A program made the position numbers and the translations under genes. Positions 1 through 64,000 of a DNA stretch of 64,000 nt are shown in pieces. The stretch's first letter is position 1. The number at the start of each line of letters is the position of its first letter. This stretch comes from Pedobacter cryoconitis. GTDB taxonomy: Bacteria; Bacteroidota; Bacteroidia; Sphingobacteriales; Sphingobacteriaceae. The DNA lies in contig NZ_JACHCG010000003.1 in assembly GCF_014200595.1 (NCBI RefSeq), forward strand, positions 248,001-312,000, written 5' to 3'. Under the pieces are notes generated by a model. It was not told the DNA's origin. It made no database searches and was given only the letters and a program-made list of their open reading frames with translations.

Positions 1-2303
1 GTTTTTTTTAATAATCCTGTTCTTTTAGGCTTTTCGCCCGCTTGTTTACCTTGTACATCCAATACCGCGATCGTTACCATATTCACAATTTCGCGCACCG
101 AACTTCCGAGCTGTACGATATGTACAGGCTTCTTTAATCCTAATAATATTGGGCCTACAGCCTCTGTTTCACCTAATTCCTGCAACAATTTATAAGCAAT
201 ATTCCCCGACTCTAAATTTGGGAAGATGAGCGTATTTGCCGGGCTTTCCGCTAATCTACTAAAAGGAAAGTTATCTTTTAACAAAGAATTGCTAATTGCA
301 AAATTAGCCTGCATTTCTCCATCTACTAGAATCTCAGGATGCTTATCGTGTAATATTTTTACCGCCTGTCTAACTTTTTGAGGAACTTCACCGTCATTCG
401 AACCAAAGTTAGAATAAGAAAGTAAAGCAATCCTTGGTTGTATATTAAATTTAGCTACCGCACGCTCCAATAATAAGGTCAGATCGACCAGTTCCTGTAC
501 CGTCGGATTTACATTTACAGTAGTGTCGCCAAAGAAAACAGGCCCTTTTTTGGTCATCATCATATACATCCCTGCAACTCTGTTCACCCCTTCTGCCGTT
601 CCTATAATCTGTAAGGCAGGTTTGATAGTAGAAGCGTAGTTTCTGGTCAGTCCGGAAATCATTGCATCAGCCTCTCCAAATTCTACCATCGAAGAACCAA
701 AATAATTCCTGTTCCGCATTAATTTAGTCGCTTCAAAAAGCGTCACCCCTTTACGCTGTCTTTTCTGATAAAGTGATTCTGAATACCGCGCCATGCGTTC
801 AGCATCTTCAAGAGGATCGATAATCAATACCCCTTCCAGATCCAGTGCCGTTTCTGCGATAATCTGCTGAATCACCTCTTTATTTCCGAGTAAAATAGGA
901 ATAGCGATGTTTTCATCCTTCACAATTTGAGCAGCCTTTAAAATCTTATAATTATCAGCCTCTGCAAAAACGACACGTTTAGGATCAGATTTAGCTTTAT
1001 TGGTGATGGCACGCATAATCGCATCATCCCCGCCAATTCTTTGTTTTAGTTCATCTGCATAAGCATCCCAGTCCGTAATAATTTTACGGGCAATGCCAGA
1101 GTCTATCGCCGCTTTTGCGACTGCCATAGAAACATTGGTAATTAAACGGGAGTCCATTGGTTTTGGAATGATATACTCCTTGCCAAATTTGATATTTCTT
1201 TCGTTATAAGCCATATTAACGGCTTCAGGAACAGATTTCTTAGCCAGTTCAGCAATCGCATGTACCGCCGCAATTTTCATCGGCTCGTTGATTCCTGTAG
1301 CCCTTACGTCTAATGCACCTCTGAATATATAAGGGAAACCTAATACATTATTCACCTGGTTAGGGTAATCAGAACGGCCAGTTGCCATAATTAAGTCCTT
1401 GCGGGAGCTGATCGCCAGTTCGTAAGCAATTTCCGGATCAGGGTTAGCCATAGCAAAGACAATCGGGTTGCGTGCCATTGACTTTAACATTTCTACCGTT
1501 ACACAGTCAGCAGACGATAAACCAATAAATACATCTGCATCTTTCAGTGCTTCTGCCAATGTAGACAGCTTTCTTGAAGTTGCGAATTCAGCTTTCGTAG
1601 GGTCAAGGTTCTCCCGTGTATCACGGATCACGCCTGACCGGTCGCACATCACCAGGTTTTCTTTTTTAGCCCCTAATGAAATATATAACCGGCTGCAAGA
1701 TATAGCAGCTGCACCCGCACCGTTAACAACAATCTTAATCTTCTCTATTTTTTTCCTTTGCAGTTCGCAGGCGTTCAACAATGCAGCAGCAGAAATAATT
1801 GCTGTTCCATGCTGATCGTCATGCATCACCGGAATATTCATCACCTCTTTGAGGCGGCGTTCAATTTCAAAACATTCTGGTGCTTTAATATCTTCCAGGT
1901 TAACACCCCCGAAAGTTGGCTCCAGCGCTTTAACGATCTTCACAAAATCGTCCACATTAGTGGTGTCGAGTTCCAGATCAAAAACATCAATATCAGCGAA
2001 TATTTTAAACAACAAACCTTTACCTTCCATAACTGGTTTGGAGGCTTCTGGCCCGATATTGCCTAATCCAAGAACAGCTGTTCCATTACTAATTACGGCC
2101 ACCAGGTTTCCCTTAGCAGTATATTTATAAACATCTTCTGTGTTGTCAGCAATTTTTAAACAAGGTTCGGCTACTCCAGGTGAATAAGCCAATGCTAAGT
2201 CTCTTTGTGAATTGGTCGGTTTGGTTGGAATAACTTCGATCTTGCCCGGCCTGCCTTGGGAATGGTAATCTAATGCATCTTGTTTCCTGTTAATTTTGCT
2301 CAT
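1..2303 (-). CDS. maeB: NADP-dependent malic enzyme, 3' end cut by window edge
   Basis: Malate to pyruvate plus CO2 and NADPH, a cytoplasmic anaplerotic/NADPH-supplying enzyme. The reverse-strand frame is open from an ATG at 2303 to base 1, at least 767 codons, about the usual full length of MaeB, so only the last residues and stop should be missing. The N-terminal malic domain shows the motifs SPGVAEPC and HDDQHGTA, followed by an NAD(P)-binding stretch around [12 protein letters not shown]. The C-terminal half is the phosphotransacetylase-like domain that defines the MaeB form; it often acts as a regulatory domain and is not expected to make acetyl phosphate. A TAACTTTG -7 box lies about 24 bases upstream, supporting this start and a short leader. 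Single gene with its own promoter. Not recovered by a simple stop-to-stop search because the stop is outside the window. Confidence 0.93.
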
Positions 2304-2326
2304 ACGTTTAATTTGGATAAAAGATT

Positions 2327-2334
2327 CAAAGTTA
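2327..2334 (-). promoter_or_regulatory. Predicted -7 box for maeB
   Basis: The minus strand reads TAACTTTG, an exact match to the Bacteroidota housekeeping -7 consensus TAnnTTTG. The expected start of transcription would give a leader of roughly 20 bases before the ATG at 2303. No clear -33 TTG was seen at ideal spacing. Confidence 0.6.
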
Positions 2335-2548
2335 CAATTCTTTTAATACGCACTAAAATAAAAACACATCGGTCTACATAAATTTAACGCAGATTTAAAA
2401 CTCGCGTACGAGCCATTTAAACCAATAAAAAGCAAAATTAAATAGGGTTAACAGTGATTTTCAAAAAAAATGCACAAAACGAATATGGAGAAATCTTTTA
2501 GTAAAAAGATATTTCAAACAGAAATGAACAAAAAGAACAAGGCCGATT

Positions 2549-3877
2549 TTACAACCTGTCTGTTATTCTTGATCCGGATTTACCCTTCGCTTTATAAGAG
2601 ATGTATTTCTTGCCTGATCTGGATTCAGTTTCACGGGCGTGACCTGATTTTTGAGCGACGATTAAACGTTGTCCGGGAACAATAGTACTTCCCTTCAGGT
2701 TATTCCATACGCGTAAATCCTGCACTTCAACATTATACTGATTGGCAATTGCAATTAAGTTCTGGCCGGCGCCAACTTTATGGTATCTGACCTGAGCACT
2801 GCTCTGACCAGCTTCTTTATGTTTTTTATGCAGTCTCCTGTCATCATTGGAGGCCAGGATAACCCGCGTACTGGTTTCTACCGTATGGTTGTTCAGTACT
2901 TCGTAAATTTCCGCAAAGTTCGCAAGGCTTACTTTGGGTATAATAATTCTTTTGGGCTGATCTTCTGATCCGTTAACGATTTTCTTTTTATACGAAGGAT
3001 TTAAAGTACACAGATCACCTTCTTCCATTGCCAATGCTTCTGCCAGCTCTGTCAGAGAAACAAAGCGGCTCACCTGAATGGTATCAGTTTTAATCGCAAA
3101 CAATGATTTCTGCGCTTTAATCTGATGTTTATCCGGGCAGTTCATCACATAAATCGCTGCAATAAAAGCGGGCACATAATTGCGTGTTTCCTGCGGTAAA
3201 AAAGGTCTGATCGCCCAGAAATCTCTCGAATGTGCTTTAGCAATCGCCCTGTTTACATTCCCTGTTCCACAGTTGTAAGCAGCAATGGCCAGCAACCAGT
3301 CTCCTAAGTTCTTGTAGGCATCTTTAAAATAAGCTGCCGCAGCATAACTCGCCTGGATAGGGTCCTTACGTTCATCCACAAAGTTGTCCATGCCCAGCCC
3401 ATAGTCTTTGGCCGTAGAAAACATAAACTGCCATAAGCCGGTTGCCCCAACTCTGGAAATCGCATGTGAATTCATCGAAGATTCTATAATGGGTAAAAAC
3501 TTAAGTTCCATTGGAACATCATAAGCTTTCAGTGCATTTTCAAAAATCGGAAAGTAATATTCAGAAAGCCCCAGCATTTTGCCCATCATATCTTTTCTGG
3601 AGCTGTAGATGTCGATATAACGTTGCACGGATTCATTATATGGCAGTGGAATCTGCTTTTGAATAGAATCCAGACGTTTTTTATACGTGAAATTATAATT
3701 GTAAAATAGCGGGTTTTCTAAAACTTCGGGTACTGCGGTTGTATCACCGGTATAAGTAGTAGAAAGGAAGCTGATCGGGGAAATTGAATCCAGCTTATTG
3801 ATTTTTTGTTGTGCGCTGCTGTTGAAAGCTGCAAGGATTAATACACAAAATGAGAGGATAAGTACATTTCTTTTCAT
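2549..3877 (-). CDS. MltD-like lytic transglycosylase with LysM domain
   Basis: Cleaves the MurNAc-GlcNAc glycan strand of peptidoglycan in the periplasm. I start at the ATG at 3877 (MKRNVLIL...), five codons inside the longest frame, because it directly begins a typical signal peptide ending at ...NSSAQ; the upstream ATG at 3892 would only add MQGPP. The transglycosylase domain carries the catalytic glutamate near residue 132 (IESSMNSHA), followed by GATGLWQFM and AAYNCGTGN, the standard family 1 motifs. A single LysM domain sits near residues 355-405 (YHKVGAGQNLIAIANQY...), for peptidoglycan binding; E. coli MltD has two. The C-terminus is short and basic. It lies alone downstream of gatA on the same strand with a 44-base gap, so it may be co-transcribed. 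Confidence 0.9.
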   Translation of the reverse strand: MKRNVLILSFCVLILAAFNSSAQQKINKLDSISPISFLSTTYTGDTTAVPEVLENPLFYNYNFTYKKRLDSIQKQIPLPYNESVQRYIDIYSSRKDMMGKMLGLSEYYFPIFENALKAYDVPMELKFLPIIESSMNSHAISRVGATGLWQFMFSTAKDYGLGMDNFVDERKDPIQASYAAAAYFKDAYKNLGDWLLAIAAYNCGTGNVNRAIAKAHSRDFWAIRPFLPQETRNYVPAFIAAIYVMNCPDKHQIKAQKSLFAIKTDTIQVSRFVSLTELAEALAMEEGDLCTLNPSYKKKIVNGSEDQPKRIIIPKVSLANFAEIYEVLNNHTVETSTRVILASNDDRRLHKKHKEAGQSSAQVRYHKVGAGQNLIAIANQYNVEVQDLRVWNNLKGSTIVPGQRLIVAQKSGHARETESRSGKKYISYKAKGKSGSRITDRL

Positions 3878-3921
3878 AGGCGGTCCTTGCAATGCTGCAA
3901 TTATAATCTTTGGTTTATGAT

Positions 3922-5352
3922 TCAGGTGGAGCTAAAATAAGTAAAACTTTTGGATAGGGAAAGTAACGCCCCTTCTTCAAAGTGTTTACCCATTAACTGA
4001 AGACTTAACGGTAAACCCAGCTTATTATTGCCCAGAGGGATAGCTATTGCCGGAACCCCTGTCAATGAAGCCAGTACTGTAAAAATATCGGCCATATACA
4101 TCACCAGCGGATCTTGTATATTTTCGCCTATTTTAAAGGGTGGTGTAGGTGCAACGGGTGTCAGGATCACATCAAAATCAACCAATAATGCTTCGATTTT
4201 GTCCCTGATCAAACGTCTTACCTGCTGTGCTTTCTGATAGTAAGCATCGTAATAACCTGCACTCAGTACAAAAGTACCGAGTAAAATCCTTCGCTTCACT
4301 TCTTCCCCAAAACCTTCAGCCCTGGATTTTTTGTATAAGCTATTCAGATTTTCTGCCTGTAAATTACGGTGTCCATAATGTACCCCATCATATCTGGAAA
4401 GATTAGAAGAAGCTTCTGCTGCTGTTAAAACATAATAAGCAGGAACAAGATAGTCCAGCAAATCGAAAGACACATACTCAACGGTATGTCCATCTGCTTT
4501 AAACTGCTCAATTGCCTGCAGGATGGCGGCTTTGATATCCGGATCAAGCGCTTCACTTTCCAGGGTTTCTTTGAGCACGGCAATCTTCTTTGGAGAAGCA
4601 TTATCCAGTGCAGCCAGGTAATCAGGAACAGGTAAGCGGGATACGGTACTGTCATTTTCATCAGCGCCAGCCAGTACTTCTAAAAGTAAGGCCGCATCGC
4701 TCACTGAAGAAGTAATCGGGCCTACCTGATCAAAAGAAGAGGCATAGGCAATTACCCCATATCTTGAAATACGTCCATAGGTTGGTTTTAATCCATAGCA
4801 ACCGCAAAACGCAGCCGGCTGACGGACTGAACCACCCGTATCAGTACCCAGCGCAGACAGACACATATCAGCTTGTACAGCTACAGCAGACCCTCCCGAG
4901 GAACCACCGGCTACTCTTTCCGTATCTGCGGCATTCCGTACTGTGCCGTAATAAGATGTTTCATTAGAACCTCCCATGGCAAATTCATCACAGTTTGTTC
5001 TGCCGATGATAATTGCATCTTCCTGAATCAACCGGGTAACGACCGTAGAAGAATAAGGAGAAATAAATCCTTCGAGCATTTTTGAAGAAGCAGTTGTGAT
5101 ATGGTCTTTATACAGGATATTATCCTTGATACCAATCACCATGCCTGCCAGCTTCCCGGCAGTACCATTGTCTATTTTTTGCTGAACGCTGACTGCTTGT
5201 TTTTTCGCAGAATCGACAAACACCTCATTGAATACATTGAGGTGTTGCTGTGTTGCTATCTGTGTAAAATAATAGTCGAGTAAATCAGGGAGATCAAGCT
5301 TTTTTTGCGCAATAAGTGCTTGTATCTCTGATAGAGAGTTATACTTCTTCAA
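3922..5352 (-). CDS. gatA: Asp-tRNA(Asn)/Glu-tRNA(Gln) amidotransferase subunit A
   Basis: Catalytic amidase of the GatCAB complex, which releases ammonia from glutamine to convert misacylated Glu-tRNA(Gln) or Asp-tRNA(Asn). At 476 residues it has the normal family length. The amidase-signature triad is visible as Lys76 (GIKDN), Ser151 (GGSSGGS) and Ser175 (DTGGSVRQPA), with the same 75 and 99 residue spacing as characterised GatA proteins. No gatB or gatC is adjacent, which is common outside Firmicutes. It follows the two tatA genes with a 39-base gap and may be the last or next-to-last gene of that transcript. Confidence 0.96.
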   Translation of the reverse strand: MKKYNSLSEIQALIAQKKLDLPDLLDYYFTQIATQQHLNVFNEVFVDSAKKQAVSVQQKIDNGTAGKLAGMVIGIKDNILYKDHITTASSKMLEGFISPYSSTVVTRLIQEDAIIIGRTNCDEFAMGGSNETSYYGTVRNAADTERVAGGSSGGSAVAVQADMCLSALGTDTGGSVRQPAAFCGCYGLKPTYGRISRYGVIAYASSFDQVGPITSSVSDAALLLEVLAGADENDSTVSRLPVPDYLAALDNASPKKIAVLKETLESEALDPDIKAAILQAIEQFKADGHTVEYVSFDLLDYLVPAYYVLTAAEASSNLSRYDGVHYGHRNLQAENLNSLYKKSRAEGFGEEVKRRILLGTFVLSAGYYDAYYQKAQQVRRLIRDKIEALLVDFDVILTPVAPTPPFKIGENIQDPLVMYMADIFTVLASLTGVPAIAIPLGNNKLGLPLSLQLMGKHFEEGALLSLSKSFTYFSST

Positions 5353-5391
5353 TTATACTAAGGTCTATAAAGATTAAAAATTCTGCTAAAC

Positions 5392-5589
5392 CTATTGTGG
5401 TTTATGGGTGTTGTTAGGATCAACATGTTCGTCTGCTCCGTCTTTACCGTCTTTGAATTCTTTAACGCCTTTACCAAGTCCACGCATCAGTTCAGGAATT
5501 TTTTTACCGCCAAAAAGCAGCAAAACAACTACCAAAATAATAATGATCTCTGGTGTACCCAGTGCTGCTAATATTGTTGTGTTTAACAT
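5392..5589 (-). CDS. tatA: Twin-arginine translocase TatA/TatE-type protein (short copy)
   Basis: A 65-residue pore-forming subunit of the Tat pathway, which exports folded proteins. It has the standard layout: short N-terminus, one membrane helix ([20 protein letters not shown]), the FGGKKIPEL hinge, an amphipathic helix ([12 protein letters not shown]) and a brief acidic tail. The core is nearly identical to that of the gene immediately upstream, indicating a tandem duplication. Ten bases separate the two genes, and the next gene is gatA. No tatB or tatC lies nearby. Confidence 0.93.
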
Positions 5590-5599
5590 GGTTATTGAG

Positions 5600-6037
5600 T
5601 TAAATTTTGTTTTTTTCTATTTCTGATGGTGCTTCCGCAGCAGGTGTTGCTGTTGCATGTACTGCTTCATGTGTTTCAGCAGCTGGTGTTACGTGTGTTT
5701 CTGCTGCTGTTACTACAGGTGTTTCCGCAACTGTTGCTGTTGGTGCTGACGGATCAACATGAACTGCATTATTTGCATCATACGCAGCTGTACCAGTTGC
5801 CGGGTAAGCAGCATCTGTTGCTTTGATCTCATCATCGATATCCATCGCATTGATATTGCGGTGAATTTCGCGTTTTACTCCTTCTGAGGCATCTTTAAAA
5901 TCTCTGATCCCTTTTCCTAATCCTCTTGCAAGTTCAGGTAATTTTTTACCTCCGAACAACAACAGTACTACGGCCAGGATAAGCATGATTTCGCTTCCAC
6001 CCATATTTAAAAATTCTAATACTACTCCAGTATACAT
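5600..6037 (-). CDS. tatA: Twin-arginine translocase TatA-type protein with long low-complexity tail
   Basis: A 145-residue TatA-family protein. The first 60 residues are a complete TatA unit with membrane helix, [16 protein letters not shown] hinge and amphipathic helix. The remaining 85 residues are rich in Ala, Thr, Val, Glu and Pro, with repeated AETH/PAAE words, and are probably disordered. The start at 6037 gives an N-terminus of the same size as in the downstream copy, and is supported by a TATATTTG promoter box about 23 bases upstream. An internal Met (MGGSEIM) would shorten the N-terminus and is less likely. First gene of a probable tatA-tatA-gatA transcript. Confidence 0.9.
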
Positions 6038-6059
6038 ATCAATTAAATTATTAGACTAA

Positions 6060-6067
6060 CAAATATA
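6060..6067 (-). promoter_or_regulatory. Predicted -7 box for the tatA genes
   Basis: The minus strand reads TATATTTG, an exact TAnnTTTG match, placing the transcription start about 18 bases before the ATG at 6037. This helps choose the upstream Met as the true start. Confidence 0.6.
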
Positions 6068-6170
6068 AACATTTTTCGTGCGCACCTTTTGTATTTTCTT
6101 ACAGTTCTAATGGCTTTCTAATGTCATTAAACTGATACACTAGGGATCTGCTGCAAAATGTCCCGTTAAT

Positions 6171-7427
6171 TTATTTAGCAATCCATGCTTCAGGATTCAG
6201 TTTTGACTGTCCCCTCATAATTTCAAAATGCAGTACCGCTCCGTCAGAAGTTGTGGCCACCGTACCAATACTCTGGCGGGTTTCTACTTTCTCTCCTTTA
6301 GATACACTTGGTGATTTCAGATTCTGATAAATCGTGAAATACTCCCCATGGCGTATTGCAACTACATAAATCCCCTGTATTACCGTTACAAATAACACTT
6401 CTCCACCAAATACCGCACGAACCGTAGCGCCTTCACTGGTCATGATGTTTACCCCATCGTTGGTATATCCAGCCTGACCTTCTGTATGTCTTCCAAACCC
6501 TTCAGTGATCGATCCCGAAGCCACCGGCCATGGTAAACGTCCTCTGTTGGTTTCAAATCCCGCAGATAACCTTGCTGCTTCCGGCGTTGCCGTCAGGTAG
6601 TTACCACTTTTTGGTTTTGGTTTCTCTGCCGGAGCAGGTTTACTTTCCGCTTTTGCTCTCGCTGCTGCAATCCTTGCTTCTTCTTCCGCTCTTTTTCTGG
6701 CTAAAGCAATTTCCCTGTTAATCGCATTTCTGATCTCGCGGTCAATTGCAGCCTGTTGTTTCTTTCTTTTGGCTATATCCCGGCCAAATTGTTTTTCCTG
6801 TTTACTGAACTGGTTCAATACCGTAGCCTGTTCATTTTTATTCTTCGCCAGTTTACCCTGCTCAGTTTCCTGCTCTTTTAATAAACTGCTTTTCGCCTTT
6901 AAGCTTTTATCCAGTACTACAATCTTATAGTTCAGGTTCTTTTCGGTTCCCTGAATATAGTCAGCCTGTTTTTTACGGTACTGACCAAATTGCTGTAAAT
7001 ATTTTATTCTTTTATAAGCCTGGTTAAAATCACGTGCAGCAAAAATAAACATCATCTTATCGTATGAATTTCTATTGCGCTGTGCAAACCTGATCATTCC
7101 GGCATATTCTTTTTTAAGCTGTGCCAGCTGACCCTGCAATGAATGTACGGTGTTTTTATTCTCATGGATCTCATTGTCCAGATTTTTTATTTCTGAGTTG
7201 ATGACCGTGATTTTACTCTGCATCAAGCTAATTTTCGTACTTAACGCACGTATCTCACTTAAAGTAAGCTTCTTACCCTGAGCTGCCTTATTCAGGTTTT
7301 TCTGTAAAAGTTCAATCTCACGCTGGATGGCTTCTTTCTTCCGCTTTAACTGAGAGCTGCTCTGGGCAAAGGCCGTCGGCGCAAACGCGATAAAAAGAAG
7401 AAATAAAAGTAATTTGTGTAGCTTCAT
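6171..7427 (-). CDS. EnvC-like murein hydrolase activator (coiled coil plus degenerate LytM/M23 domain)
   Basis: Secreted 418-residue protein beginning with a signal peptide (MKLHKLLLFLLFIAFAPTAFAQ). A long coiled-coil region rich in Lys, Gln and Glu covers about residues 25-250, followed by a Pro/Lys-rich linker and a C-terminal LytM (peptidase M23) domain at about 295-418. The zinc ligands of active M23 enzymes are altered: the HxGxD position reads NDGVN and the HxHFE position reads AVLHFE. This matches the EnvC type, which does not cut peptidoglycan itself but activates a cell-wall amidase during division. Its place just after the DUF4292 and TPR genes is a recurring Bacteroidota arrangement. 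A TACTTTTG box ends only five bases before the ATG, so it may also be transcribed as a leaderless message. Confidence 0.9.
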   Translation of the reverse strand: MKLHKLLLFLLFIAFAPTAFAQSSSQLKRKKEAIQREIELLQKNLNKAAQGKKLTLSEIRALSTKISLMQSKITVINSEIKNLDNEIHENKNTVHSLQGQLAQLKKEYAGMIRFAQRNRNSYDKMMFIFAARDFNQAYKRIKYLQQFGQYRKKQADYIQGTEKNLNYKIVVLDKSLKAKSSLLKEQETEQGKLAKNKNEQATVLNQFSKQEKQFGRDIAKRKKQQAAIDREIRNAINREIALARKRAEEEARIAAARAKAESKPAPAEKPKPKSGNYLTATPEAARLSAGFETNRGRLPWPVASGSITEGFGRHTEGQAGYTNDGVNIMTSEGATVRAVFGGEVLFVTVIQGIYVVAIRHGEYFTIYQNLKSPSVSKGEKVETRQSIGTVATTSDGAVLHFEIMRGQSKLNPEAWIAK

Positions 7428-7432
7428 TGCAT

Positions 7433-7440
7433 CAAAAGTA
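7433..7440 (-). promoter_or_regulatory. Predicted -7 box for the envC-like gene, leaderless geometry
   Basis: The minus strand reads TACTTTTG, an exact TAnnTTTG match. It ends five bases upstream of the ATG at 7427, so transcription would start at or next to the start codon. Confidence 0.5.
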
Positions 7441-7449
7441 TAAAAAAAA

Positions 7450-8241
7450 TTAGTTTATTATCTCAAACCTTTTAGGAAGACTGAACGGATAATCCAGTTG
7501 AACATTGCGTTCTATTTTTGAAAAGTCAAATGCCAGATTGGTTTTCTTAGTCCCTGACAGAGAATTGATTTTAATTACCGAAGGAAACAAAGCGTCCGTT
7601 ACCTGCTGATAATCCGAATAAACAACCTTTAGCGCTTTTGCTGCCCTCACCTCGTTCATATTCAGCTCACCCGTTTTCAGCAGCGTATTAAACAAGACCC
7701 TGAAGGCCAGTTCCCCTTGCGTTCCACTAGCTGTAAACACACCTGCATCCGAATTCAGCTCGGCCTGATCATTCGTAAATTCAGCAATCGTATTTCCCGT
7801 CAGAATGGCTTGCAGCATCTTGAAAGTAACCTGTTTATTGGTAAAACTGTTCAAATAACTAAAAGGCTTTTTAACGGCCAGTGACTGTAAATTGTTCCGT
7901 AAAAGAACGCTATCCGGTGTAATCAATGCCCTGGCGACTTCAATTCCCGCAATAGCGGTTACACTCGCCCATATTTTCTGATCCTTCTGAATCCTGATAG
8001 TGATATTCACATTGTTGACATTCCCGTTCATGTCCAAACTTACTTTCCCTTTCATGGAAAGTGTATTGAAAGGAATATCCTTTGCTTTGAGCAGTACCAG
8101 GTTTTCCGCTTTCTTGTGGTTAGCCACAGGCACAACAGCTACATCCGGAGTTTTAACAATTGCTTTTTTGGTCTTGCAGGCTATTGCAGTGCTGAACAGC
8201 AAAAGAACCAGCAGACTATTTCGTAAGGTACTTTTTCTCAT
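7450..8241 (-). CDS. DUF4292 family outer-membrane lipoprotein
   Basis: A 263-residue lipoprotein. The signal sequence ends in a lipobox (LFSTAIAC), with the acylated Cys at about residue 22. The rest is predicted to be mostly beta strand, with phrases such as FNTLSMKGKVSLDMNG and KIWASVTAIAGIEVARALITPDSV typical of DUF4292. The function is not established from sequence. The overall plan (lipid anchor plus a curved beta sheet, W at KIWASV) resembles LolB-type lipoprotein acceptors, but that is inference. It overlaps the 3' end of the upstream TPR gene by 26 bases, implying translational coupling, and is followed by the EnvC-like gene. Confidence 0.85.
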   Translation of the reverse strand: MRKSTLRNSLLVLLLFSTAIACKTKKAIVKTPDVAVVPVANHKKAENLVLLKAKDIPFNTLSMKGKVSLDMNGNVNNVNITIRIQKDQKIWASVTAIAGIEVARALITPDSVLLRNNLQSLAVKKPFSYLNSFTNKQVTFKMLQAILTGNTIAEFTNDQAELNSDAGVFTASGTQGELAFRVLFNTLLKTGELNMNEVRAAKALKVVYSDYQQVTDALFPSVIKINSLSGTKKTNLAFDFSKIERNVQLDYPFSLPKRFEIIN

Positions 8242-9664
8242 TTATTTTTCGTTTTAAAAGCGGCGAATCATTGCCTGCATCCCATGATTTTTTCCATTGC
8301 ACCAAGGCCTCATCCGGAGATCCCGTATGGAATAAAATATCGCCGTAATGCTCCAGATAAACGCTGTTTTCAGCTTCATTGTTCTGCAAAGATTTCTCTA
8401 TCCATACCTTAGCCAGCTCATATTTCCCTTTCTTCAGCAAAATAAGCGCATAAGTATCCGCTACAGAAGCATCCCGGGGCAACGCTTTGGCCGCAACCGT
8501 GATCAGTGCCTCGGCCTTATCCAGGTTCTCATTCCTTAACGCCAGGTAATACGCATAATTGTTCATAATCAGGAAATTTTGCGGATCCAGTCCTACAGCT
8601 TTCTCAAAAGCCTGATCTGCCGCAGCCACTTTGCCCTGATCAATTAAGATCTCTGCCTGCAATGCGGAAATCAGTGCCTGAAGCTCTTTATTTTCCCCAT
8701 CCAGCATCATCGCAGATTTGATATGTGTCAATGCCTCTTTATTCTGTTCTTCCCGATGCAGTGCGAAGGCCATATAATAATATAAAATAGCCTGATTAGG
8801 ATAAACCGCTAAAGCAGCTTCTCCATAACCGATCATCTGTTTGTATTGTCCCATCAGAATAGAGATATTGAGGACTTTCTCCCAAACCCCATACAACTGA
8901 TCCGTTAATTTCAATGCTTTTTTATAGTGCTCCAATGCAGCCGGGAGATTCCCGGTTTCGTATAAAACGTCTCCATAAAGTGCAAGGAACAATGGGTCAT
9001 CCTGATGCGTACTGGCAATATTTTCCAATACTTTAGAAGCTGCCATAAATTTCTTTTGAGAGAGGAACAGCGTTGCTGCTGCCATCGCCTCGGTTGCATT
9101 TACAGGCGCAACAATCTCCTGTGGCCCTGCTGTAATTCGCTGGCGCGCTCTTGTGAGCGCCTCTGAGGGGCCAAATTTCTTTTCTACCAATGCATAGGCG
9201 GCCAGAGCCTCTTCCTTTCTACCGGAGATTGCAATCGCATTGGCACGATCAAACTGATAACTCTGCTGATCTGGGGCAAGGCGGATCAGCTGATCAAAAA
9301 CCGGGATCAGGCGATCCATACTCCCGGTACTCTTGTAAAGTTCGGCCATTAACTTCCAGTACCATGGATTATTCTTGTCAATATTTACTGCTGTTGCGAT
9401 GGCTGTTTCAGCCTCAGGCATTTTATTCTGTCTGAAGTTCAGCAAAGCGATCTCATACCACGCAGCAGCATTACCGGCATCAATAGCCGTAATTTTCGTA
9501 AAGTTCTCATTGCTCTTTACATAATTCTCTTTGAGCTTATCGCTCAAACCTGCAAAAAAAAGTTGTTTAATGCGTATACTATCCCTGGCCGAAACAGGCA
9601 GGCGCTGGGCAACTGACGGCAGGGGCAGGAATAGCATACCACATAAAACAACGATTCTGTTCAT
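8216..9664 (-). CDS. Secreted tetratricopeptide-repeat protein
   Basis: A 482-residue protein with a signal peptide (MNRIVVLCGMLFLPLPSVAQ) and repeated 34-residue TPR helices through most of its length, e.g. AAWYEIALLNFRQNKMPEAE, PLFLALYGDVLYETGNLPAA and NSVYLEHYGDILFHTGSPDE. TPR arrays are protein-binding scaffolds; the partner is unknown. It sits between dut (10 bases upstream) and the DUF4292 lipoprotein (overlapping). This order is widespread in Bacteroidota and suggests a role in outer-membrane or envelope maintenance, which is inference from context. Confidence 0.88.
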   Translation of the reverse strand: MNRIVVLCGMLFLPLPSVAQRLPVSARDSIRIKQLFFAGLSDKLKENYVKSNENFTKITAIDAGNAAAWYEIALLNFRQNKMPEAETAIATAVNIDKNNPWYWKLMAELYKSTGSMDRLIPVFDQLIRLAPDQQSYQFDRANAIAISGRKEEALAAYALVEKKFGPSEALTRARQRITAGPQEIVAPVNATEAMAAATLFLSQKKFMAASKVLENIASTHQDDPLFLALYGDVLYETGNLPAALEHYKKALKLTDQLYGVWEKVLNISILMGQYKQMIGYGEAALAVYPNQAILYYYMAFALHREEQNKEALTHIKSAMMLDGENKELQALISALQAEILIDQGKVAAADQAFEKAVGLDPQNFLIMNNYAYYLALRNENLDKAEALITVAAKALPRDASVADTYALILLKKGKYELAKVWIEKSLQNNEAENSVYLEHYGDILFHTGSPDEALVQWKKSWDAGNDSPLLKRKINEKKYLTK

Positions 9665-9674
9665 TTATTTAAGG

Positions 9675-10106
9675 TTATTTACCTGTATGTCCGTAACCAC
9701 CTTCACCACGTGCAGTATCACTTAGTTCTTCTGCACTTTCCCAGCTGATAGTTTCATGCTTGGAAATCACCATCTGTGCTATTCTATCTCCATTATTCAC
9801 TACAAAATCAGTATCAGAAAGATTGATCAGCAATACTTTGATCTCTCCGCGATAATCGGCATCAATAGTTCCCGGAGAATTTACGATACTGATCCCATGC
9901 TTATAAGCCAAACCACTGCGTGGACGGATCTGCGCTTCATAGCCCACCGGCAATTCAATATGCAAACCCGTAGGCACCAATATACGCTGCATAGGCTTGA
10001 TTACGATCTCTTCCGTTACAAAAGCTCTCATGTCCATTCCTGCTGCATGAGCTGTTTCATATTGAGGCAATGCCAATCCTGATTTGTTGATAATATTAAT
10101 CTTCAT
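9675..10106 (-). CDS. dut: dUTP diphosphatase
   Basis: Hydrolyses dUTP to dUMP and pyrophosphate, keeping uracil out of DNA and supplying dTMP synthesis. The 143-residue protein is a standard trimeric dUTPase, with motif I around AGMDMRA, motif [14 protein letters not shown], motif [17 protein letters not shown], motif [11 protein letters not shown] and the C-terminal motif [11 protein letters not shown] (Tyr in place of the more common Phe). Start ATG at 10106. The flippase gene lies 66 bases upstream, the TPR gene 10 bases downstream. Confidence 0.96.
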
Positions 10107-10172
10107 CTTATTCTATTTATTTAGTAGTAAAGCCCTTTTAAACAGGCTTCTGTTATTTTAATTACCCTTTAG

Positions 10173-11675
10173 TTACCGCTTGCTTAAAAGCACCTTTAAC
10201 TCATCCTTCTCTACATAAACGATCCCTGCTAAAAACAGCAGTAACAATCCATTCCCAATATAGATATTCCTGTTAAATACCCAGAAAGACAGTACTACAA
10301 TAACCACCGAGGCGATCAGGTAAGCCAAAATCCGTTTTAATTTATAAGGAATCGGATAATATTTCTGTCCCAAAACATAAGACATGACCATCATCACAAA
10401 ATAAGCCAGCATCGAAACCCAGGCAGAGCCCATGTAACTATATCTTGGGATCAGTATAAAATTAAATACAATCGTAATAATTGCCCCTACCACAGAGAGG
10501 TACAAGCCAAAACGCGTCTGATCCGACAACCTGTACCAGATTGAAAGGTTCATATAAATACCCAGACAAACATAACCAAACAACAAGTAAGGCACTGCCG
10601 GCAGTCCAGACCAATATTGCGCCGTATGCGCCGCGTCCCCTTTGATGAAATATTTAAGAATTTCAATATTTGCGACTAAAGCGACGAACAACAATGAAAG
10701 TGCAATCACAAAATAGTGCAGAATCGTCGCATAGGTTTTCCTTGCATTTTCATGTTTCGCATGACTAAAAAAGAACGGTTCCGCTCCCAGTCTGAAAGCC
10801 GTAATAAAAATACTTAAGAAAATTGCAATTTTACAAACCGCGCCATAAATCCCGACATCAATATCAGCCACTGCTTTCGGTAACAACTTACTCAGTACAA
10901 TCTTATCCAGGTTCTCATTGATAATGAAAGATAAGTTGGCTACTAAAATAGGCCAGCTATAAGAGATCATTTTCAGGAACATCTCTTTATCAAACTTAAA
11001 CCTGATCTGAAGAAACTCAGGCAGCAGCAATAAGAATGTAAGGATACTGGCGGCCAGGTTGGAAATAAAAACATACCCTACCCATTGATAATGATACCAG
11101 CTCTCAAACCACGAGGCCAGTGGCCAGTTATGCTTAATAATCAAAGGGATCACAAAAATAAAGAACAGGTTGAGTCCGACAAAACTTCCAATATTCAGGA
11201 ATTTGATCACACTATATCTGAATGCTTTATTATCAGCACGGATTTTGGCGAAAGGGATCACGCAGATCGCATCTACAAACAAGATCCCGACAAAATACTT
11301 CACATATCTTTGATAGTCCAATACCTGGGCCTGCTCTCCATTATTGATCCAGGAGGCGATTGAATCGGCAAAAACAGAACCTGTAATCAGAAATATCCCT
11401 GCAATAAAGGCTATACAAATAAAGGAATTATTGTATACCGCATCCTTTTTGTCCTCATGCTTATTGAGGTATCTGAAATAAGTACTTTCCATTCCGAAAG
11501 CGAGTACCGCATTGATCAGCGATGCATAGCTGAAAAGTTTGGTCAAAATACCAAATGTGCCGGGCAGATATGCCCTGACATAAATTGGGGTTAATATAAA
11601 ATTGAGCAGTCTGGAGAGTATGGTACTCACACCATAGACCGCAGTCTGACCTAAAAACTTCTTTAAAACTGACAC
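10173..11675 (-). CDS. Polysaccharide flippase-type membrane protein (MOP/MATE superfamily)
   Basis: A 500-residue integral membrane protein with about 12-14 hydrophobic segments and the typical Wzx-like N-terminus (FLGQTAVYGVSTILSRLLNF). Members move lipid-linked sugars across the inner membrane. Its fixed position upstream of dut and the TPR/DUF4292/EnvC genes is a recurring Bacteroidota arrangement and differs from the true O-antigen Wzx near 61 kb, so it may handle another conserved lipid-linked substrate. The substrate cannot be read from the sequence. Confidence 0.88.
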   Translation of the reverse strand: MSVLKKFLGQTAVYGVSTILSRLLNFILTPIYVRAYLPGTFGILTKLFSYASLINAVLAFGMESTYFRYLNKHEDKKDAVYNNSFICIAFIAGIFLITGSVFADSIASWINNGEQAQVLDYQRYVKYFVGILFVDAICVIPFAKIRADNKAFRYSVIKFLNIGSFVGLNLFFIFVIPLIIKHNWPLASWFESWYHYQWVGYVFISNLAASILTFLLLLPEFLQIRFKFDKEMFLKMISYSWPILVANLSFIINENLDKIVLSKLLPKAVADIDVGIYGAVCKIAIFLSIFITAFRLGAEPFFFSHAKHENARKTYATILHYFVIALSLLFVALVANIEILKYFIKGDAAHTAQYWSGLPAVPYLLFGYVCLGIYMNLSIWYRLSDQTRFGLYLSVVGAIITIVFNFILIPRYSYMGSAWVSMLAYFVMMVMSYVLGQKYYPIPYKLKRILAYLIASVVIVVLSFWVFNRNIYIGNGLLLLFLAGIVYVEKDELKVLLSKR

Positions 11676-11705
11676 CTGATCTGATTAACGGGTAATAAAG
11701 CGGAC

Positions 11706-11978
11706 TTATTTCTTAATGATCTCAAAATTACGATAGTTTTTCAGTTCCCCCGGTGTGATCTCTACCTTCTCTATCTTGGCACGGTCCGGCCCTTCATTGC
11801 ACCATTCCTCAAAAATATCCAGCAAAGTATCATCCCCTTCCGCCTCAATATACAGGCTTCCGTCCTTTTCATTTTTGATAATTCCGCGCACACCCATCTG
11901 GTCTGCGACTACTTTTGTGGTATATCTGAACCCTACCCCCTGCACTGTTCCTGTTATCCTGATTATGATTTGCTTCAT
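11706..11978 (-). CDS. Acylphosphatase
   Basis: A 90-residue enzyme hydrolysing carboxyl-phosphate bonds such as those of acetyl phosphate or 1,3-bisphosphoglycerate. The two catalytic residues are present: Arg18 in GTVQGVGFRYTT and Asn36 in GIIKN, 18 residues apart as in the family. It lies 30 bases upstream of the flippase gene on the same strand. Confidence 0.93.
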   Translation of the reverse strand: MKQIIIRITGTVQGVGFRYTTKVVADQMGVRGIIKNEKDGSLYIEAEGDDTLLDIFEEWCNEGPDRAKIEKVEITPGELKNYRNFEIIKK

Positions 11979-12036
11979 CTATATTTATCTATTGTACTGT
12001 CTTATCTTTTTGTCCTATCTTTTTCTTATCATCAGC

Positions 12037-12978
12037 TTAAAACTGACTAACCCTGTCTTTCTCTTTCAAAAACCCCTGCCATATCTCCTCCAAAATAACC
12101 GCAGCAGGTCTGATCTCCTTCAATAATGCCGAAACCTGGCCAATCTCTAATTCGCCTTCTTCTAAATTGCCCTCAAACATACCTAATTTTGCTCTTGCCC
12201 GTCCTAACAAGCCCTTTAATGTTTCCGCATCCGCACCCTCAGCTTCCGCCGATGCGATGACTGACTCAAAAGGATTCTTCAGTAATCTGACCGGAACCAG
12301 TTTCTGCAACCTCAATTTGGTATCCCCTTCCACGGCTCCGACGATCCGCTCCTTAAAAGAAACATGCGCAGAAGACTCCTGCGCAACCGCAAAAGCAGAA
12401 CCTACCTGCACCCCATCTGCCCCTAAAGCCATAGCTGCTAACATACTGCGCCCCGAAGAAATCCCTCCTGCTGCAATAACCGGTATCCTCACAGCATCAG
12501 CAATCATAGGAATCAAACACATCGTTGTCGTTTCTTCCCTACCATTGTGTCCACCCGCTTCAAACCCTTCCGCAACCACCGCATCCACTCCACAGGCTTC
12601 TGCCTTCAAAGCAAACTTTGTATTGGCAACCACATGCACTACCGTCATTTGTGCCGATTTCAAAAAACCTGTCCATACTGCTGGATTGCCTGCCGAGGTA
12701 AAAACAATTTTTACCCCCTCCTCAACTAGAATTTGCATAATCTCTTCCACATTTGGATAAATCATGGGCACATTCACTGCAAAAGGAAAAACAGTTGCCT
12801 GCTTAATTTTCCGGATATGTTCCCTTAAAACCTCAGGATACATAGAACCAGCTCCTATGATGCCCAGACCACCAGCATTTGAAACTGCCGCAGCAAGCTT
12901 CCAGCCACTGCACCAGACCATGCCCGCCTGAATAATCGGATACTGAATATTAAACAAAGAGGTAATACGATTTGACAT
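12037..12978 (-). CDS. FMN-dependent nitronate monooxygenase / FabK-type enoyl-ACP reductase family protein
   Basis: A 313-residue TIM-barrel flavoprotein. Visible family motifs are PIIQAGMVWCSG at the N-terminus, EGFEAGGHNG carrying the conserved His, PVIAAGGISSG for phosphate binding, and GADGVQVGSAFAVAQES. These are shared by nitronate monooxygenases (nitroalkane detoxification) and FabK (last step of fatty-acid elongation). EGFEAGGHNG is compatible with either, so the substrate is left open. The amidohydrolase gene is 8 bases upstream on the same strand, so the two are probably co-transcribed. Confidence 0.85.
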   Translation of the reverse strand: MSNRITSLFNIQYPIIQAGMVWCSGWKLAAAVSNAGGLGIIGAGSMYPEVLREHIRKIKQATVFPFAVNVPMIYPNVEEIMQILVEEGVKIVFTSAGNPAVWTGFLKSAQMTVVHVVANTKFALKAEACGVDAVVAEGFEAGGHNGREETTTMCLIPMIADAVRIPVIAAGGISSGRSMLAAMALGADGVQVGSAFAVAQESSAHVSFKERIVGAVEGDTKLRLQKLVPVRLLKNPFESVIASAEAEGADAETLKGLLGRARAKLGMFEGNLEEGELEIGQVSALLKEIRPAAVILEEIWQGFLKEKDRVSQF

Positions 12979-12986
12979 ATATTATA

Positions 12987-14162
12987 TTATAAAATTCTTT
13001 CAATAGAGGTTTCGGCTGTAATCAGCCCCCCCTGTAGATTTTTCATTAAATTTATCCCCGGTTTCTTTCCCTTTTCCAAACTCCCGAATTGCGCTTCAAC
13101 CCCCAGAAAATCAGCCCCATTTAGCGTAGCCCATTGCAACAACTCCTCAAAAGGAACCTCCTTAAACTCTTGCAAAACCTTCATTTCAGCTAAAATACTC
13201 AACTGATGATTGCTCGCTAAACTATCCGTCCCTAAAGTAATCGTTACTCCGGCATCCCTTAACAAGTCAACATCCGGTAACCTATTCTCAATATATAAAT
13301 TCGCACCCGGGCACAAACACCAATAAAGGCGCTGATGCTGCTCTTGCGCAAACCTCAAATCCTGCTCACTCGTAAAAGTATTGTGAACCAGTAATGTCCT
13401 GGCCTCCCCGGATAAAAACGGCAAATAACTCTGTAAAGAAGTCTTTCCTTTGGCCTCAAAAAAACCAATATCCAACCCCAAAAACTCGTATAACTTTAGA
13501 AAATGCCCCTCTTTCGACTCAAAAAACAAATTCTCATCCAGCGTTTCCTGATTATGAATAGAAACTGATTCCTCACTACTTCCCGAGATCTTTTTAATTT
13601 CCCCGAACAACTCCGCAGAAACCGAATAAGGCGCATGCGGAACAATCGTGGCTCTCAAAGGTAAAAAACCATCCCTGGTCTCAATCGCCTTCTGAATAAT
13701 CTCACCAGCCCGGCCCGGATTAAAACCCATTGCCTCCACAAAAGTATGATAGTAAATCCCGCTCTTAAGTTTTACCCCTTTAGAATAAATCTGGTTGGAA
13801 ATATCGCCCGTGGCGACAATACCATTCACATACATCTGCCGATCAGCAAGCTCCATTGCCTCCTCAATCTCCACCTCCGAAGCCTGTCTCTGCTGCATAA
13901 CCTGCTGCACAAACCCCGGTAATCCCGTATGCTCAGGTATTTTGCCGGCAAGGTGCGATAACTCCAAATGACAATGCGTGTTCACCAATCCCGGTACTAA
14001 CACCCCATCATAAAACTTTATCCCTTTAATATTTAGTGCTTCACCCTGCTGTGCAGTCCATACATCCGTAATAGTACCATCATCACTGACAGCCACTATT
14101 CCATTCTGTAAAGGCTCAGCGCTGACCGGATAAACCCATGATGCCGACAAATAAGAACTCAT
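12987..14162 (-). CDS. Amidohydrolase family protein (cytosine-deaminase/aminofutalosine-deaminase-like)
   Basis: A 391-residue metal-dependent hydrolase of the amidohydrolase superfamily. Metal-binding motifs are visible: [10 protein letters not shown] (HxH form), [15 protein letters not shown] and [11 protein letters not shown]. These resemble deaminases of amino-purines and chlorohydrolase-like enzymes; the substrate is unknown. First gene of a pair with the flavoprotein at 12037-12978. A near-consensus box TAATTTG (14168-14174) ends five bases before the ATG, another possible leaderless start. No menaquinone genes lie nearby to support an aminofutalosine role. Confidence 0.82.
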
Positions 14163-14309
14163 AATTACAAATTACGGTTATTCTGCCCAAACGCTAAAAA
14201 AAACCAAATAATTTATCACCTCAAAAAGCCAAACCAACCAAATAAACAACTAGTAAACAACCTATTAACCCTAGTTACTCTCCTATATTGAAAAGATCTT
14301 AAAACGACA

Positions 14310-14388
14310 TTGAAATGAGGTTGGAATGACCCAGGTCATTGCGAGGTCATTCCAACGTCATTGCAACCTCATTCCAATATCATTCCAA
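14310..14388. repeat. 11-bp-period array with inverted and direct units
   Basis: Five direct 11-base units lie end to end: GGTCATTGCGA (14334), GGTCATTCCAA (14345), CGTCATTGCAA (14356), CCTCATTCCAA (14367) and TATCATTCCAA (14378). Two units on the opposite strand precede them: TTGAAATGAGG (14310) and TTGGAATGACC (14321), separated from the direct units by CA. The consensus is nnTCATTSCAA. The unit at 14321 is the exact reverse complement of that at 14345, and 14310 matches 14367 at 10 of 11, so the array can fold into nested hairpins. The 11-base spacing is about one DNA turn. Confidence 0.9.
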
Positions 14389-14465
14389 GGCACTATTTAA
14401 CCTAGTTTGAACACCTGTTTTATACGCCAAGGCCACGTAAAAAAATTACCCCCTTTTTTGCACCC

Positions 14466-14655
14466 ACTTCTCCACCAAACAAGTCTGCTCCCAACAACAA
14501 TACTTCCTTCAATTATCATCTTCCAAGCATTTCTCCACCAAACAAATCTGCACCCGACAACTATCATTTCTTCAATTGTTTTCTTCCCAAGGTTTCTCCA
14601 TCAAGCAATCAGCACCCAACAACAATATTTCATTCAATTATCTTCTACCCAGCGT
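14466..14655. repeat. Three imperfect 63-bp tandem repeats
   Basis: Copies begin at 14466, 14529 and 14592, with the start of a fourth at about 14654. Each carries the words TTCTCCACCAAACAA, CACCCAACAAC and TTCAATTAT with changes. A plus-strand frame (14407-14685) reads through copies 1 and 2 as similar 21-residue units but loses register in copy 3, so coding is doubtful. Confidence 0.85.
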
Positions 14656-14760
14656 TTCCCCTCTTTTTTCCCAAACCGACTGTAACTAGTCTGTTCTAAT
14701 TTTCAAAGCAACCAATTTATCCAACCTTGCTAACCAAATTATATGTCTGGAAAAACCCGT

Positions 14761-14851
14761 GAAATTTCAAAAAAACCAGTTGTTAATTTCGCAGCCTGTT
14801 TCATTCGCAGAATGAAATCCAGCAAGAAATAACAACTGTTTTTTTGAAATC
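14761..14851. repeat. 91-bp near-perfect inverted repeat (large hairpin)
   Basis: The left arm is 14761-14806, the loop GCA is 14807-14809 and the right arm is 14810-14851. The arms are reverse complements over about 40 pairs, with only small bulges and a few mismatches near the middle (outer stem TTTCAAAAAAAC and AGTTGTTA; inner stem TTTCATTC). It ends 60 bases before the rluF start codon. It could be a palindromic mobile or intergenic repeat, or a structured transcript. Confidence 0.9.
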
Positions 14852-14887
14852 CCATTATTTTCATAGCATATATGGGTATAAATTGAT

Positions 14888-14894
14888 TACTTTG
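14888..14894 (+). promoter_or_regulatory. Probable -7 box for rluF
   Basis: TACTTTG, one base shorter than TAnnTTTG, lies 17 bases before the rluF ATG at 14912. The same variant occurs upstream of glyA and dxs in this window. Confidence 0.4.
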
Positions 14895-14911
14895 TAAAAA
14901 GAAATACTATT

Positions 14912-15979
14912 ATGTCCGATTCTACCACCCGATTAAATAAATACATTAGTGAAAGCGGCATGTGTTCGCGCAGAGCAGCAGACAGATACATAGAACAGGG
15001 AAATGTCTTTATTAATGGCAGAAAAGCCAAAGTTGGTGATCAAGTTTACTTCGGTGACCTGATTACGGTAAACGGACAAACCATTGAGCCTAAAGAAGTA
15101 GACAACTCTATTCTCCTTGCATTTAACAAACCCGTTGGCGTAACCAGTACAACAGAAGCAGGCGTAAAAAGCAACATCGTTGATTACGTGAACCATAGCG
15201 AAAGAGTCTTTCCAATAGGAAGGCTAGACAAAGATTCACAAGGATTGATCTTCATGACCAATAACGGAGACTTAGTTAACAAAATACTTCGTGCCGGTAA
15301 CAACCATGAAAAAGAATACCTGGTAACCGTTAATAAACCATTAACAGACCAGTTTATTACCAACATGGCAAAAGGCGTACCCGTACTGGGGGTAATGACC
15401 AAAAAATGCAAAGTCACCAAAGAAAGTCCCTTCATCTTTAAAATCACGCTGATTCAAGGTCTGAACAGACAAATCAGACGCATGTGTGAACACTTCGGAT
15501 TTGAAGTTACCAAACTCGAACGTATTCGTATTATGAATATCAACCTGAAAGGCCTTCCAGTAGGAGAATGGAGAGAATTCACTCCGGAAGAACTGACAGA
15601 AATCCATAACATGATTGCAAAATCAAGCTCTGTCGAACATGCCGCTGCAAAAAGAGTAGTTAAAAAAGCAAAAACAGCTACTGCACCAGAAGAAATTAAT
15701 GTAACTCCTGCAAAAGCATTCAGAGCAAGACCAGCAGGCCCGTCAAAAGGAAAACCAAGACCAACCACACCAAGAGGTGAGCGCGGAGAAAGAAGCGAAA
15801 GAGACGAAAAACCACCAAGAGGTTCAAGGGCAAAACCAGCATCAGGATCATCCGCATTCAAAGCACCGGCTGCCACCAATGACTGGAATAAAAGCAATGG
15901 CCCAAGCAGGAGATCAGTAAAACCAACAAAAGGAAGATCAGGATCAGCACCAGCAAAGACAAGAAGTCCAAAACGCTAA
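14912..15979 (+). CDS. rluF: 23S rRNA pseudouridine synthase RluF with basic C-terminal tail
   Basis: Converts a specific uridine of 23S rRNA to pseudouridine (U2604 in E. coli). The order is an S4 RNA-binding domain (residues about 5-60, [20 protein letters not shown]) and then the synthase domain with the catalytic Asp motif [10 protein letters not shown]. The phrases [33 protein letters not shown] and [25 protein letters not shown] follow RluF rather than RluB. At 355 residues it exceeds the roughly 290 of E. coli RluF because of a Lys/Arg/Pro/Ser-rich tail of about 100 residues, probably disordered and RNA-contacting; such tails are common on Bacteroidota RNA enzymes. Monocistronic, with a near-consensus promoter and a strong inverted repeat just downstream. 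Confidence 0.92.
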
Positions 15980-16013
15980 ACATCAATAACTTAGCACATC
16001 ATAAAATACCTCC

Positions 16014-16062
16014 AATTTGTATGACCCAGTTCCTATTTTAATCGAATAAGGTCATACAAATT
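16014..16062. terminator. 13-bp perfect inverted repeat downstream of rluF
   Basis: Arms AATTTGTATGACC (16014-16026) and GGTCATACAAATT (16050-16062) are exact reverse complements around a 23-base loop. It lies between the rluF stop and the rlmN promoter. There is no T-run after it, so it may be a weak terminator or a protein-binding site for rlmN rather than a standard intrinsic terminator. Confidence 0.55.
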
Positions 16063-16123
16063 TCATAACTTACTAAAAATAAGTAAGTTCCAACGAAAAA
16101 TTGGGTGGCTTATTATTTTTAGG

Positions 16124-16131
16124 TAACTTTG
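16124..16131 (+). promoter_or_regulatory. Predicted promoter for rlmN, leaderless geometry
   Basis: TAACTTTG is an exact TAnnTTTG match, with a TTG at 16101-16103 twenty bases upstream, fitting the -33 element. The box ends six bases before the ATG at 16138, so the message probably begins at or next to the start codon. Confidence 0.65.
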
Positions 16132-16137
16132 CATCAA

Positions 16138-17211
16138 ATGCTAGTAACAACTAAAACTGATATCCGTTCCCTGAGTCTTATCCAGCTTCAGCAGCACTTT
16201 ACTGAGATGAAAGAACCCGCTTACCGTGCCAAACAGGTTTACCAATGGCTATGGGAAAAATCTGCGCGTTCTTTTGAAGAAATGAGTAACCTGTCTAAAG
16301 ACCTGAGAAAGAAACTAGACGAGAACTATACCATCAATGCAGTTGAGGTCAACAATACACAATTTAGTAACGACCAAACCATTAAAAATACCTTCCGCTT
16401 ATTCGATGGAAACATCGTTGAAGGCGTACTGATTCCAATGGAAGAACGTATGACCGCCTGCGTAAGTTCCCAGGTAGGTTGTAGCCTATCCTGTAAATTC
16501 TGCGCAACAGGTTACATGGATAGAAAACGTAACCTGAATGCCGATGAAATTTATGATCAGGTAGTGCTGATAGACCAGCAGGCAAAAAAGAACTACAATG
16601 CGCCATTGACCAATATCGTGTATATGGGAATGGGAGAACCCCTGTTAAATTATGCCAATGTTATGAAATCAATAGAGCGTATTACAGCTCCTGATGGATT
16701 GAACATGTCTTATAAAAGAATTACTGTCTCTACAGCAGGTATCGCCAAAATGATCAGGAAACTGGCAGATGACGGCGCCAAATTTAACCTCGCACTTTCC
16801 CTGCATGCCGCAGATGACAAGAAGAGAAATGAAATCATGCCAATCAATGAGCAGAATACTTTAAAAGTACTCGCCGAGGCATTAAAATACTACTTCGCTA
16901 AAACAAAGAACCCTGTTACCTACGAATACATCGTTTTCAACAACTTTAACGATGAACTTCAGGATGCTATAGACTTAGCTAAATTCTGTAAACACGTACC
17001 CTGTAAAGTGAACCTGATTGAATACAACCCAATTCAGTTTGCAGACTTCATCAACGCAGAAGGAGATAAAATTGATGCCTTCTCTAATTATCTGAAAAGT
17101 CAGGGCGTGAATACAAATATCAGACGCAGCCGTGGAAAAGACATTGATGCAGCCTGTGGACAACTCGCTGTAAAAAATCAACCAGAAGAACCAGCTATAT
17201 CAGTTAACTAA
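16138..17211 (+). CDS. rlmN: Dual-specificity 23S rRNA/tRNA adenine-C2 methyltransferase RlmN
   Basis: Radical-SAM enzyme methylating A2503 of 23S rRNA and A37 of some tRNAs. The radical-SAM cluster motif CxxxCxxC is CSLSCKFC, followed by ATGYMDRKRNL. The GEP motif (MGMGEPLLNY) and the catalytic cysteine near the C-terminus (DAACGQLA) are present. I start at the ATG at 16138 (MLVTTKT). The longer frame from TTG at 16129 begins inside the TAACTTTG promoter box and is not credible. Normal length at 357 residues. comF follows 28 bases downstream. Confidence 0.96.
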   Translation: MLVTTKTDIRSLSLIQLQQHFTEMKEPAYRAKQVYQWLWEKSARSFEEMSNLSKDLRKKLDENYTINAVEVNNTQFSNDQTIKNTFRLFDGNIVEGVLIPMEERMTACVSSQVGCSLSCKFCATGYMDRKRNLNADEIYDQVVLIDQQAKKNYNAPLTNIVYMGMGEPLLNYANVMKSIERITAPDGLNMSYKRITVSTAGIAKMIRKLADDGAKFNLALSLHAADDKKRNEIMPINEQNTLKVLAEALKYYFAKTKNPVTYEYIVFNNFNDELQDAIDLAKFCKHVPCKVNLIEYNPIQFADFINAEGDKIDAFSNYLKSQGVNTNIRRSRGKDIDAACGQLAVKNQPEEPAISVN

Positions 17212-17220
17212 TTCCGGCAA

Positions 17221-17250
17221 ATCAGGGGTACATTGTAAAATGTCCCTGAT
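17221..17250. promoter_or_regulatory. Hairpin enclosing the comF-like start codon
   Basis: ATCAGGG...ACATT (17221-17234) pairs with AATGTCCCTGAT (17239-17250), leaving a GTAA loop and a two-base bulge. The comF ATG at 17240 lies inside the right arm, so the fold would hide the start codon in a transcript coming from rlmN. Confidence 0.6.
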
Positions 17251-17932
17251 TCAACAAACCTTTGCTGACCTTTTTCACCTCCTCTTTCCCAGGAACTGTA
17301 ACGCCTGTGGTACCCCATTATTTTACGGAGAAAGAACGATCTGCACTAAATGTCTGCATGACCTCCCCTTCACAGACTTTCATTTGTACCCTGAAAATCC
17401 CGCAGCCAGAATATTCTGGGGCCGCATTCCAATTCACCAGGTCATTGCCCTTTTACACTTTAAAAAAGGTACCAGAGTCCAGCAACTCATTCATCAGCTC
17501 AAATACAAAGGACAAACAGATATCGGCTTCCTGTTAGGTAAAATGATCGGTGAACGCATGCTGTTATCAGACCAGAGACCCGATTTAATCGTCCCCATAC
17601 CACTTCACCAGAAAAAACAACACAGCAGAGGCTACAATCAAAGTCAATTTATTGCAGCAGGAATAGCACATATATTAAAAAGCCCCATCCACACTAAACT
17701 CCTTACCCGTAAAATCAACACAGCCACACAAACAAAAAAGAGCAGGTATAACCGTTTCGAAAACATAAAAGATGCATTTGAAATCAATCGGCTTCCAGAT
17801 TTAAAAAATCTGCATATTCTGCTCGTTGATGACATCCTGACTACCGGAGCCACATTTGAAGCCTGCGGCAAACTTCTGCTGGATAACGGGTTAAATAAAC
17901 TATCCATAGCCACCCTCGCCTATGCAGAATAA
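17240..17932 (+). CDS. ComF family phosphoribosyltransferase-like protein
   Basis: A 230-residue ComF-type protein, linked in naturally competent bacteria to DNA uptake but widespread with unclear function elsewhere. The N-terminus carries a zinc-finger-like pair (CNACGTPL and CTKCL). The C-terminal phosphoribosyltransferase fold has the PRPP-binding motif LLVDDILTTGAT. PIPLHQKKQHSRGYNQSQFIA is the usual ComF signature region. It lies 28 bases after rlmN on the same strand, and its start codon sits inside a hairpin. Confidence 0.92.
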   Translation: MSLIQQTFADLFHLLFPRNCNACGTPLFYGERTICTKCLHDLPFTDFHLYPENPAARIFWGRIPIHQVIALLHFKKGTRVQQLIHQLKYKGQTDIGFLLGKMIGERMLLSDQRPDLIVPIPLHQKKQHSRGYNQSQFIAAGIAHILKSPIHTKLLTRKINTATQTKKSRYNRFENIKDAFEINRLPDLKNLHILLVDDILTTGATFEACGKLLLDNGLNKLSIATLAYAE

Positions 17933-17971
17933 AAAAAATACATGCCCAGTATAACATTTATATTTTATCCT

Positions 17972-18040
17972 CGTTTATATATTTGAGAGCGTTAATTTAG
18001 ATGGTAAGGGTCGATATTTTCTTCATAGAAATATCGGCCC
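17972..18040. repeat. Repeat element copy 1: conserved 29-bp block plus hairpin
   Basis: A block from 17972 to 18000 (CGTTTATATATTTGAGAGCG then TTAATTTAG) is followed by a 12-bp stem-loop at 18008-18040 (GGGTCGATATTT pairing with AAATATCGGCCC) and a T-rich tail. The block includes TATATTTG, an exact -7 consensus, so on the plus strand it could drive a very short RNA ending at the hairpin. The second copy lies 132 bases further on. Confidence 0.65.
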
Positions 18041-18103
18041 TTTATCTTTTCAAATTATTTTTATAAAAAAAACAATTTAGTAAAAACAATAACCGCACTT
18101 AAC

Positions 18104-18164
18104 CGTTTATATATACGAGAGCGTTAATTTAGGAGTCGGAATTTCAGAAATGGAGTTCCGGCTC
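18104..18164. repeat. Repeat element copy 2: conserved 29-bp block plus hairpin
   Basis: The block at 18104-18132 matches copy 1 at 27 of 29 bases (TATATACG replaces TATATTTG). It is followed by a hairpin of unrelated sequence but the same layout at 18133-18164 (GAGTCGGAA pairing with TTCCGGCTC) and seven T. Conserved block with diverged but still pairing stems points to selection on structure. Confidence 0.65.
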
Positions 18165-18178
18165 TTTTTTTGAGCCGG
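18158..18178. terminator. Hairpin with T/A-run loop after the hybrid kinase gene
   Basis: CCGGCTC (18158-18164) and GAGCCGG (18172-18178) are exact reverse complements around a run of seven T. It lies just past the stop of the minus-strand hybrid kinase and could end transcription of comF or of the small repeat element; on the minus strand the run is A in the loop. Confidence 0.45.
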
Positions 18179-18196
18179 GAAATAAAAAGAAGCCCT

Positions 18197-20971
18197 CTAT
18201 TCCTTTTCGCGTGAAAGGAAACCGAAAAGCAGGTTTTTAATCTCTTCAGGATTAAACGGTTTTAGCACATGGCCATTCATACCGCATTCATTAAATTTGT
18301 AATGGTCATTCTTAAGCGTAGAAGCAGTCAGCGCGATGATAGGCACTTTCTTGTAATAGTCCCCGCTGATATCCCTGATAATCCCTGTAGTTTCGAAACC
18401 ATCTATCCCGGGCATTTTAATATCCATAAAGATCAGGTCAAAACTCTCCGTCATCACCTTTTCTATCGCCTCATACCCATTCACAGCAGCTTCAATCTCT
18501 AATCCCCATTTGCTCAAGATCCGTTTAGCAATCAGGATATTAATTTCATTATCGTCTACGACCAATACCCTTTTGCCTATAAAAACACTCATTTCGGTAC
18601 TATTACCAGGCGAAACAGATATTTCTGCCGTTTTACTAAATGCAATTTCAAAAGAAAAGGTCGTTCCCTCCCCTTCAGTACTATCCACAATAATATCAGA
18701 ATTGAACATCTGCAACAACTTTTTCGTAATTGCCAGTCCCAATCCTGTACCTCCGTATTTTCTGGAAATATCCGTTTTGGCCTGCGTAAAAGTTTCGAAA
18801 ATATAGCTTTGCTTGTCCTTAGGTATGCCTATCCCATTATCTGTAATCTCAAACCTGATAATCGACTCTTTTTCGTTCTGTCCGGCGAGGGTCAGAATCA
18901 ACTGCACCTGTCCATTCTCCGTAAACTTAATCGCATTCCCTAAAAAGTTCATCAGAATCTGGTACAGCCTGTTCTTATCCCCCGAAATCAAGGATGGAAT
19001 TAAAGGATCAAAAACAAGATTTAACTGATTCCCCTTCTTTCTTACATTAACTTGCAGCGAATTGATAATATCATTTGCCAGCGTTTTAAGATTGAATGGA
19101 AAAACTTCCAGTTCCATCTTACCCGTTTCCATTTTAGTGAAATCCAGGATATCATTAATAATATGCAGTAAGTTTTCACCTGAGAACTTCAGAATATTTA
19201 AATCATCAATCTGCGAGATTTTAGGGTCATTGTCTAATAACAAATGCGTCATGCCGATCACAGCATTCAAAGGCGTGCGGATTTCATGGCTCATCACCGA
19301 AAGAAACATTTCTTTCGCTTCACTAAGCTTTAAAGCCTGTTCTTTTGCTTCGATCATTTCTTTCTCAATCTGCTTACGCTGTGTAATGTCAGAGATCAGA
19401 TCAATCTGCCGTTCTACTTTTCCTTTACTATTAATAATAGGTGTGTTGGAGACAGACAGCCAGACCGTAGATCCGTTTTTCTTCTCTGCCAGCACTTCTA
19501 TCGTATAAGACTGGTTGTTCTTGCTTTTATCGCGGGAGCTGGATATGAGTTCCTGATCATAGAAATTAGGTGAAAGAATATTCCCTAAATGATGTCCATA
19601 GAGTTCTTCTTTCTTATATCCGGTCAACTTTTCAAGAGATTGATTGACCCAGGTGGTAATGCCTTCATTATCCTGGATATTCACCCCTGTATTTGTTTTA
19701 CTGGCCACCATAGACAGCACTTGTAACTCTTCTTCTGCTCTTTTCTTATCCGTAATATCAATGATAATCTCTACTTCGATTTCTACATTCCCTCTGTCAT
19801 CCAACACCACTGTATTGTAAACAGAAAGCCAGATTTCTTTCTTATCTTTTCGATAAGCCAGCATATCAATTGTAAAAGACTGCCTTTGTTTAGTTAGTTT
19901 TCTAACCTCATCAATCAGCTCCAGATCTGTATTCGGGCCAACGATCAGATCTCCGAGCCGTTTTCCTTTAACATCTTCCAGGCTAAACCCTGTGATCTTC
20001 TCAAAGGCAGCATTTACCCAGGTTACATGGTTATCTGCATCATTAATGACGACCGCATTATTTACTTTACTGGCCACAAATGACAGCTTCATCAGGTCAC
20101 TCTCTACCTTTTTATTATCCGTAATATCTCGTCCATAAGTATACCACCGCCTGTTTTTGGAAACCAGCGACCAGCTGATCCAGCGGATAATACGGTCCCG
20201 GCCAACAACCCTGAAGTCAATATGAAGTTCTTTATAATGATTCCCCAGTCCTTCTGCGATGCTTTTCATCACCCGGGGAATATCTTCCGGATAACAGACA
20301 TCTAAAAGGCCGAGTTCCATAGCTTCGGGCACCGTATAACCCAATAAACGGGTCACTGCTTCATTAACGAATAAAACCTTGCCTCTAAAATCAAGAATGC
20401 AATGGATTTCGGGAGAAACTCCTGTAATATCCAAAAGTTCCTGGCAGCGGGTTACACTGGAACGAATCTGTTCATCTTTTTTCCTTAGCACAAGATGCAC
20501 AACGACTTCCTGCGCAATTCCTTTCAGAATATCTTTCTGACTGTCCGTCAACTGACGGGGTATCAAATCAAATATACAAAGTGTACCCAATACAAAACCC
20601 TGATCATCAATTAATGGGGCGCCGGCATAATATCTGATATAGGGCTCGGAAGTAACTACCGGATAATCGGTAAACCGACTGTCTTTCAGAGTATCGCAGA
20701 TTTCGAATACTGTATTTCCCTGGATGGTATATTCACAAAAAGAGTATTTGCGCGGAAATTCCTTTAGCTCAACGCCAACGGAAGATTTAACCCATTGCCT
20801 TTCTTTATCTAAAAGAGAAATCAGGGCAATGGGTATATTAAAGATTTGCGTCGCGAGCTTCGCAAGGTTATCAAAGCTTTCTTCAACAGGGGTATCAAGG
20901 ATATGATATGCATATAACGCACATAATCTTTCTTTTTCACTAGGTGACCATACTCCTGTATTTATTGGCAT
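18197..20971 (-). CDS. Hybrid sensor histidine kinase, GAF-PAS-PAS-PAS-HisKA-HATPase-REC
   Basis: A 924-residue cytoplasmic phosphorelay protein with no membrane segment. The N-terminal GAF-type domain (about 1-165) has the phrase ISLLDKERQWVKSS seen in many Bacteroidota GAF kinases. Three PAS domains follow at about 175-290, 295-415 and 420-540; PAS2 and PAS3 are similar to each other (VNNAVVINDADNHVTWVN and KTNTGVNIQDNEGITTWVN), suggesting duplication. The phosphoacceptor is the His in MSHEIRTPLNAVIGM, with ATPase boxes DNGIGIP and GGTGLGLAI. A receiver domain (about 800-920) has its Asp in LIFMDIKMPGIDG. The signal and final target are unknown; no response regulator with an output domain is adjacent. 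Confidence 0.93.
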   Translation of the reverse strand: MPINTGVWSPSEKERLCALYAYHILDTPVEESFDNLAKLATQIFNIPIALISLLDKERQWVKSSVGVELKEFPRKYSFCEYTIQGNTVFEICDTLKDSRFTDYPVVTSEPYIRYYAGAPLIDDQGFVLGTLCIFDLIPRQLTDSQKDILKGIAQEVVVHLVLRKKDEQIRSSVTRCQELLDITGVSPEIHCILDFRGKVLFVNEAVTRLLGYTVPEAMELGLLDVCYPEDIPRVMKSIAEGLGNHYKELHIDFRVVGRDRIIRWISWSLVSKNRRWYTYGRDITDNKKVESDLMKLSFVASKVNNAVVINDADNHVTWVNAAFEKITGFSLEDVKGKRLGDLIVGPNTDLELIDEVRKLTKQRQSFTIDMLAYRKDKKEIWLSVYNTVVLDDRGNVEIEVEIIIDITDKKRAEEELQVLSMVASKTNTGVNIQDNEGITTWVNQSLEKLTGYKKEELYGHHLGNILSPNFYDQELISSSRDKSKNNQSYTIEVLAEKKNGSTVWLSVSNTPIINSKGKVERQIDLISDITQRKQIEKEMIEAKEQALKLSEAKEMFLSVMSHEIRTPLNAVIGMTHLLLDNDPKISQIDDLNILKFSGENLLHIINDILDFTKMETGKMELEVFPFNLKTLANDIINSLQVNVRKKGNQLNLVFDPLIPSLISGDKNRLYQILMNFLGNAIKFTENGQVQLILTLAGQNEKESIIRFEITDNGIGIPKDKQSYIFETFTQAKTDISRKYGGTGLGLAITKKLLQMFNSDIIVDSTEGEGTTFSFEIAFSKTAEISVSPGNSTEMSVFIGKRVLVVDDNEINILIAKRILSKWGLEIEAAVNGYEAIEKVMTESFDLIFMDIKMPGIDGFETTGIIRDISGDYYKKVPIIALTASTLKNDHYKFNECGMNGHVLKPFNPEEIKNLLFGFLSREKE

Positions 20972-20991
20972 AATTGATTAACCCGTATTTT

Positions 20992-22263
20992 TTACTTGTA
21001 TAATGGAAAACCAGCAACTAAAGCAGTCACTTGTTTTCTCACTTCACTCAAATGGGCATCATCCTCTGGATTAGCTAAAACCTGATCTATTAAATCAACA
21101 ATTTTCTCCATGTCCTGTTCTTTGAATCCTCTGCTTGTAATTGCAGCAGTTCCGACACGGATACCTGAAGTCACAAAAGGAGATTTATCGTCAAACGGCA
21201 CCATATTCTTGTTCACGGTAATATCTGCTTTTTCAAGCGCATTTTCTGCAACTTTTCCAGTTATATTTTTATTGCGTAAGTCAATCAGCATTAAGTGATT
21301 GTCTGTACCGCCTGAAATAATACCATAACCTCTGCTCATAAAAGCTTTAGCCATTGCCTGTGCATTTGCTTGTACTTGTTTGATATAAACCAGGTATTCA
21401 TCACTTAATGCTTCACCAAATGCAATCGCTTTTGCTGCAATAATATGTTCTAACGGGCCGCCCTGAGTACCCGGAAAAACTGCCATATCTAATACAGACG
21501 ACATCATTCTGGTTTCTCCTTTAGGTGTTTTGATACCAAACGGGTTTTCAAAATCTTTGCCCATCATAATCAGTCCGCCACGTGGCCCGCGTAATGTTTT
21601 GTGTGTAGTGGTAGTCACGATATGGCAATGAGGAAGTGGGTTTGCCAATAATCCTCTTGCAATCAGACCCGCAGGGTGTGAAATATCAGCAAGTACCAAC
21701 GCACCGATTTTATCAGCTACGCTACGGATAAAAGCATAATCCCATTCTCTTGAATAGGCAGATGCACCACAGATAATCAATTTTGGACGTTCAGCTAAAG
21801 CTACTTCTTCCAGTTTTGCATAATCAATCAGTCCATCTTCTTTTTTAACACCGTAGAAAAAAGGCTTGTACAATTTACCCGAAAAATTTACCGGAGAACC
21901 ATGAGTTAAGTGTCCTCCATGAGACAGATCAAATCCAAGGATTTTGTCTCCTGGCTGTATTACAGCCAGCATCACAGCTGCATTAGCCTGCGCGCCAGAA
22001 TGTGGCTGAACATTTACCCATTCCGCACCAAATAGTTTTTTCGCACGTTCAATGGCAATATTCTCTACCTCATCAACTACCTGACATCCGCCATAATAAC
22101 GTTTGCCCGGTAAGCCTTCAGCATATTTGTTAGTTAATACTGAACCCGCAGCTTCCATTACCTGTTTGCTTACAAAATTCTCTGAAGCAATCAGCTCAAG
22201 GCCGTTTTCCTGACGGTCTAATTCCCTGTCAATCAAATCAAAAATTAAAGTATCTCGTTCCAT
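20992..22263 (-). CDS. glyA: Serine hydroxymethyltransferase
   Basis: PLP enzyme interconverting serine and glycine with tetrahydrofolate, the main source of one-carbon units. It has 423 residues, the normal length. The PLP lysine lies in [17 protein letters not shown], and the N-terminal [10 protein letters not shown] and [15 protein letters not shown] motifs are intact. Divergent from dxs across a 222-base region. A TACTTTG box (22268-22274) ends four bases before the ATG, suggesting a leaderless message. Confidence 0.98.
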
Positions 22264-22267
22264 TTAT

Positions 22268-22274
22268 CAAAGTA
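22268..22274 (-). promoter_or_regulatory. Near-consensus -7 box for glyA
   Basis: The minus strand reads TACTTTG, one base short of TAnnTTTG, ending four bases before the glyA ATG. Confidence 0.4.
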
Positions 22275-22474
22275 TATTTCCGTAAAAATAATCATTTTCG
22301 TCAGAATCCAATTGTTTTTTAACCTTGCTAAAGCATACGCATACAACTTCATGCAAACGATTTTAAGCACCTTACCAGAACATATTTGTTTTTTCAACTG
22401 TTGTAAGCCTGAACACGTATTTGTTTTGTTTTTGAAATGACTATTATTTTGCGGTTATCTTAACTAAAATCCCG

Positions 22475-22481
22475 TACTTTG
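22475..22481 (+). promoter_or_regulatory. Near-consensus -7 box for dxs
   Basis: TACTTTG lies 25 bases before the ATG at 22507. If used, transcription would start near 22487, just inside the longer TTG-initiated reading, which favours the ATG at 22507. Confidence 0.4.
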
Positions 22482-22506
22482 TATATTGTTGTCTATTAAA
22501 CCCTGC

Positions 22507-24435
22507 ATGGAAAACTTCAACACTCCATTACTACCTAACATAAATTATCCTGCTGATTTAAAGCAGTATACAGAAGATGACCTGGAACAAATCAGCCAGG
22601 AATTACGTCAGTATATTATTGATACTGTCAGTGTAAATGGCGGTCATTTTTCTTCCAGCCTTGGTGTTGTAGAGCTTACTGTAGCTTTACATTACGTGCT
22701 GAACACTCCTTACGATAAATTAGTGTGGGATGTAGGCCACCAGGCATACGGTCATAAAATCCTGACCGGAAGAAAATCTGTTTTTCATACCAACCGTTTG
22801 CTGAATGGCATCAGTGGTTTCCCGAATATCAGTGAAAGTGAGTATGATACCATGGGTGTAGGTCACTCTTCTACCTCAATTTCTGCGGCATTGGGTATGG
22901 CTGTTGCTTCCCAGTTAAAAGGCGAGAAAGATCGTCAGCATGTTGCTGTAATTGGTGATGGTGCGATGACTGCCGGACTTGCTTTTGAAGGACTTAACCA
23001 CGCCGGAATTGAAAATTCAAACCTGCTGGTTATTCTGAATGATAACTGTATGTCTATTGATCCGAATGTTGGTGCACTGAAAGAATATTTAACAAATATT
23101 ACTACTTCTAAATCTTATAACCGGTTCAGAGATGATATTTCAAGTGTACTGATTAAGCTTTCTGAGCTTGGCCCTAATGCACATAAATTCGTCAAAAAGA
23201 TAGAAAAAAGTATCAAAGGCACGTTACTGAACCAAAGCAACCTTTTCGAGTCTTTAAATTTCAGGTATTTTGGCCCGGTTGATGGTCATGACGTAAAAAA
23301 ATTAGCGGCTGTACTGAAAGATCTTAAAGATATTCCCGGCCCTAAGCTATTACACTGTGTAACAGTTAAAGGAAAAGGCTTTGCATTAGCAGAGAAGGAT
23401 CAGACCAAATGGCACGCTCCGGGACTTTTTGATAAGATTACCGGTGAAATTAAAAAATCTGTAACTGATAAACCACAGCCACCAAAATATCAGGATGTTT
23501 TCGGACATACACTGGTTGAACTGGCTGAGGCCAATAAAAATATTGTGGGGATAACCCCTGCTATGCCTTCAGGATCATCGATGAATATCATGATGAAAGC
23601 GATGCCTGAACGCGCATTTGACGTAGGTATTGCTGAACAGCATGCCGTTACTTTCTCTGCCGGACTAGCCACGCAGGGCATGCTGCCTTTCTGTAATATT
23701 TATTCAAGTTTTATGCAGCGCGCTTACGATCAGGTGATCCACGATGTAGCTATACAGAACTTAAATGTTGTTTTCTGTCTGGATCGCGCAGGTTTTGCCG
23801 GTAGTGACGGTGCAACGCATCACGGTGCTTATGATCTGGCTTACATGCGTTGTATTCCTAACATGACTGTTGCTGCGCCGATGAACGAAGAAGAACTCAG
23901 AAACCTGATGTATACTGCACAACTGGAAAACATGGGGCCTTTTTCTATTCGTTATCCAAGAGGAAACGGAGTGATGACAGATTGGAAACGTCCTTTTAAA
24001 GCTATTGAGGTTGGAAAAGGCAGAAAAATTTGTGACGGGGAAGAAGTGGCTATCCTGACCATTGGAAACGTTGGTAACTTCGCTGTTGAGGCTTGTAAAG
24101 AATTAAACACAGAAGGTATTCATCCTGCACATTATGATATGCGTTTTGTTAAGCCTATAGATGAGGCTTTACTGCATGATGTTTTTAAACGTTATAAAAA
24201 GATAATTACTGTAGAGGATGGCTGTCTGCAAGGCGGAATGGGATCAGCAGTGCTTGAATTCATGGCCGATCATAGTTACCAGGCCAATGTAATCCGCTTA
24301 GGTATTCCTGATGAGGTTGTTGACCACGGAGAACAGCATGAATTATGGGCGATCTGCGGTTATGATAAAGCTGGTATTATAGCCACCGTGAAAAAGATTG
24401 CAGTGGGCAGAACTACTGCGACTATCGCTTCTTAA
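22507..24435 (+). CDS. dxs: 1-deoxy-D-xylulose-5-phosphate synthase
   Basis: Thiamine-diphosphate enzyme joining pyruvate and glyceraldehyde-3-phosphate, the first step of the MEP isoprenoid pathway. I start at the ATG at 22507 (MENFNTPLL); the open frame extends to a TTG at 22486 that adds only MLSIKPC. Key motifs are [42 protein letters not shown] (the ThDP/Mg site, GDG...N) and [16 protein letters not shown] (catalytic Glu of the transketolase pyrimidine domain). 642 residues, usual length. Single gene, ended by a strong hairpin it shares with convergent glmS. Confidence 0.97.
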
Positions 24436-24454
24436 CCCAGTCAGATAATGTCAT

Positions 24455-24495
24455 AAAAAAAAGCTACTCCATTATTAAACGGAGTAGTTTTTTTT
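24455..24495. terminator. Bidirectional intrinsic terminator between dxs and glmS
   Basis: The stem CTACTCC (24464-24470) and GGAGTAG (24481-24487) is flanked by eight A on the left and eight T on the right, so it can act as a rho-independent terminator for both converging genes. Confidence 0.9.
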
Positions 24496-24513
24496 ATATG
24501 TTAATACTGCGAG

Positions 24514-26352
24514 TTACTCTACAGTCACAGATTTCGCCAGATTTCTTGGCTGATCTACATTACAACCTCTTAACAAAGCGATATGATAAGAAAGTAACTG
24601 CAATGGTATAGTAGCCAGTAATGGCAGGAATGCTTCACTTGCATCAGGGATTTCTATACAGTAATCAGCCATTTTGCGAACTTCAGTATCACCTTCGGTA
24701 ACGATAGCCAATACAATTCCTTTTCTTGCTTTTACTTCCTGAATATTGCTGATTACCTTTTCATAAGAAGAGTTTTTAGTAGCGATAACCACTACTGGCA
24801 TTTCTTCATCAATCAGCGCGATAGGACCATGCTTCATTTCTGCCGCTGGATAACCTTCTGCGTGAATGTAAGAGATCTCTTTCAATTTCAGTGCACCTTC
24901 TAAAGCTACAGGGAAACCACTTCCTCTGCCCAGGAACAGACAGTTTCTGGAATCTTTAAATTTATGGGCAATCTCTTTAATCAGGTCGTTAGATTCTAAA
25001 GCTTTAGTGATCTTTTCAGGGATACAGTCCAGTTCAGTTAACAGCTCCACCAATTTGGCTTGCGTTAAAGTACCTTTCTGCTGTGCCATATAAAAAGCCA
25101 TCAGTGTTAACACAGTTACTTGTGCTGTAAATGCTTTAGTTGAAGCCACACCAATTTCAGGGCCTGCATGAGTATAAACACCTGCATGGGTTAAACGTGG
25201 AATAGATGAACCTACTACATTACAAACGCCGAAAATAGTTGCTCCTTTTTCTTTGGCCATCTCAATAGCCGCCATGGTATCTGCTGTTTCTCCGGATTGA
25301 GAGATCGCAATCACCACATCTTTTTCTGTAATAATTGGATTTCTGTAACGGAATTCCGAAGCATATTCTACTTCTACAGGTATCCGTGCATATTCTTCAA
25401 TTAAATATTCACCTACTAATCCGGCATGCCATGAAGTTCCGCAAGCGACAATAATAATACGGTCAATGTTTTTCAGCTTGTCCGCATATTCTTTAATCCC
25501 GCCTAATTGTACACGGCCTTCATTCGGATAAATACGGCCTCTCATACAGTCTCTGATTGATCTTGATTGCTCAAAGATCTCCTTTAACATGAAATGCTCA
25601 TAACCACCTTTTTCAAGCATTTCCAGTTTAAGCTCCAGTTCCTGGATATATGGAGTTTGTACAACGTTATCTAATCTTTTGATTAATAACTCATCGCGTT
25701 TTAAAAACGCAATTTCATTATCATTCAGATAAATAACATTTTTAGTGTACTCAATAATTGGTGTTGCATCCGAAGCAATAAAGTACTCTCCTGTGCCTAC
25801 ACCAATAACCATTGGGCTACCTTTTCTGGCTGCAATCAACTGATCAGGGTGATCATTGTCCATGATTACGATCGCATAAGCACCGCTAACCTGGTGTAAA
25901 GCTAAACGTACTGCTTCCAATAGATCTGTATTTTCCTTTTTATAGATCTCCTCTACTAAATGGATCAATACCTCTGTATCTGTATCACTGTTGAAAACGT
26001 GACCTCTTGATAATAACTCTTCTTTCAGGGTCGCATAATTCTCAATAATCCCATTGTGGATAATAGTTAATTTACCATCATTTGAAGTATGTGGGTGTGA
26101 ATTTCTGTCTGATGGTTCACCGTGGGTTGCCCAACGTGTATGCCCCATTCCAATCGTTCCCGATTTGTCTTTTCCCTCACTGAAATTTTCAAGCTCCTGA
26201 ACTTTTCCCGCTTTTTTGTATAATTTTAATCCGCTTTGATTAATCAATGCAATACCTGCACTGTCATATCCACGGTATTCTAATCTTTTCAAGCCTTTCA
26301 GCACAATTGGCCAAGCTTCTCTATAACCTATATATCCTACTATTCCACACAT
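24514..26352 (-). CDS. glmS: Glutamine-fructose-6-phosphate aminotransferase (isomerizing)
   Basis: Makes glucosamine-6-phosphate from fructose-6-phosphate and glutamine, committing carbon to peptidoglycan, lipopolysaccharide and the amino sugars used in the polysaccharide cluster downstream. The N-terminal glutaminase domain begins with the catalytic Cys2 (MCGIVGYIGY) and contains GMGHTRWATHG. Two SIS sugar-isomerase domains follow (ISQSGETADT; GRGSGFPVALEGALKLKE), and it ends with the conserved NLAKSVTVE. 612 residues. No glmS ribozyme was seen upstream. Confidence 0.98.
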   Translation of the reverse strand: MCGIVGYIGYREAWPIVLKGLKRLEYRGYDSAGIALINQSGLKLYKKAGKVQELENFSEGKDKSGTIGMGHTRWATHGEPSDRNSHPHTSNDGKLTIIHNGIIENYATLKEELLSRGHVFNSDTDTEVLIHLVEEIYKKENTDLLEAVRLALHQVSGAYAIVIMDNDHPDQLIAARKGSPMVIGVGTGEYFIASDATPIIEYTKNVIYLNDNEIAFLKRDELLIKRLDNVVQTPYIQELELKLEMLEKGGYEHFMLKEIFEQSRSIRDCMRGRIYPNEGRVQLGGIKEYADKLKNIDRIIIVACGTSWHAGLVGEYLIEEYARIPVEVEYASEFRYRNPIITEKDVVIAISQSGETADTMAAIEMAKEKGATIFGVCNVVGSSIPRLTHAGVYTHAGPEIGVASTKAFTAQVTVLTLMAFYMAQQKGTLTQAKLVELLTELDCIPEKITKALESNDLIKEIAHKFKDSRNCLFLGRGSGFPVALEGALKLKEISYIHAEGYPAAEMKHGPIALIDEEMPVVVIATKNSSYEKVISNIQEVKARKGIVLAIVTEGDTEVRKMADYCIEIPDASEAFLPLLATIPLQLLSYHIALLRGCNVDQPRNLAKSVTVE

Positions 26353-26700
26353 ATTATTCTAGTATAAAGGTGTAAATCTAGTCAATTAATGATTTATTTA
26401 TAGTAAAATAAAATATACTGCCATTCTTTTGGGACAAAAGTCCGCCTTTAATGCTTTCTGATTTCCCCGGACTTAATGCAGGATCAGGGTTATATTAATT
26501 CGTTTTATTAAAATAAGTCTATAACGATTGATTATCCTGTCGGCAATTTGTGGAGTTTCTCTACACTAAACAACTGACACAATAATTTTTAATATGCTCA
26601 CTAACAGATAATTAAGTTTCAAAAACAGAATTGGCATTATTATGTAACCTACCTGAATACGAATCGTCGTATAAAAAAAACATATTTAAAAATATAACAT
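26353..26700. other. Divergent intergenic region between glmS and the small secreted protein
   Basis: About 350 AT-rich bases holding the promoters of both flanking genes. I see no gene. One 7-bp inverted repeat (AAGTCCG at 26438, CGGACTT at 26468) is the only structure noted, and no exact TAnnTTTG box stands out. Confidence 0.6.
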
Positions 26701-27009
26701 ATGAAAAATTTAATCTTAGGTGCAGCCATCTTGGCATTTGCAAGTGTCTCAACCGTTAAAGCAAACGATATCAAAACACCAGTTAGTATTGTAGCTCAAC
26801 AAGACAGCACAACTAAAACTCCGGTTAAAATTGAAGAATTACCTGATGCTGTAAAAGCAACACTGGCATCAGACAAATATAAAGACTGGGCTCCGATTGC
26901 AGCGTTCAAGATAACTGATGCAAGCAAAGCCGAATACTACCAGGTTGATGCTAAAAAAGGGGAAGAAACTGCTTCTCTGAAAATTGGCAAAGATGGCGTG
27001 GTTAAATAA
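26701..27009 (+). CDS. Small secreted protein of unknown function (PepSY-like size and style)
   Basis: A 102-residue protein with a signal peptide (MKNLILGAAILAFASVSTVKA). The mature part includes IEELPDAVKATLASDKYKDW and a later YYQVDAKKGEETASLKIGKDG. The pattern of a short helix followed by strands, ending in a Gly-containing DGxV turn, resembles PepSY-like periplasmic proteins of Bacteroidota. I do not recognise a specific family and assign no function. Monocistronic, followed by a clear terminator. Confidence 0.8.
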   Translation: MKNLILGAAILAFASVSTVKANDIKTPVSIVAQQDSTTKTPVKIEELPDAVKATLASDKYKDWAPIAAFKITDASKAEYYQVDAKKGEETASLKIGKDGVVK

Positions 27010-27034
27010 TTAACACACATCATGAAAAACAGAG

Positions 27035-27063
27035 ACCTGCCTTTAAAAAGGGTAGGTTTTTTT
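27035..27063 (+). terminator. Intrinsic terminator after the small secreted protein gene
   Basis: ACCTGCC (27035-27041) pairs with GGTAGGT (27051-27057) with one G-U pair, followed by seven T (27057-27063). It lies 25 bases past the stop codon. Confidence 0.85.
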
Positions 27064-27075
27064 ATGCTTAATCAA

Positions 27076-27111
27076 TTGGAGTTATCCACATTTGCGTGTG
27101 AATAACTCCAA
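27076..27111. repeat. 15-bp inverted repeat carrying two inverted DnaA-box sequences
   Basis: TTGGAGTTATCCACA (27076-27090) and TGTGAATAACTCCAA (27097-27111) pair at 14 of 15 positions around a 6-base loop. Each arm contains the DnaA consensus TTATNCACA: TTATCCACA on plus and TTATTCACA on minus. A third site with one mismatch (ATATTCACA on minus) follows at 27116-27124, then AT-rich DNA. It lacks a T-run, so it is not a simple terminator. Confidence 0.7.
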
Positions 27112-27273
27112 AAAATGTGAATATCTATCCGAAATCCTGCTGCTTTCAATTGTTATAAACAACAACACAGCAGCAACGATATCACTGTATTACAGATATA
27201 TATGTAGTACATAAATATTAAAAAGTATATCTTAACGCCAAACTAAGTTATTGACAGTTGTAAACACCTGGCT

Positions 27274-27969
27274 ATGGAACGAAAAGAAAATGAGCACCAG
27301 CTTAAAAATTTAACAGAATTAAACCACAGCACTTTTTCAATCAGAGCGGGGCAGCCTGATCTGACTACCTGGACAGTTGTAAATTCTGCCAGACAATTCA
27401 TAGGAACTATCAGGGATCTGCTTATTGATGAACAGCACAAAGTACGTTACCTGATTCTTAACCTCTCCGGAAACATATGGCATATAGAAGAGCGGGAAGT
27501 GCTGATTCCTATCGGTGCAGCAGAATTGCATAACCATGCCCAGGAAGTTATGCTCCCGAATATTACCGCACAGCAAATTTCAGTTTTACCGGATTATATT
27601 CAGGGAAATGTGATCATATCAGCAGATTCTGAAATATATGGTCATAAAGATACTGACCAGGCCAGCACAGCTGCAAAAGAAGCACATGGCAGTTATGCCG
27701 AACACATCCCCTTTCAAGTAATTACCAGGGTATACCAGGAAGAAAGTGAAGCAGAAAATGCTTTTAAATTATTGATCAAAAGTGGCTTTGCAGAAAGCGA
27801 TATTAAAATTACTCCATATAATCCTTTAAATAGCGTTACTGATCTTCAGGGCAACACTAACACGCAGTATTTAGGAGACGGTTCAAGAGATGAATATATC
27901 TTAAGTCTGGCGGCCGGATCGGCACTGGATGCGGTACTTGCACAGCAGCTTTTAAATAATACAATTTAG
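27274..27969 (+). CDS. PRC-barrel domain protein
   Basis: A 231-residue soluble protein without a signal peptide. The N-terminal half (about 25-110) is a PRC barrel (FIGTIRDLLIDEQHKVRYLI, then REVLIPIGAAELH), a small beta-barrel found in photosynthetic reaction-centre H subunits, RimM and many stress proteins. After a polar linker, the C-terminal part (about 150-231, VYQEESEAENAFKLLIKSGF) resembles the domain of general-stress proteins in which a two-strand, two-helix unit follows Glu/Ala-rich residues. Probably a stress or membrane-associated accessory protein; no partner is evident. Monocistronic. Confidence 0.8.
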   Translation: MERKENEHQLKNLTELNHSTFSIRAGQPDLTTWTVVNSARQFIGTIRDLLIDEQHKVRYLILNLSGNIWHIEEREVLIPIGAAELHNHAQEVMLPNITAQQISVLPDYIQGNVIISADSEIYGHKDTDQASTAAKEAHGSYAEHIPFQVITRVYQEESEAENAFKLLIKSGFAESDIKITPYNPLNSVTDLQGNTNTQYLGDGSRDEYILSLAAGSALDAVLAQQLLNNTI

Positions 27970-28120
27970 CTGGTATTACTCCATTATTTTTGAGTTTGGC
28001 AGGCAAAAAAAGGCATTACACATATAGACATAATATTAATTTCCAGCACAATACGAAATAAACAGCGAAAAATCATTTTATCATAACAATCAGAATTTAT
28101 TATTCCCATAGAGAATAATA

Positions 28121-28999
28121 ATGGGCATCCGGATAAGTTTTTTCCTTACAATATGGCAAGGTGTTTGCCTGATGTCAGTAATCTCCGATGAATTTATACT
28201 CATGTCAAATCAACTAAAAGATAATATGATTAAAAACTCTGACATTAGTGCGTTGGCGACTAATTTTCGTGAATACATCACCAGAAATAAGATCGAGGAG
28301 GAAAGGGATCAGCTGATAGAGGATTTAACTTCACGTAATCAGGACCTGAATCAATTCGCTTATATCACTTCTCATAATCTACGCGCGCCTTTATCGAATT
28401 TAATTGGTTTAATTGACATCCTGGATTATGATGTACTGGATGAATATAATAAAACAATTGTAGATATGTTCAGGGATTCTGCTTTTAAGCTGAATGAAAC
28501 TATCTATGATCTGACACAGATGCTGAGTATCAAAAGTGATAAAAGGCTGAATATAGAAAGTGTAAATATCTCTGCCGTTTTTAAAAAAGTATGCAATTAT
28601 TTTAATAAACAAATCCACAAACTGGGAATTTATATACACACTGATTTCCAATGTGAAATGGTCCCTTTCCCCAAAAGTTACCTGGAAAGCGTTCTGATGA
28701 ATTTAATGTCAAATTCAATGAAGTATTATTCTGCAAGCAGGCCGCTCAGAATTGACATCACAACCAAGCTTAATGAAGAGGGGAATATTATCATGATCTT
28801 CTCTGATAATGGCATCGGAATCGATCTTCTCCAACATAAAGACAAGGTTTTTGGTCTGAATCAACGTTTTCACAGCCATGTGAACGGAAGTGGCGTCGGC
28901 CTGTTTATTACCAAAACCCAGATTACCTCTATGGGAGGTAAAATTACGGTAGAAAGTGAGCTTGATCAGGGCTGTACATTCACTGTAACGTTCAAATAA
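28121..28999 (+). CDS. Short sensor histidine kinase without sensor domain
   Basis: A HisKA-HATPase kinase of at most 292 residues. The phosphoacceptor box is SHNLRAPLSNLIGLIDIL; the ATPase boxes are MNLMSNSMKYY, FSDNGIGIDL and GSGVGLFITK. Over the kinase core it is closely similar to the PAS kinase at 40418-41596 (KSYLESVLMNL, VFGLNQRFHSH, TKTQITSMGGK), so the two are paralogues, but the PAS domain present there is missing here. The start is uncertain: ATG at 28121 begins a hydrophobic stretch (MGIRISFFLTIWQGVCL), and ATG at 28172 (MSVISDEF) is an equally good soluble start. Signal and partner are unknown. Confidence 0.85.
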   Translation: MGIRISFFLTIWQGVCLMSVISDEFILMSNQLKDNMIKNSDISALATNFREYITRNKIEEERDQLIEDLTSRNQDLNQFAYITSHNLRAPLSNLIGLIDILDYDVLDEYNKTIVDMFRDSAFKLNETIYDLTQMLSIKSDKRLNIESVNISAVFKKVCNYFNKQIHKLGIYIHTDFQCEMVPFPKSYLESVLMNLMSNSMKYYSASRPLRIDITTKLNEEGNIIMIFSDNGIGIDLLQHKDKVFGLNQRFHSHVNGSGVGLFITKTQITSMGGKITVESELDQGCTFTVTFK

Positions 29000-29060
29000 T
29001 ATAGAATTATGTGACATCAATATGTGTCTTTATTTTAGCGTTTTAGTAGGACTTTACTTC

Positions 29061-29068
29061 TAGTTTTG
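29061..29068 (+). promoter_or_regulatory. Predicted -7 box for the fibre-like operon
   Basis: TAGTTTTG, an exact TAnnTTTG match, lies 22 bases before the ATG at 29091. It would drive the four plus-strand genes up to 32349. Confidence 0.6.
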
Positions 29069-29090
29069 TAGTTAACGTATCCCACAGAAC

Positions 29091-29621
29091 ATGAAAAAGA
29101 CCTTACTTATTGCCGCTATATTATTAGCCGTCAGCACCATTTTTAACCTTAAAGCCAATGCGCAGGCTGTAAGTGGTAACGTGCCCCTAAGCATTGTACT
29201 CTCAGATGCATTCTCTATTACGCTCGGCCCGACTCCCAATGTAGTTTTTACTTATGCAACAGCTGCGGATTATGCAGGTAGTAAAACAGTCTTAAAAACA
29301 AACCATTTTACTGTGGTGAGTAACAAGCCATACAGCGTCGCAGTAAAAGCTGCAACAGAATTTAATGTAATTGCGGGTAATGCAACGCCGGTATCTTTAA
29401 GTGTGGTACAAGTGAGCATAGATCCGAGTACACCAACTACAGGAGCTACTTATGCTACACCTGCTTTAACAACGACTAACCAGGCACTGGTTACCGCAGC
29501 CTCAGCAACACTTGCAACTGCTTATAATGTAAATTATTCGATTCCTACTGCTGCCGGCCTGCTGGGTAAGGTCGCAGGAACCTATGCAACTAATGTTGTT
29601 TACACAGTTACACAACCTTAA
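29091..29621 (+). CDS. Secreted pilin-like subunit, copy 1
   Basis: A 176-residue protein with signal peptide (MKKTLLIAAILLAVSTIFNLKANAQ) and a small all-beta, Ser/Thr/Ala/Val-rich mature part. The mature N-terminus is an alternating hydrophobic segment (VPLSIVLSDAFSITLG) and the C-terminus is a terminal beta strand (YATNVVYTVTQP). I do not match it to a named family; the style and size are those of DUF4402/CsuA-like chaperone-usher subunits. The next gene is an almost identical copy. The C-terminal module of the 465-residue protein at 30952 is homologous (shared NHxxV...PYxVxVKA, and YxIP...AGxYxTxxxYT). Role as a surface fibre subunit is inferred from its neighbours. Confidence 0.8.
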   Translation: MKKTLLIAAILLAVSTIFNLKANAQAVSGNVPLSIVLSDAFSITLGPTPNVVFTYATAADYAGSKTVLKTNHFTVVSNKPYSVAVKAATEFNVIAGNATPVSLSVVQVSIDPSTPTTGATYATPALTTTNQALVTAASATLATAYNVNYSIPTAAGLLGKVAGTYATNVVYTVTQP

Positions 29622-29631
29622 AACGTATACC

Positions 29632-30162
29632 ATGAAAAAGAGCTTACTCGTTATCGTCGTATTATCAGCGCTTGGTACCATTTTCAACCTGAAAGCCAAC
29701 GCTCAGGCTGTAAGCGGCAACGTACCGCTAAGCATTGTTCTCTCGGATGCCTTCTCTATTACACTGGGCCCAACTCCCGATGTAGTTTTTACTTATGCAA
29801 CAGCAGCGGATTATGCAGGCAGTAAAACGGTTGCGAAAACAAACCATTTTACTGTGATCAGTAACAAGCCTTACAGTGTTGCAGTAAAAGCTGCGACAGA
29901 ATTTAATGTAATCGCTGGTAATGCAACCCCGGTATCTTTAAGTGTGGTACAAGTGAGTATCGATCCAAGTACACCAACTACAGGAGCTACTTATGCTACG
30001 CCGGCTTTAACAACGACCAATCAACCGTTGGTTACCACAGCATCACCAACGCTTGCAGCTGCCTATAACGTAAATTATACAATCCCTACTGCTGCTGGCT
30101 TAATTGGCAAGGTAGCAGGGACATATGCTACTAATGTTGTTTACACAGTTACACAACCTTAA
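29632..30162 (+). CDS. Secreted pilin-like subunit, copy 2 (tandem duplicate)
   Basis: Also 176 residues, and the mature part differs from copy 1 at few positions, e.g. PNVV versus PDVV and VLKTNHF versus VAKTNHF. The signal peptide differs more (MKKSLLVIVVLSALGTIFNLKANAQ). The open frame extends upstream into copy 1, but the ATG at 29632 is the true start because it begins the signal peptide and gives exactly the same length. Ten bases separate the copies; the DNA unit repeats at 541 bases. Same presumed role as copy 1. Confidence 0.8.
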   Translation: MKKSLLVIVVLSALGTIFNLKANAQAVSGNVPLSIVLSDAFSITLGPTPDVVFTYATAADYAGSKTVAKTNHFTVISNKPYSVAVKAATEFNVIAGNATPVSLSVVQVSIDPSTPTTGATYATPALTTTNQPLVTTASPTLAAAYNVNYTIPTAAGLIGKVAGTYATNVVYTVTQP

Positions 30163-30167
30163 TCGGC

Positions 30168-30983
30168 TTGATGAGGATACTTACTGGTTTATTCATCCTA
30201 TGCCTTGCCATGACGCTGCCAGACCCGGCGAAAGGGCAGGGCTTTTCAATTTCACCTGCCAGGATCTTCCTGACAGGAAATCCAGGAGAGACGGTTAGCC
30301 AGACAGTCACCTTTGGGAATACTTCGGCAGGTGTGTTATCTTTTGTAACCAGAATACAGGATTGGAACAGAGATTCACTGGGCACTAAAGTCTATTATGA
30401 TAGCAATACGCTGCCCTTATCTAATGCCAGCTGGCTGACGCTTTCGTCAAATAATGTTGCTGTACAGCCTGGAGAAAATAAACAGGTCAATGTATCAATG
30501 ACTATTCCTGCGAATGCAGATAAGCTTACTACGAGCATGCTTTTTTTTACGCAGGTGAAAGAACAGGGGGCACAGCAAAAAAGTGTGGCCAAGGTTGGTA
30601 TTAACGTATTAATGGAGGTCGGGATACAGGTTTATTATGTGCCGCGCGGACTAAATCCGGGAGAGCTTGAATTTCTGTCTTTTGATGACCGTGGGGTCTA
30701 TGACAATGGAAGGGCCAAAAGCCGCAGACTCGCTTTAAAGATACATAACAAGGGAAACCTGAATAAAGATGCATTTATCCGTTTCGAATTAACCAATAAA
30801 GAGACGGGCGAAGAAATAAAAATTAAGCCTGAAGTACTGGCTATGCTGCCTGATGCCACACAATGGGTCATGGTTGATTTACCAACAGATTTAAAGGGAA
30901 AATTCCTGGCTGTTGCTTTACTGGATGCTGGTTCTTCTTATGATTTGAAAGTTGCTGAAAAAGAGATTATATACCGCCCTTAG
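30168..30983 (+). CDS. Putative PapD-like periplasmic chaperone
   Basis: A 271-residue secreted protein (MMRILTGLFILCLAMTLPDPAKGQ signal). The N-terminal domain (about 25-150) reads as a PapD-type Ig fold: FSISPARIFLTGNPGETVSQ, then VTFGNTSAGVLSFVTRIQDW, then SSNNVAVQPGENKQVNVSM, followed by a strand before GINVLMEVGIQVYY. This is the order in fimbrial chaperones (strand A1 with xxSPxRI, NxS, PGExQxV). A second beta domain (about 160-271) follows. It lies 5 bases after subunit copy 2 and overlaps the next subunit gene by 32 bases. The chaperone role is inferred from fold-like pattern and neighbours; canonical Arg/Lys anchor residues need structural checking. Confidence 0.68.
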   Translation: MMRILTGLFILCLAMTLPDPAKGQGFSISPARIFLTGNPGETVSQTVTFGNTSAGVLSFVTRIQDWNRDSLGTKVYYDSNTLPLSNASWLTLSSNNVAVQPGENKQVNVSMTIPANADKLTTSMLFFTQVKEQGAQQKSVAKVGINVLMEVGIQVYYVPRGLNPGELEFLSFDDRGVYDNGRAKSRRLALKIHNKGNLNKDAFIRFELTNKETGEEIKIKPEVLAMLPDATQWVMVDLPTDLKGKFLAVALLDAGSSYDLKVAEKEIIYRP

Positions 30984-32349
30984 TGTTATTTTTTGCTGTT
31001 TTACAGTCGGGAATGTCAATGCGCAATTGGTCATCAATCTGCCTGAAGCAAATATTTCAGGACAAACAAGCTATGTAGTCAATTTAAATAGTGGCGCATC
31101 TCCTTTTTTAAGTCTGTTAACTGCAATCAATGTGAATGCAGCCGGTACAACTTTAACATCAACACCCAGTACTTTACCTGCCATTCCGCTTGCCCCCAAC
31201 CTGATCAACATGAAGGTAACTTCAATTGGAGGTGTAAATATTCTTTCAGGTGCAAATCCGATTGTACTGTCCAGTGTATCTCAAAATATTTATTTCGTAG
31301 CAGTTGGTTTATTAAGTGGCACTATGCTTGTCGATTATACGGTTTCTCCTTTGAATGTAGCCTGGGCAGCTGGAAGTTATGCAACAACATTAACCTTTAC
31401 CGGCAGTATTACCCCGCCAACACCAACTCTGACACTTAATGTTCCTGCTTATATTACTTTAAATACATTGGTTCCGGCTACAACGACATTGAACGTCAAT
31501 TCGTTTGCCATTTTCAGAAGCGTAGCAGGAGTCAGCGCAGTATCTGGAAATGATTATTTTACGACTGTACCAACTTTATTCAGCCTAAGAGCAAGCAGCG
31601 CCAATTTCACTTTCACTACTACCCAGCCTTATAATCAATTGCCGGCAGCAAATAGTGTAAATTTAATGGGCGCAGCGCTGTCAGGAACCTATGCGGGTTC
31701 AGCAATTAACCTTTCTGCGAGTGATCAGCTATTGACCGTGGCTACCGGAATTCCTGTCGTTGTAACCAATAAAAGCGTACTGTCTTCTACCTTAAGTATC
31801 AGCGGAGCCAATCTTAAAAGTAATTTTGTACAGGCAGGAACTTATACGGTACCGGTAGTTTATACGCTCGCTAAAACAGCGTCCTCCTTCCCTGCAACCT
31901 TAGCTTCACAAACGATGAACAGTTCTGTTCAGGTGAATGTCAGTAACCTGATGGAGTTGATTGTTCAGGATCCCAGTGTAACGCTAACAGTCAATACAAC
32001 TGCAAATTATCAGCAGGGAGTAACCACTACCAGGCCGAACCATGTTAAAGTAAGCAGTACCGTTCCTTATAACGTAACTGTAAAAGCAAGCAGCAGTGTT
32101 TTAAGCTCTTCCGGGGGCGTACAAATACCTGTTGGAGTAATTACTCTTGAAGGAATGACGGGCCAGACCGGGATCACGCCAATTGTACTCTCTGCCAGTC
32201 CGCAGACAATCATTACTTCTGCCAATCCTACAATCGACCGCCTGCTTAATTTACAGTATCGCATCCCTTCTGCTCAGACCTCTAATCTGCTGAATAAAAC
32301 CGCAGGAAGTTATAATACAACCATTACTTATACCATTGTAGCACCTTAA
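30952..32349 (+). CDS. Large multidomain secreted subunit, possible tip adhesin, TTG start
   Basis: A 465-residue protein. The reading frame opens at TTG 30952, giving a complete signal peptide (MLKKRLYTALSVIFCCFTVG then NVNAQ); no ATG could replace it without losing the signal. It overlaps the chaperone gene by 32 bases. The mature protein is Ser/Thr/Ala/Val-rich beta structure in about three modules (roughly 25-165, 170-325 and 330-465). The last module resembles the small subunits (RPNHVKVSSTVPYNVTVKA; AGSYNTTITYTIVAP). By position and size it could be a tip or anchor subunit of the fibre. The stop abuts the stop of the convergent barrel gene with no gap. Confidence 0.75.
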   Translation: MLKKRLYTALSVIFCCFTVGNVNAQLVINLPEANISGQTSYVVNLNSGASPFLSLLTAINVNAAGTTLTSTPSTLPAIPLAPNLINMKVTSIGGVNILSGANPIVLSSVSQNIYFVAVGLLSGTMLVDYTVSPLNVAWAAGSYATTLTFTGSITPPTPTLTLNVPAYITLNTLVPATTTLNVNSFAIFRSVAGVSAVSGNDYFTTVPTLFSLRASSANFTFTTTQPYNQLPAANSVNLMGAALSGTYAGSAINLSASDQLLTVATGIPVVVTNKSVLSSTLSISGANLKSNFVQAGTYTVPVVYTLAKTASSFPATLASQTMNSSVQVNVSNLMELIVQDPSVTLTVNTTANYQQGVTTTRPNHVKVSSTVPYNVTVKASSSVLSSSGGVQIPVGVITLEGMTGQTGITPIVLSASPQTIITSANPTIDRLLNLQYRIPSAQTSNLLNKTAGSYNTTITYTIVAP

Positions 32350-35193
32350 TTAAAATCTGCTTACGGTAACTTTCCGGCGCTGGTCATGGTACAGGAAAGT
32401 CAGCATACCAACCGGAATTCCCTGAAGGGAGACTTCTTCTTTTTCATTTTCAATGGAAAATGGCATCCCCGCAGTCTCAATATAAACGGTATATTTATTT
32501 CTTGGCAGATAGAAACAGAAATTCCCCTGATCGTCTGTTAAGGTCTGGTGAATGCGGCCATTTGGATCTGCTGCATTAATCCTGATGCCTGCAAGTACTG
32601 GTGCCCCATCACCGTATTTTTCTGCTTTCAGCTTCAGACAGCCATTCAGGGCTTGTGTTTTTACTAAAGGAATTTCCAGCTTCTTACTTTTATCCAAAAA
32701 TACAACTGTAGGATCTTGCAAACTCCACCCCCTGGTATTGGTCACCGTAACGGTATAGGCTTCTTTTTTCATATCCTTAAATTCTACGATACCTTTACTG
32801 TTGGTCAGGGCAGCTTCTCCATTGATTTTTACTAATACACCAGCAACCGGTGCTTCTCCGGGGTCACGCTGCCCGTTACTGTTGTGATCTTCATAGTAAG
32901 TGAGCAGTAGTCTTTTTGTACCTGATCCGCCCTTTGCACCAAATTGTTTCTCTACACCGAATCTCAATTGTCTGTTTTCGAAATATAAATTATCAATGCT
33001 ATTGACGGTATTCGGAACCGGGTTATAAACTGGAATGGGCTGCTTTTGCCTGGTTATCGTATATTGAAGGTCACTGGTGAGTGCCCAGTTTCCTTTCAGC
33101 AGGTATCTTATATTGCTGTTCACGGAGTAATTATTACTGTGCGTGAAGCCATAATAGTTATACATTCCGCCCAAACGGAAATTCAGGTTATTTTGTAAGG
33201 CTTCAAAGTGTATGTTTGGGCCAAAAGAATATAGCCGGTATTGATTAGTACCGTTCGAAGACAGAATATCTGAAATATAGTACGGATTTAATTGAATATA
33301 ACTGCTGAATCCAAGAATTGGCAGGTTATAACTGGTATTGATTTTAACAGAATGAAAGGGGGCCGTTGGTCTTTCTGAGGTATTCACATAGGTGTAACCG
33401 TAGTCAGCGGTCATGGAGAAACTATGTATGCGCCCACTGTAAGCTAAATTCGCGCTAAAACGCATCGATGAGGATCTCCAGTCTGCGTTAGCACCAAACT
33501 GATCTGTCACCGCAGAGGTAATCAAGTGCTGATCCATAAAATAAGGCCCGAAGCCGATAAAAACATTTCCTGCCCTGGTATTAAATCCCAATTCATAAAT
33601 GTATATCGCATTTTTATTAATCCCGGTATTAAAGATATTATTCAGCTCATATTGATACTTTGGACTATTTACCTGCATACTAAAATGAGCGGCAAAACTA
33701 TTGTCGTTTTCAAATTTTCGGGTCAGACGGAGGTCTGTCAGTAACAGGCCACGTCTCAATCCTGTAAAATACGGCGTGCTGTAATAGCCGCTTCCGGCAA
33801 ATTGATAAGTAGTAGTGTTCAAGGCATAATTCATCCCCGCAGAAGCGCCTTGCCTGGCTGAAGAGTTCATCTTGTTTTGCCCTTCTAATGAATAGCCTGC
33901 TTCAAAGTCTAAAAGCTGCCCTTTGCCGATATTCACGCCAGCTTTCATACTCAACTGATTGGCATCAATACCAGTAAAAGAATCGCGGCTATGTATATAA
34001 GTGAGCCGCCGGTCTCCTCTGGTATCGGGAGTAGCCAGGTTATAATCAACGGCCAGAATTTTTGCGCCGGAGATTGTCGTATTGATCTGATCATACAACA
34101 GGAAATTATTCTGGATGCCATAGACAGACAATACGCCGTTATCTTTCATTTTCAGACTCCCTTTTATCCCCCTGCCACCCAAAGAAAAATCTATGTTCTC
34201 ATAAATATTACCCACTTTAACCCCCCAGCTTTTAGCCTGGTAATCTACATAAGTATTATAAATATTAATTCCGTTTACATCTTGCTGATGATACTGGTCA
34301 GCATTTAACCGGTACTCGAGTGATGCATTATCTCCGGTTTTCACTTTCCCATTCGCTTGTAATTGATAAAAAGATGAATTGCTGCTCAAACTGGCATAAC
34401 GCAGTGCAATAGTATTAGACAGACTACCTGCATATTGATCGCTGCCCATACTCATTCTTCTCGCATTGGTCACGTTTACAATCCGGATCATTTTAACTGC
34501 CAGTGGATGATTACCGGCATCTACCGCCTGAATAGTCACAGTAAAATCTGCGGGTATACGGTTATTTATTTTGTTCCTGGCCAAAAAAGGAAGTAATTGC
34601 TGGGTTCCGGGTTGCAGCGTCAGGTTCATGGTTTGTCCGATAAATTCCAGTCCGTCAGGAATACCTGAAAGGAGCAGTCTGAAGGTAATGGGTACAAAGC
34701 CGTTATTTGCGCAGCGCACGACAACCTGTGCCTGGTTACTGAGCTGGCCTAAATAAACTTCATCTTCTTCTGTACCGATAGTCAGGCCACCGACGTCAGT
34801 GAGCTGAGTCTGGAATGCCGCCGATTTTTGTACCTGAATACGTGGATTTGAGGCAGTCAGGTGAACCGTAAAGATCTGACTGTTGTTATTAATAGTTTGC
34901 CGGTCAGCGATATATTTTAACGGAAAAACTTTGCTCTCCCCTGCTTTCAGCACCAGGCTGTCTGGTAATGAGATTAAGCCTCTGGTCAGCGGTTTTTCTT
35001 TCCGGTCTTGCAGCAGGGTTACAGTTTCTTTTTCAAAATTTGTGATCTTTAACAGGTTAGAGAAGGTTTCACCCCCTTTTATTTCCAGGGTATCCCGTGT
35101 GAAGCCATATTTTACCTGAGCTGATACATTAAATCCGGCCACACAGCAAAGAATCAAATAAAATATCTTCAAATAGCCGGTTTTATGCATCAT
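32350..35193 (-). CDS. Usher-like outer-membrane barrel with Ig-like and SdrD/CnaB-like domains
   Basis: A 947-residue secreted protein (signal MMHKTGYLKIFYLILCCVAG ending ...NVSAQ). Residues about 25-115 and 115-240 look like two Ig-like beta domains (IKGGETFSNLLKITNFEKET; NGFVPITFRLLLSGIPDGLE). About 245-735 is a long series of alternating aromatic strands typical of a beta-barrel. Then come a SdrD B-like domain with the calcium-loop phrase YEDHNSNGQRDPGEAPVAGV (near 755) and a CnaB/carboxypeptidase-regulatory-like domain (DDQGNFCFYLPRNKYTVYIE) at the end. N-domain, barrel and two C-terminal sandwiches is the plan of fimbrial ushers, though I see no direct usher (PF00577) motif and no plug could be located by eye. 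Convergent with the subunit operon. Confidence 0.7.
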   Translation of the reverse strand: MMHKTGYLKIFYLILCCVAGFNVSAQVKYGFTRDTLEIKGGETFSNLLKITNFEKETVTLLQDRKEKPLTRGLISLPDSLVLKAGESKVFPLKYIADRQTINNNSQIFTVHLTASNPRIQVQKSAAFQTQLTDVGGLTIGTEEDEVYLGQLSNQAQVVVRCANNGFVPITFRLLLSGIPDGLEFIGQTMNLTLQPGTQQLLPFLARNKINNRIPADFTVTIQAVDAGNHPLAVKMIRIVNVTNARRMSMGSDQYAGSLSNTIALRYASLSSNSSFYQLQANGKVKTGDNASLEYRLNADQYHQQDVNGINIYNTYVDYQAKSWGVKVGNIYENIDFSLGGRGIKGSLKMKDNGVLSVYGIQNNFLLYDQINTTISGAKILAVDYNLATPDTRGDRRLTYIHSRDSFTGIDANQLSMKAGVNIGKGQLLDFEAGYSLEGQNKMNSSARQGASAGMNYALNTTTYQFAGSGYYSTPYFTGLRRGLLLTDLRLTRKFENDNSFAAHFSMQVNSPKYQYELNNIFNTGINKNAIYIYELGFNTRAGNVFIGFGPYFMDQHLITSAVTDQFGANADWRSSSMRFSANLAYSGRIHSFSMTADYGYTYVNTSERPTAPFHSVKINTSYNLPILGFSSYIQLNPYYISDILSSNGTNQYRLYSFGPNIHFEALQNNLNFRLGGMYNYYGFTHSNNYSVNSNIRYLLKGNWALTSDLQYTITRQKQPIPVYNPVPNTVNSIDNLYFENRQLRFGVEKQFGAKGGSGTKRLLLTYYEDHNSNGQRDPGEAPVAGVLVKINGEAALTNSKGIVEFKDMKKEAYTVTVTNTRGWSLQDPTVVFLDKSKKLEIPLVKTQALNGCLKLKAEKYGDGAPVLAGIRINAADPNGRIHQTLTDDQGNFCFYLPRNKYTVYIETAGMPFSIENEKEEVSLQGIPVGMLTFLYHDQRRKVTVSRF

Positions 35194-35249
35194 AGTTCAT
35201 GATAAAAAGCATAGCTCCCTTGCAGGACAAGGAATAGCCAATTGATTTT

Positions 35250-35855
35250 TTATTTGAATTGAGCAAGCAGCTCACCTTTACTGTTAATATTCAGTTTTTT
35301 ATAGGTTCTTTTGATATACTGACGTACAGTATCTAAGGAGATTCCATATTTATAACCTATCAATTTATAACTCAGTCCATTTTGAAGGCCTTCTACGATC
35401 TGGCGTTCTCTATAGCTTAATTTGGATTGATAGTCTATGGTATACTGTACTTGCTGAATTACATTCCGCGAGATAGAAGGGCTGAAAACAGAGCCTCCGC
35501 GATAAGTAGTTACAATAGTAGAAATCACATCGTCTACACAGGTGTCTTTAGTCAGATACCCCATGGCCCCGGCCTTTACGCAAGCCAGCACCGTGTTATG
35601 GTCTTGAATATTACTGTAAACAACTACGTTTGTATTTGGAAATTTCCGGTAGATATCAGGAATGACATCAATTCCGTTGACTTCGATGTCAAGCAGGGTC
35701 ACATTTGGCTCCTGAGAGGGTTGTACTTTTTTACATTCCCCCATGGATCCTATGTCGAGGGTTACCTTTAAATTATGCTGATGCTGATGATTTAGCATCA
35801 CGCGCATCATATTTCTGCTCTGTTGATTGATATCAATAATTCCGACTTTGATCAT
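35250..35855 (-). CDS. NarL/FixJ-type response regulator
   Basis: A 201-residue regulator: receiver domain (about 1-120) with phospho-Asp near 56 (VTLLDIEVNG), and the usual YLTKDT segment with Lys near 100, then a LuxR-type helix-turn-helix (about 135-195, LSYRERQIVEGLQNGLSYKLIGYKYGISLDTVRQYIKRTYKKL). It is the only DNA-binding regulator in this part of the window and lies 56 bases upstream of the barrel gene on the same strand, so it is the obvious candidate to control the fibre-like locus; no cognate kinase is adjacent. It has an AAGGAGGGG Shine-Dalgarno sequence, rare in this phylum. Confidence 0.93.
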   Translation of the reverse strand: MIKVGIIDINQQSRNMMRVMLNHQHQHNLKVTLDIGSMGECKKVQPSQEPNVTLLDIEVNGIDVIPDIYRKFPNTNVVVYSNIQDHNTVLACVKAGAMGYLTKDTCVDDVISTIVTTYRGGSVFSPSISRNVIQQVQYTIDYQSKLSYRERQIVEGLQNGLSYKLIGYKYGISLDTVRQYIKRTYKKLNINSKGELLAQFK

Positions 35856-35860
35856 AATTT

Positions 35861-35869
35861 CCCCTCCTT
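35861..35869 (-). promoter_or_regulatory. Unusually strong Shine-Dalgarno sequence
   Basis: The minus strand reads AAGGAGGGG, five bases before the ATG at 35855. Neighbouring genes have no such site; Bacteroidota translation normally does not rely on one. Confidence 0.7.
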
Positions 35870-35983
35870 AGCCTCATTCAGTAAATAACTTGAAACGATA
35901 TGAAATAAAGTTAATAAATACTTTAAGCGCTTAAGTATTCATTCTGTTCATTCACCAGGGAGGGGATCTGAATGAAATATATA

Positions 35984-37090
35984 CTACTTTAATACGTTGC
36001 TAATGAGTGGAATAACACCTATTGAAGTCGGATCCAGGAAGGAATCTCTCAGGGCTCTGCCGAGGTTTACATGCGCTTTGATACTCTCAGCTCTTAATTG
36101 ATAATAAGCTGAAAATGAACCAGGTAAGTCAGGATAATTTAGTAAACAATGAGACAATGTTTTCGCATCCAGCATTGCATTTGTAGTACCAGCACTGGTA
36201 AATGGAAGTGCCACATGAGCTGCGTCACCAATCAGGACTACATTCTGATAATGAAAACCTGGTAACAGGTCAAAATCCCTGGTATTCCAGATATAGCTGG
36301 TCCGAAAGTCATTGGCTCCCAAAACCTCCTGTACTTCGGCAGGAAAGTCTTTCAACAGGTTGAAACAGAGTTGACGCAATTGTTCATGATATTGTTCTGA
36401 ATTACGTATATTAATTGCTTCGGGGATATCAGCTAACAATGGGTCATATTGCATAAACCACACCAGCTCTGTTGCCGAAGTCGGGATAAGGCCAAAGGAT
36501 AATCCCTGATCTTTTTGCTGAAATTTAGTAAATCTTCCTTGTAATGATTCAGCAAGTCCGGCGTGCTGTATAATTCCAACGACCTCTTTTACTTTCCCCG
36601 GTTCAAATTTCACTTCGCCGAATAATTGCTGCCGCACGATCGAATTCGCTCCATCTGCCCCAATAAAGACATCTCCGTATTCCACTTCTCCATTGGAAAA
36701 TGCAGCAGCTACAATTTGATCTGCTTCATAGACGAAATGAGAAAATACACGATTGTTCTTTAACCTGGATACAGGCAGAAATTGATTTAAACAGGCCAGC
36801 AAGTCTGTACGTTTAAAGCATTGCCAGTCTTCCAGCGTTTTTTCATTCTGGATCAGTCCTTCAGCATCCCTGAGTATAAAAGTATGGACAGGTTTACCCG
36901 GAAGCGGGGTTTTACTTTCAATGGCAAGCTCATTCAGCACTGTAATGCCGTCATGATGCATCAAAAAGGCATGCCCGCCTACAGCAGAAAAGATCTGCCT
37001 TTCGTTTACAATCACTTCAATATCATGCTGATGCAAATAAATACCCATGCATAACCCAGCAATCCCACCGCCTAAAATAACTACTTTCAT
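35984..37090 (-). CDS. FAD-dependent aromatic-type monooxygenase
   Basis: A 368-residue single-component flavoprotein hydroxylase of the PHBH family. The N-terminal dinucleotide motif is VVILGGGIAGLCMGIYLHQHD with the ribose-binding Glu in IVNE. The second FAD motif is GDAAHVALPFTSAGTTNAMLDA, and the DG motif between them is VFIGADGANSIVR. It overlaps the upstream aminotransferase by 4 bases (ATGA), so the two are translationally coupled. The pair suggests modification of an amino acid-derived aromatic compound, but no other pathway gene is near and the substrate is unknown. Confidence 0.88.
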   Translation of the reverse strand: MKVVILGGGIAGLCMGIYLHQHDIEVIVNERQIFSAVGGHAFLMHHDGITVLNELAIESKTPLPGKPVHTFILRDAEGLIQNEKTLEDWQCFKRTDLLACLNQFLPVSRLKNNRVFSHFVYEADQIVAAAFSNGEVEYGDVFIGADGANSIVRQQLFGEVKFEPGKVKEVVGIIQHAGLAESLQGRFTKFQQKDQGLSFGLIPTSATELVWFMQYDPLLADIPEAINIRNSEQYHEQLRQLCFNLLKDFPAEVQEVLGANDFRTSYIWNTRDFDLLPGFHYQNVVLIGDAAHVALPFTSAGTTNAMLDAKTLSHCLLNYPDLPGSFSAYYQLRAESIKAHVNLGRALRDSFLDPTSIGVIPLISNVLK

Positions 37091-38256
37091 AAATTATTAA
37101 CGGTGGTTTTTATGTTGTGTAATGCTTCATTGAGAATATCTTCTGAAGTCGCAAAACTCATTCTGATAAATCCTTCTGCACCTTCTCCAAACCATTCTTT
37201 AGCACCGGGAACTACAGCAACTTTTGCCCGGTCGAGTAAAAGCTGATGGATTTCTTTACTGCTTTTTCCAGTCCCTGTAATATTGGTGAATGCGACATAA
37301 CATCCTTCTGGAGAAATACATTTAAATCCTTGTGTAGCATTGAGTTCTCTAACGGTCAGATCTCTCATTTTCTGAAGGTGTACCAGGAAATCATCTAACC
37401 AGTATCCGCAGTCGTTCAATGCTGTGGTCGCTGCCACCTGCGAAAGTATGTTTGCGCCATGGATAGTAGACCCGTGAAGTGAAACTTCAAACAAACGATC
37501 ATAATGTGCCTGGTTGGATGCCATAACTGCTCCGATCCGCAGGCCTGCAAGCCCGTAGGATTTACTAAAACCTGTGACCGTTATAGTCTGATTCCTGATC
37601 TCTTCATTGAGGGAAGCTATACTTGTATATAAGTTTGGGGTATAAACAATATCACTCCATATTTCGTCTGATAAAATAATCAGCCCGTGTTTACACGCTA
37701 TCTCCCCCAGCTGGAGCAATTCATCTTTTTTAAAGACCTTTCCCGTCGGGTTTAATGGGTTGCAAAGACAGATCATACGGGTTTTAGGCGTAATCAGCTG
37801 TTCGAGTTTACCAAAATCAACCGTATCAGATCCCGGAGGGATAGCAAATGGGACAGCAACGCCGCCAACAGCTTCGGTTGAGTATCTGAAAAGAAAATCT
37901 ACGGGGTCAAAGATAATAGCTTCCTCCCCTGCTGAAAGAAATGCTTTACAGGTTAAATAAATCCCGAAAGCGGCACTGTCAACTGGAAATATAAATCCGG
38001 GATTCGCCGGAATGTTCCGTTTAACAACATAGTAATTAGCTAAACTTTCGTTAAACTCAGGCAATCCTGAGGCAGGGCCATAAGAAAGATATCTATCCTT
38101 TGTAAACCGGATAATTGATTCTGCAATTTCGGGCGCACTCGGAAAGTCCGGATCAGCAGCAGTCAGCGGAATAACTCCCTCAGGCACAGTAGCCCATCTT
38201 AGGTTAAACGCTCTTTTCTTTAGAATATCAAGGTTGACAGATTGGGATTGAAACAT
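37087..38256 (-). CDS. Class I/II pyridoxal-phosphate aminotransferase
   Basis: A 389-residue fold-type I aminotransferase. The PLP lysine lies in TVTGFSKSYGLAGLRIG, with the conserved NPLNPTGKVF and LSDEIWSDIVY (PLP-contacting Asp and Tyr). The closest known styles are aspartate/aromatic aminotransferases. The 3' end overlaps the monooxygenase gene. The receiver gene at 38266 lies 9 bases upstream, so these four genes (kinase, receiver, aminotransferase, monooxygenase) may form one transcript. Confidence 0.9.
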   Translation of the reverse strand: MFQSQSVNLDILKKRAFNLRWATVPEGVIPLTAADPDFPSAPEIAESIIRFTKDRYLSYGPASGLPEFNESLANYYVVKRNIPANPGFIFPVDSAAFGIYLTCKAFLSAGEEAIIFDPVDFLFRYSTEAVGGVAVPFAIPPGSDTVDFGKLEQLITPKTRMICLCNPLNPTGKVFKKDELLQLGEIACKHGLIILSDEIWSDIVYTPNLYTSIASLNEEIRNQTITVTGFSKSYGLAGLRIGAVMASNQAHYDRLFEVSLHGSTIHGANILSQVAATTALNDCGYWLDDFLVHLQKMRDLTVRELNATQGFKCISPEGCYVAFTNITGTGKSSKEIHQLLLDRAKVAVVPGAKEWFGEGAEGFIRMSFATSEDILNEALHNIKTTVNNL

Positions 38257-38265
38257 CCTCTAAAA

Positions 38266-38655
38266 CTATAAATTTTCTAGAATTTCCAGAAACTTTTCTT
38301 TCACTAAGGGCTTGATTATAAATTCACAAACTTCGTCTATATTTTTTGATCTCTCCATTTCATGCGGGGAGATAGAGGAAGAGACAATATAGAGTTCGTT
38401 TCTCTTCACAAAAGAAGGGTATAATTCCTGGTATTCAGCCAAAAACTCCCATCCATCCATAACTGGCATATTCAGGTCCAGAAAGATAACATCCGGCAGA
38501 AGTTCCTTTTTATCCTGGATTTCTTTCAGATGTGTAATCGCTTGCAGTCCATCTGAAAAGACTTCTACCTCCACATTTTCAGAGACTTTCAGCATTGTTT
38601 TTTTTGTAAGAAATACAAAAATATCATCATCATCGATGAGGTACACTTTTTTCAT
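38266..38655 (-). CDS. Single-domain CheY-like response regulator
   Basis: A 129-residue receiver-only protein. I start at the ATG at 38655 (MKKVYLIDDDDIFVFLTKK); the longer frame from 38727 runs into the kinase gene and adds no homologous sequence. The acidic pocket is LIDDDD and the phospho-Asp is at about 60 (VIFLDLNMPVMDGWE), with Thr/Ser and Lys positions in YIVSSSIS and IIKPL. There is no output domain, so it acts by protein contact or as a phosphorelay shuttle. The start codon shares one base with the upstream kinase stop (TAATG), giving tight coupling to that kinase. Confidence 0.93.
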   Translation of the reverse strand: MKKVYLIDDDDIFVFLTKKTMLKVSENVEVEVFSDGLQAITHLKEIQDKKELLPDVIFLDLNMPVMDGWEFLAEYQELYPSFVKRNELYIVSSSISPHEMERSKNIDEVCEFIIKPLVKEKFLEILENL

Positions 38656-40163
38656 TACCAATTCATATTTTGATTTATAAATTCTATAGAAAAAATAGAA
38701 CCCTGGTCCGGAAGACTTTCCACCCAAATTTTACCTCCCATGGCTTCCACCTGGGTTTTAGTCATAAATAATCCAAGGCCTTTTGCATCAGGATGGCGGT
38801 GAAATACCTTTCCAATTTTAAAGATATTGTCTTTATGTTTAACAAGGTCTATACCCAATCCATTATCCTGAACAGTCAGCACAATATTTCCCTCCTTCAT
38901 TTTAGAGGCGAGGTTCAGTGACAGTTGTCTTTCTGGCGACTGGTATTTAATTGCATTACTGATCAGGTTATAAAAAATACTTGCCAGATATTTATGCGGA
39001 TATAATACTGCTGGTGCATCTTCAAAGTCCACCCTGATTTTTGCTTTTGCTTTCTGGATCTCGACATAGAGTCCGTCAAGTGCTTCCTGAAGACAAGTAC
39101 TAAAGTTCAGCCTGTCCAGTTTAATATCTCTGTCTAATCTGATCTGTATAGATTCTACCAGCTCATTAAATGTACTTTTCAGATTTTCTATGACAGGTTC
39201 GAGTTTGGAAACCAGCATTTTCTGCTCTTCAGCATCTTCGGCTTCCTGTATAAACTCTGCCAGCATCGCCATATTAATTAACGGCCCGCGTAAATTATGG
39301 GAAACTACATTACAGAAATCTATCAGTTGTGTATTCTGAATAGCCAGCTGCTCCATAATCAGCGTTTGCTTTTCTTCCAGTAGTTTTCGTTCCGTAATAT
39401 CTATTCCAAAACCAATCACCATAATGAAATTCCCCTTTTCATCATGCATAGGGAACATCCTTCTTAAAAAGGTGATATTATTTCCATCAGGGTCTTTCTG
39501 GCTTTCTTCCCAGCCTATCGCCTTTCCGGTATTCTTTACTTCAAGGAACTGTGCTCTGCGCGCTTTCGCTATCTCCGGATCACGGTTCCTGAAAGCACCA
39601 TATTCAAAGTCATCCTTTCCTATAATGAACTTTCTGTATTCTTCATTTTTAATCGCCATTGGATTGGCAAAAAGATACTTATGATCAGCGTCAAATACAA
39701 CAATATCCTGCGGAATATTATTGAGAATACTCTCATAAAATTCTTTAATACTATTATTAATGACAGGAAGTTTGAGTTGTAACAAACTGGCTACCTGCTG
39801 TGCAAGCAGGGCAAGCCCCTTATGCTGGTCCTGATTTAGTGTAATTTGTTTCGGGCCGGCCACACTTAAATGTCCAATAACCAGATTCTTATTCACAACT
39901 ACAGGTATAGCGATCAGAAACGGGAATATGTCGTTGATCGAATTGTCTCTGGGAGTTTCAGTCAGGTCAATACCCAGTTTTGCTTTATACCATATCCGGT
40001 TATTATCAACAAAAGTGATAGCCGAAACCGGTGCCTGTGTAATAATAGCAGCAAGTTTGACGATATTGTCAAACTCCTGTTCTTCACCAGTATCCAAAAT
40101 TTCCAACACATAAAGCGCAGCAATTCTGTCAGCTTCATTCCTAAGTGATGGGATATTAATCAT
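38655..40163 (-). CDS. GAF-PAS sensor histidine kinase
   Basis: A 502-residue soluble kinase. The N-terminal GAF-type domain (about 1-130) begins PSLRNEADRIAALYVLEILDT, the same family as the hybrid kinase at 18197-20971. A PAS domain lies at about 140-260 (QDIVVFDADHKYLFANPMA). The phosphoacceptor is in CNVVSHNLRGPLINMAML; the ATPase boxes are VQDNGLGIDL and KGLGLFMTK. The coupled receiver 38266-38655 is the likely target. A TAGCTTTG box lies 31 bases upstream. Confidence 0.93.
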   Translation of the reverse strand: MINIPSLRNEADRIAALYVLEILDTGEEQEFDNIVKLAAIITQAPVSAITFVDNNRIWYKAKLGIDLTETPRDNSINDIFPFLIAIPVVVNKNLVIGHLSVAGPKQITLNQDQHKGLALLAQQVASLLQLKLPVINNSIKEFYESILNNIPQDIVVFDADHKYLFANPMAIKNEEYRKFIIGKDDFEYGAFRNRDPEIAKARRAQFLEVKNTGKAIGWEESQKDPDGNNITFLRRMFPMHDEKGNFIMVIGFGIDITERKLLEEKQTLIMEQLAIQNTQLIDFCNVVSHNLRGPLINMAMLAEFIQEAEDAEEQKMLVSKLEPVIENLKSTFNELVESIQIRLDRDIKLDRLNFSTCLQEALDGLYVEIQKAKAKIRVDFEDAPAVLYPHKYLASIFYNLISNAIKYQSPERQLSLNLASKMKEGNIVLTVQDNGLGIDLVKHKDNIFKIGKVFHRHPDAKGLGLFMTKTQVEAMGGKIWVESLPDQGSIFSIEFINQNMNW

Positions 40164-40194
40164 ATGCAGGTTTCAGTCAACAATTTTGACGATA

Positions 40195-40202
40195 CAAAGC
40201 TA
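40195..40202 (-). promoter_or_regulatory. Predicted -7 box for the GAF-PAS kinase operon
   Basis: The minus strand reads TAGCTTTG, an exact TAnnTTTG match, giving a leader of about 27 bases before the ATG at 40163. Confidence 0.55.
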
Positions 40203-40310
40203 GTTATTAGATTGATTCTTTTATTAAAAAGAAAAAGCCTTGTGATCATTTATCCAAGATAGAATTTTTTCTCCACATTCAATCCTGCTCTAAAGTAAAC
40301 AGTCGTTCTT

Positions 40311-40343
40311 TTTATTCACCATTTCAATAATTATGTGAATAAA
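40311..40343. repeat. 9-bp perfect inverted repeat between divergent kinase genes
   Basis: TTTATTCAC (40311-40319) and GTGAATAAA (40335-40343) are exact reverse complements spaced by 15 bases, in the 254-base divergent region between two sensor kinase genes. Half-site spacing would suit a dimeric regulator. Confidence 0.5.
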
Positions 40344-40417
40344 GACCGCCCATTTTGTTCATTATCTTTAAATAAATTGAGAAATTGTCAGGATGTTTGA
40401 ATATTTTAGTGTTTTAA

Positions 40418-41596
40418 ATGGTTATGAGACAAAACTTTAGGTGGCAGGAAAGACACAACACTGAGGATATGATGGGGTACGCTGAAAAGAATAAAAACTT
40501 TCTCACGATCATTGAAAAATGCAACGAACTAATATTTTTTACTAAAAAAAACGGCGACTTTATTCATGTTACCACCGCTGCTGAACAACTATTCGGTTTT
40601 AGCAATCAGGAGTACGCCGGATTCAACCTGACGGATACTGTACATCCGGAAGAGCTGAATCATACCAGGGAAAGGCTTCAGCTTGTACTTTCTTCTCCGG
40701 GTGCGAATGTTAATTTGAAATTCAGAAGCAGAACCAAACAAAACGAGTACCGCTGGATAGAAGGTGTAGTTACCAACTTATTAGAGGAGAGTATGCAGGC
40801 GCTAATGTTCAGATTTAATGATATTACAGACCGGGTAAATGATGAAAATGAACAGGCCTTGCTGCTTCAGGATTTTACCAAAAGAAATCAGGATCTCAAT
40901 CAGTTTGTTTATATTATATCCCATAACCTGAGAACACCTCTTGCCAATTTGATAGGCTTGATTAATATTCTGGAAACCGATCTCCTGGACGACTACAACA
41001 AAGGTATTGTGGACTTGTTTAAATGTTCTACAGACAGGTTAAGTGAGACGGTATTTGACCTTACCCATATTTTGACCCTGAAAGACAATCAGGGTGTAAA
41101 AATCACGAAAGTTAATGTGCAGAAAACATTTGAAAAAGTATGTCACTCGTTTAATGAACAAATTAAACAGCTTGGTGTGATCCTGACCAGTAATTTTGAT
41201 TGCACATATATACATTTCAACAAAAGTTATCTGGAAAGTATATTGATGAATTTGTTGTCAAATGCGATTAAATACCGCTTGCAGAACAGACAGCTTGAAA
41301 TCAATTTAAACCTAACCATGGATGAGCACAATAACTGTACACTGCGTTTTTCGGATAATGGAATGGGTATTGACATGAATGTCAACAAAGACAAGCTCTT
41401 TGGTCTTCATCAACGCTTTCATAACCATATTACCGGGAATGGAGTGGGCTTGTTTATTACGAAGTCACAGATTACCTCTATGGGCGGAAATATCGAGGTT
41501 CAAAGTGCAGTAAATGAAGGAACGACTTTTACCATTACTTTTAAGGGCGAACCTGTTAACTTGTTAAACCAGAACCACCAGCCTGTCCTACAATAG
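40418..41596 (+). CDS. PAS sensor histidine kinase
   Basis: A 392-residue soluble kinase. A PAS domain (about 28-145, FLTIIEKCNELIFFTKKNGDFI, ending FRFNDITDR) precedes the phosphoacceptor box SHNLRTPLANLIGLINIL, then ATPase boxes MNLLSNAIKYR, FSDNGMGIDM and GNGVGLFITK. The kinase half is a paralogue of 28121-28999. Start at ATG 40418, or ATG 40424 two codons later. Its last 41 bases overlap, tail to tail, the opposite-strand PAS gene. Confidence 0.9.
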   Translation: MVMRQNFRWQERHNTEDMMGYAEKNKNFLTIIEKCNELIFFTKKNGDFIHVTTAAEQLFGFSNQEYAGFNLTDTVHPEELNHTRERLQLVLSSPGANVNLKFRSRTKQNEYRWIEGVVTNLLEESMQALMFRFNDITDRVNDENEQALLLQDFTKRNQDLNQFVYIISHNLRTPLANLIGLINILETDLLDDYNKGIVDLFKCSTDRLSETVFDLTHILTLKDNQGVKITKVNVQKTFEKVCHSFNEQIKQLGVILTSNFDCTYIHFNKSYLESILMNLLSNAIKYRLQNRQLEINLNLTMDEHNNCTLRFSDNGMGIDMNVNKDKLFGLHQRFHNHITGNGVGLFITKSQITSMGGNIEVQSAVNEGTTFTITFKGEPVNLLNQNHQPVLQ

Positions 41597-42782
41597 ATTC
41601 TATTGCCATATTTAATTTCTGAGAAGAGTCATTCAGGAAGTTCAAAGTCTGTTGGGTATCTTCTCCGGGATATTTGATCAGGAACTCAGTTAAACTCATA
41701 ATATTTGCCAGCGGAGCCCTGACCATGTGACTTTGTATCCAGGCGATTTCTTTCAGGTCTTTGTTCTGACGTTCGATTTTCTGAATGTAATTAATCCGTT
41801 CAGAAACATCTGTTGCCAAAACCAGACGTGCTTCTCGCTCTTCGAACCGGATGGTATTGGTCTCAATCTCTACCGGAAAAACCTCTTTATTTTTATTAAT
41901 ATGAATTAATATCCCGGAATAATCCCTGTTCTTAATCATACTGGTCAGATCCATCAGTTTACTGCTTTCTGATTGCGGACGAATATCCACAATATTCATT
42001 TGGAGGAATTCTTCTTTGGTATAACCATATTTATTACAGGCTGCATCATTTGCATGCAGGAATTTGCCATTCTCCATGTCAAAGACATACATTGGAACGG
42101 GATTGGCTTCGAAGGTATTTCTGAAATAGCGTTCTGAGGCATCCAGTCTGGAAATCAGGCTTGCTTCTTTTTTAATAGTCTGCTCCAGGCCATTCAGGAC
42201 TTTACTGATCAGCATCACACTAATTAAACTTACAAAAATAAGATTACCCGAGTAAGATGCCCAAAGTGGCAGATCATAGCTTTGCAATAACGGACTTTCA
42301 AAGAGTTTATACTGGATGACAGCCCCAAAGCCAGCGCAAATCAGCACATTTAATCCTACGAGCCAGTAGGCCGCGGGACGGGGGAAAATCATAGCAGAAA
42401 AAATCGTAATAATAATCAAATAAAGTACTCCGGGCCCCTCTGAGCCTAAAACTGCTATATAAATGATCGCCAGCACATATAGAAGAAATAGTGCCAATAT
42501 TTTCCTGGTATGAATCATGATTTTCTTATTGAAAATAATAGATAATAGGGCAAATACAAAAACAACGTTGAACCATTGCACGATAGTATTGCCGGCAAAA
42601 AAACCAAAGGTGACTGAAGAGACAAATGCAACTATGCTGATGACAAAACCATAGCTGATCACATTTCTGAAAAGTCGTTTCCGCCAAAAGACATGCTCCT
42701 CTTCTGAGGGGTCTGAATTTCTGAGCACCGCCTGTTCAATCAGCCGCTGCATCCTCCACCAATGTTCTTTGATTGAAAACAT
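41556..42782 (-). CDS. Membrane PAS protein with phosphoacceptor helix but no ATPase domain
   Basis: A 408-residue protein. I start at ATG 42782 (MFSIKEHWWRM), not the TTG at 42797. Six hydrophobic segments cover about residues 45-205, giving a membrane sensor like MASE/7TM types. A PAS domain follows (about 220-335, SERYFRNTFEANPVPMYVFD). The C-terminal about 70 residues carry a HisKA-like box (EIAWIQSHMVRAPLANIMSL), and the protein then ends without any HATPase domain. Proteins of this shape recur in Bacteroidota, so this may be a genuine phosphotransfer or regulatory protein rather than a truncation. It is 5 bases after the nucleotidyltransferase gene. Confidence 0.85.
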   Translation of the reverse strand: MFSIKEHWWRMQRLIEQAVLRNSDPSEEEHVFWRKRLFRNVISYGFVISIVAFVSSVTFGFFAGNTIVQWFNVVFVFALLSIIFNKKIMIHTRKILALFLLYVLAIIYIAVLGSEGPGVLYLIIITIFSAMIFPRPAAYWLVGLNVLICAGFGAVIQYKLFESPLLQSYDLPLWASYSGNLIFVSLISVMLISKVLNGLEQTIKKEASLISRLDASERYFRNTFEANPVPMYVFDMENGKFLHANDAACNKYGYTKEEFLQMNIVDIRPQSESSKLMDLTSMIKNRDYSGILIHINKNKEVFPVEIETNTIRFEEREARLVLATDVSERINYIQKIERQNKDLKEIAWIQSHMVRAPLANIMSLTEFLIKYPGEDTQQTLNFLNDSSQKLNMAIESIVGQAGGSGLTS

Positions 42783-42787
42783 AAACT

Positions 42788-43696
42788 TTATCCCCAAAGA
42801 TTAGCAGGATAAACACCTTCGTCCGCAAGCTTTTGTAAGGCAGCTTTAACCACCGGCGCATCTTCTTTAAAAGTCACCCCAAACCATTTAGCTTGTGTAG
42901 GAATCATCTTCACGACACCCTCACCAGATTTAATCAACAGATCGGCAACCTCAGGAATAAGGAATTCTGCCTTTAAATCAGTGGTATTGTTGTCCAGAAA
43001 TTTATAATATTCCTGTTCAGACCAGTTTACAAAGTCTGGTGTGAAACAAAAGAAATTCATACTTACTTTAGTATCCAGTGGAAGTTCCTGAACTGAATCA
43101 CCTGTTTTGGTAAATGCTTTACCGTCTTCTTTATAGATTTCTTTACGTTCAGTAATACTTACAATCTCCTGCGCTGCATTTACATTAATCTCTCCGCGTG
43201 TTACCGAACCGTTATCACTTAAAGTATTTTTTAATTCATATCCTATACAAGCATATTTATTGACTGCTATAGCTGTAGTCAAAAAGTTATAAGCTTGCTT
43301 AAAAGCATCAAAACCATAAAAATCATCCGCATTAATTACTGCAAACGGGCCATCCAATACCTCTTTACAGCACAATAACGCATGTGAAGTTCCAAAAGGT
43401 TTTGTCCTGTCTACAGGGATATTTCTACCACCACTAAAGCTTTCCAGTGATTGATATACATAATCTGTAGCAATCTTATCACTCAATTTAGGCTCAATAA
43501 CTTCTTTAAATGCAGCTGAGAATTCCTCTCTTATAATAAAGATGACCTTTCCAAATCCAGCTTTTATAGCATCATAAATGGAATATTCCATTATAGTTTC
43601 TCCCGAAGGGCCAAAAGATTCAGTTTGCTTATTACCGCCATATCTGCTAGCCATACCAGCAGCAAGAATAACAAGAGAAGGTTTTGTTGTATCCAT
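42788..43696 (-). CDS. Sugar-nucleotidyltransferase family protein
   Basis: A 302-residue NDP-sugar pyrophosphorylase-type enzyme. The nucleotide-binding signature is LAAGMASRYGGNKQ, with the metal-binding Asp in VINADDFYGFDAF. It would join a sugar-1-phosphate to a nucleoside triphosphate; the sugar and base are not readable. It lacks the C-terminal left-handed helix found in GlmU/RmlA-like bifunctional forms. It lies at the border of the polysaccharide cluster and divergent from a methyltransferase. Confidence 0.88.
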   Translation of the reverse strand: MDTTKPSLVILAAGMASRYGGNKQTESFGPSGETIMEYSIYDAIKAGFGKVIFIIREEFSAAFKEVIEPKLSDKIATDYVYQSLESFSGGRNIPVDRTKPFGTSHALLCCKEVLDGPFAVINADDFYGFDAFKQAYNFLTTAIAVNKYACIGYELKNTLSDNGSVTRGEINVNAAQEIVSITERKEIYKEDGKAFTKTGDSVQELPLDTKVSMNFFCFTPDFVNWSEQEYYKFLDNNTTDLKAEFLIPEVADLLIKSGEGVVKMIPTQAKWFGVTFKEDAPVVKAALQKLADEGVYPANLWG

Positions 43697-43782
43697 AGAA
43701 TTTTAAATAGTTCAATATAAATTAGCAAAAGTTACTCCATCTTTTTATTCAGTGCTTCACCGGCATTAATAAAATTACAATG

Positions 43783-43790
43783 TACCTTTG
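43783..43790 (+). promoter_or_regulatory. Predicted -7 box for the methyltransferase gene
   Basis: TACCTTTG is an exact TAnnTTTG match. It sits between the first in-frame ATG (43780) and the next (43792), ruling out those starts and supporting ATG 43810. Confidence 0.65.
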
Positions 43791-43809
43791 TATGGAGCGA
43801 AAAATAACT

Positions 43810-44388
43810 ATGATTGACAATTTTTCAAGCGATGCAGCATTCGATAGTTTATACTCCCTGAGAGCGCAACAGCTATCTTCTATCCACTGGACTCCTATAG
43901 ACGTTGCTAAAAAGGCCGCTATACACCTTACTGGAGGAGAAGGAAAGAATATTCTGGATATAGGAAGTGGGGTGGGTAAATTTTGTCTTGTAGCTGCTCA
44001 ATTTTTTCCAGACCATATTTTTCATGGTGTGGAGCAGAGGAAAGCGTTAGTAGACGAGGCAATTATTGCCCAAAATGCAACAAGGATAACCAATGTAAAT
44101 TTTATCCACGCTAATTTTAATGAACTTAGCATGGATGATTATGATCATATCTATTTTTATAATTCTTTCAGCGAAAACTTATTCCATTATAAGCCTATTG
44201 ATAACCTGGTTGATTGTTCCGAAGCTATTTATAATGAATACCTTAGTCAGTTTTACAACTTACTGGAAGAAAAACCTTCAGGTACAAGAGTAGCAACCTT
44301 TCATTGCAGCAATGAATATGTGCCTTCTTCTTATAAAAGAGTTCAGCATATTACCGGGGAAGCTCTAAAGCTTTGGATTAAAAGATAA
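43810..44388 (+). CDS. Class I SAM-dependent methyltransferase
   Basis: A 192-residue methyltransferase. Motif I is ILDIGSGVGKFCLVAAQFFP, motif II is HGVEQRKALVDEA, and a later NFIHANF and YFYNSF fill the usual positions. The start is ATG 43810 (MIDNFSSD) because a promoter box overlaps the two upstream ATGs. The style DIGSGVGKF with a protein of this size resembles Bacteroidota methyltransferases acting on small molecules or proteins; the substrate is not identifiable. Single plus-strand gene between the polysaccharide cluster and the nucleotidyltransferase. Confidence 0.85.
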   Translation: MIDNFSSDAAFDSLYSLRAQQLSSIHWTPIDVAKKAAIHLTGGEGKNILDIGSGVGKFCLVAAQFFPDHIFHGVEQRKALVDEAIIAQNATRITNVNFIHANFNELSMDDYDHIYFYNSFSENLFHYKPIDNLVDCSEAIYNEYLSQFYNLLEEKPSGTRVATFHCSNEYVPSSYKRVQHITGEALKLWIKR

Positions 44389-44409
44389 GTTGCGTTATGA
44401 AATGATAAG

Positions 44410-46344
44410 TTAAGATTTTACGTCCAGATCCTCGAAGATTGAGTTTTTGCTCTTATATTCTTTAACCAGGTCTTTCATCAGGGTAACTACTTGCAGGTCA
44501 TCACATCTTTTAGCGTGTTCTATCAAAGCATAGATCTGAAGCTGAATTTCATCGAATGCATATTCTCTTACTTTACCAATCATGATCTTTTCATGATGCG
44601 TAGGCATCGTATTCTCATTATCATTCAATAACTCTTCAAATAGTTTCTCTCCCGGTCTCAATCCAGAGTATTCAATCTGAATATCCTGATTAGGTACAAG
44701 CCCTGCCAGTTGAATCATCTTTTTAGCCAGGTCAACAATCTTTACAGATTTCCCCATATCAAAGATAAAGATCTCCCCGCCATCTCCCATACAACCAGCC
44801 TCCAGTACCAAACGGCACGCTTCAGGAATCGTCATAAAATAACGGGTAATCTCCGGATGGGTAACCGTAACAGGCCCTCCTTTTTCAATTTGCTGTTTAA
44901 ACCTTGGGATCACTGACCCATTCGAGCCTAAAACATTTCCAAAACGGGTAGTAATAAATTTAGTGATCGGTTTAATATCAAGTTCATTGATATAACTTAA
45001 CCCGTTACTGAAAATATGATCTTTATGGTGCAGGGAATTATTCAGCGATTGTACATAGATTTCGGCAATCCTTTTAGATGCTCCCATTACGTTTGTAGGG
45101 TTCACTGCTTTATCTGTAGAAATCATTACGAATTTCTGAACGCCGTACTTTACTGCCTTGTCAGCAATAGTTTTTGTGCCCAGTACGTTGGTTTTAATCG
45201 CTTCACAAGGATTATCTTCCATTAGTGGTACATGTTTGTATGCACCGGCGTGATAGACGTAGTGAGGCTTAAAAGTACTGAATAGATGTTCCATCCGTTT
45301 TTCATCACGTACGTCACCAATAAAAGCATGGAAATTCTGGTTTTTTGCTGTTTCAGTTAGTTCCAGGTACAACTCGTGAAGTGCCGTTTCAGACTGATCA
45401 CATAAAATAATCAACCCTACTTCAAATTTCGTCAGCTGACGAACGATTTCACTTCCGATTGATCCGGCAGCGCCAGTAATCAGAATACGTTTATTCTTAA
45501 GCTGATGCCCGATTCCCTCAATATCGATATGAATAGATTTCCTGTCCAACAGATCTTCGATATTAAGTTTTTTGATTTGAGTAGGCTGTAACTTCCCGTC
45601 CGTCCATACATTAGGAGGCGGAATGTTTAATACTTTAATCCCGTTTTCCAGGCAAACATCGATAATTTGATTCTTTCTCTCTTTAGGAATAGTGTACGAT
45701 GCAAAAATAATTTCATCAAGCTGATGCTCAACAATCAGGTTCACGAGATCTTTAGCATCAAGAATTTTTATCCCGTCAATCGTTTTACCCATCTTCCGCT
45801 GATCGTCATCTACAAAGGCAATGATATTTTTATTGACATGAGGATCATGGTCAAAGGTTCTTTTAGTAGCGACGCCTGCTTCACCAGCCCCATAAATCAT
45901 AACCCTGATCTTGTCGAGCTTTAAGTTTTTGATATAAATAAAGAAATATTTAATCAGAACACGGTAAGTAATTAATAAAAGAAAGCTTGACAGACCGTTG
46001 ATGATTAATATACTATTAGGAATAATAGCATTATTACCGGTAGCAACAAAAGCCATATTAACCAGAAAAAAAGTACTGTTAATAACAATTACTGCATATA
46101 GAATCCGAAAAGTATCTTGCGCACTTGTATATCTGATGATTCCAGAAAAAGTCTTAACCTTTAAAAAAACCAACGTACTGATTACAGTAGTCACCAATAC
46201 ATTCCTGCTAAATTCTACATAATCTAATGTAGAAAGATCAAAATTTCTTTTGATTAGGTATGCCAATGTTAGCGATATAAAACATATCGTTAAATCAAGC
46301 GTAAATATTATCCATCTGGGTACTATGTTTATCTGACTGAACAA
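44410..46344 (-). CDS. Membrane UDP-sugar 4,6-dehydratase (CapD/WbpM/PglF type)
   Basis: A 644-residue polysaccharide-biosynthesis protein. Four N-terminal membrane helices (about 10-140) precede a first Rossmann unit (IYGAGEAGVATKR) and a second, catalytic one (ILITGAAGSIGSEIVRQL). The active-site segment STDKAVNPTNVMGASKR has Met in place of the usual short-chain dehydrogenase Tyr, as in the WbpM/FlaA1/PglF dehydratases. The expected product is a UDP-4-keto-6-deoxy sugar. It starts at TTG 46344; no ATG is available near the first helix. A TAAATTTG box lies 23 bases upstream. It ends the main cluster, convergent with the methyltransferase. Confidence 0.92.
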   Translation of the reverse strand: MFSQINIVPRWIIFTLDLTICFISLTLAYLIKRNFDLSTLDYVEFSRNVLVTTVISTLVFLKVKTFSGIIRYTSAQDTFRILYAVIVINSTFFLVNMAFVATGNNAIIPNSILIINGLSSFLLLITYRVLIKYFFIYIKNLKLDKIRVMIYGAGEAGVATKRTFDHDPHVNKNIIAFVDDDQRKMGKTIDGIKILDAKDLVNLIVEHQLDEIIFASYTIPKERKNQIIDVCLENGIKVLNIPPPNVWTDGKLQPTQIKKLNIEDLLDRKSIHIDIEGIGHQLKNKRILITGAAGSIGSEIVRQLTKFEVGLIILCDQSETALHELYLELTETAKNQNFHAFIGDVRDEKRMEHLFSTFKPHYVYHAGAYKHVPLMEDNPCEAIKTNVLGTKTIADKAVKYGVQKFVMISTDKAVNPTNVMGASKRIAEIYVQSLNNSLHHKDHIFSNGLSYINELDIKPITKFITTRFGNVLGSNGSVIPRFKQQIEKGGPVTVTHPEITRYFMTIPEACRLVLEAGCMGDGGEIFIFDMGKSVKIVDLAKKMIQLAGLVPNQDIQIEYSGLRPGEKLFEELLNDNENTMPTHHEKIMIGKVREYAFDEIQLQIYALIEHAKRCDDLQVVTLMKDLVKEYKSKNSIFEDLDVKS

Positions 46345-46366
46345 GATTTTATATTTTAATAATCCA

Positions 46367-46374
46367 CAAATTTA
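46367..46374 (-). promoter_or_regulatory. Predicted -7 box for the 4,6-dehydratase gene
   Basis: The minus strand reads TAAATTTG, an exact TAnnTTTG match. A TTG lies 15 bases further upstream, a little close to fit the -33 element. The start would be about 17 bases before the TTG codon at 46344. Confidence 0.55.
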
Positions 46375-46401
46375 ATCAAAAAATCATACCAAGTTGAAAA
46401 T

Positions 46402-46513
46402 ACCTATTTTCATTTATTAAAACATCAAAATAGATATATTACTATTTGATCAAATAACATCAAAATAGGTTAAAAACATAACACAAAAACCTATTTAAAT
46501 TTTCTATTTAAAT
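46402..46513. repeat. Cluster of CTATTT/AAATAG words in both orientations upstream of the dehydratase
   Basis: Within 112 bases the word CTATTT occurs four times (46403, 46442, 46491, 46504) and its complement AAATAG twice, the last two inside exact repeats of AACATCAAAATAG at 46421 and 46457. ACCTATTTT and AAAATAGGT form an inverted pair, and CTATTTAAAT is repeated directly. The DNA is very AT-rich, so some matches are expected by chance. Confidence 0.55.
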
Positions 46514-46617
46514 AAAAAAATCTTAAAAATATAATTTCGGTTTTAAAAGCATATCCATGAAATTTCAAATCTATGACCTAAATAATGAACATTTTATTAG
46601 TCCACTGTCTGCTAAAA

Positions 46618-48210
46618 CTAAAAATCTTTATAAATATTTCTAAATGAAGAACGAAGACCTATAGTAAAAAACCGTTGTTTGTCAATGTATTCACTATTGC
46701 TTTCTTTTCTATAAGTCGCATCAAATTCTAATCTTAAGTTATTTTTAGGATTTAGTAAATATCCAAATTTTGCATCAGCAAAAAGGAGTTTAGTTTTTAA
46801 ACCATGACCTATATTCACTCCGTAATCATCAACACGGGTAGTATAAGGCTTATAAATATCTTTCCCATAATTGAGACCATTTATATCTAAACCGTAAGTT
46901 GCTGAAGTTAACTGTAATCTGACATCAAATCTTTTGTACCTATAACTAACAATACCAAGATACTCTGCAAAATTTGCCCCAAACGGATGAGCTAAAGGTT
47001 GATTATAATGCCCATAATTTTTGTAATGATCTAATGCTGAATAAGAATAAGGCCTTACTCTATTCATTTCAATCTGAGCACTTAGATTTTTGACTTTAAA
47101 AATATCAAACCCCTTAATTCCAAGTTGTCCGCCTTGTTTATTAGCCCAATATCCTGTATTCGCAAAGACTTCTTTAAAAGTAAATTCATTGATCATTAAT
47201 TGTCCGTAAGCCACATAACGATCCGCTATTTTATAACTGGCATTAAATCCAATCAGCGCTTTATCAGGAGATCCGTTTGCATATTCAGTTGGTCTCATAA
47301 ACATTACGGGATTTACATAACTAAAATCAAAACCTCTTGGCTTCCACATAATATTTTCAAACAAGCCCAGGCTTAATCTTTTAGTAGCATTCCAGCTTAA
47401 ATAATGGAACAGACCATATTTCTTCGGAAAAGGGGTTTCATCATCAAATGGCGTTTCGTTAAAATCGATAAATTGAGCCCACATAGCCATATAACGAACA
47501 CTACCTAAGGTTGCTGTTACCTTGAAGAATGGATAATTAAATGAATTATCTGATAATAATAAAGATCTGTAACCGTCTCCGATAAAGTTTTTATCATATC
47601 CTAATTGGAAATTCACATATTTCGATGGCGTATACGATAATGTTCCTCCTGAATAAGCATAATCAAATCCTCCTGTACCGTAAGTTTTTGCATATCCCTG
47701 CCCGGGAACAACTCTGTTAGTAGTAATATAATCAGTAATATAACGGGCAAACTTCCCCTGATTTTCATAAAAATGGCTTGTAAAAGAGAATTGTTTCCCT
47801 ATTTTACCTCCTAATTCAATACCACGTGTATTGAGCCAGATTGTATTACTTCCTTGCCTGCCAATTTGCATATCAGGAAGAAAATCAAGGTAAAATGAAT
47901 AATCTTTATCATTGACTTCTACAAGGTGCTGTTGAAAAATCTTCCTAAACAACCAATTTTTATTCTGCCAATCTTTCTCAAGCGGCATTACACTTTTTAA
48001 TATACTGTCTTTACCAAGACTGTCTATATCACTTGCAATATAAGGGAGCAGGGATGTATGAATCCGTTTAGAATTATTAAAATATATATCTTTCCCCAAT
48101 TTATTATTAAGATCATGATCAATCGGTAATAATTCAGACTGACCACTAGCCTTATTAATTATTAACGCAAAGAAAATGCAGCAGACCAATCTAAGTTTCG
48201 TACAGTTCAT
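46618..48210 (-). CDS. Wzi/RemB-like outer-membrane barrel protein
   Basis: A 530-residue secreted protein (signal MNCTKLRLVCCIFFALIINK ending ...ASGQ). The rest is a chain of aromatic-rich alternating strands with the phrases QFSFTSHFYENQGKFARYI, GLFENIMWKPRGFDFSYVNP and HPFGANFAEYLGIVSYRYKR, matching the capsule-assembly Wzi fold and the Flavobacterium gliding/surface protein RemB. Expected to anchor or organise the surface polysaccharide made by this cluster. The TAACTTTG box just upstream makes it a separate transcription unit. It is not a TonB receptor: no plug or TonB box. Confidence 0.85.
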   Translation of the reverse strand: MNCTKLRLVCCIFFALIINKASGQSELLPIDHDLNNKLGKDIYFNNSKRIHTSLLPYIASDIDSLGKDSILKSVMPLEKDWQNKNWLFRKIFQQHLVEVNDKDYSFYLDFLPDMQIGRQGSNTIWLNTRGIELGGKIGKQFSFTSHFYENQGKFARYITDYITTNRVVPGQGYAKTYGTGGFDYAYSGGTLSYTPSKYVNFQLGYDKNFIGDGYRSLLLSDNSFNYPFFKVTATLGSVRYMAMWAQFIDFNETPFDDETPFPKKYGLFHYLSWNATKRLSLGLFENIMWKPRGFDFSYVNPVMFMRPTEYANGSPDKALIGFNASYKIADRYVAYGQLMINEFTFKEVFANTGYWANKQGGQLGIKGFDIFKVKNLSAQIEMNRVRPYSYSALDHYKNYGHYNQPLAHPFGANFAEYLGIVSYRYKRFDVRLQLTSATYGLDINGLNYGKDIYKPYTTRVDDYGVNIGHGLKTKLLFADAKFGYLLNPKNNLRLEFDATYRKESNSEYIDKQRFFTIGLRSSFRNIYKDF

Positions 48211-48215
48211 AAAAG

Positions 48216-48223
48216 CAAAGTTA
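48216..48223 (-). promoter_or_regulatory. Predicted -7 box for the Wzi-like gene, leaderless geometry
   Basis: The minus strand reads TAACTTTG, an exact TAnnTTTG match ending five bases before the ATG at 48210. Confidence 0.55.
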
Positions 48224-48266
48224 TATTATTCAGGATAATTTATTGTGTTATGTGGATTAAAAGAAC

Positions 48267-49232
48267 TTAATCTCCAATTAGTCTTGTAGAACCCTCAACA
48301 GCAAACCTACATACCAGGAAAATTATTGTAGTAAATATTAAAAATAAGAAAAATATAAAAATAGTATGTGGCATCCAAAATATAATTAAAGCATTTATAG
48401 CTAACTGAGCACTGGCGTAAATCGCAGAGATCGCTAAGTGAGGTATTTTTTTTTCATTAGCCCAATATTGATAAAAATGGCTTCTATGTGCCTCAAAAAT
48501 ATTTTCTTTCCGTATCAGCCTAAAAAATATAGTAGTAATCGTATCTAATCCATATAAAAGAAGAAATAGTAGATAACTAAAATCTTCTGTTTTAATAACT
48601 ACCAGAAGCAAAAAGAAAAGAATAATGAAGGCTATGCCAACACTTCCGACATCACCAGCAAAACACTTAGCTTTTTTCCTGAAGTTGAAATAATTAAATA
48701 CAAGAACTGAGATAATTGATGTGATTAAAAGATCAGTTGTAACAAATTCTACAATATAAATATTGACATAAAGTAATGTACAAAGTGTTATTAACGCATA
48801 GGAGCCTGTAATTCCGTTAATTCCATCCATAAAATTAATTGCATTAATACTTCCGATTACAAGTATTAATGCAAGAATTATCCAGAATATAGAAAGATTG
48901 AAAAGGTCCAGCTGATAAAATAATAGCGCTACAGCAATCAAATGGAATGCTATCCTTATTTTATTGCTAACGGGCTTTATATCATCTACGAAGCTTATAA
49001 ATGAGATGATACCTAAACCTAAAAGGAAATAACCATATTCAAATCCAAAATAAAGAGGATATAACAAGAGTGCAATAGAAAAAATGATCCCTCCACCTCT
49101 TAAGGTAACATTACTGTGTGAACTTCTATGATTAGGCTGATCAATAATATTAAATCTACCAGCTATTTTAAAATAGAGCAGTTCAGCTAAAAATAGTACA
49201 ATAAATCCTGTAAGTATTAACATTAAATTCAT
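48267..49232 (-). CDS. WecA/WbpL-type sugar-1-phosphate undecaprenyl-phosphate transferase
   Basis: A 321-residue enzyme with about ten membrane segments, of the MraY/WecA family. The catalytic loops are SFVDDIKPVSNK (Asp-Asp), NAINFMDGINGI (NxxNxxDGxxG), GDVGSVGIAFI and the C-terminal His motif EAHRSHFYQYW. It starts repeat-unit assembly by transferring GlcNAc-1-P or a related amino sugar phosphate to the lipid carrier. The neighbouring epimerase (10 bases upstream) suggests that the sugar transferred is produced by it, as in WbpL/WbpV-type pairs. Confidence 0.9.
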   Translation of the reverse strand: MNLMLILTGFIVLFLAELLYFKIAGRFNIIDQPNHRSSHSNVTLRGGGIIFSIALLLYPLYFGFEYGYFLLGLGIISFISFVDDIKPVSNKIRIAFHLIAVALLFYQLDLFNLSIFWIILALILVIGSINAINFMDGINGITGSYALITLCTLLYVNIYIVEFVTTDLLITSIISVLVFNYFNFRKKAKCFAGDVGSVGIAFIILFFLLLVVIKTEDFSYLLFLLLYGLDTITTIFFRLIRKENIFEAHRSHFYQYWANEKKIPHLAISAIYASAQLAINALIIFWMPHTIFIFFLFLIFTTIIFLVCRFAVEGSTRLIGD

Positions 49233-49242
49233 GAAGTATAGG

Positions 49243-50145
49243 CTAAGATTTTAGAAAAGAAAGAGCAGTGATCTTCAATCCTTCTTTGGATGAAAGTGGT
49301 AATTGTTTATTGAGCGCTTTCCTGAGTTTGTCATTGCTAACTACGTAACTCTCTGTAAGTTTATCCAAACGCTCAGTATTCAAAGGTAGAAGTAGCTTAT
49401 CTCCCACATTTGCAATAAATCTGATTAAATTAGCAGGTATATGCCATAATCTAGGTTTTTTATTTAAGGAAGCAGAAAGTATAGTAACAACTTCATTCGT
49501 CGAAAGTGGTTCATCATCAGCAACATTATAAATGCCAGAAGGAATGTCTCTCTGTAAAATGAGTTCCTGAATGACGAAACAAAGGTTCTCTACACTTAAA
49601 AAAGAACGTTTATTATCAAAAGCACCCAGTGGATAAGGTATTCCCTTTCTTATTATCTGATATAGCAGATTGAGATTCCCTTTATTTCCTTCTCCATGTA
49701 TCATACAAGGTCTAAGAATAAAATATGACTTTCCCGGTGGTAGCGGCTGGTTAGTAATATATTGTTCTGCCATAAACTTAGACTTCCCATAGTGAGTTTC
49801 AGGAACTGGTACTTCATTTTCAGTTAGTATGCCTTCAACCTTATCAGCGGCTGCTTTGACAGAACTGATAAATATGAATATACTGGCATCGGATTTTAAA
49901 AAAGAGTCGTAAAGTTTTTTTGTTAACTCATGGTTTACCTCATAATAAGCGTCAGGTGAAGACACTTTTTTCAAATCATGCGCCTTTCCAGCAAGATGGA
50001 CAATAGCCTTCGAACCATTTAGCATTTCCGGATTTGACTCATTAAGTTCTGTCCTTGATAAACTTTGTATAGTTAATATCTTATTCAGGTAACGCTTCAA
50101 ATTTACTCCTACAAACCCGGTAGCACCTGTCAGTGTTAATTTCAT
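49243..50145 (-). CDS. NAD-dependent sugar epimerase/dehydratase (WbpV-like)
   Basis: A 300-residue short-chain dehydrogenase/reductase of the extended sugar-epimerase family. The Rossmann motif is TLTGATGFVGVNLKRYL, with the catalytic triad pieces FISSVKA and YGKSKFMAEQ (YxxxK). It typically yields UDP-GalNAc-type or 6-deoxy sugars next to a WecA-like transferase. Together with the 4,6-dehydratase at 44410 it could make a UDP-6-deoxy-HexNAc (such as FucNAc or QuiNAc), the likely first sugar. Gaps of 8 and 10 bases place it inside one operon. Confidence 0.87.
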   Translation of the reverse strand: MKLTLTGATGFVGVNLKRYLNKILTIQSLSRTELNESNPEMLNGSKAIVHLAGKAHDLKKVSSPDAYYEVNHELTKKLYDSFLKSDASIFIFISSVKAAADKVEGILTENEVPVPETHYGKSKFMAEQYITNQPLPPGKSYFILRPCMIHGEGNKGNLNLLYQIIRKGIPYPLGAFDNKRSFLSVENLCFVIQELILQRDIPSGIYNVADDEPLSTNEVVTILSASLNKKPRLWHIPANLIRFIANVGDKLLLPLNTERLDKLTESYVVSNDKLRKALNKQLPLSSKEGLKITALSFLKS

Positions 50146-50153
50146 GATTATTA

Positions 50154-51305
50154 TTAATTAGATAAGAGGACTTTACGCTCAATCTCTTTCCAGATTTCAT
50201 GCTGTCCAAAATTCTCCAGAATAAAGGCACGTCCATTTTTCCCATGTTCCTTTATCAATGCAGGGTTATTTAAATACTTTCTGACTTTATTAACTATATC
50301 AGCTGGATCCAAATCAATGAACATTCCGGTTTTATTTTCCAGAATTGAATCTATACATCCTGTTGCCCTGGTCGTGAGTACCGGTAATTCAAAAGCCGAA
50401 GCTTCTAATACTACCGTTGGGAAACCCTCACGATAGGACGGTAAAATAAAAATATCTATTAAACGATAGTAAGGAGCAATATCTCCAACCAGTCCTGTAT
50501 AAATGATACTTGGAGTGTTTTTTAAATAGAATTGAAGATCTTCGGACAAGGTGTCTCTTTCTTCTAAAGGACCAACTAAAAAAAGTTTAATATTTGATTC
50601 CACTTTTATTAATTCTTTCCAGGCAGTTAGAAGTTCACTAATCCCCTTGTCATTCACTAACCTGCCAACATAACCAATAATGCGATTTTCAGCTGTTATA
50701 CCGTATTGTGCTCTAAGTTTCTCTATTTGTTCAGGTGTTATACTCTCTTTTTTAAACCTATCTATTGCATCAATTCCATTACAAGTGCCTTTATTTAAAA
50801 GAATATTTTTTTTGACTGCGCTCAGTTTATCACCATTTGAAATCTTTAAAACCGAAGGACTTACACACACTACCTTTGTGGCTAAAGAGCCTGTAAAACG
50901 CTCAACTGTCTTTAGTATTAAACGCTTTAAGCCTTTTGAAGTCTCAAACATCAGTCCATGACGAAAATAAACCCTGATTTTTACTCCGGCTAAATAGGCA
51001 GCTATCATTCCTAATAGCCCACCTTTTGGAGTATGTGCAATGACAATATCAATCTGTTCCCGCTTAATAAGCCGAATCAGCATATAAATAGCTTTTATAT
51101 CTTCGATTATATTTACTTCTCTTAAACTATTTAAACCTATTGGTGTAAATCCTTTTTGTTTTGAATAATCCGTAAGATGAACTGATGATTGACAGGCCAC
51201 ATAAAATTTAACGCCTTTTTCCATAAAATAATCAAACTGATCACCAATGAAGTATGGTAATACAAAAGATATATTTACTACGTGCAGAATCTTCTTGTCT
51301 ATCAT
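50154..51305 (-). CDS. Family 4 glycosyltransferase
   Basis: A 383-residue GT-B retaining glycosyltransferase. The donor-binding segment is GYVGRLVNDKGISELL, and the EX7E motif is in LPSYREGFPTVVLEASAFELP. The N-terminal acceptor domain starts ILHVVNISFVLPYF. It resembles WbpH/PglA-style amino-sugar transferases adding the second sugar. Donor and acceptor not determined. It sits 8 bases before the epimerase gene and 14 bases after the beta-helix gene. Confidence 0.9.
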   Translation of the reverse strand: MIDKKILHVVNISFVLPYFIGDQFDYFMEKGVKFYVACQSSVHLTDYSKQKGFTPIGLNSLREVNIIEDIKAIYMLIRLIKREQIDIVIAHTPKGGLLGMIAAYLAGVKIRVYFRHGLMFETSKGLKRLILKTVERFTGSLATKVVCVSPSVLKISNGDKLSAVKKNILLNKGTCNGIDAIDRFKKESITPEQIEKLRAQYGITAENRIIGYVGRLVNDKGISELLTAWKELIKVESNIKLFLVGPLEERDTLSEDLQFYLKNTPSIIYTGLVGDIAPYYRLIDIFILPSYREGFPTVVLEASAFELPVLTTRATGCIDSILENKTGMFIDLDPADIVNKVRKYLNNPALIKEHGKNGRAFILENFGQHEIWKEIERKVLLSN

Positions 51306-51319
51306 TAAAAATGTATCAG

Positions 51320-52675
51320 TTATAAATTGAACTCAACAGGGGTTGAATTCATTTTGTTTGTATTTATAATTTTCCCTTTGTTACCAGAATAGCTTTTTTT
51401 AAGTTGCAGATGCCCTATACCTTGAAAACTATCATTGACAGGAATTGAATTTGAATAATTATTAAAAAGAATAGGATACTTTAGTTTTTGCGGTTGCTTA
51501 ACTACATATTTATTTTTTCTAATAATCAGATTATCAGCTTTTATATTAACGATACTGTTTGAAAAGTAGTCAAAATCGCCAGAGACAGTAAAGGTATTAC
51601 CTTCTATTAGACTACCAGCCCGTGAATTATCACCCGCAACAAAATTCATTAAGGATCTGTCACTTATCGCATTAATATCACGTGTTCTTTTTAAAGTTGT
51701 TGATTTGGGCAAACCATTGTTAGAAACAATATTATCGATAATTTTCACAGGATAATTGCGGATTTCGTTATTGTTAAATAAAACAATTCCCATATCCGTT
51801 CCCCAGATCGTATTCTGACTAATTAAGTGACCGCCATAATCAGCTTCAAGGTGTATTCCCCTGTCATAGCCGAAAATATTATTATTTGATATTGTACACT
51901 TTTCAGCCATAAATTCGAGAACGATTCCGCAACGTCCTAACTGTTTGGTGATACTAAAATCATTTTTTACCAGGTTGTTTTTGATCACAGCTGAGGAGAC
52001 ATCTGCGATATAGATACCGTCTCCATAATCATCAGCCTTAGGATTATAGCCCCAGCAATTGATTACTTTACAATTCAGAATGCTAACATCATTGAATCTT
52101 GAGGTTAGAGGAATTCCAACTTGTTTAGTTGCACTGATGTATATTCCCTGTCCATAAATATCAGAGACTTTAACATTTTTAATTTTAGCACTTTTCTTGT
52201 CCGTTACCGATAAACCGCAGAACCAATTATTAGTATTAATAAATTGGTTGGATGCACTATAATGATAAGCTCCAAAACCACCTTGCAAATTCAAATTACT
52301 GATAGATACAGTACCAGTTGCCTGGGTTTCCAAATATCCTCTGATACTTAACACAGACATCAGTGCTGTACATGATATGACAGGATATTCGTTGTTCTTA
52401 ATTTCCCCTGTCATTTCAAAATTATTGTTCAGATAATGTGCAATAAGACCTTTAGAAATTTTATATTTTCCTGCCGGAAATACTACCCTGGAGTTTTGGT
52501 CCTTTAATGCTTCATTAATACATTTTTGTATTGCTGAATAATCATCAGCAATGCCATTTCCTTTCGCTCCAAAATCTTTAACATTGTAGATTTTAACAGG
52601 TGGCTGTTGAGAAAATGAACAGCTTACGTTTATTAAAACAAACGCAACAATCAACTTTAGTTTTGAATAAGACAT
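51320..52675 (-). CDS. Secreted right-handed beta-helix protein (pectate-lyase superfamily)
   Basis: A 451-residue exported protein (signal MSYSKLKLIVAFVLINVSCS ending ...FSQ). The N-terminus shows the pectate-lyase-3/GH28-like hallmark KDFGAKGNGIADDYSAIQKC. Repeats of hydrophobic strand turns (e.g. AVIKNNLVKND, CTISNNNIFGYDRGIHLEAD, VKIIDNIVSNNG) form the helix. Such proteins are polysaccharide lyases, hydrolases or C5-epimerases. Inside a biosynthetic cluster it could trim, modify or bind the finished polymer; catalytic residues are not certain. Its start overlaps the upstream glycosyltransferase end by 19 bases. Confidence 0.85.
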   Translation of the reverse strand: MSYSKLKLIVAFVLINVSCSFSQQPPVKIYNVKDFGAKGNGIADDYSAIQKCINEALKDQNSRVVFPAGKYKISKGLIAHYLNNNFEMTGEIKNNEYPVISCTALMSVLSIRGYLETQATGTVSISNLNLQGGFGAYHYSASNQFINTNNWFCGLSVTDKKSAKIKNVKVSDIYGQGIYISATKQVGIPLTSRFNDVSILNCKVINCWGYNPKADDYGDGIYIADVSSAVIKNNLVKNDFSITKQLGRCGIVLEFMAEKCTISNNNIFGYDRGIHLEADYGGHLISQNTIWGTDMGIVLFNNNEIRNYPVKIIDNIVSNNGLPKSTTLKRTRDINAISDRSLMNFVAGDNSRAGSLIEGNTFTVSGDFDYFSNSIVNIKADNLIIRKNKYVVKQPQKLKYPILFNNYSNSIPVNDSFQGIGHLQLKKSYSGNKGKIINTNKMNSTPVEFNL

Positions 52676-53757
52676 TTTTTATAAATATTAATAATATGTT
52701 CAACCATATTTTTCACATCAAACTTTTGTGACCTTTTTAAACAACGGCCTGCAATCTGCTCATAAAACAAATTATTATCCAAAAGGCTATTGATCTGCGT
52801 CGCAAGATCTTTTTCGTTTGCACTTAGAAAAAGTAGTCCGGCACCATCTACGACTTCTTTTAAACCGGGAACATCAGATGCAATGACGGGTTTGCCAGCT
52901 GCCATACCTTCTACCGCAGCTAATCCAAAACCTTCCCATACCGAAGACTGTATAACAATATCACTTGTCTTCAGCAATTCAGGAATATCCATTCTGACCC
53001 CTAAAAATCTAACTCTGTCCATTAAATTTAATTCAGAAACTAAATGCACACACTCACTTTTCAACTCTCCGTCACCTACCAGTAAAAGCTTTACAGACAA
53101 AGGTAACAGTGATAATGCCTTAATTAATGTTTTCTGATCTTTTTGCACACTAAACCTTGAAACCTGGATTAAAATCCGGGCATCTTCCTGTTCAAAAAAA
53201 TCAGTTCTCAGAAGCGGCCCCGCATTCATTAGTCTTTTAGCATCAATACCATTATATACCACAACTACGTCATTTCGAAGTCCAAGCTTATGTATCAGCA
53301 TAGCTTTAACTTCTGGTGTAATAGCTGTAATTACAGCATAGTTTTTATATATTATCCTGTCGATCATTCTAAAAAAAGAAGATTCTGCTCGTTTATTGTT
53401 TGTACTATGTTCAGTAAATACCAATTTGACCTTACTTCGTGTAATAAATTTAGCAATACTCACAAAATAAAGTGCGGGGAATAAGTGTACATGAATAATG
53501 TCATATTCATTCATATATTTCAATAGCCTGAAAATATGTAATGGATTATATACCGATCCATTGCCGAATGAAATTACCCTGCCGGAGAAAATTTCATTTA
53601 ATCTTCGTCTAAAAGGAGTTTGTTCTCCATTCAACAATAATAAATCAGTAACAAGTTCTTTTTCAAGGGTCGAATATAAAGGAAGTGTTTCTACCAGCAA
53701 CTTCTCAGCTCCGCCAGTCCCAAGGTTATTTATTATATGAAGGATTTTTATGCTCAT
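52657..53757 (-). CDS. Family 4 glycosyltransferase
   Basis: A 366-residue GT-B enzyme. I start at ATG 53757 (MSIKILHIINNLGTGGAEKL); the longer frame uses a TTG at 53778. The Gly-rich N-terminal loop NLGTGGAEKL and the EX7E motif in SSVWEGFGLAAVEGMAAGKP are standard. It is translationally linked to the beta-helix gene. Donor sugar unknown. Confidence 0.9.
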   Translation of the reverse strand: MSIKILHIINNLGTGGAEKLLVETLPLYSTLEKELVTDLLLLNGEQTPFRRRLNEIFSGRVISFGNGSVYNPLHIFRLLKYMNEYDIIHVHLFPALYFVSIAKFITRSKVKLVFTEHSTNNKRAESSFFRMIDRIIYKNYAVITAITPEVKAMLIHKLGLRNDVVVVYNGIDAKRLMNAGPLLRTDFFEQEDARILIQVSRFSVQKDQKTLIKALSLLPLSVKLLLVGDGELKSECVHLVSELNLMDRVRFLGVRMDIPELLKTSDIVIQSSVWEGFGLAAVEGMAAGKPVIASDVPGLKEVVDGAGLLFLSANEKDLATQINSLLDNNLFYEQIAGRCLKRSQKFDVKNMVEHIINIYKKCLIQN

Positions 53758-53836
53758 TTTTATTTTATTAGCAGACAATTAGTCCTGCATATAGCAAATT
53801 TGACTTGCAATCTTATTTTCGCTGCGATGAAATAAA

Positions 53837-54706
53837 CTATTGTTGTTTCTTATCCAATATTAAATAAATAAGATCAGACAAAAGCTTCGCAGTTATATTA
53901 ATTAGCGGGGATTCAGACGGGGATTCTAACTTGGAATCAGTATATCTTTTAAACCTGTAAAAATTTATAGCAGCTCTTATTTTATCTTTAAATGGGATAT
54001 TACTTCTGCAAAGTTCACGATAACACATACAAGTATTAACAGGACTGTCTTTACGAAGCTTAACTATTCTGTCCGTCAACCCTCCTGGCAAATATTCGCA
54101 AAAGTACACATCCAGATTAAAGTACCTGAGTTTATATGCACTCAGTCTATTAAAAAACAAAGCTTCCGGACAAAATAATTCCCCAGGAGTTTCAGGAAAA
54201 GGATATTTTTTAAAAATTGATGTACGAATTACCTCCGCCTTATCCCCTTTTTCATGAAATCTATATCTAAAATCTATAGGGCTGCAATCAATTTTATCAT
54301 ATTTTGGATTTCCTATAGAATTTCCGCCTATAAAACATTTATTGGGTGCGACCCCTGCATATTTCTCATTATCTCTAATATGATGCCATTCCCGATTTAT
54401 TTCAGCTAAAGCATGATCCGAAAGGTAATCATCACTATCAACAATAAAAAAGAGCTCTCCTTTCGCTTCTTTAGCACCAGTATTAATTGCGATGTGTTTA
54501 CCTTTGTTGTTTTGTTTGATATACTTTATTTTAAATTTTCGTTCCGTATTAAGAAAACGTCCGATCATCTCTTCTGTACTATCAGTGCTACCATCATCAA
54601 CAATAATCCACTCAAAATCATTGAATTTTTGTTTTTGCAAACTGGTGAATAAGCGGCCTAAAAGGTCAGCTCTATTATAAGTTGGGGTAAATACAGTAAT
54701 TTGCAT
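53837..54706 (-). CDS. Family 2 glycosyltransferase
   Basis: A 289-residue GT-A inverting enzyme. The nucleotide-binding start is TPTYNRADLLGRLFTSLQ, followed by IIVDDGSTDST and the DxD motif in FFIVDSDDYL. The C-terminal region includes a basic helix but no membrane segments. It acts at the inner face of the cytoplasmic membrane on the lipid-linked repeat unit. Only 3 bases separate it from the upstream GT2 gene. Confidence 0.92.
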   Translation of the reverse strand: MQITVFTPTYNRADLLGRLFTSLQKQKFNDFEWIIVDDGSTDSTEEMIGRFLNTERKFKIKYIKQNNKGKHIAINTGAKEAKGELFFIVDSDDYLSDHALAEINREWHHIRDNEKYAGVAPNKCFIGGNSIGNPKYDKIDCSPIDFRYRFHEKGDKAEVIRTSIFKKYPFPETPGELFCPEALFFNRLSAYKLRYFNLDVYFCEYLPGGLTDRIVKLRKDSPVNTCMCYRELCRSNIPFKDKIRAAINFYRFKRYTDSKLESPSESPLINITAKLLSDLIYLILDKKQQ

Positions 54707-54709
54707 GTT

Positions 54710-55612
54710 TTAATTGATAGGTTTTCGGGTGATTGTTTTTAATAACAATGCCAGCGTACTATTATATATCTTGAATCTATTCTTTATTACAACAGATATC
54801 CTTTTCCACAATGTACTTTCAGGATATAACAAATATGCTTCAAACAACTGGATCTGACCTGGAGTTAGTTGACTTTTATAAGTTTGATAGAAGCTTTCTG
54901 TTGCTTTATAATGTGTACGATCAATAACCGGAATTTCAGATTTGAATCTTTTTATAAGGCTGAATTCTATATTTGCTGTTACTTTATTAGCATGGAACTG
55001 ACGGTATAACATTAAAGATTTATCAATATATTTAAGTTGTCCAAAGCATATTGCACCTAAAGTGATGAAGTGATCATGCATAGCTATAAATTGAGGTACA
55101 ACATTCAGTTTTTGTTTTAAAGCCAAATTAAACATCAATGAACAACCCTGAATCCCACCATTTAAAAACAATTGTTCTTTAAGCTCTTTAGGAAAAACAT
55201 TGGTGATTTTATCATTTATAATTCCTTCATCCCCCCTGTAAGCAAAACCATTACAAAAAACTGCCATTGGTTCTTCAAATTTGTTATCAAAACCATTAAC
55301 CAATAATATAAGTTTATTCTCAAACCATATATCATCCTGATCACAGAAAATAATCAGTTCTGAAGTGGATAATTTCAAAAGATGCATAAAATTAGCAGCA
55401 GCGTCGTTAAATACGAGGTCATCTTTTACAAGAAAAATCCTATTATCGATGTCTTGATATTTTTTGATTACTTCCAGTGTACTGTCTTTTGATCCGTCAT
55501 CATGAATAATAAGTTTCCAGTTCTTATATGTTTGGCCAATTACTGACAATATCTGATTCTCTAAATAGTCAGAGCCATTATACGTTGCAAGTAATATATC
55601 TATTGATTTCAT
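54710..55612 (-). CDS. Family 2 glycosyltransferase (rhamnosyltransferase-like)
   Basis: A 300-residue GT-A enzyme. ILLATYNGSDYLENQILSVI, IIHDDGSKDST and the FCDQDDIWFENKL motif identify the subgroup of GT2 enzymes that often transfer rhamnose or other 6-deoxyhexoses. The exact sugar is inference. Between the polymerase gene (11 bases upstream) and another GT2. Confidence 0.9.
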   Translation of the reverse strand: MKSIDILLATYNGSDYLENQILSVIGQTYKNWKLIIHDDGSKDSTLEVIKKYQDIDNRIFLVKDDLVFNDAAANFMHLLKLSTSELIIFCDQDDIWFENKLILLVNGFDNKFEEPMAVFCNGFAYRGDEGIINDKITNVFPKELKEQLFLNGGIQGCSLMFNLALKQKLNVVPQFIAMHDHFITLGAICFGQLKYIDKSLMLYRQFHANKVTANIEFSLIKRFKSEIPVIDRTHYKATESFYQTYKSQLTPGQIQLFEAYLLYPESTLWKRISVVIKNRFKIYNSTLALLLKTITRKPIN

Positions 55613-55623
55613 ATTTAAGGTTA

Positions 55624-56676
55624 TTAGAAGTATGGTCTAATTAATGTTGGGGCAATTAATTTTACTCCATAGTACAGAAAGAAACAGTTAAACAAGAAAT
55701 GCAGCAGAACAAAATAGTATCTGTCTTTTAACCTTTGCAATCCGCTGAGCATGTTCGGAAGCAGAAGAACGCAGAATTGAAAAAACAAGTATGAAAATCT
55801 TTGCAGAATAGACGCTTGTATAAATAATAAACTAAGCGAAACTCCTACTGCTAATAATCTGTAGTAAATGGCAAGACCGGAATCCTTTTTTTCAAATTTA
55901 TTATAATAGATGAAGTAAATAAGCATGATAGATAATCCTATAGCAGAGACAGCTAATCCACCTGCACCGTCTTCATCTAAATACATCTGCATATGCTCAG
56001 GTACTCCACCTAATGAAAGTAATATTGGAAATGGATTAACAAATATTCCTATCAGACAGAAAAAAGGAATAATCATATAGATATACCTATTCTTGAAAAA
56101 GTAGCATAGCGGTAATATTACGATCAAGGCAAACGCAGTATTATGAAAAAGCATTGCAACCATAAAACTAAAGAAAAAAGAGAAGTATCTGCCCCTTATA
56201 AAGAAGAATACAGTCCAATAGGCGAATGCACAACTTAGTGCATATCTGATTTGTGTAAAGTCTCTATATAAATAAAAAAAACTCAGGTAAATTAATAATG
56301 CGGTAAATGGAAATTTACTCACTTTATATATCAAAGTATAATTAAGCACCCCAGTAAGCACAGCAACAACAAAAAGCAAGGTATTGATGTCTCCACCCAT
56401 CATTAAAATGACCTTGTTTAAAAGCATATATCCTCTTTCAGTATTTCCCTCGTACTTCCCTTCTAAAACTTCTGCCAAGCTATATTTATTCCCCGAAAGG
56501 AAAATTTCTTCATAACTACCACTATCATTATCAGTCCCTATAGTCCTGAAGGCTGGCAAGGCTATCAAAAAAGCACTAAAAGCAACATAAACGATCAGTT
56601 TAACGCTTTGATCTTTAAGATAGTCAAAACCGCAAAGTAAGAAGGAAAAAAGAAATACAAGATAATAAATGAGCAT
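55624..56676 (-). CDS. EpsG/Wzy-like polysaccharide polymerase
   Basis: A 350-residue protein with about ten membrane segments. The early phrase AFRTIGTDNDSGSYEEIF and the later RDFTQIRYALSCAFAYW are characteristic of the EpsG family, the Wzy-type polymerases that join repeat units at the outer face of the inner membrane. It is the only polymerase candidate visible in the cluster, alongside a Wzx flippase, supporting a Wzx/Wzy-dependent pathway. Confidence 0.85.
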   Translation of the reverse strand: MLIYYLVFLFSFLLCGFDYLKDQSVKLIVYVAFSAFLIALPAFRTIGTDNDSGSYEEIFLSGNKYSLAEVLEGKYEGNTERGYMLLNKVILMMGGDINTLLFVVAVLTGVLNYTLIYKVSKFPFTALLIYLSFFYLYRDFTQIRYALSCAFAYWTVFFFIRGRYFSFFFSFMVAMLFHNTAFALIVILPLCYFFKNRYIYMIIPFFCLIGIFVNPFPILLSLGGVPEHMQMYLDEDGAGGLAVSAIGLSIMLIYFIYYNKFEKKDSGLAIYYRLLAVGVSLSLLFIQASILQRFSYLFFQFCVLLLPNMLSGLQRLKDRYYFVLLHFLFNCFFLYYGVKLIAPTLIRPYF

Positions 56677-56687
56677 TGGCTATATAA

Positions 56688-57770
56688 TTAACAATTATCA
56701 AGTAAACGAGCTCTTATTGCTATGTTTTTAGATTTATTCTTCAAATCTGCAATAATCAGATTATTCTTTTTGCTTTTCTGAACTTTAATAGCGGATAATT
56801 TAAAGTCATTCATAGCTATATGCTCATAGCCAAGATTATAGAAATCACCTATATTTTCACTCTTTACAATAGGGATCATGCCATAATGCATATACTCAAT
56901 TACTTTTGTAGGGCAAGCTACCCTATTTACAATAATATCATCTCTAAGGATAAATCCATAATGTGCCTTAGCATAATATTCGGCCAGAGCCTCAGGCGTT
57001 ACAGAATTAACACTTAGATTTTCATTGATTACTAAACCTTTATCAGTAAGTACCTGAATCATTCTCTCTGGATCACCTGTCAATATATCATATTTCACGA
57101 AAGGTGATAAATTACTTGAGATCATATCAACCATCAAATCTATATTTTGCCAGGCCTGCAAGTTACCACTATATATTACATTGATAACCTCTTCTGAAAC
57201 TATATCCTGAACAGCATATTTATCATTAATAACATTTGAGGGTAAGATAGGATATGTTATCTGATCCATTTTACAGGCTGGGTACTTTTCTTTATAAAAA
57301 GCCGACATCACATCCGTTACTGATATAGCCAGATATAATCTTCCAAAAAGATATTTTTCGACGAATCCAAAAAGCATCGCCCTAAAATTCCGGCCGATGA
57401 ACTTATTCTCCTCAGGAACTACACCATGTACATCAAGAATTAATCTTTTGTCGGACTTTATAAAAAGCAGACAGGGAAAAACTGGAAATACATTGTACAT
57501 AGAGTGAAAATAAACAAACTTACTCTTTGCCAATAACCTGACTATAAAGAAAAAATGCAGGAATAAATTACATCTATATTGAACAGCATTTTCGGAAATG
57601 ATATGTATTTCTTTTTTTTTATAAAACCGATGAGAAACGGATAAATAAGTTCTTCTGTCTGCCGAAAAATGTTTATCAATAGCCATTACCCGCTGAGACA
57701 TCCCCTCTTTTATTGTATTCTCATCAGGATAATTTGCTACAAAAACTATATTGCTATCCTCTTTTGCCAT
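56688..57770 (-). CDS. Glycosyltransferase, GT-B type, divergent
   Basis: A 360-residue protein. The start [22 protein letters not shown] resembles the acceptor-side of GT4 enzymes, and [17 protein letters not shown] matches the C-terminal donor-binding segment. The usual EX7E motif is not evident, and no membrane helix is clear apart from hydrophobic [14 protein letters not shown]. Its start overlaps the wecB end by 17 bases, so it is co-expressed with ManNAc supply. The sugar is unknown. Confidence 0.75.
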
Positions 57771-58878
57771 CTTTTAATGCATTTATAATTTTCTGTGCAG
57801 CAGTTCCGTCTCCATAAGGGTTATGTGCTTTGCTCATTTCATTGTAAGTATCTTCTTCTCTAAGTAACTTATTTGCCTCTTCTACGATAACGTCGAAGTT
57901 CGTACCTACCAGCTTTACAGTTCCTGCCTCAACTGCTTCAGGTCTTTCCGTATTATTTCTCATGACCAGAACTGGCTTACCCAAGCTAGGTGCTTCTTCC
58001 TGTACCCCTCCACTATCTGTAATAATAAAATAAGATTTAGCCATTAACCATGAGAAAGCAGGATAACCAAGCGGATCAATTAGATGAACATTTGTTATTC
58101 CACCCAGAATTTCATTTACTGGTTTCTGAACATTAGGATTAAGGTGCACCGGATAGATTACTTCTACGTTTTTATCCTCAGCGATCAATTTCAGTGCATT
58201 ACAAATATTAATAAAACCGTCACCAAAATTCTCTCTTCTGTGACCAGTAACCAGAATTACTCTCTTACCTGGAGTCAATATTGATTTTAAATGAATAATC
58301 TCTTGATCATCATATCCTTTTAACTTCTCCTGAGCAATGAATAATGCATCTATAACTGTATTACCAGTAACATAAATATTTTGAACATCAATATTTTCAC
58401 GTACCAGATTCTGTCTTGAAGTTTCTGTCGGTGCAAAATGAAGATCAGCTATACGCCCTGTTAACTGCCGATTCATTTCTTCAGGAAACGGCGATTGCTT
58501 ATTAAAAGTTCTTAAACCAGCTTCAATATGGCAAACTTTCGCTTGACTATAAAATGCAGCCATAGCTGCGGCCATAGACGTTGTTGTATCTCCGTGTACC
58601 AATACATAATCAGGAACAAAATTTTCTAAGATAGGTTTCATGCCCATGATAATATCTCCAGTCAGCTGAAATAAATTCTGCCCGGGCTTCATTAGATTCA
58701 AATCGTAATCAGGTTGGATTTCAAAGAATGTTAGTACCTGATCCAGCATTTCACGATGCTGCGCAGTTACACAGATCTTCAAATTAAATAAATCTGGAAA
58801 CTTCTGAAACTCTTTAACGATAGGAGCCATTTTTATGGCTTCCGGCCTGGTTCCAAAAACAATTAGTACCTTAATCAT
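57754..58878 (-). CDS. wecB: UDP-N-acetylglucosamine 2-epimerase (non-hydrolysing)
   Basis: Interconverts UDP-GlcNAc and UDP-ManNAc. A 374-residue protein with family motifs [56 protein letters not shown] and [25 protein letters not shown]-ManNAc dehydrogenase (wecC) is not seen within the window, so ManNAc itself, or a product made outside the window, is the likely sugar. Confidence 0.96.
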
Positions 58879-58885
58879 GTAATTT

Positions 58886-60064
58886 TTATTTATATTTTCG
58901 TAACGTACTTATTAATAATTTATCCCATTCAGGATATATAGCATCAATATCATATTGATATGACTTTTGCTGGGCTTCAGCAGCTATACTGCTGCGGAGT
59001 TGCTGATCATCCATCAGCAAAGATAGTTTTCTTATGTAATCAGTCTGATCAAAAGCAGCAATGACAAAGCCATTGACCTTGTCATCAATAATATCATTTA
59101 ACGATTTATAGCTGTTATAAGCAAAAGGAACACACCCCCATTGCATCCCTTCTATAAGAACCATACCAAATCCTTCAAAATCCGAGGTTAAGCAAACAAT
59201 ATCCGAACTTTCGTAGAAGCTACCCACTTGACTATGATAACCCTCAAATTTGACATTTCTAAGCCCTAATGCCTCACACTGTGCCTGTAACGTCCCTTTA
59301 TCTTCACCATCTCCAACAAGAACCAGGTTCCAGTCAGGATATTTTGATTCAAGACCAGCCCAAATATCAATTAACCGATCCACTCTTTTTTGTGAATTCA
59401 ATAAGCGACCAACATAAAGGATCTGTTTTTTCTTATGATTAAGTACAGTATTTAAGTCAATATCAGTTCTTTCAAAGCAATTTGGAATGGTAACTAATTT
59501 TTCACCATCAATACCAGCGAGTGTTCTGAAATCCTCCTTAAAAGAGTCAGATAATAAAACAAATGAGCTACTTAACTGATAAAGATCAAATGCCTTCTTT
59601 TTTATTTTATACTGTTGATATCTGGAAAAAACAGGCCATATAACCCATTTAATTAATCTTTTATAGAATGTCCCATGATTTAATGAAGATTTTAAACTTC
59701 TGTCGAAACAGTCAGGAGCATTATGGAACACAGTAATCACAGGAATAAGCAACCTGTGCTTTGCTTTCATTAATAGTTCAAAAACATCCCAATAAATCCC
59801 TTGATTAATTATGATATCAATTTTTTCCTTTTGAATAACTTGAAGTAGAAAATCAACATTATCAGCAGAATCAATATCACCGTTTGGAAAAACATGACAT
59901 TTTAGATGGTTAGTTTTTACGTTAGCTACCACTTGCTGGTTGTCAGAAGCAGAAAGTGTATGTACACCATGCCCCCTACCAATAAAATACTCTGCCAGTA
60001 TCGTTGTAATTTTTTCAACCCCTCCAAAAGCGGGATAAGTCTTCAAAAGAAAAATTATGTTCAT
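58886..60064 (-). CDS. Family 4 glycosyltransferase
   Basis: A 392-residue GT-B enzyme. Start [20 protein letters not shown], donor segment [20 protein letters not shown], and EX7E in [20 protein letters not shown]. The LPS-type amphipathic basic stretch around [20 protein letters not shown] may contact the membrane. Overlaps the upstream GT2 gene by 4 bases. Confidence 0.9.
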
Positions 60065-60984
60065 GTTTTAAAGAGTCTTTTGATATTTCTTTTTATTGAA
60101 ATCGGTACTAAAACTTTTATTCCCCTATAAGGACTCTGATGGGGTAAATGTGAAACTTTAAAGCGTGATCTGATAAATTTAAAATAATTAGAAATCGAAG
60201 GATTTAAAAAATAACCCTGATATTTAATAAGCATTCTGATATAGTTTATATCTTCATTATCAAAAAAAGAACCATAATCCTCCAAGACAATCTCAAGTAT
60301 CTTTTTATAAGAGGTTACCTGCTTAGCCATGTCACTTTTTACAGTTACGCCAGCATTTTCCCGATAGATATATCCCGGCTCATTTATGAAAAATACCTGA
60401 TCACATAAACTATTTCGGCCAACATGTTGTAAGGTGTCAGCATGATTACCCAGATCAGATCTGAATTCTGGCATGGCATTGAGTAAGCCCTTAGAATACC
60501 CGTTATCCCAAAAATGTATCTGTGTTCTTATATCAGATTTAATAAATTTCTGATCTCTGTACCTATAATTGTCATGCTCAGTAAGTATACTCCCTTTTAA
60601 TTTCAAAGAGTTTGTAATGATCATAAATCTATCTTCACAATTAAGACCATTTGCCAGGATAAATTCTGTTTGCTTTGCAAGCATATCGACATGAATCATA
60701 TCATCGCCTGCAACAAGATGTATCATATCCCCAGATGGCTTCTTATAAAGAGCATTTATATTTCCAAATATACCCAGATTGATTTCGTTTTGATAAGGCT
60801 TAACCAAGTCCGGATACATAGCAGCATATTCTAATAAAATCTCAAATGTATTGTCCTTAGAACAATCATCTGCAATTATAATTTCATAAGGAGCAGATGA
60901 CTGTCCGATAATTGAGTCAAGACACTCTCTGATAAGCTCTTCCTGGTTATAGGAAATTACGAGAACTGAATGTTTAATCTTCAT
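60061..60984 (-). CDS. Family 2 glycosyltransferase
   Basis: A 307-residue GT-A enzyme: VLVISYNQEELIRECLDSII, IIADDCSKDNTFEI and HLVAGDDMIHV, the last giving the metal-binding DD. It overlaps the flippase gene by 11 bases and the next glycosyltransferase by 4 bases. The donor is not identifiable. Confidence 0.9.
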   Translation of the reverse strand: MKIKHSVLVISYNQEELIRECLDSIIGQSSAPYEIIIADDCSKDNTFEILLEYAAMYPDLVKPYQNEINLGIFGNINALYKKPSGDMIHLVAGDDMIHVDMLAKQTEFILANGLNCEDRFMIITNSLKLKGSILTEHDNYRYRDQKFIKSDIRTQIHFWDNGYSKGLLNAMPEFRSDLGNHADTLQHVGRNSLCDQVFFINEPGYIYRENAGVTVKSDMAKQVTSYKKILEIVLEDYGSFFDNEDINYIRMLIKYQGYFLNPSISNYFKFIRSRFKVSHLPHQSPYRGIKVLVPISIKRNIKRLFKT

Positions 60985-62482
60985 CTTTTGTCTTGCTAAA
61001 TTTACTCTTTATAAGCTCCTGGATCCCCATTCTCTTATCTAATTCCTTGTATGAATACCCTATACTTAAAAGTATCAAAATAACATTAAACAGGTAGCTC
61101 CAAAAATTATAGCCAACAAAAGTTACTATAGCAAAAGCAATTAAACACATACTTTCCTGAACTAAGAAATTTCGGAGAAAGTTAGCGGAAAATCGGAAAT
61201 TATACTTTTTATAAACTATAGTATATATTAAAAGCGTATAAAAGATATATACAAATATAAATGCAATCCCAATCCCCTTTAATCCCAGATAATGATAGCC
61301 TATAATATTAAATACCAATAACATTACATTTGCAGTGAGTTCTGTATAAAAGAACATTTTTGTATCTCCTTTGGCCAGAATAATAAATGCCAGTGACCAG
61401 GATGTTGCCTTGAGCAGCATTCCTAATACAACATACTGTATAAGCCCCATTACAGGAACAAATTTGGAAGAAAGTAAAATATGTATTACCAGTGGGGTTG
61501 ATGTAATCAGGACAAGTAAAATTGGGGTCATGATTAACAGTGCAATTTCAGCCTGTTGATTCACAATCTCTTTAACTTTGAAATTATCCTTATTTACCGC
61601 TGATAATCTTGGAAAATAATCAGTTCCCATAGCAGCAAATATTAACCCGACATACTGTGTAGTTAATCCCCATCCCGCCTGATAAAGCCCAACCATTTCT
61701 GTCCCTCCATTTCTGGAGATATATAAGTTCATGACATAAGCAACAAGACTGGTAATTAATCCTGTAAAAACAAGTGCAACACCAATTTTTATCATAGATT
61801 TAATCTCACTCACAGTTTGCTTAATACTTACCGTTACAGGAACTACATCGACCTTCTTAATAAAATAATAAGAAAAGAGGAAAGTTGTGACTGCCGTAAT
61901 GATAATCGAAGGAACAATTCCTCTGGTTCCCCAAAAATAAAACAACGGAATTGCCGATATTAAACCTGCTGTAGAACCTATTACTGAAGATTTTGCAAGA
62001 TCCTGTAGTCTTCTCGCTCCTTGAAGAATAGCATTTAATCCACTACTCACCGTATTGAGAAATAAAGTAACCGACAACCAAATAAAAGACCACGTATATT
62101 CACTGTTTCCAAACGTCCATTTACTAAGTAAGGGCGCGAATAATAATGTAAATACAGCACCAATCAAACCTGTAACCAGCAAACAGCGTTTGACTATGAT
62201 TATAGTCCGGCTGATTTTTTCTATCTCTCCATCATTGTACGCCTGAGAAACATCTCTTACACTACTATAATTTATTCCAAGTCCTGTTATCTGATTAATT
62301 AGCGTGGTAGTAGATTGGAACAATGTAGAAAGACCAACACCTGCTGGCCCTAATAAGACGGCTATAAATTTTACTCTTACTATGCTTATAAGCGTTTGAA
62401 ATACTTGTACACTTCCAAATATTGCAGTGCTTTTAATAATACTTCTGTACGATTTCTTATCTTCTTGTTCATCCACCTTCAA
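60974..62482 (-). CDS. Wzx-type O-antigen/polysaccharide flippase
   Basis: A 502-residue membrane protein with about 12-14 segments, of the Wzx (O-antigen translocase) group. The N-terminal SIIKSTAIFGSVQVFQTLIS and LLGPAGVGLSTLFQSTTTLI are typical. It flips the finished lipid-linked repeat unit across the inner membrane for the polymerase at 55624. Four bases after the aminotransferase stop. Confidence 0.92.
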   Translation of the reverse strand: MKVDEQEDKKSYRSIIKSTAIFGSVQVFQTLISIVRVKFIAVLLGPAGVGLSTLFQSTTTLINQITGLGINYSSVRDVSQAYNDGEIEKISRTIIIVKRCLLVTGLIGAVFTLLFAPLLSKWTFGNSEYTWSFIWLSVTLFLNTVSSGLNAILQGARRLQDLAKSSVIGSTAGLISAIPLFYFWGTRGIVPSIIITAVTTFLFSYYFIKKVDVVPVTVSIKQTVSEIKSMIKIGVALVFTGLITSLVAYVMNLYISRNGGTEMVGLYQAGWGLTTQYVGLIFAAMGTDYFPRLSAVNKDNFKVKEIVNQQAEIALLIMTPILLVLITSTPLVIHILLSSKFVPVMGLIQYVVLGMLLKATSWSLAFIILAKGDTKMFFYTELTANVMLLVFNIIGYHYLGLKGIGIAFIFVYIFYTLLIYTIVYKKYNFRFSANFLRNFLVQESMCLIAFAIVTFVGYNFWSYLFNVILILLSIGYSYKELDKRMGIQELIKSKFSKTKDED

Positions 62483-62486
62483 AATT

Positions 62487-63584
62487 CTAATATTTATTAA
62501 TCACAGTAATGATTGTATCCACTTCTTCACTGCTCATAACAGAGCTGATTGGCAATGATAAAACTTCATCATGTATTTTTTCAGAAATTGGAAAAGATAA
62601 GTGATTTAATTCTTTGTAAGCCGCCTGCTTATGTGGAGGAGTAGGATAATGAATAAGAGTTTGAATTCCGTTCTCAGAAAGATAATTTTGAAGTTCTTCT
62701 CTGTTATGAGTTCTTATTACGAATAAATGCCAGACATGTGCAGAATCTGAGGTTAATAAAGGCAAGGTAATCTTAGCATTATTAATTTCATTAAGATAGC
62801 GCGAAGCAACTTGTCGCTTTACTGCTGTTTCTTCATCCAGCTTTTGTAATTTAACCCCAAGCAAAGCCGCCTGCAATTCATCAAGACGACTATTCACACC
62901 TTTAAATTTATTTTCATATTTGACATGAGAACCGTAGTTCGACAACGCTCTGAGCGTATCATCCAGTAATTCATCATTCGTTGTAATTGCACCACCATCG
63001 CCCAAAGCACCTAAATTCTTACCTGGATAAAAGCTAAATCCAGAAGCATCTCCAAAACTTCCTGCGCGTTTTCCGTTTATAGTTGCGCCATGAGCCTGAG
63101 CACAATCCTCAATAACTTTTAGCTTATGCTTTTTAGCGATTTCCATAATACGCTCCATATCACATAACTGGCCATATAAATGCACAGGTAAAATTGCAAC
63201 TGTTCTTGGAGTAATGTATTTTTCGATTAAATCCGGATTCAGGTTATAAGTCTCCAAATCAGGCTCAACTAATACAGGTACCAAATTATTAGCAGATATA
63301 GCCAGTACACTCGCGATATAAGTATTTGCAGGAACGATGATCTCATCGCCATCTTTAAAATAGCCCAATTCTTTATATGCTCTTATGATTAAGATCAGTG
63401 CATCCAGCCCATTAGCTACCCCAATTGCATATTTAGTCCCACAGTAAGCAGCAAACTCAGTTTCAAATTTTTTCAATTCAGATCCCAGAATGTACCAACC
63501 CGAATCTAAAACTCTTTCGAAAGCTTGTTTTAAATCTTCTTTATGTTGCTTGTTGATTTTTTGTAAGTCTAAAAACTTTATCAT
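62487..63584 (-). CDS. FdtB/QdtB-like dTDP-sugar 3-aminotransferase (DegT/DnrJ/EryC1/StrS)
   Basis: A 365-residue PLP enzyme that aminates a keto sugar. Motifs [50 protein letters not shown] and [20 protein letters not shown] (PLP lysine in PGKN) closely follow the FdtB/QdtB group, which makes dTDP-3-amino-3,6-dideoxyhexose. The start overlaps the upstream acetyltransferase gene by 4 bases (ATGA). The 3,4-ketoisomerase and rml genes expected for this sugar are not in the window and should lie to the right. Confidence 0.88.
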
Positions 63585-64000
63585 TTTTTAGTTAATTTAA
63601 ATTTTTCCAATTTGTATTGTGCACCGCTTTTTTTATCAACCAGATCAAGACCAAGTATTACACCTTTATCAGTGATATAACCTTTATGCACCGCTGGGTT
63701 TCCGTACCATATTGTAAAAGAAGGTATACTTTTTGACACTAGGCTTCCAGCTCCGATAAATGAATACTCGCCAATCTCTATACCTGCAATCACAGTCGCA
63801 TTGGCACCTATCGTAGCCCCTTTTTTCACTATAGTTCTAGTGAGTTTCCAATCTTCGGATTTTGATCTTGGTACAAGATCATTTGTAAAAGTGACATTAG
63901 GTCCAATAAAGACATTATCTTCAATAGTAACGCCATCCCAGAGCTGAACGCCCGATTTCACAGTTACATTATTTCCAACTATCACATCATTTTCAATCAG
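63581..64000 (-). CDS. Hexapeptide-repeat N-acetyltransferase (FdtC/QdtC-like), 5' end cut by window edge
   Basis: The frame is open to the right edge of the window, so the N-terminus is missing; a GTG at 63985 is only an internal codon ([12 protein letters not shown] reads straight through). The visible 139 residues are a left-handed beta helix of hexapeptide repeats ([50 protein letters not shown]) with the NPA segment [11 protein letters not shown] near the end. It resembles FdtC/QdtC, which N-acetylates the 3-amino sugar made by the aminotransferase next to it, and shares 4 bases with that gene. Confidence 0.88.

Follow-up and report, generated by a model that had tools for sequence, protein, structure and literature searches.

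Organization of the locus

The 64,000-nucleotide stretch of the Pedobacter cryoconitis genome analyzed here (the window) carries genes for two small secreted proteins, a two-domain periplasmic chaperone, a larger secreted protein, an outer-membrane barrel protein and a response regulator, with the following features.

29091..29621, forward strand: putative small fibre subunit 1, 176 amino acids, signal peptide by eye (open reading frame call)
29632..30162, forward strand: putative small fibre subunit 2, a tandem copy of subunit 1 (90% amino acid identity)
30171..30983, forward strand: PapD/WxLIP-like two-domain periplasmic chaperone, 270 amino acids (AlphaFold2 model, fold search, HHalign)
30594..30635, forward strand: chaperone residues 142-155, putative G1 donor strand (model and alignment)
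30952..32349, forward strand: larger secreted protein, 465 amino acids, three tandem subunit-like modules (HHalign)
31924..32346, forward strand: larger protein residues 325-465, C-terminal module resembling the subunits (HHalign)
32350..35193, reverse strand: outer-membrane barrel, 947 residues, putative usher-like assembly platform (open reading frame, model, fold search)
34474..35115, reverse strand: barrel residues 27-240, two Ig-like periplasmic domains (model; weak kinship with the chaperone)
32938..34422, reverse strand: barrel residues 258-752, about 26 strands without a plug insertion (counted on the model)
34162..34212, reverse strand: barrel residues 328-344, conserved hairpin GN-x-x-EN-(x)-GRGIK between counted strands 5 and 6
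32380..32919, reverse strand: barrel residues 759-938, two C-terminal beta-sandwiches (SdrD_B, CarboxypepD_reg; model)
35250..35855, reverse strand: receiver-LuxR response regulator, upstream of the barrel gene and co-directional with it (Pfam)

The gene positions given in an earlier note on this DNA were all borne out by the open reading frame calls, and the signal peptides of the locus proteins were assigned by eye. The pair of small proteins, described there as near-identical, share 90% of their residues and 85.6% of their DNA; subunit 2 starts at the ATG at 29632, the listed start at 29584 being an in-frame ATG further upstream. The chaperone had been counted as a 271-residue protein, a length that would be reached from a TTG at 30168; starting at the ATG at 30171 it has 270 residues, and only the length had to be changed, the proposed two-domain PapD fold being retained. 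The gene of the larger protein starts with a TTG at 30952 and overlaps the 3' end of the chaperone gene. Because the stop codons of the larger-protein gene and the barrel gene abut as CCTTAATTAA (32346-32353), the zero gap reported between these convergent genes is correct. Judging by the end coordinates, the two stop codons overlap in several Sphingobacterium loci. In the P. cryoconitis genome, the profiles matched one barrel, one chaperone and three subunit sequences, that is, the two subunits and the module of the candidate tip.

A PapD-related chaperone adjoins the subunits

The AlphaFold2 model of the 270-residue protein has a two-domain fold (pLDDT 87.6), and both the model and a fold search agreed with the PapD-like architecture that the earlier note had read from the sequence, although the closest fold was one absent from its candidates, namely WxLIP, the WxL partner of Gram-positive bacteria. 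Homology to the E. coli K-12 chaperones was detected by HHalign with a probability of 95.7, which became 90.7 once the signal peptides were cut off. In Pfam the protein barely passed a single cut-off, that of Cep192_D3 (27.8 versus 27.0 bits), which is a generic match to PapD-like Ig domains.

Residue R31 aligns with the cleft arginine of PapD/FimC, presumably the invariant R8 in their numbering, and is an arginine in all 62 sequences of alignment A1 (window included) and in 20 of the 26 sequences of the wide set A3. The cleft lysine, which we take to be the invariant K112 of PapD/FimC, is replaced by Q153 in 62/62 sequences of A1, and A3 (n = 26) has 12 glutamines, 12 lysines and 2 histidines at this position. 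Within the putative donor strand, positions 142, 144, 146, 148, 150, 152 and 154 are hydrophobic in every sequence of A1 and position 147 in 61 of 62, a pattern that is looser in A3; in the model, the G1 region forms a strand from residue 149 and is unstructured upstream of it. This strand holds the motif GIQVY, which reads GIKLY in relatives and RIKLYYRP in FimC. Neither the sequence nor the model contains a C-terminal membrane helix. By its profile match, fold, cleft arginine and hydrophobic donor strand, the chaperone is a real relative of PapD. Its counterpart in Pedobacter sp. UYP1 is 97% identical.

The small subunits are related to TLP fibrils

The two small subunits contain no cysteine and no tryptophan. 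Neither they nor the larger protein exceeded any cut-off in Pfam or NCBIfam, and the alignment of the subunit family (A7, 36 sequences, which include the 15 distant subunits of A10) reached a best E-value of 0.0048 in Pfam, with no pilin family. DUF4402 (PF14352), a family that the earlier note had considered for them, was matched neither by the window subunits at E 10 nor by the 36 family members at E 0.1. A relationship to 16 E. coli K-12 pilins was discarded, the probability going from 50% to 1.1% after the signal peptides were cut off.

When the A7 profile was compared with the PDB, it matched 9ikk (TLP-2, E 2.2e-6) and 9ikj (TLP-1, E 6.4e-6), two entries present as 16 chains each, and the next match had an E-value of 0.40. 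These two entries, in the same order, were also the only ones listed with the profile of the distant subunits (A10; E 0.0087/0.032) and with that of the larger proteins (A9; E 0.065/0.12). They were not found with single subunit sequences (best E 0.92 in one search, none in another) or with the profile of the group C subunits (A8). The TLP chains differ from the subunits in being longer (236-237 residues), and the match is confined to their N-terminal end, residues 5-73. Within the N-terminal strand of the subunits (A7, n = 36), positions 33, 35 and 37 are hydrophobic in 35/36, 36/36 and 36/36 sequences, respectively; hydrophobic residues do not occur at positions 32 and 34 and occupy position 36 in half of the sequences. 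By profile comparison, the N-terminal half of the subunits, presumed donor strand included, is homologous to TLP-1/TLP-2. Judging from the name and the number of chains, we take 9ikj and 9ikk to be the CryoSeek fibrils from pond water, solved by electron microscopy, that are built by donor-strand exchange. TLP-1 reportedly stems from the CryoSeek pond-water study of Wang et al. in 2024, and the N-terminal strand of its protomer n+4 is said to complete the Ig fold of protomer n. The portions of the TLP description available to us apparently identify neither the source genome nor the assembly genes.

The earlier note had recognized the last module of the 465-residue protein as a homologue of the small proteins. 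Compared one by one with the subunit family by HHalign, without a reversed control, its three modules gave probabilities of 95.3, 95.5 and 99.8, in agreement with that proposal and extending it, more weakly, to the other two. The first module aligns with the subunits only from beyond their N-terminal strand, as we would expect of a fibre tip, which need not donate a strand, and the larger protein is likely a tip or an adaptor.

Two genomes of the genus g14 (G161 and G243) contain 11 and 12 matches to the subunit family, respectively, several of them in tandem, which suggests that these bacteria make varied fibres.

The gene set is conserved in several families

When named genomes were scanned using the alignment of the chaperone, 30 loci were obtained, which belong to Pedobacter, Sphingobacterium and Parapedobacter. 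A subunit gene lies beside the chaperone gene in 30/30 of them, and the larger protein and the barrel are present in 29/30, the remaining locus (L027) ending at a contig edge; a LuxR homologue was found in 27/30, in one case (L013) on the other strand. These named loci were picked by the chaperone alone, and the recurrence of the cluster in 29 of the 30 puts the association of its genes far beyond chance.

More distant relatives were collected by a barrel search of 151 genomes of the order, 37 of which matched at 53 places, many by the C-terminal module only. Eighteen regions were taken, leaving out the closest matches, and 16 of them hold a window-type barrel; chaperone and subunit genes adjoin it in 15 of these 16. 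The claim that the genes stay together in other genomes was thus upheld across the family and beyond it. As for the division into two convergent units, it was seen at all 29 loci of the Pedobacter/Sphingobacterium/Parapedobacter form, whereas in 13 of the 15 more distant loci all genes are co-directional, 12 of them in the order subunit-chaperone-tip-barrel, so that the convergent split described for the window appears to be a local rearrangement. The two exceptions, L073 and L074, have their chaperone gene on the other strand. In L071 the barrel occurs only as a 392-residue piece (6762-7937) with no chaperone or subunit genes found beside it, suggesting that the system decays in some genomes.

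At the level of the phylum, the wide chaperone profile (A3) matched 45 of 296 genomes at 53 places, a tally that still includes five places (four genomes) in open reading frames of >1,500 amino acids that are probably unrelated Ig repeats. All 32 regions taken from this search have a chaperone gene, and 27 have an open reading frame of >750 amino acids within 1.6 kb; with four loci picked otherwise (L079, L091-L093), the latter count becomes 31/36. These reading frames were counted by size and not as barrels, and the nearest one in L079 is not the barrel. The five loci without a large reading frame comprise one in which a contig end cuts off the barrel and four of a single family, f17 (L140, L141, L144, L145). 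In the f17 loci, which hold the same kind of chaperone, it seems to be employed on its own and may have a different function.

The barrel protein and its relation to ushers

The AlphaFold2 model of the 947-residue protein (pLDDT 77.9, pTM 0.50) shows the architecture proposed in the earlier note, Ig-like N-terminal domains, a barrel and two C-terminal sandwiches. The pore has about 26 strands, the last of which ends at F751 (invariant in alignment A2), with periplasmic domains at both ends, and in this model of moderate confidence no domain-sized insertion (plug) lies between the barrel strands. The protein passes the Pfam cut-offs for SdrD_B and CarboxypepD_reg only, near its C-terminus, and had no match in plasmids. 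The usher profile PF00577, to which the earlier note had pointed, matched neither the window proteins in the Pfam scans nor anything in the same genome, and none of the 296 Bacteroidota genomes exceeded its cut-off (the E. coli control was positive). Profile-profile comparison with 7 K-12 ushers gave nothing above the reversed control, so no usher homology is detectable in the sequence.

In structure comparison, FimD and PapC were the best Foldseek matches by E-value and were aligned over nearly the full length, with TM-scores (0.25/0.29) below that of BtuB; as to whether the protein could be a TonB receptor, the E-values favor the ushers and the TM-scores do not separate the two. The most conserved hairpin of the barrel, GN..EN.....GRG[IV]K, recalls the segment GD.......FD[SG]..FRG, which a pattern of our own finds in 4/7 K-12 ushers. 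The N-domain of the barrel matched the window-type chaperone profile with probabilities of 77% and 81%, and since four other pairings gave 8.6%, 2.2%, 31.8% and 1.5%, this kinship is only a lead.

The Foldseek ranking and the hairpin are what would be expected if the barrel were a true usher, a distant offshoot of the known family that has lost its plug and diverged so far that profiles no longer recognize it. Ushers have 24 strands. The count of about 26 in the model departs from this number, MtrB was the best match among those listed in the VIA search, and the profile-profile comparison with the K-12 ushers also argues against a diverged usher. This origin is possible but doubtful, and the evidence from a second type of locus cuts both ways. 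In this type (family f23; L091-L093, L142 and L147-L153), small secreted proteins and a related chaperone accompany a barrel of 994-1491 amino acids. The three weak PF00577 matches among the 296 Bacteroidota genomes all fall in f23 and all lie beside the related chaperone. As a group, the f23 barrels reached 74% with the K-12 ushers over 216 columns in HHalign (0.3% for the reversed control), and single barrels ranged from E 3e-4 (L092) to no match at E 0.1 (L091) with PF00577. A usher-like barrel next to a homologous chaperone (HHalign probability 97.3 with the window-type chaperones; 29% with the K-12 chaperones, signal peptides removed) speaks for the diverged usher; against it, the f23 barrels match the window barrel only in the shared C-terminal SdrD_B-type module.

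The f23 loci also differ from the window locus in their small subunits. A relationship of the window subunits to a set of 15 small subunits of f23 loci and 3 of L078/L079 was rejected, the apparent profile match of 93.8% being 1.4% after signal-peptide removal. By eye the f23 subunits looked DUF4402-like, but 0/7 passed the Pfam cut-off (best E 0.068), and true DUF4402 subunits occur at L078 (6778-9980) and L079 (1054-8438) only, with a barrel carrying SdrD_B; L079 also encodes a PapD_N-like chaperone (E 5e-4, below the cut-off). The f23 loci seem to be a divergent chaperone-usher type missed by Pfam, that is, a further Bacteroidota type with a remote usher, distinct from that of the window.

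A probable chaperone-usher-like route of fibre assembly

The locus shares with the chaperone-usher pili (Fim, Pap, Csu, Caf1) a PapD-like two-domain chaperone with a donor-strand-like G1 and the cleft arginine, subunits whose N-terminal strand has a hydrophobic pattern, a large outer-membrane pore flanked on either side by periplasmic domains, and clustered genes that include a multi-module protein as a candidate tip. It differs from them in that the barrel lacks a PF00577 match and a plug and has about 26 strands in the model, its N-domain resembles a chaperone-like Ig pair rather than the K-12 usher N-domain, the chaperone has a glutamine for the cleft lysine, and the subunits show no sequence kinship to the 16 K-12 pilins. 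There is good support for a locus that works like a chaperone-usher system. Judged by the defining protein, the usher, it falls outside that family, and it also departs from it in the cleft lysine, the plug and pilin homology. The earlier note's wording, an analogous or distantly homologous system, fits the PapD fold and homology, the Foldseek E-values for FimD/PapC and the co-occurrence of the genes, and the best reading is a chaperone-usher-like pathway with a new kind of assembly barrel in several Bacteroidota families.

Accepting this reading, the locus probably makes a thin surface fibre through strand exchange and export by the barrel. The subunits would reach the periplasm by their signal peptides, where the long G1 strand of the chaperone would complete the unfinished Ig fold of each. 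The periplasmic Ig-like N-domains of the barrel may then take up the chaperone-subunit complexes, and at the barrel the next subunit to arrive would put its own N-terminal strand in place of the chaperone strand, possibly aided by the two C-terminal sandwiches. The growing fibre would pass through the barrel pore, the three-module protein serving as its putative tip or adaptor. A more far-reaching proposal, which we advance tentatively, is that the locus represents a third route by which donor-strand fibres are built across an outer membrane, in which a PapD/WxLIP-type chaperone works with an independently evolved, plug-less barrel of about 26 strands and a fused chaperone-like N-domain. Present in several Bacteroidota families, it would link the chaperone-usher and WxL/WxLIP systems and assemble orphan environmental fibrils such as TLP-1/TLP-2.

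The similarity to WxL clusters can also be read without a long fibre, the chaperone being a permanent WxLIP-like surface partner of small and large WxL-like proteins and the barrel an anchor or exporter in a Gram-negative counterpart of those clusters. Passages of PMC10599100 describe WxL clusters with a small protein, a large protein whose C-terminal module is like the small one, and a two-Ig partner, which is the gene make-up of the window locus. WxLIP is the best fold match of the chaperone, and its Pfam model (PF06030, WxLIP_PGBD) passes the cut-off on relatives of the chaperone in three of the five genomes over it (G355, G161 and G243), the window chaperone itself having no match. Nevertheless, the locus has an outer-membrane barrel in place of a Gram-positive wall context and lacks a WxL domain or motif, its small subunits are devoid of tryptophan, and the partner has no membrane helix. 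The WxL domain PF13731, which has two WxL motifs, was found in 0/198 Bacteroidota genomes, P. cryoconitis included (the Lactococcus control was positive), and the subunits match 16-chain assemblies in the PDB. We consider a WxL counterpart unlikely.

Slightly less probable still is a chance neighbourhood, in which an unrelated barrel (a porin, a receptor or some other exporter) lies beside a fibre operon whose subunits exit by another route. Porins and TonB receptors scored level with ushers among the matches listed in the VIA search, the TM-scores of BtuB beat that of FimD, and some named homologues are labelled TonB-dependent receptor or MSCRAMM family protein. A barrel of that kind would not be expected to stay with the chaperone in 29/30 and 15/16 loci or to carry periplasmic domains at both ends in the model. 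The absence of a plug and of a family match likewise led us to reject a TonB receptor or plain porin, which the structure scores alone would still allow.

Type V fimbriae (FimA, Mfa1) arise from lipoprotein precursors and use no chaperone or usher. Self-assembling fibres of this or the TasA-like kind are highly improbable here, even though type V fimbriae are Bacteroidota surface fibres for which strand exchange has been proposed (parts of PMC4789730 and PMC5789003), given that neither subunit has a lipobox cysteine, the 36 family members matched no such family in Pfam, and a dedicated chaperone adjoins the subunits.

If the locus makes a fibre, several Bacteroidota families possess such pili, built with a different export barrel and overlooked by standard annotation. 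To our knowledge, chaperone-usher pili have hardly been described in Bacteroidota. Among the papers listed by a literature search on the subject, which covered few subscription papers and preprints, none deals with this locus by title or opening of the abstract, and the parts of PMC4793230 that were covered leave out the chaperone-usher pathway. The gene set would also place a fibre class known from structure only (TLP) in the genomes of cultured species. With a chaperone intermediate between PapD and the WxL partner of Gram-positive bacteria, it also becomes possible to test whether the two surface systems share an origin.

Regulatory signals and surroundings

The Bacteroidota -7 box is TAnnTTTG. 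The sequence TAGTTTTG at 29061-29068, 30 bases before subunit 1, fits this box, and a pattern of our own found no matching -33 box. Scans for sigma-70 promoters (20 found, 15.0 expected) and terminators (11 found, 6.2 expected) were not used. On the other strand, the regulator that the earlier note had placed beside the barrel, confirmed by Pfam as a receiver-LuxR response regulator, may control the barrel gene. By eye, several histidine-kinase-like proteins and a single-domain response regulator are encoded at 28121-28999, 38266-38727, 38655-40163 and 40418-41596. The first of these, a histidine kinase before subunit 1, is not part of the core set, because among the 30 named loci it is found in the same place only in 10 from Pedobacter. 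Further downstream, a region of low GC content (33-35%) at 44410-63584 contains polysaccharide genes, by eye those of glycosyltransferases and of UDP-GlcNAc 2-epimerase-like, flippase-like and DegT-like proteins.
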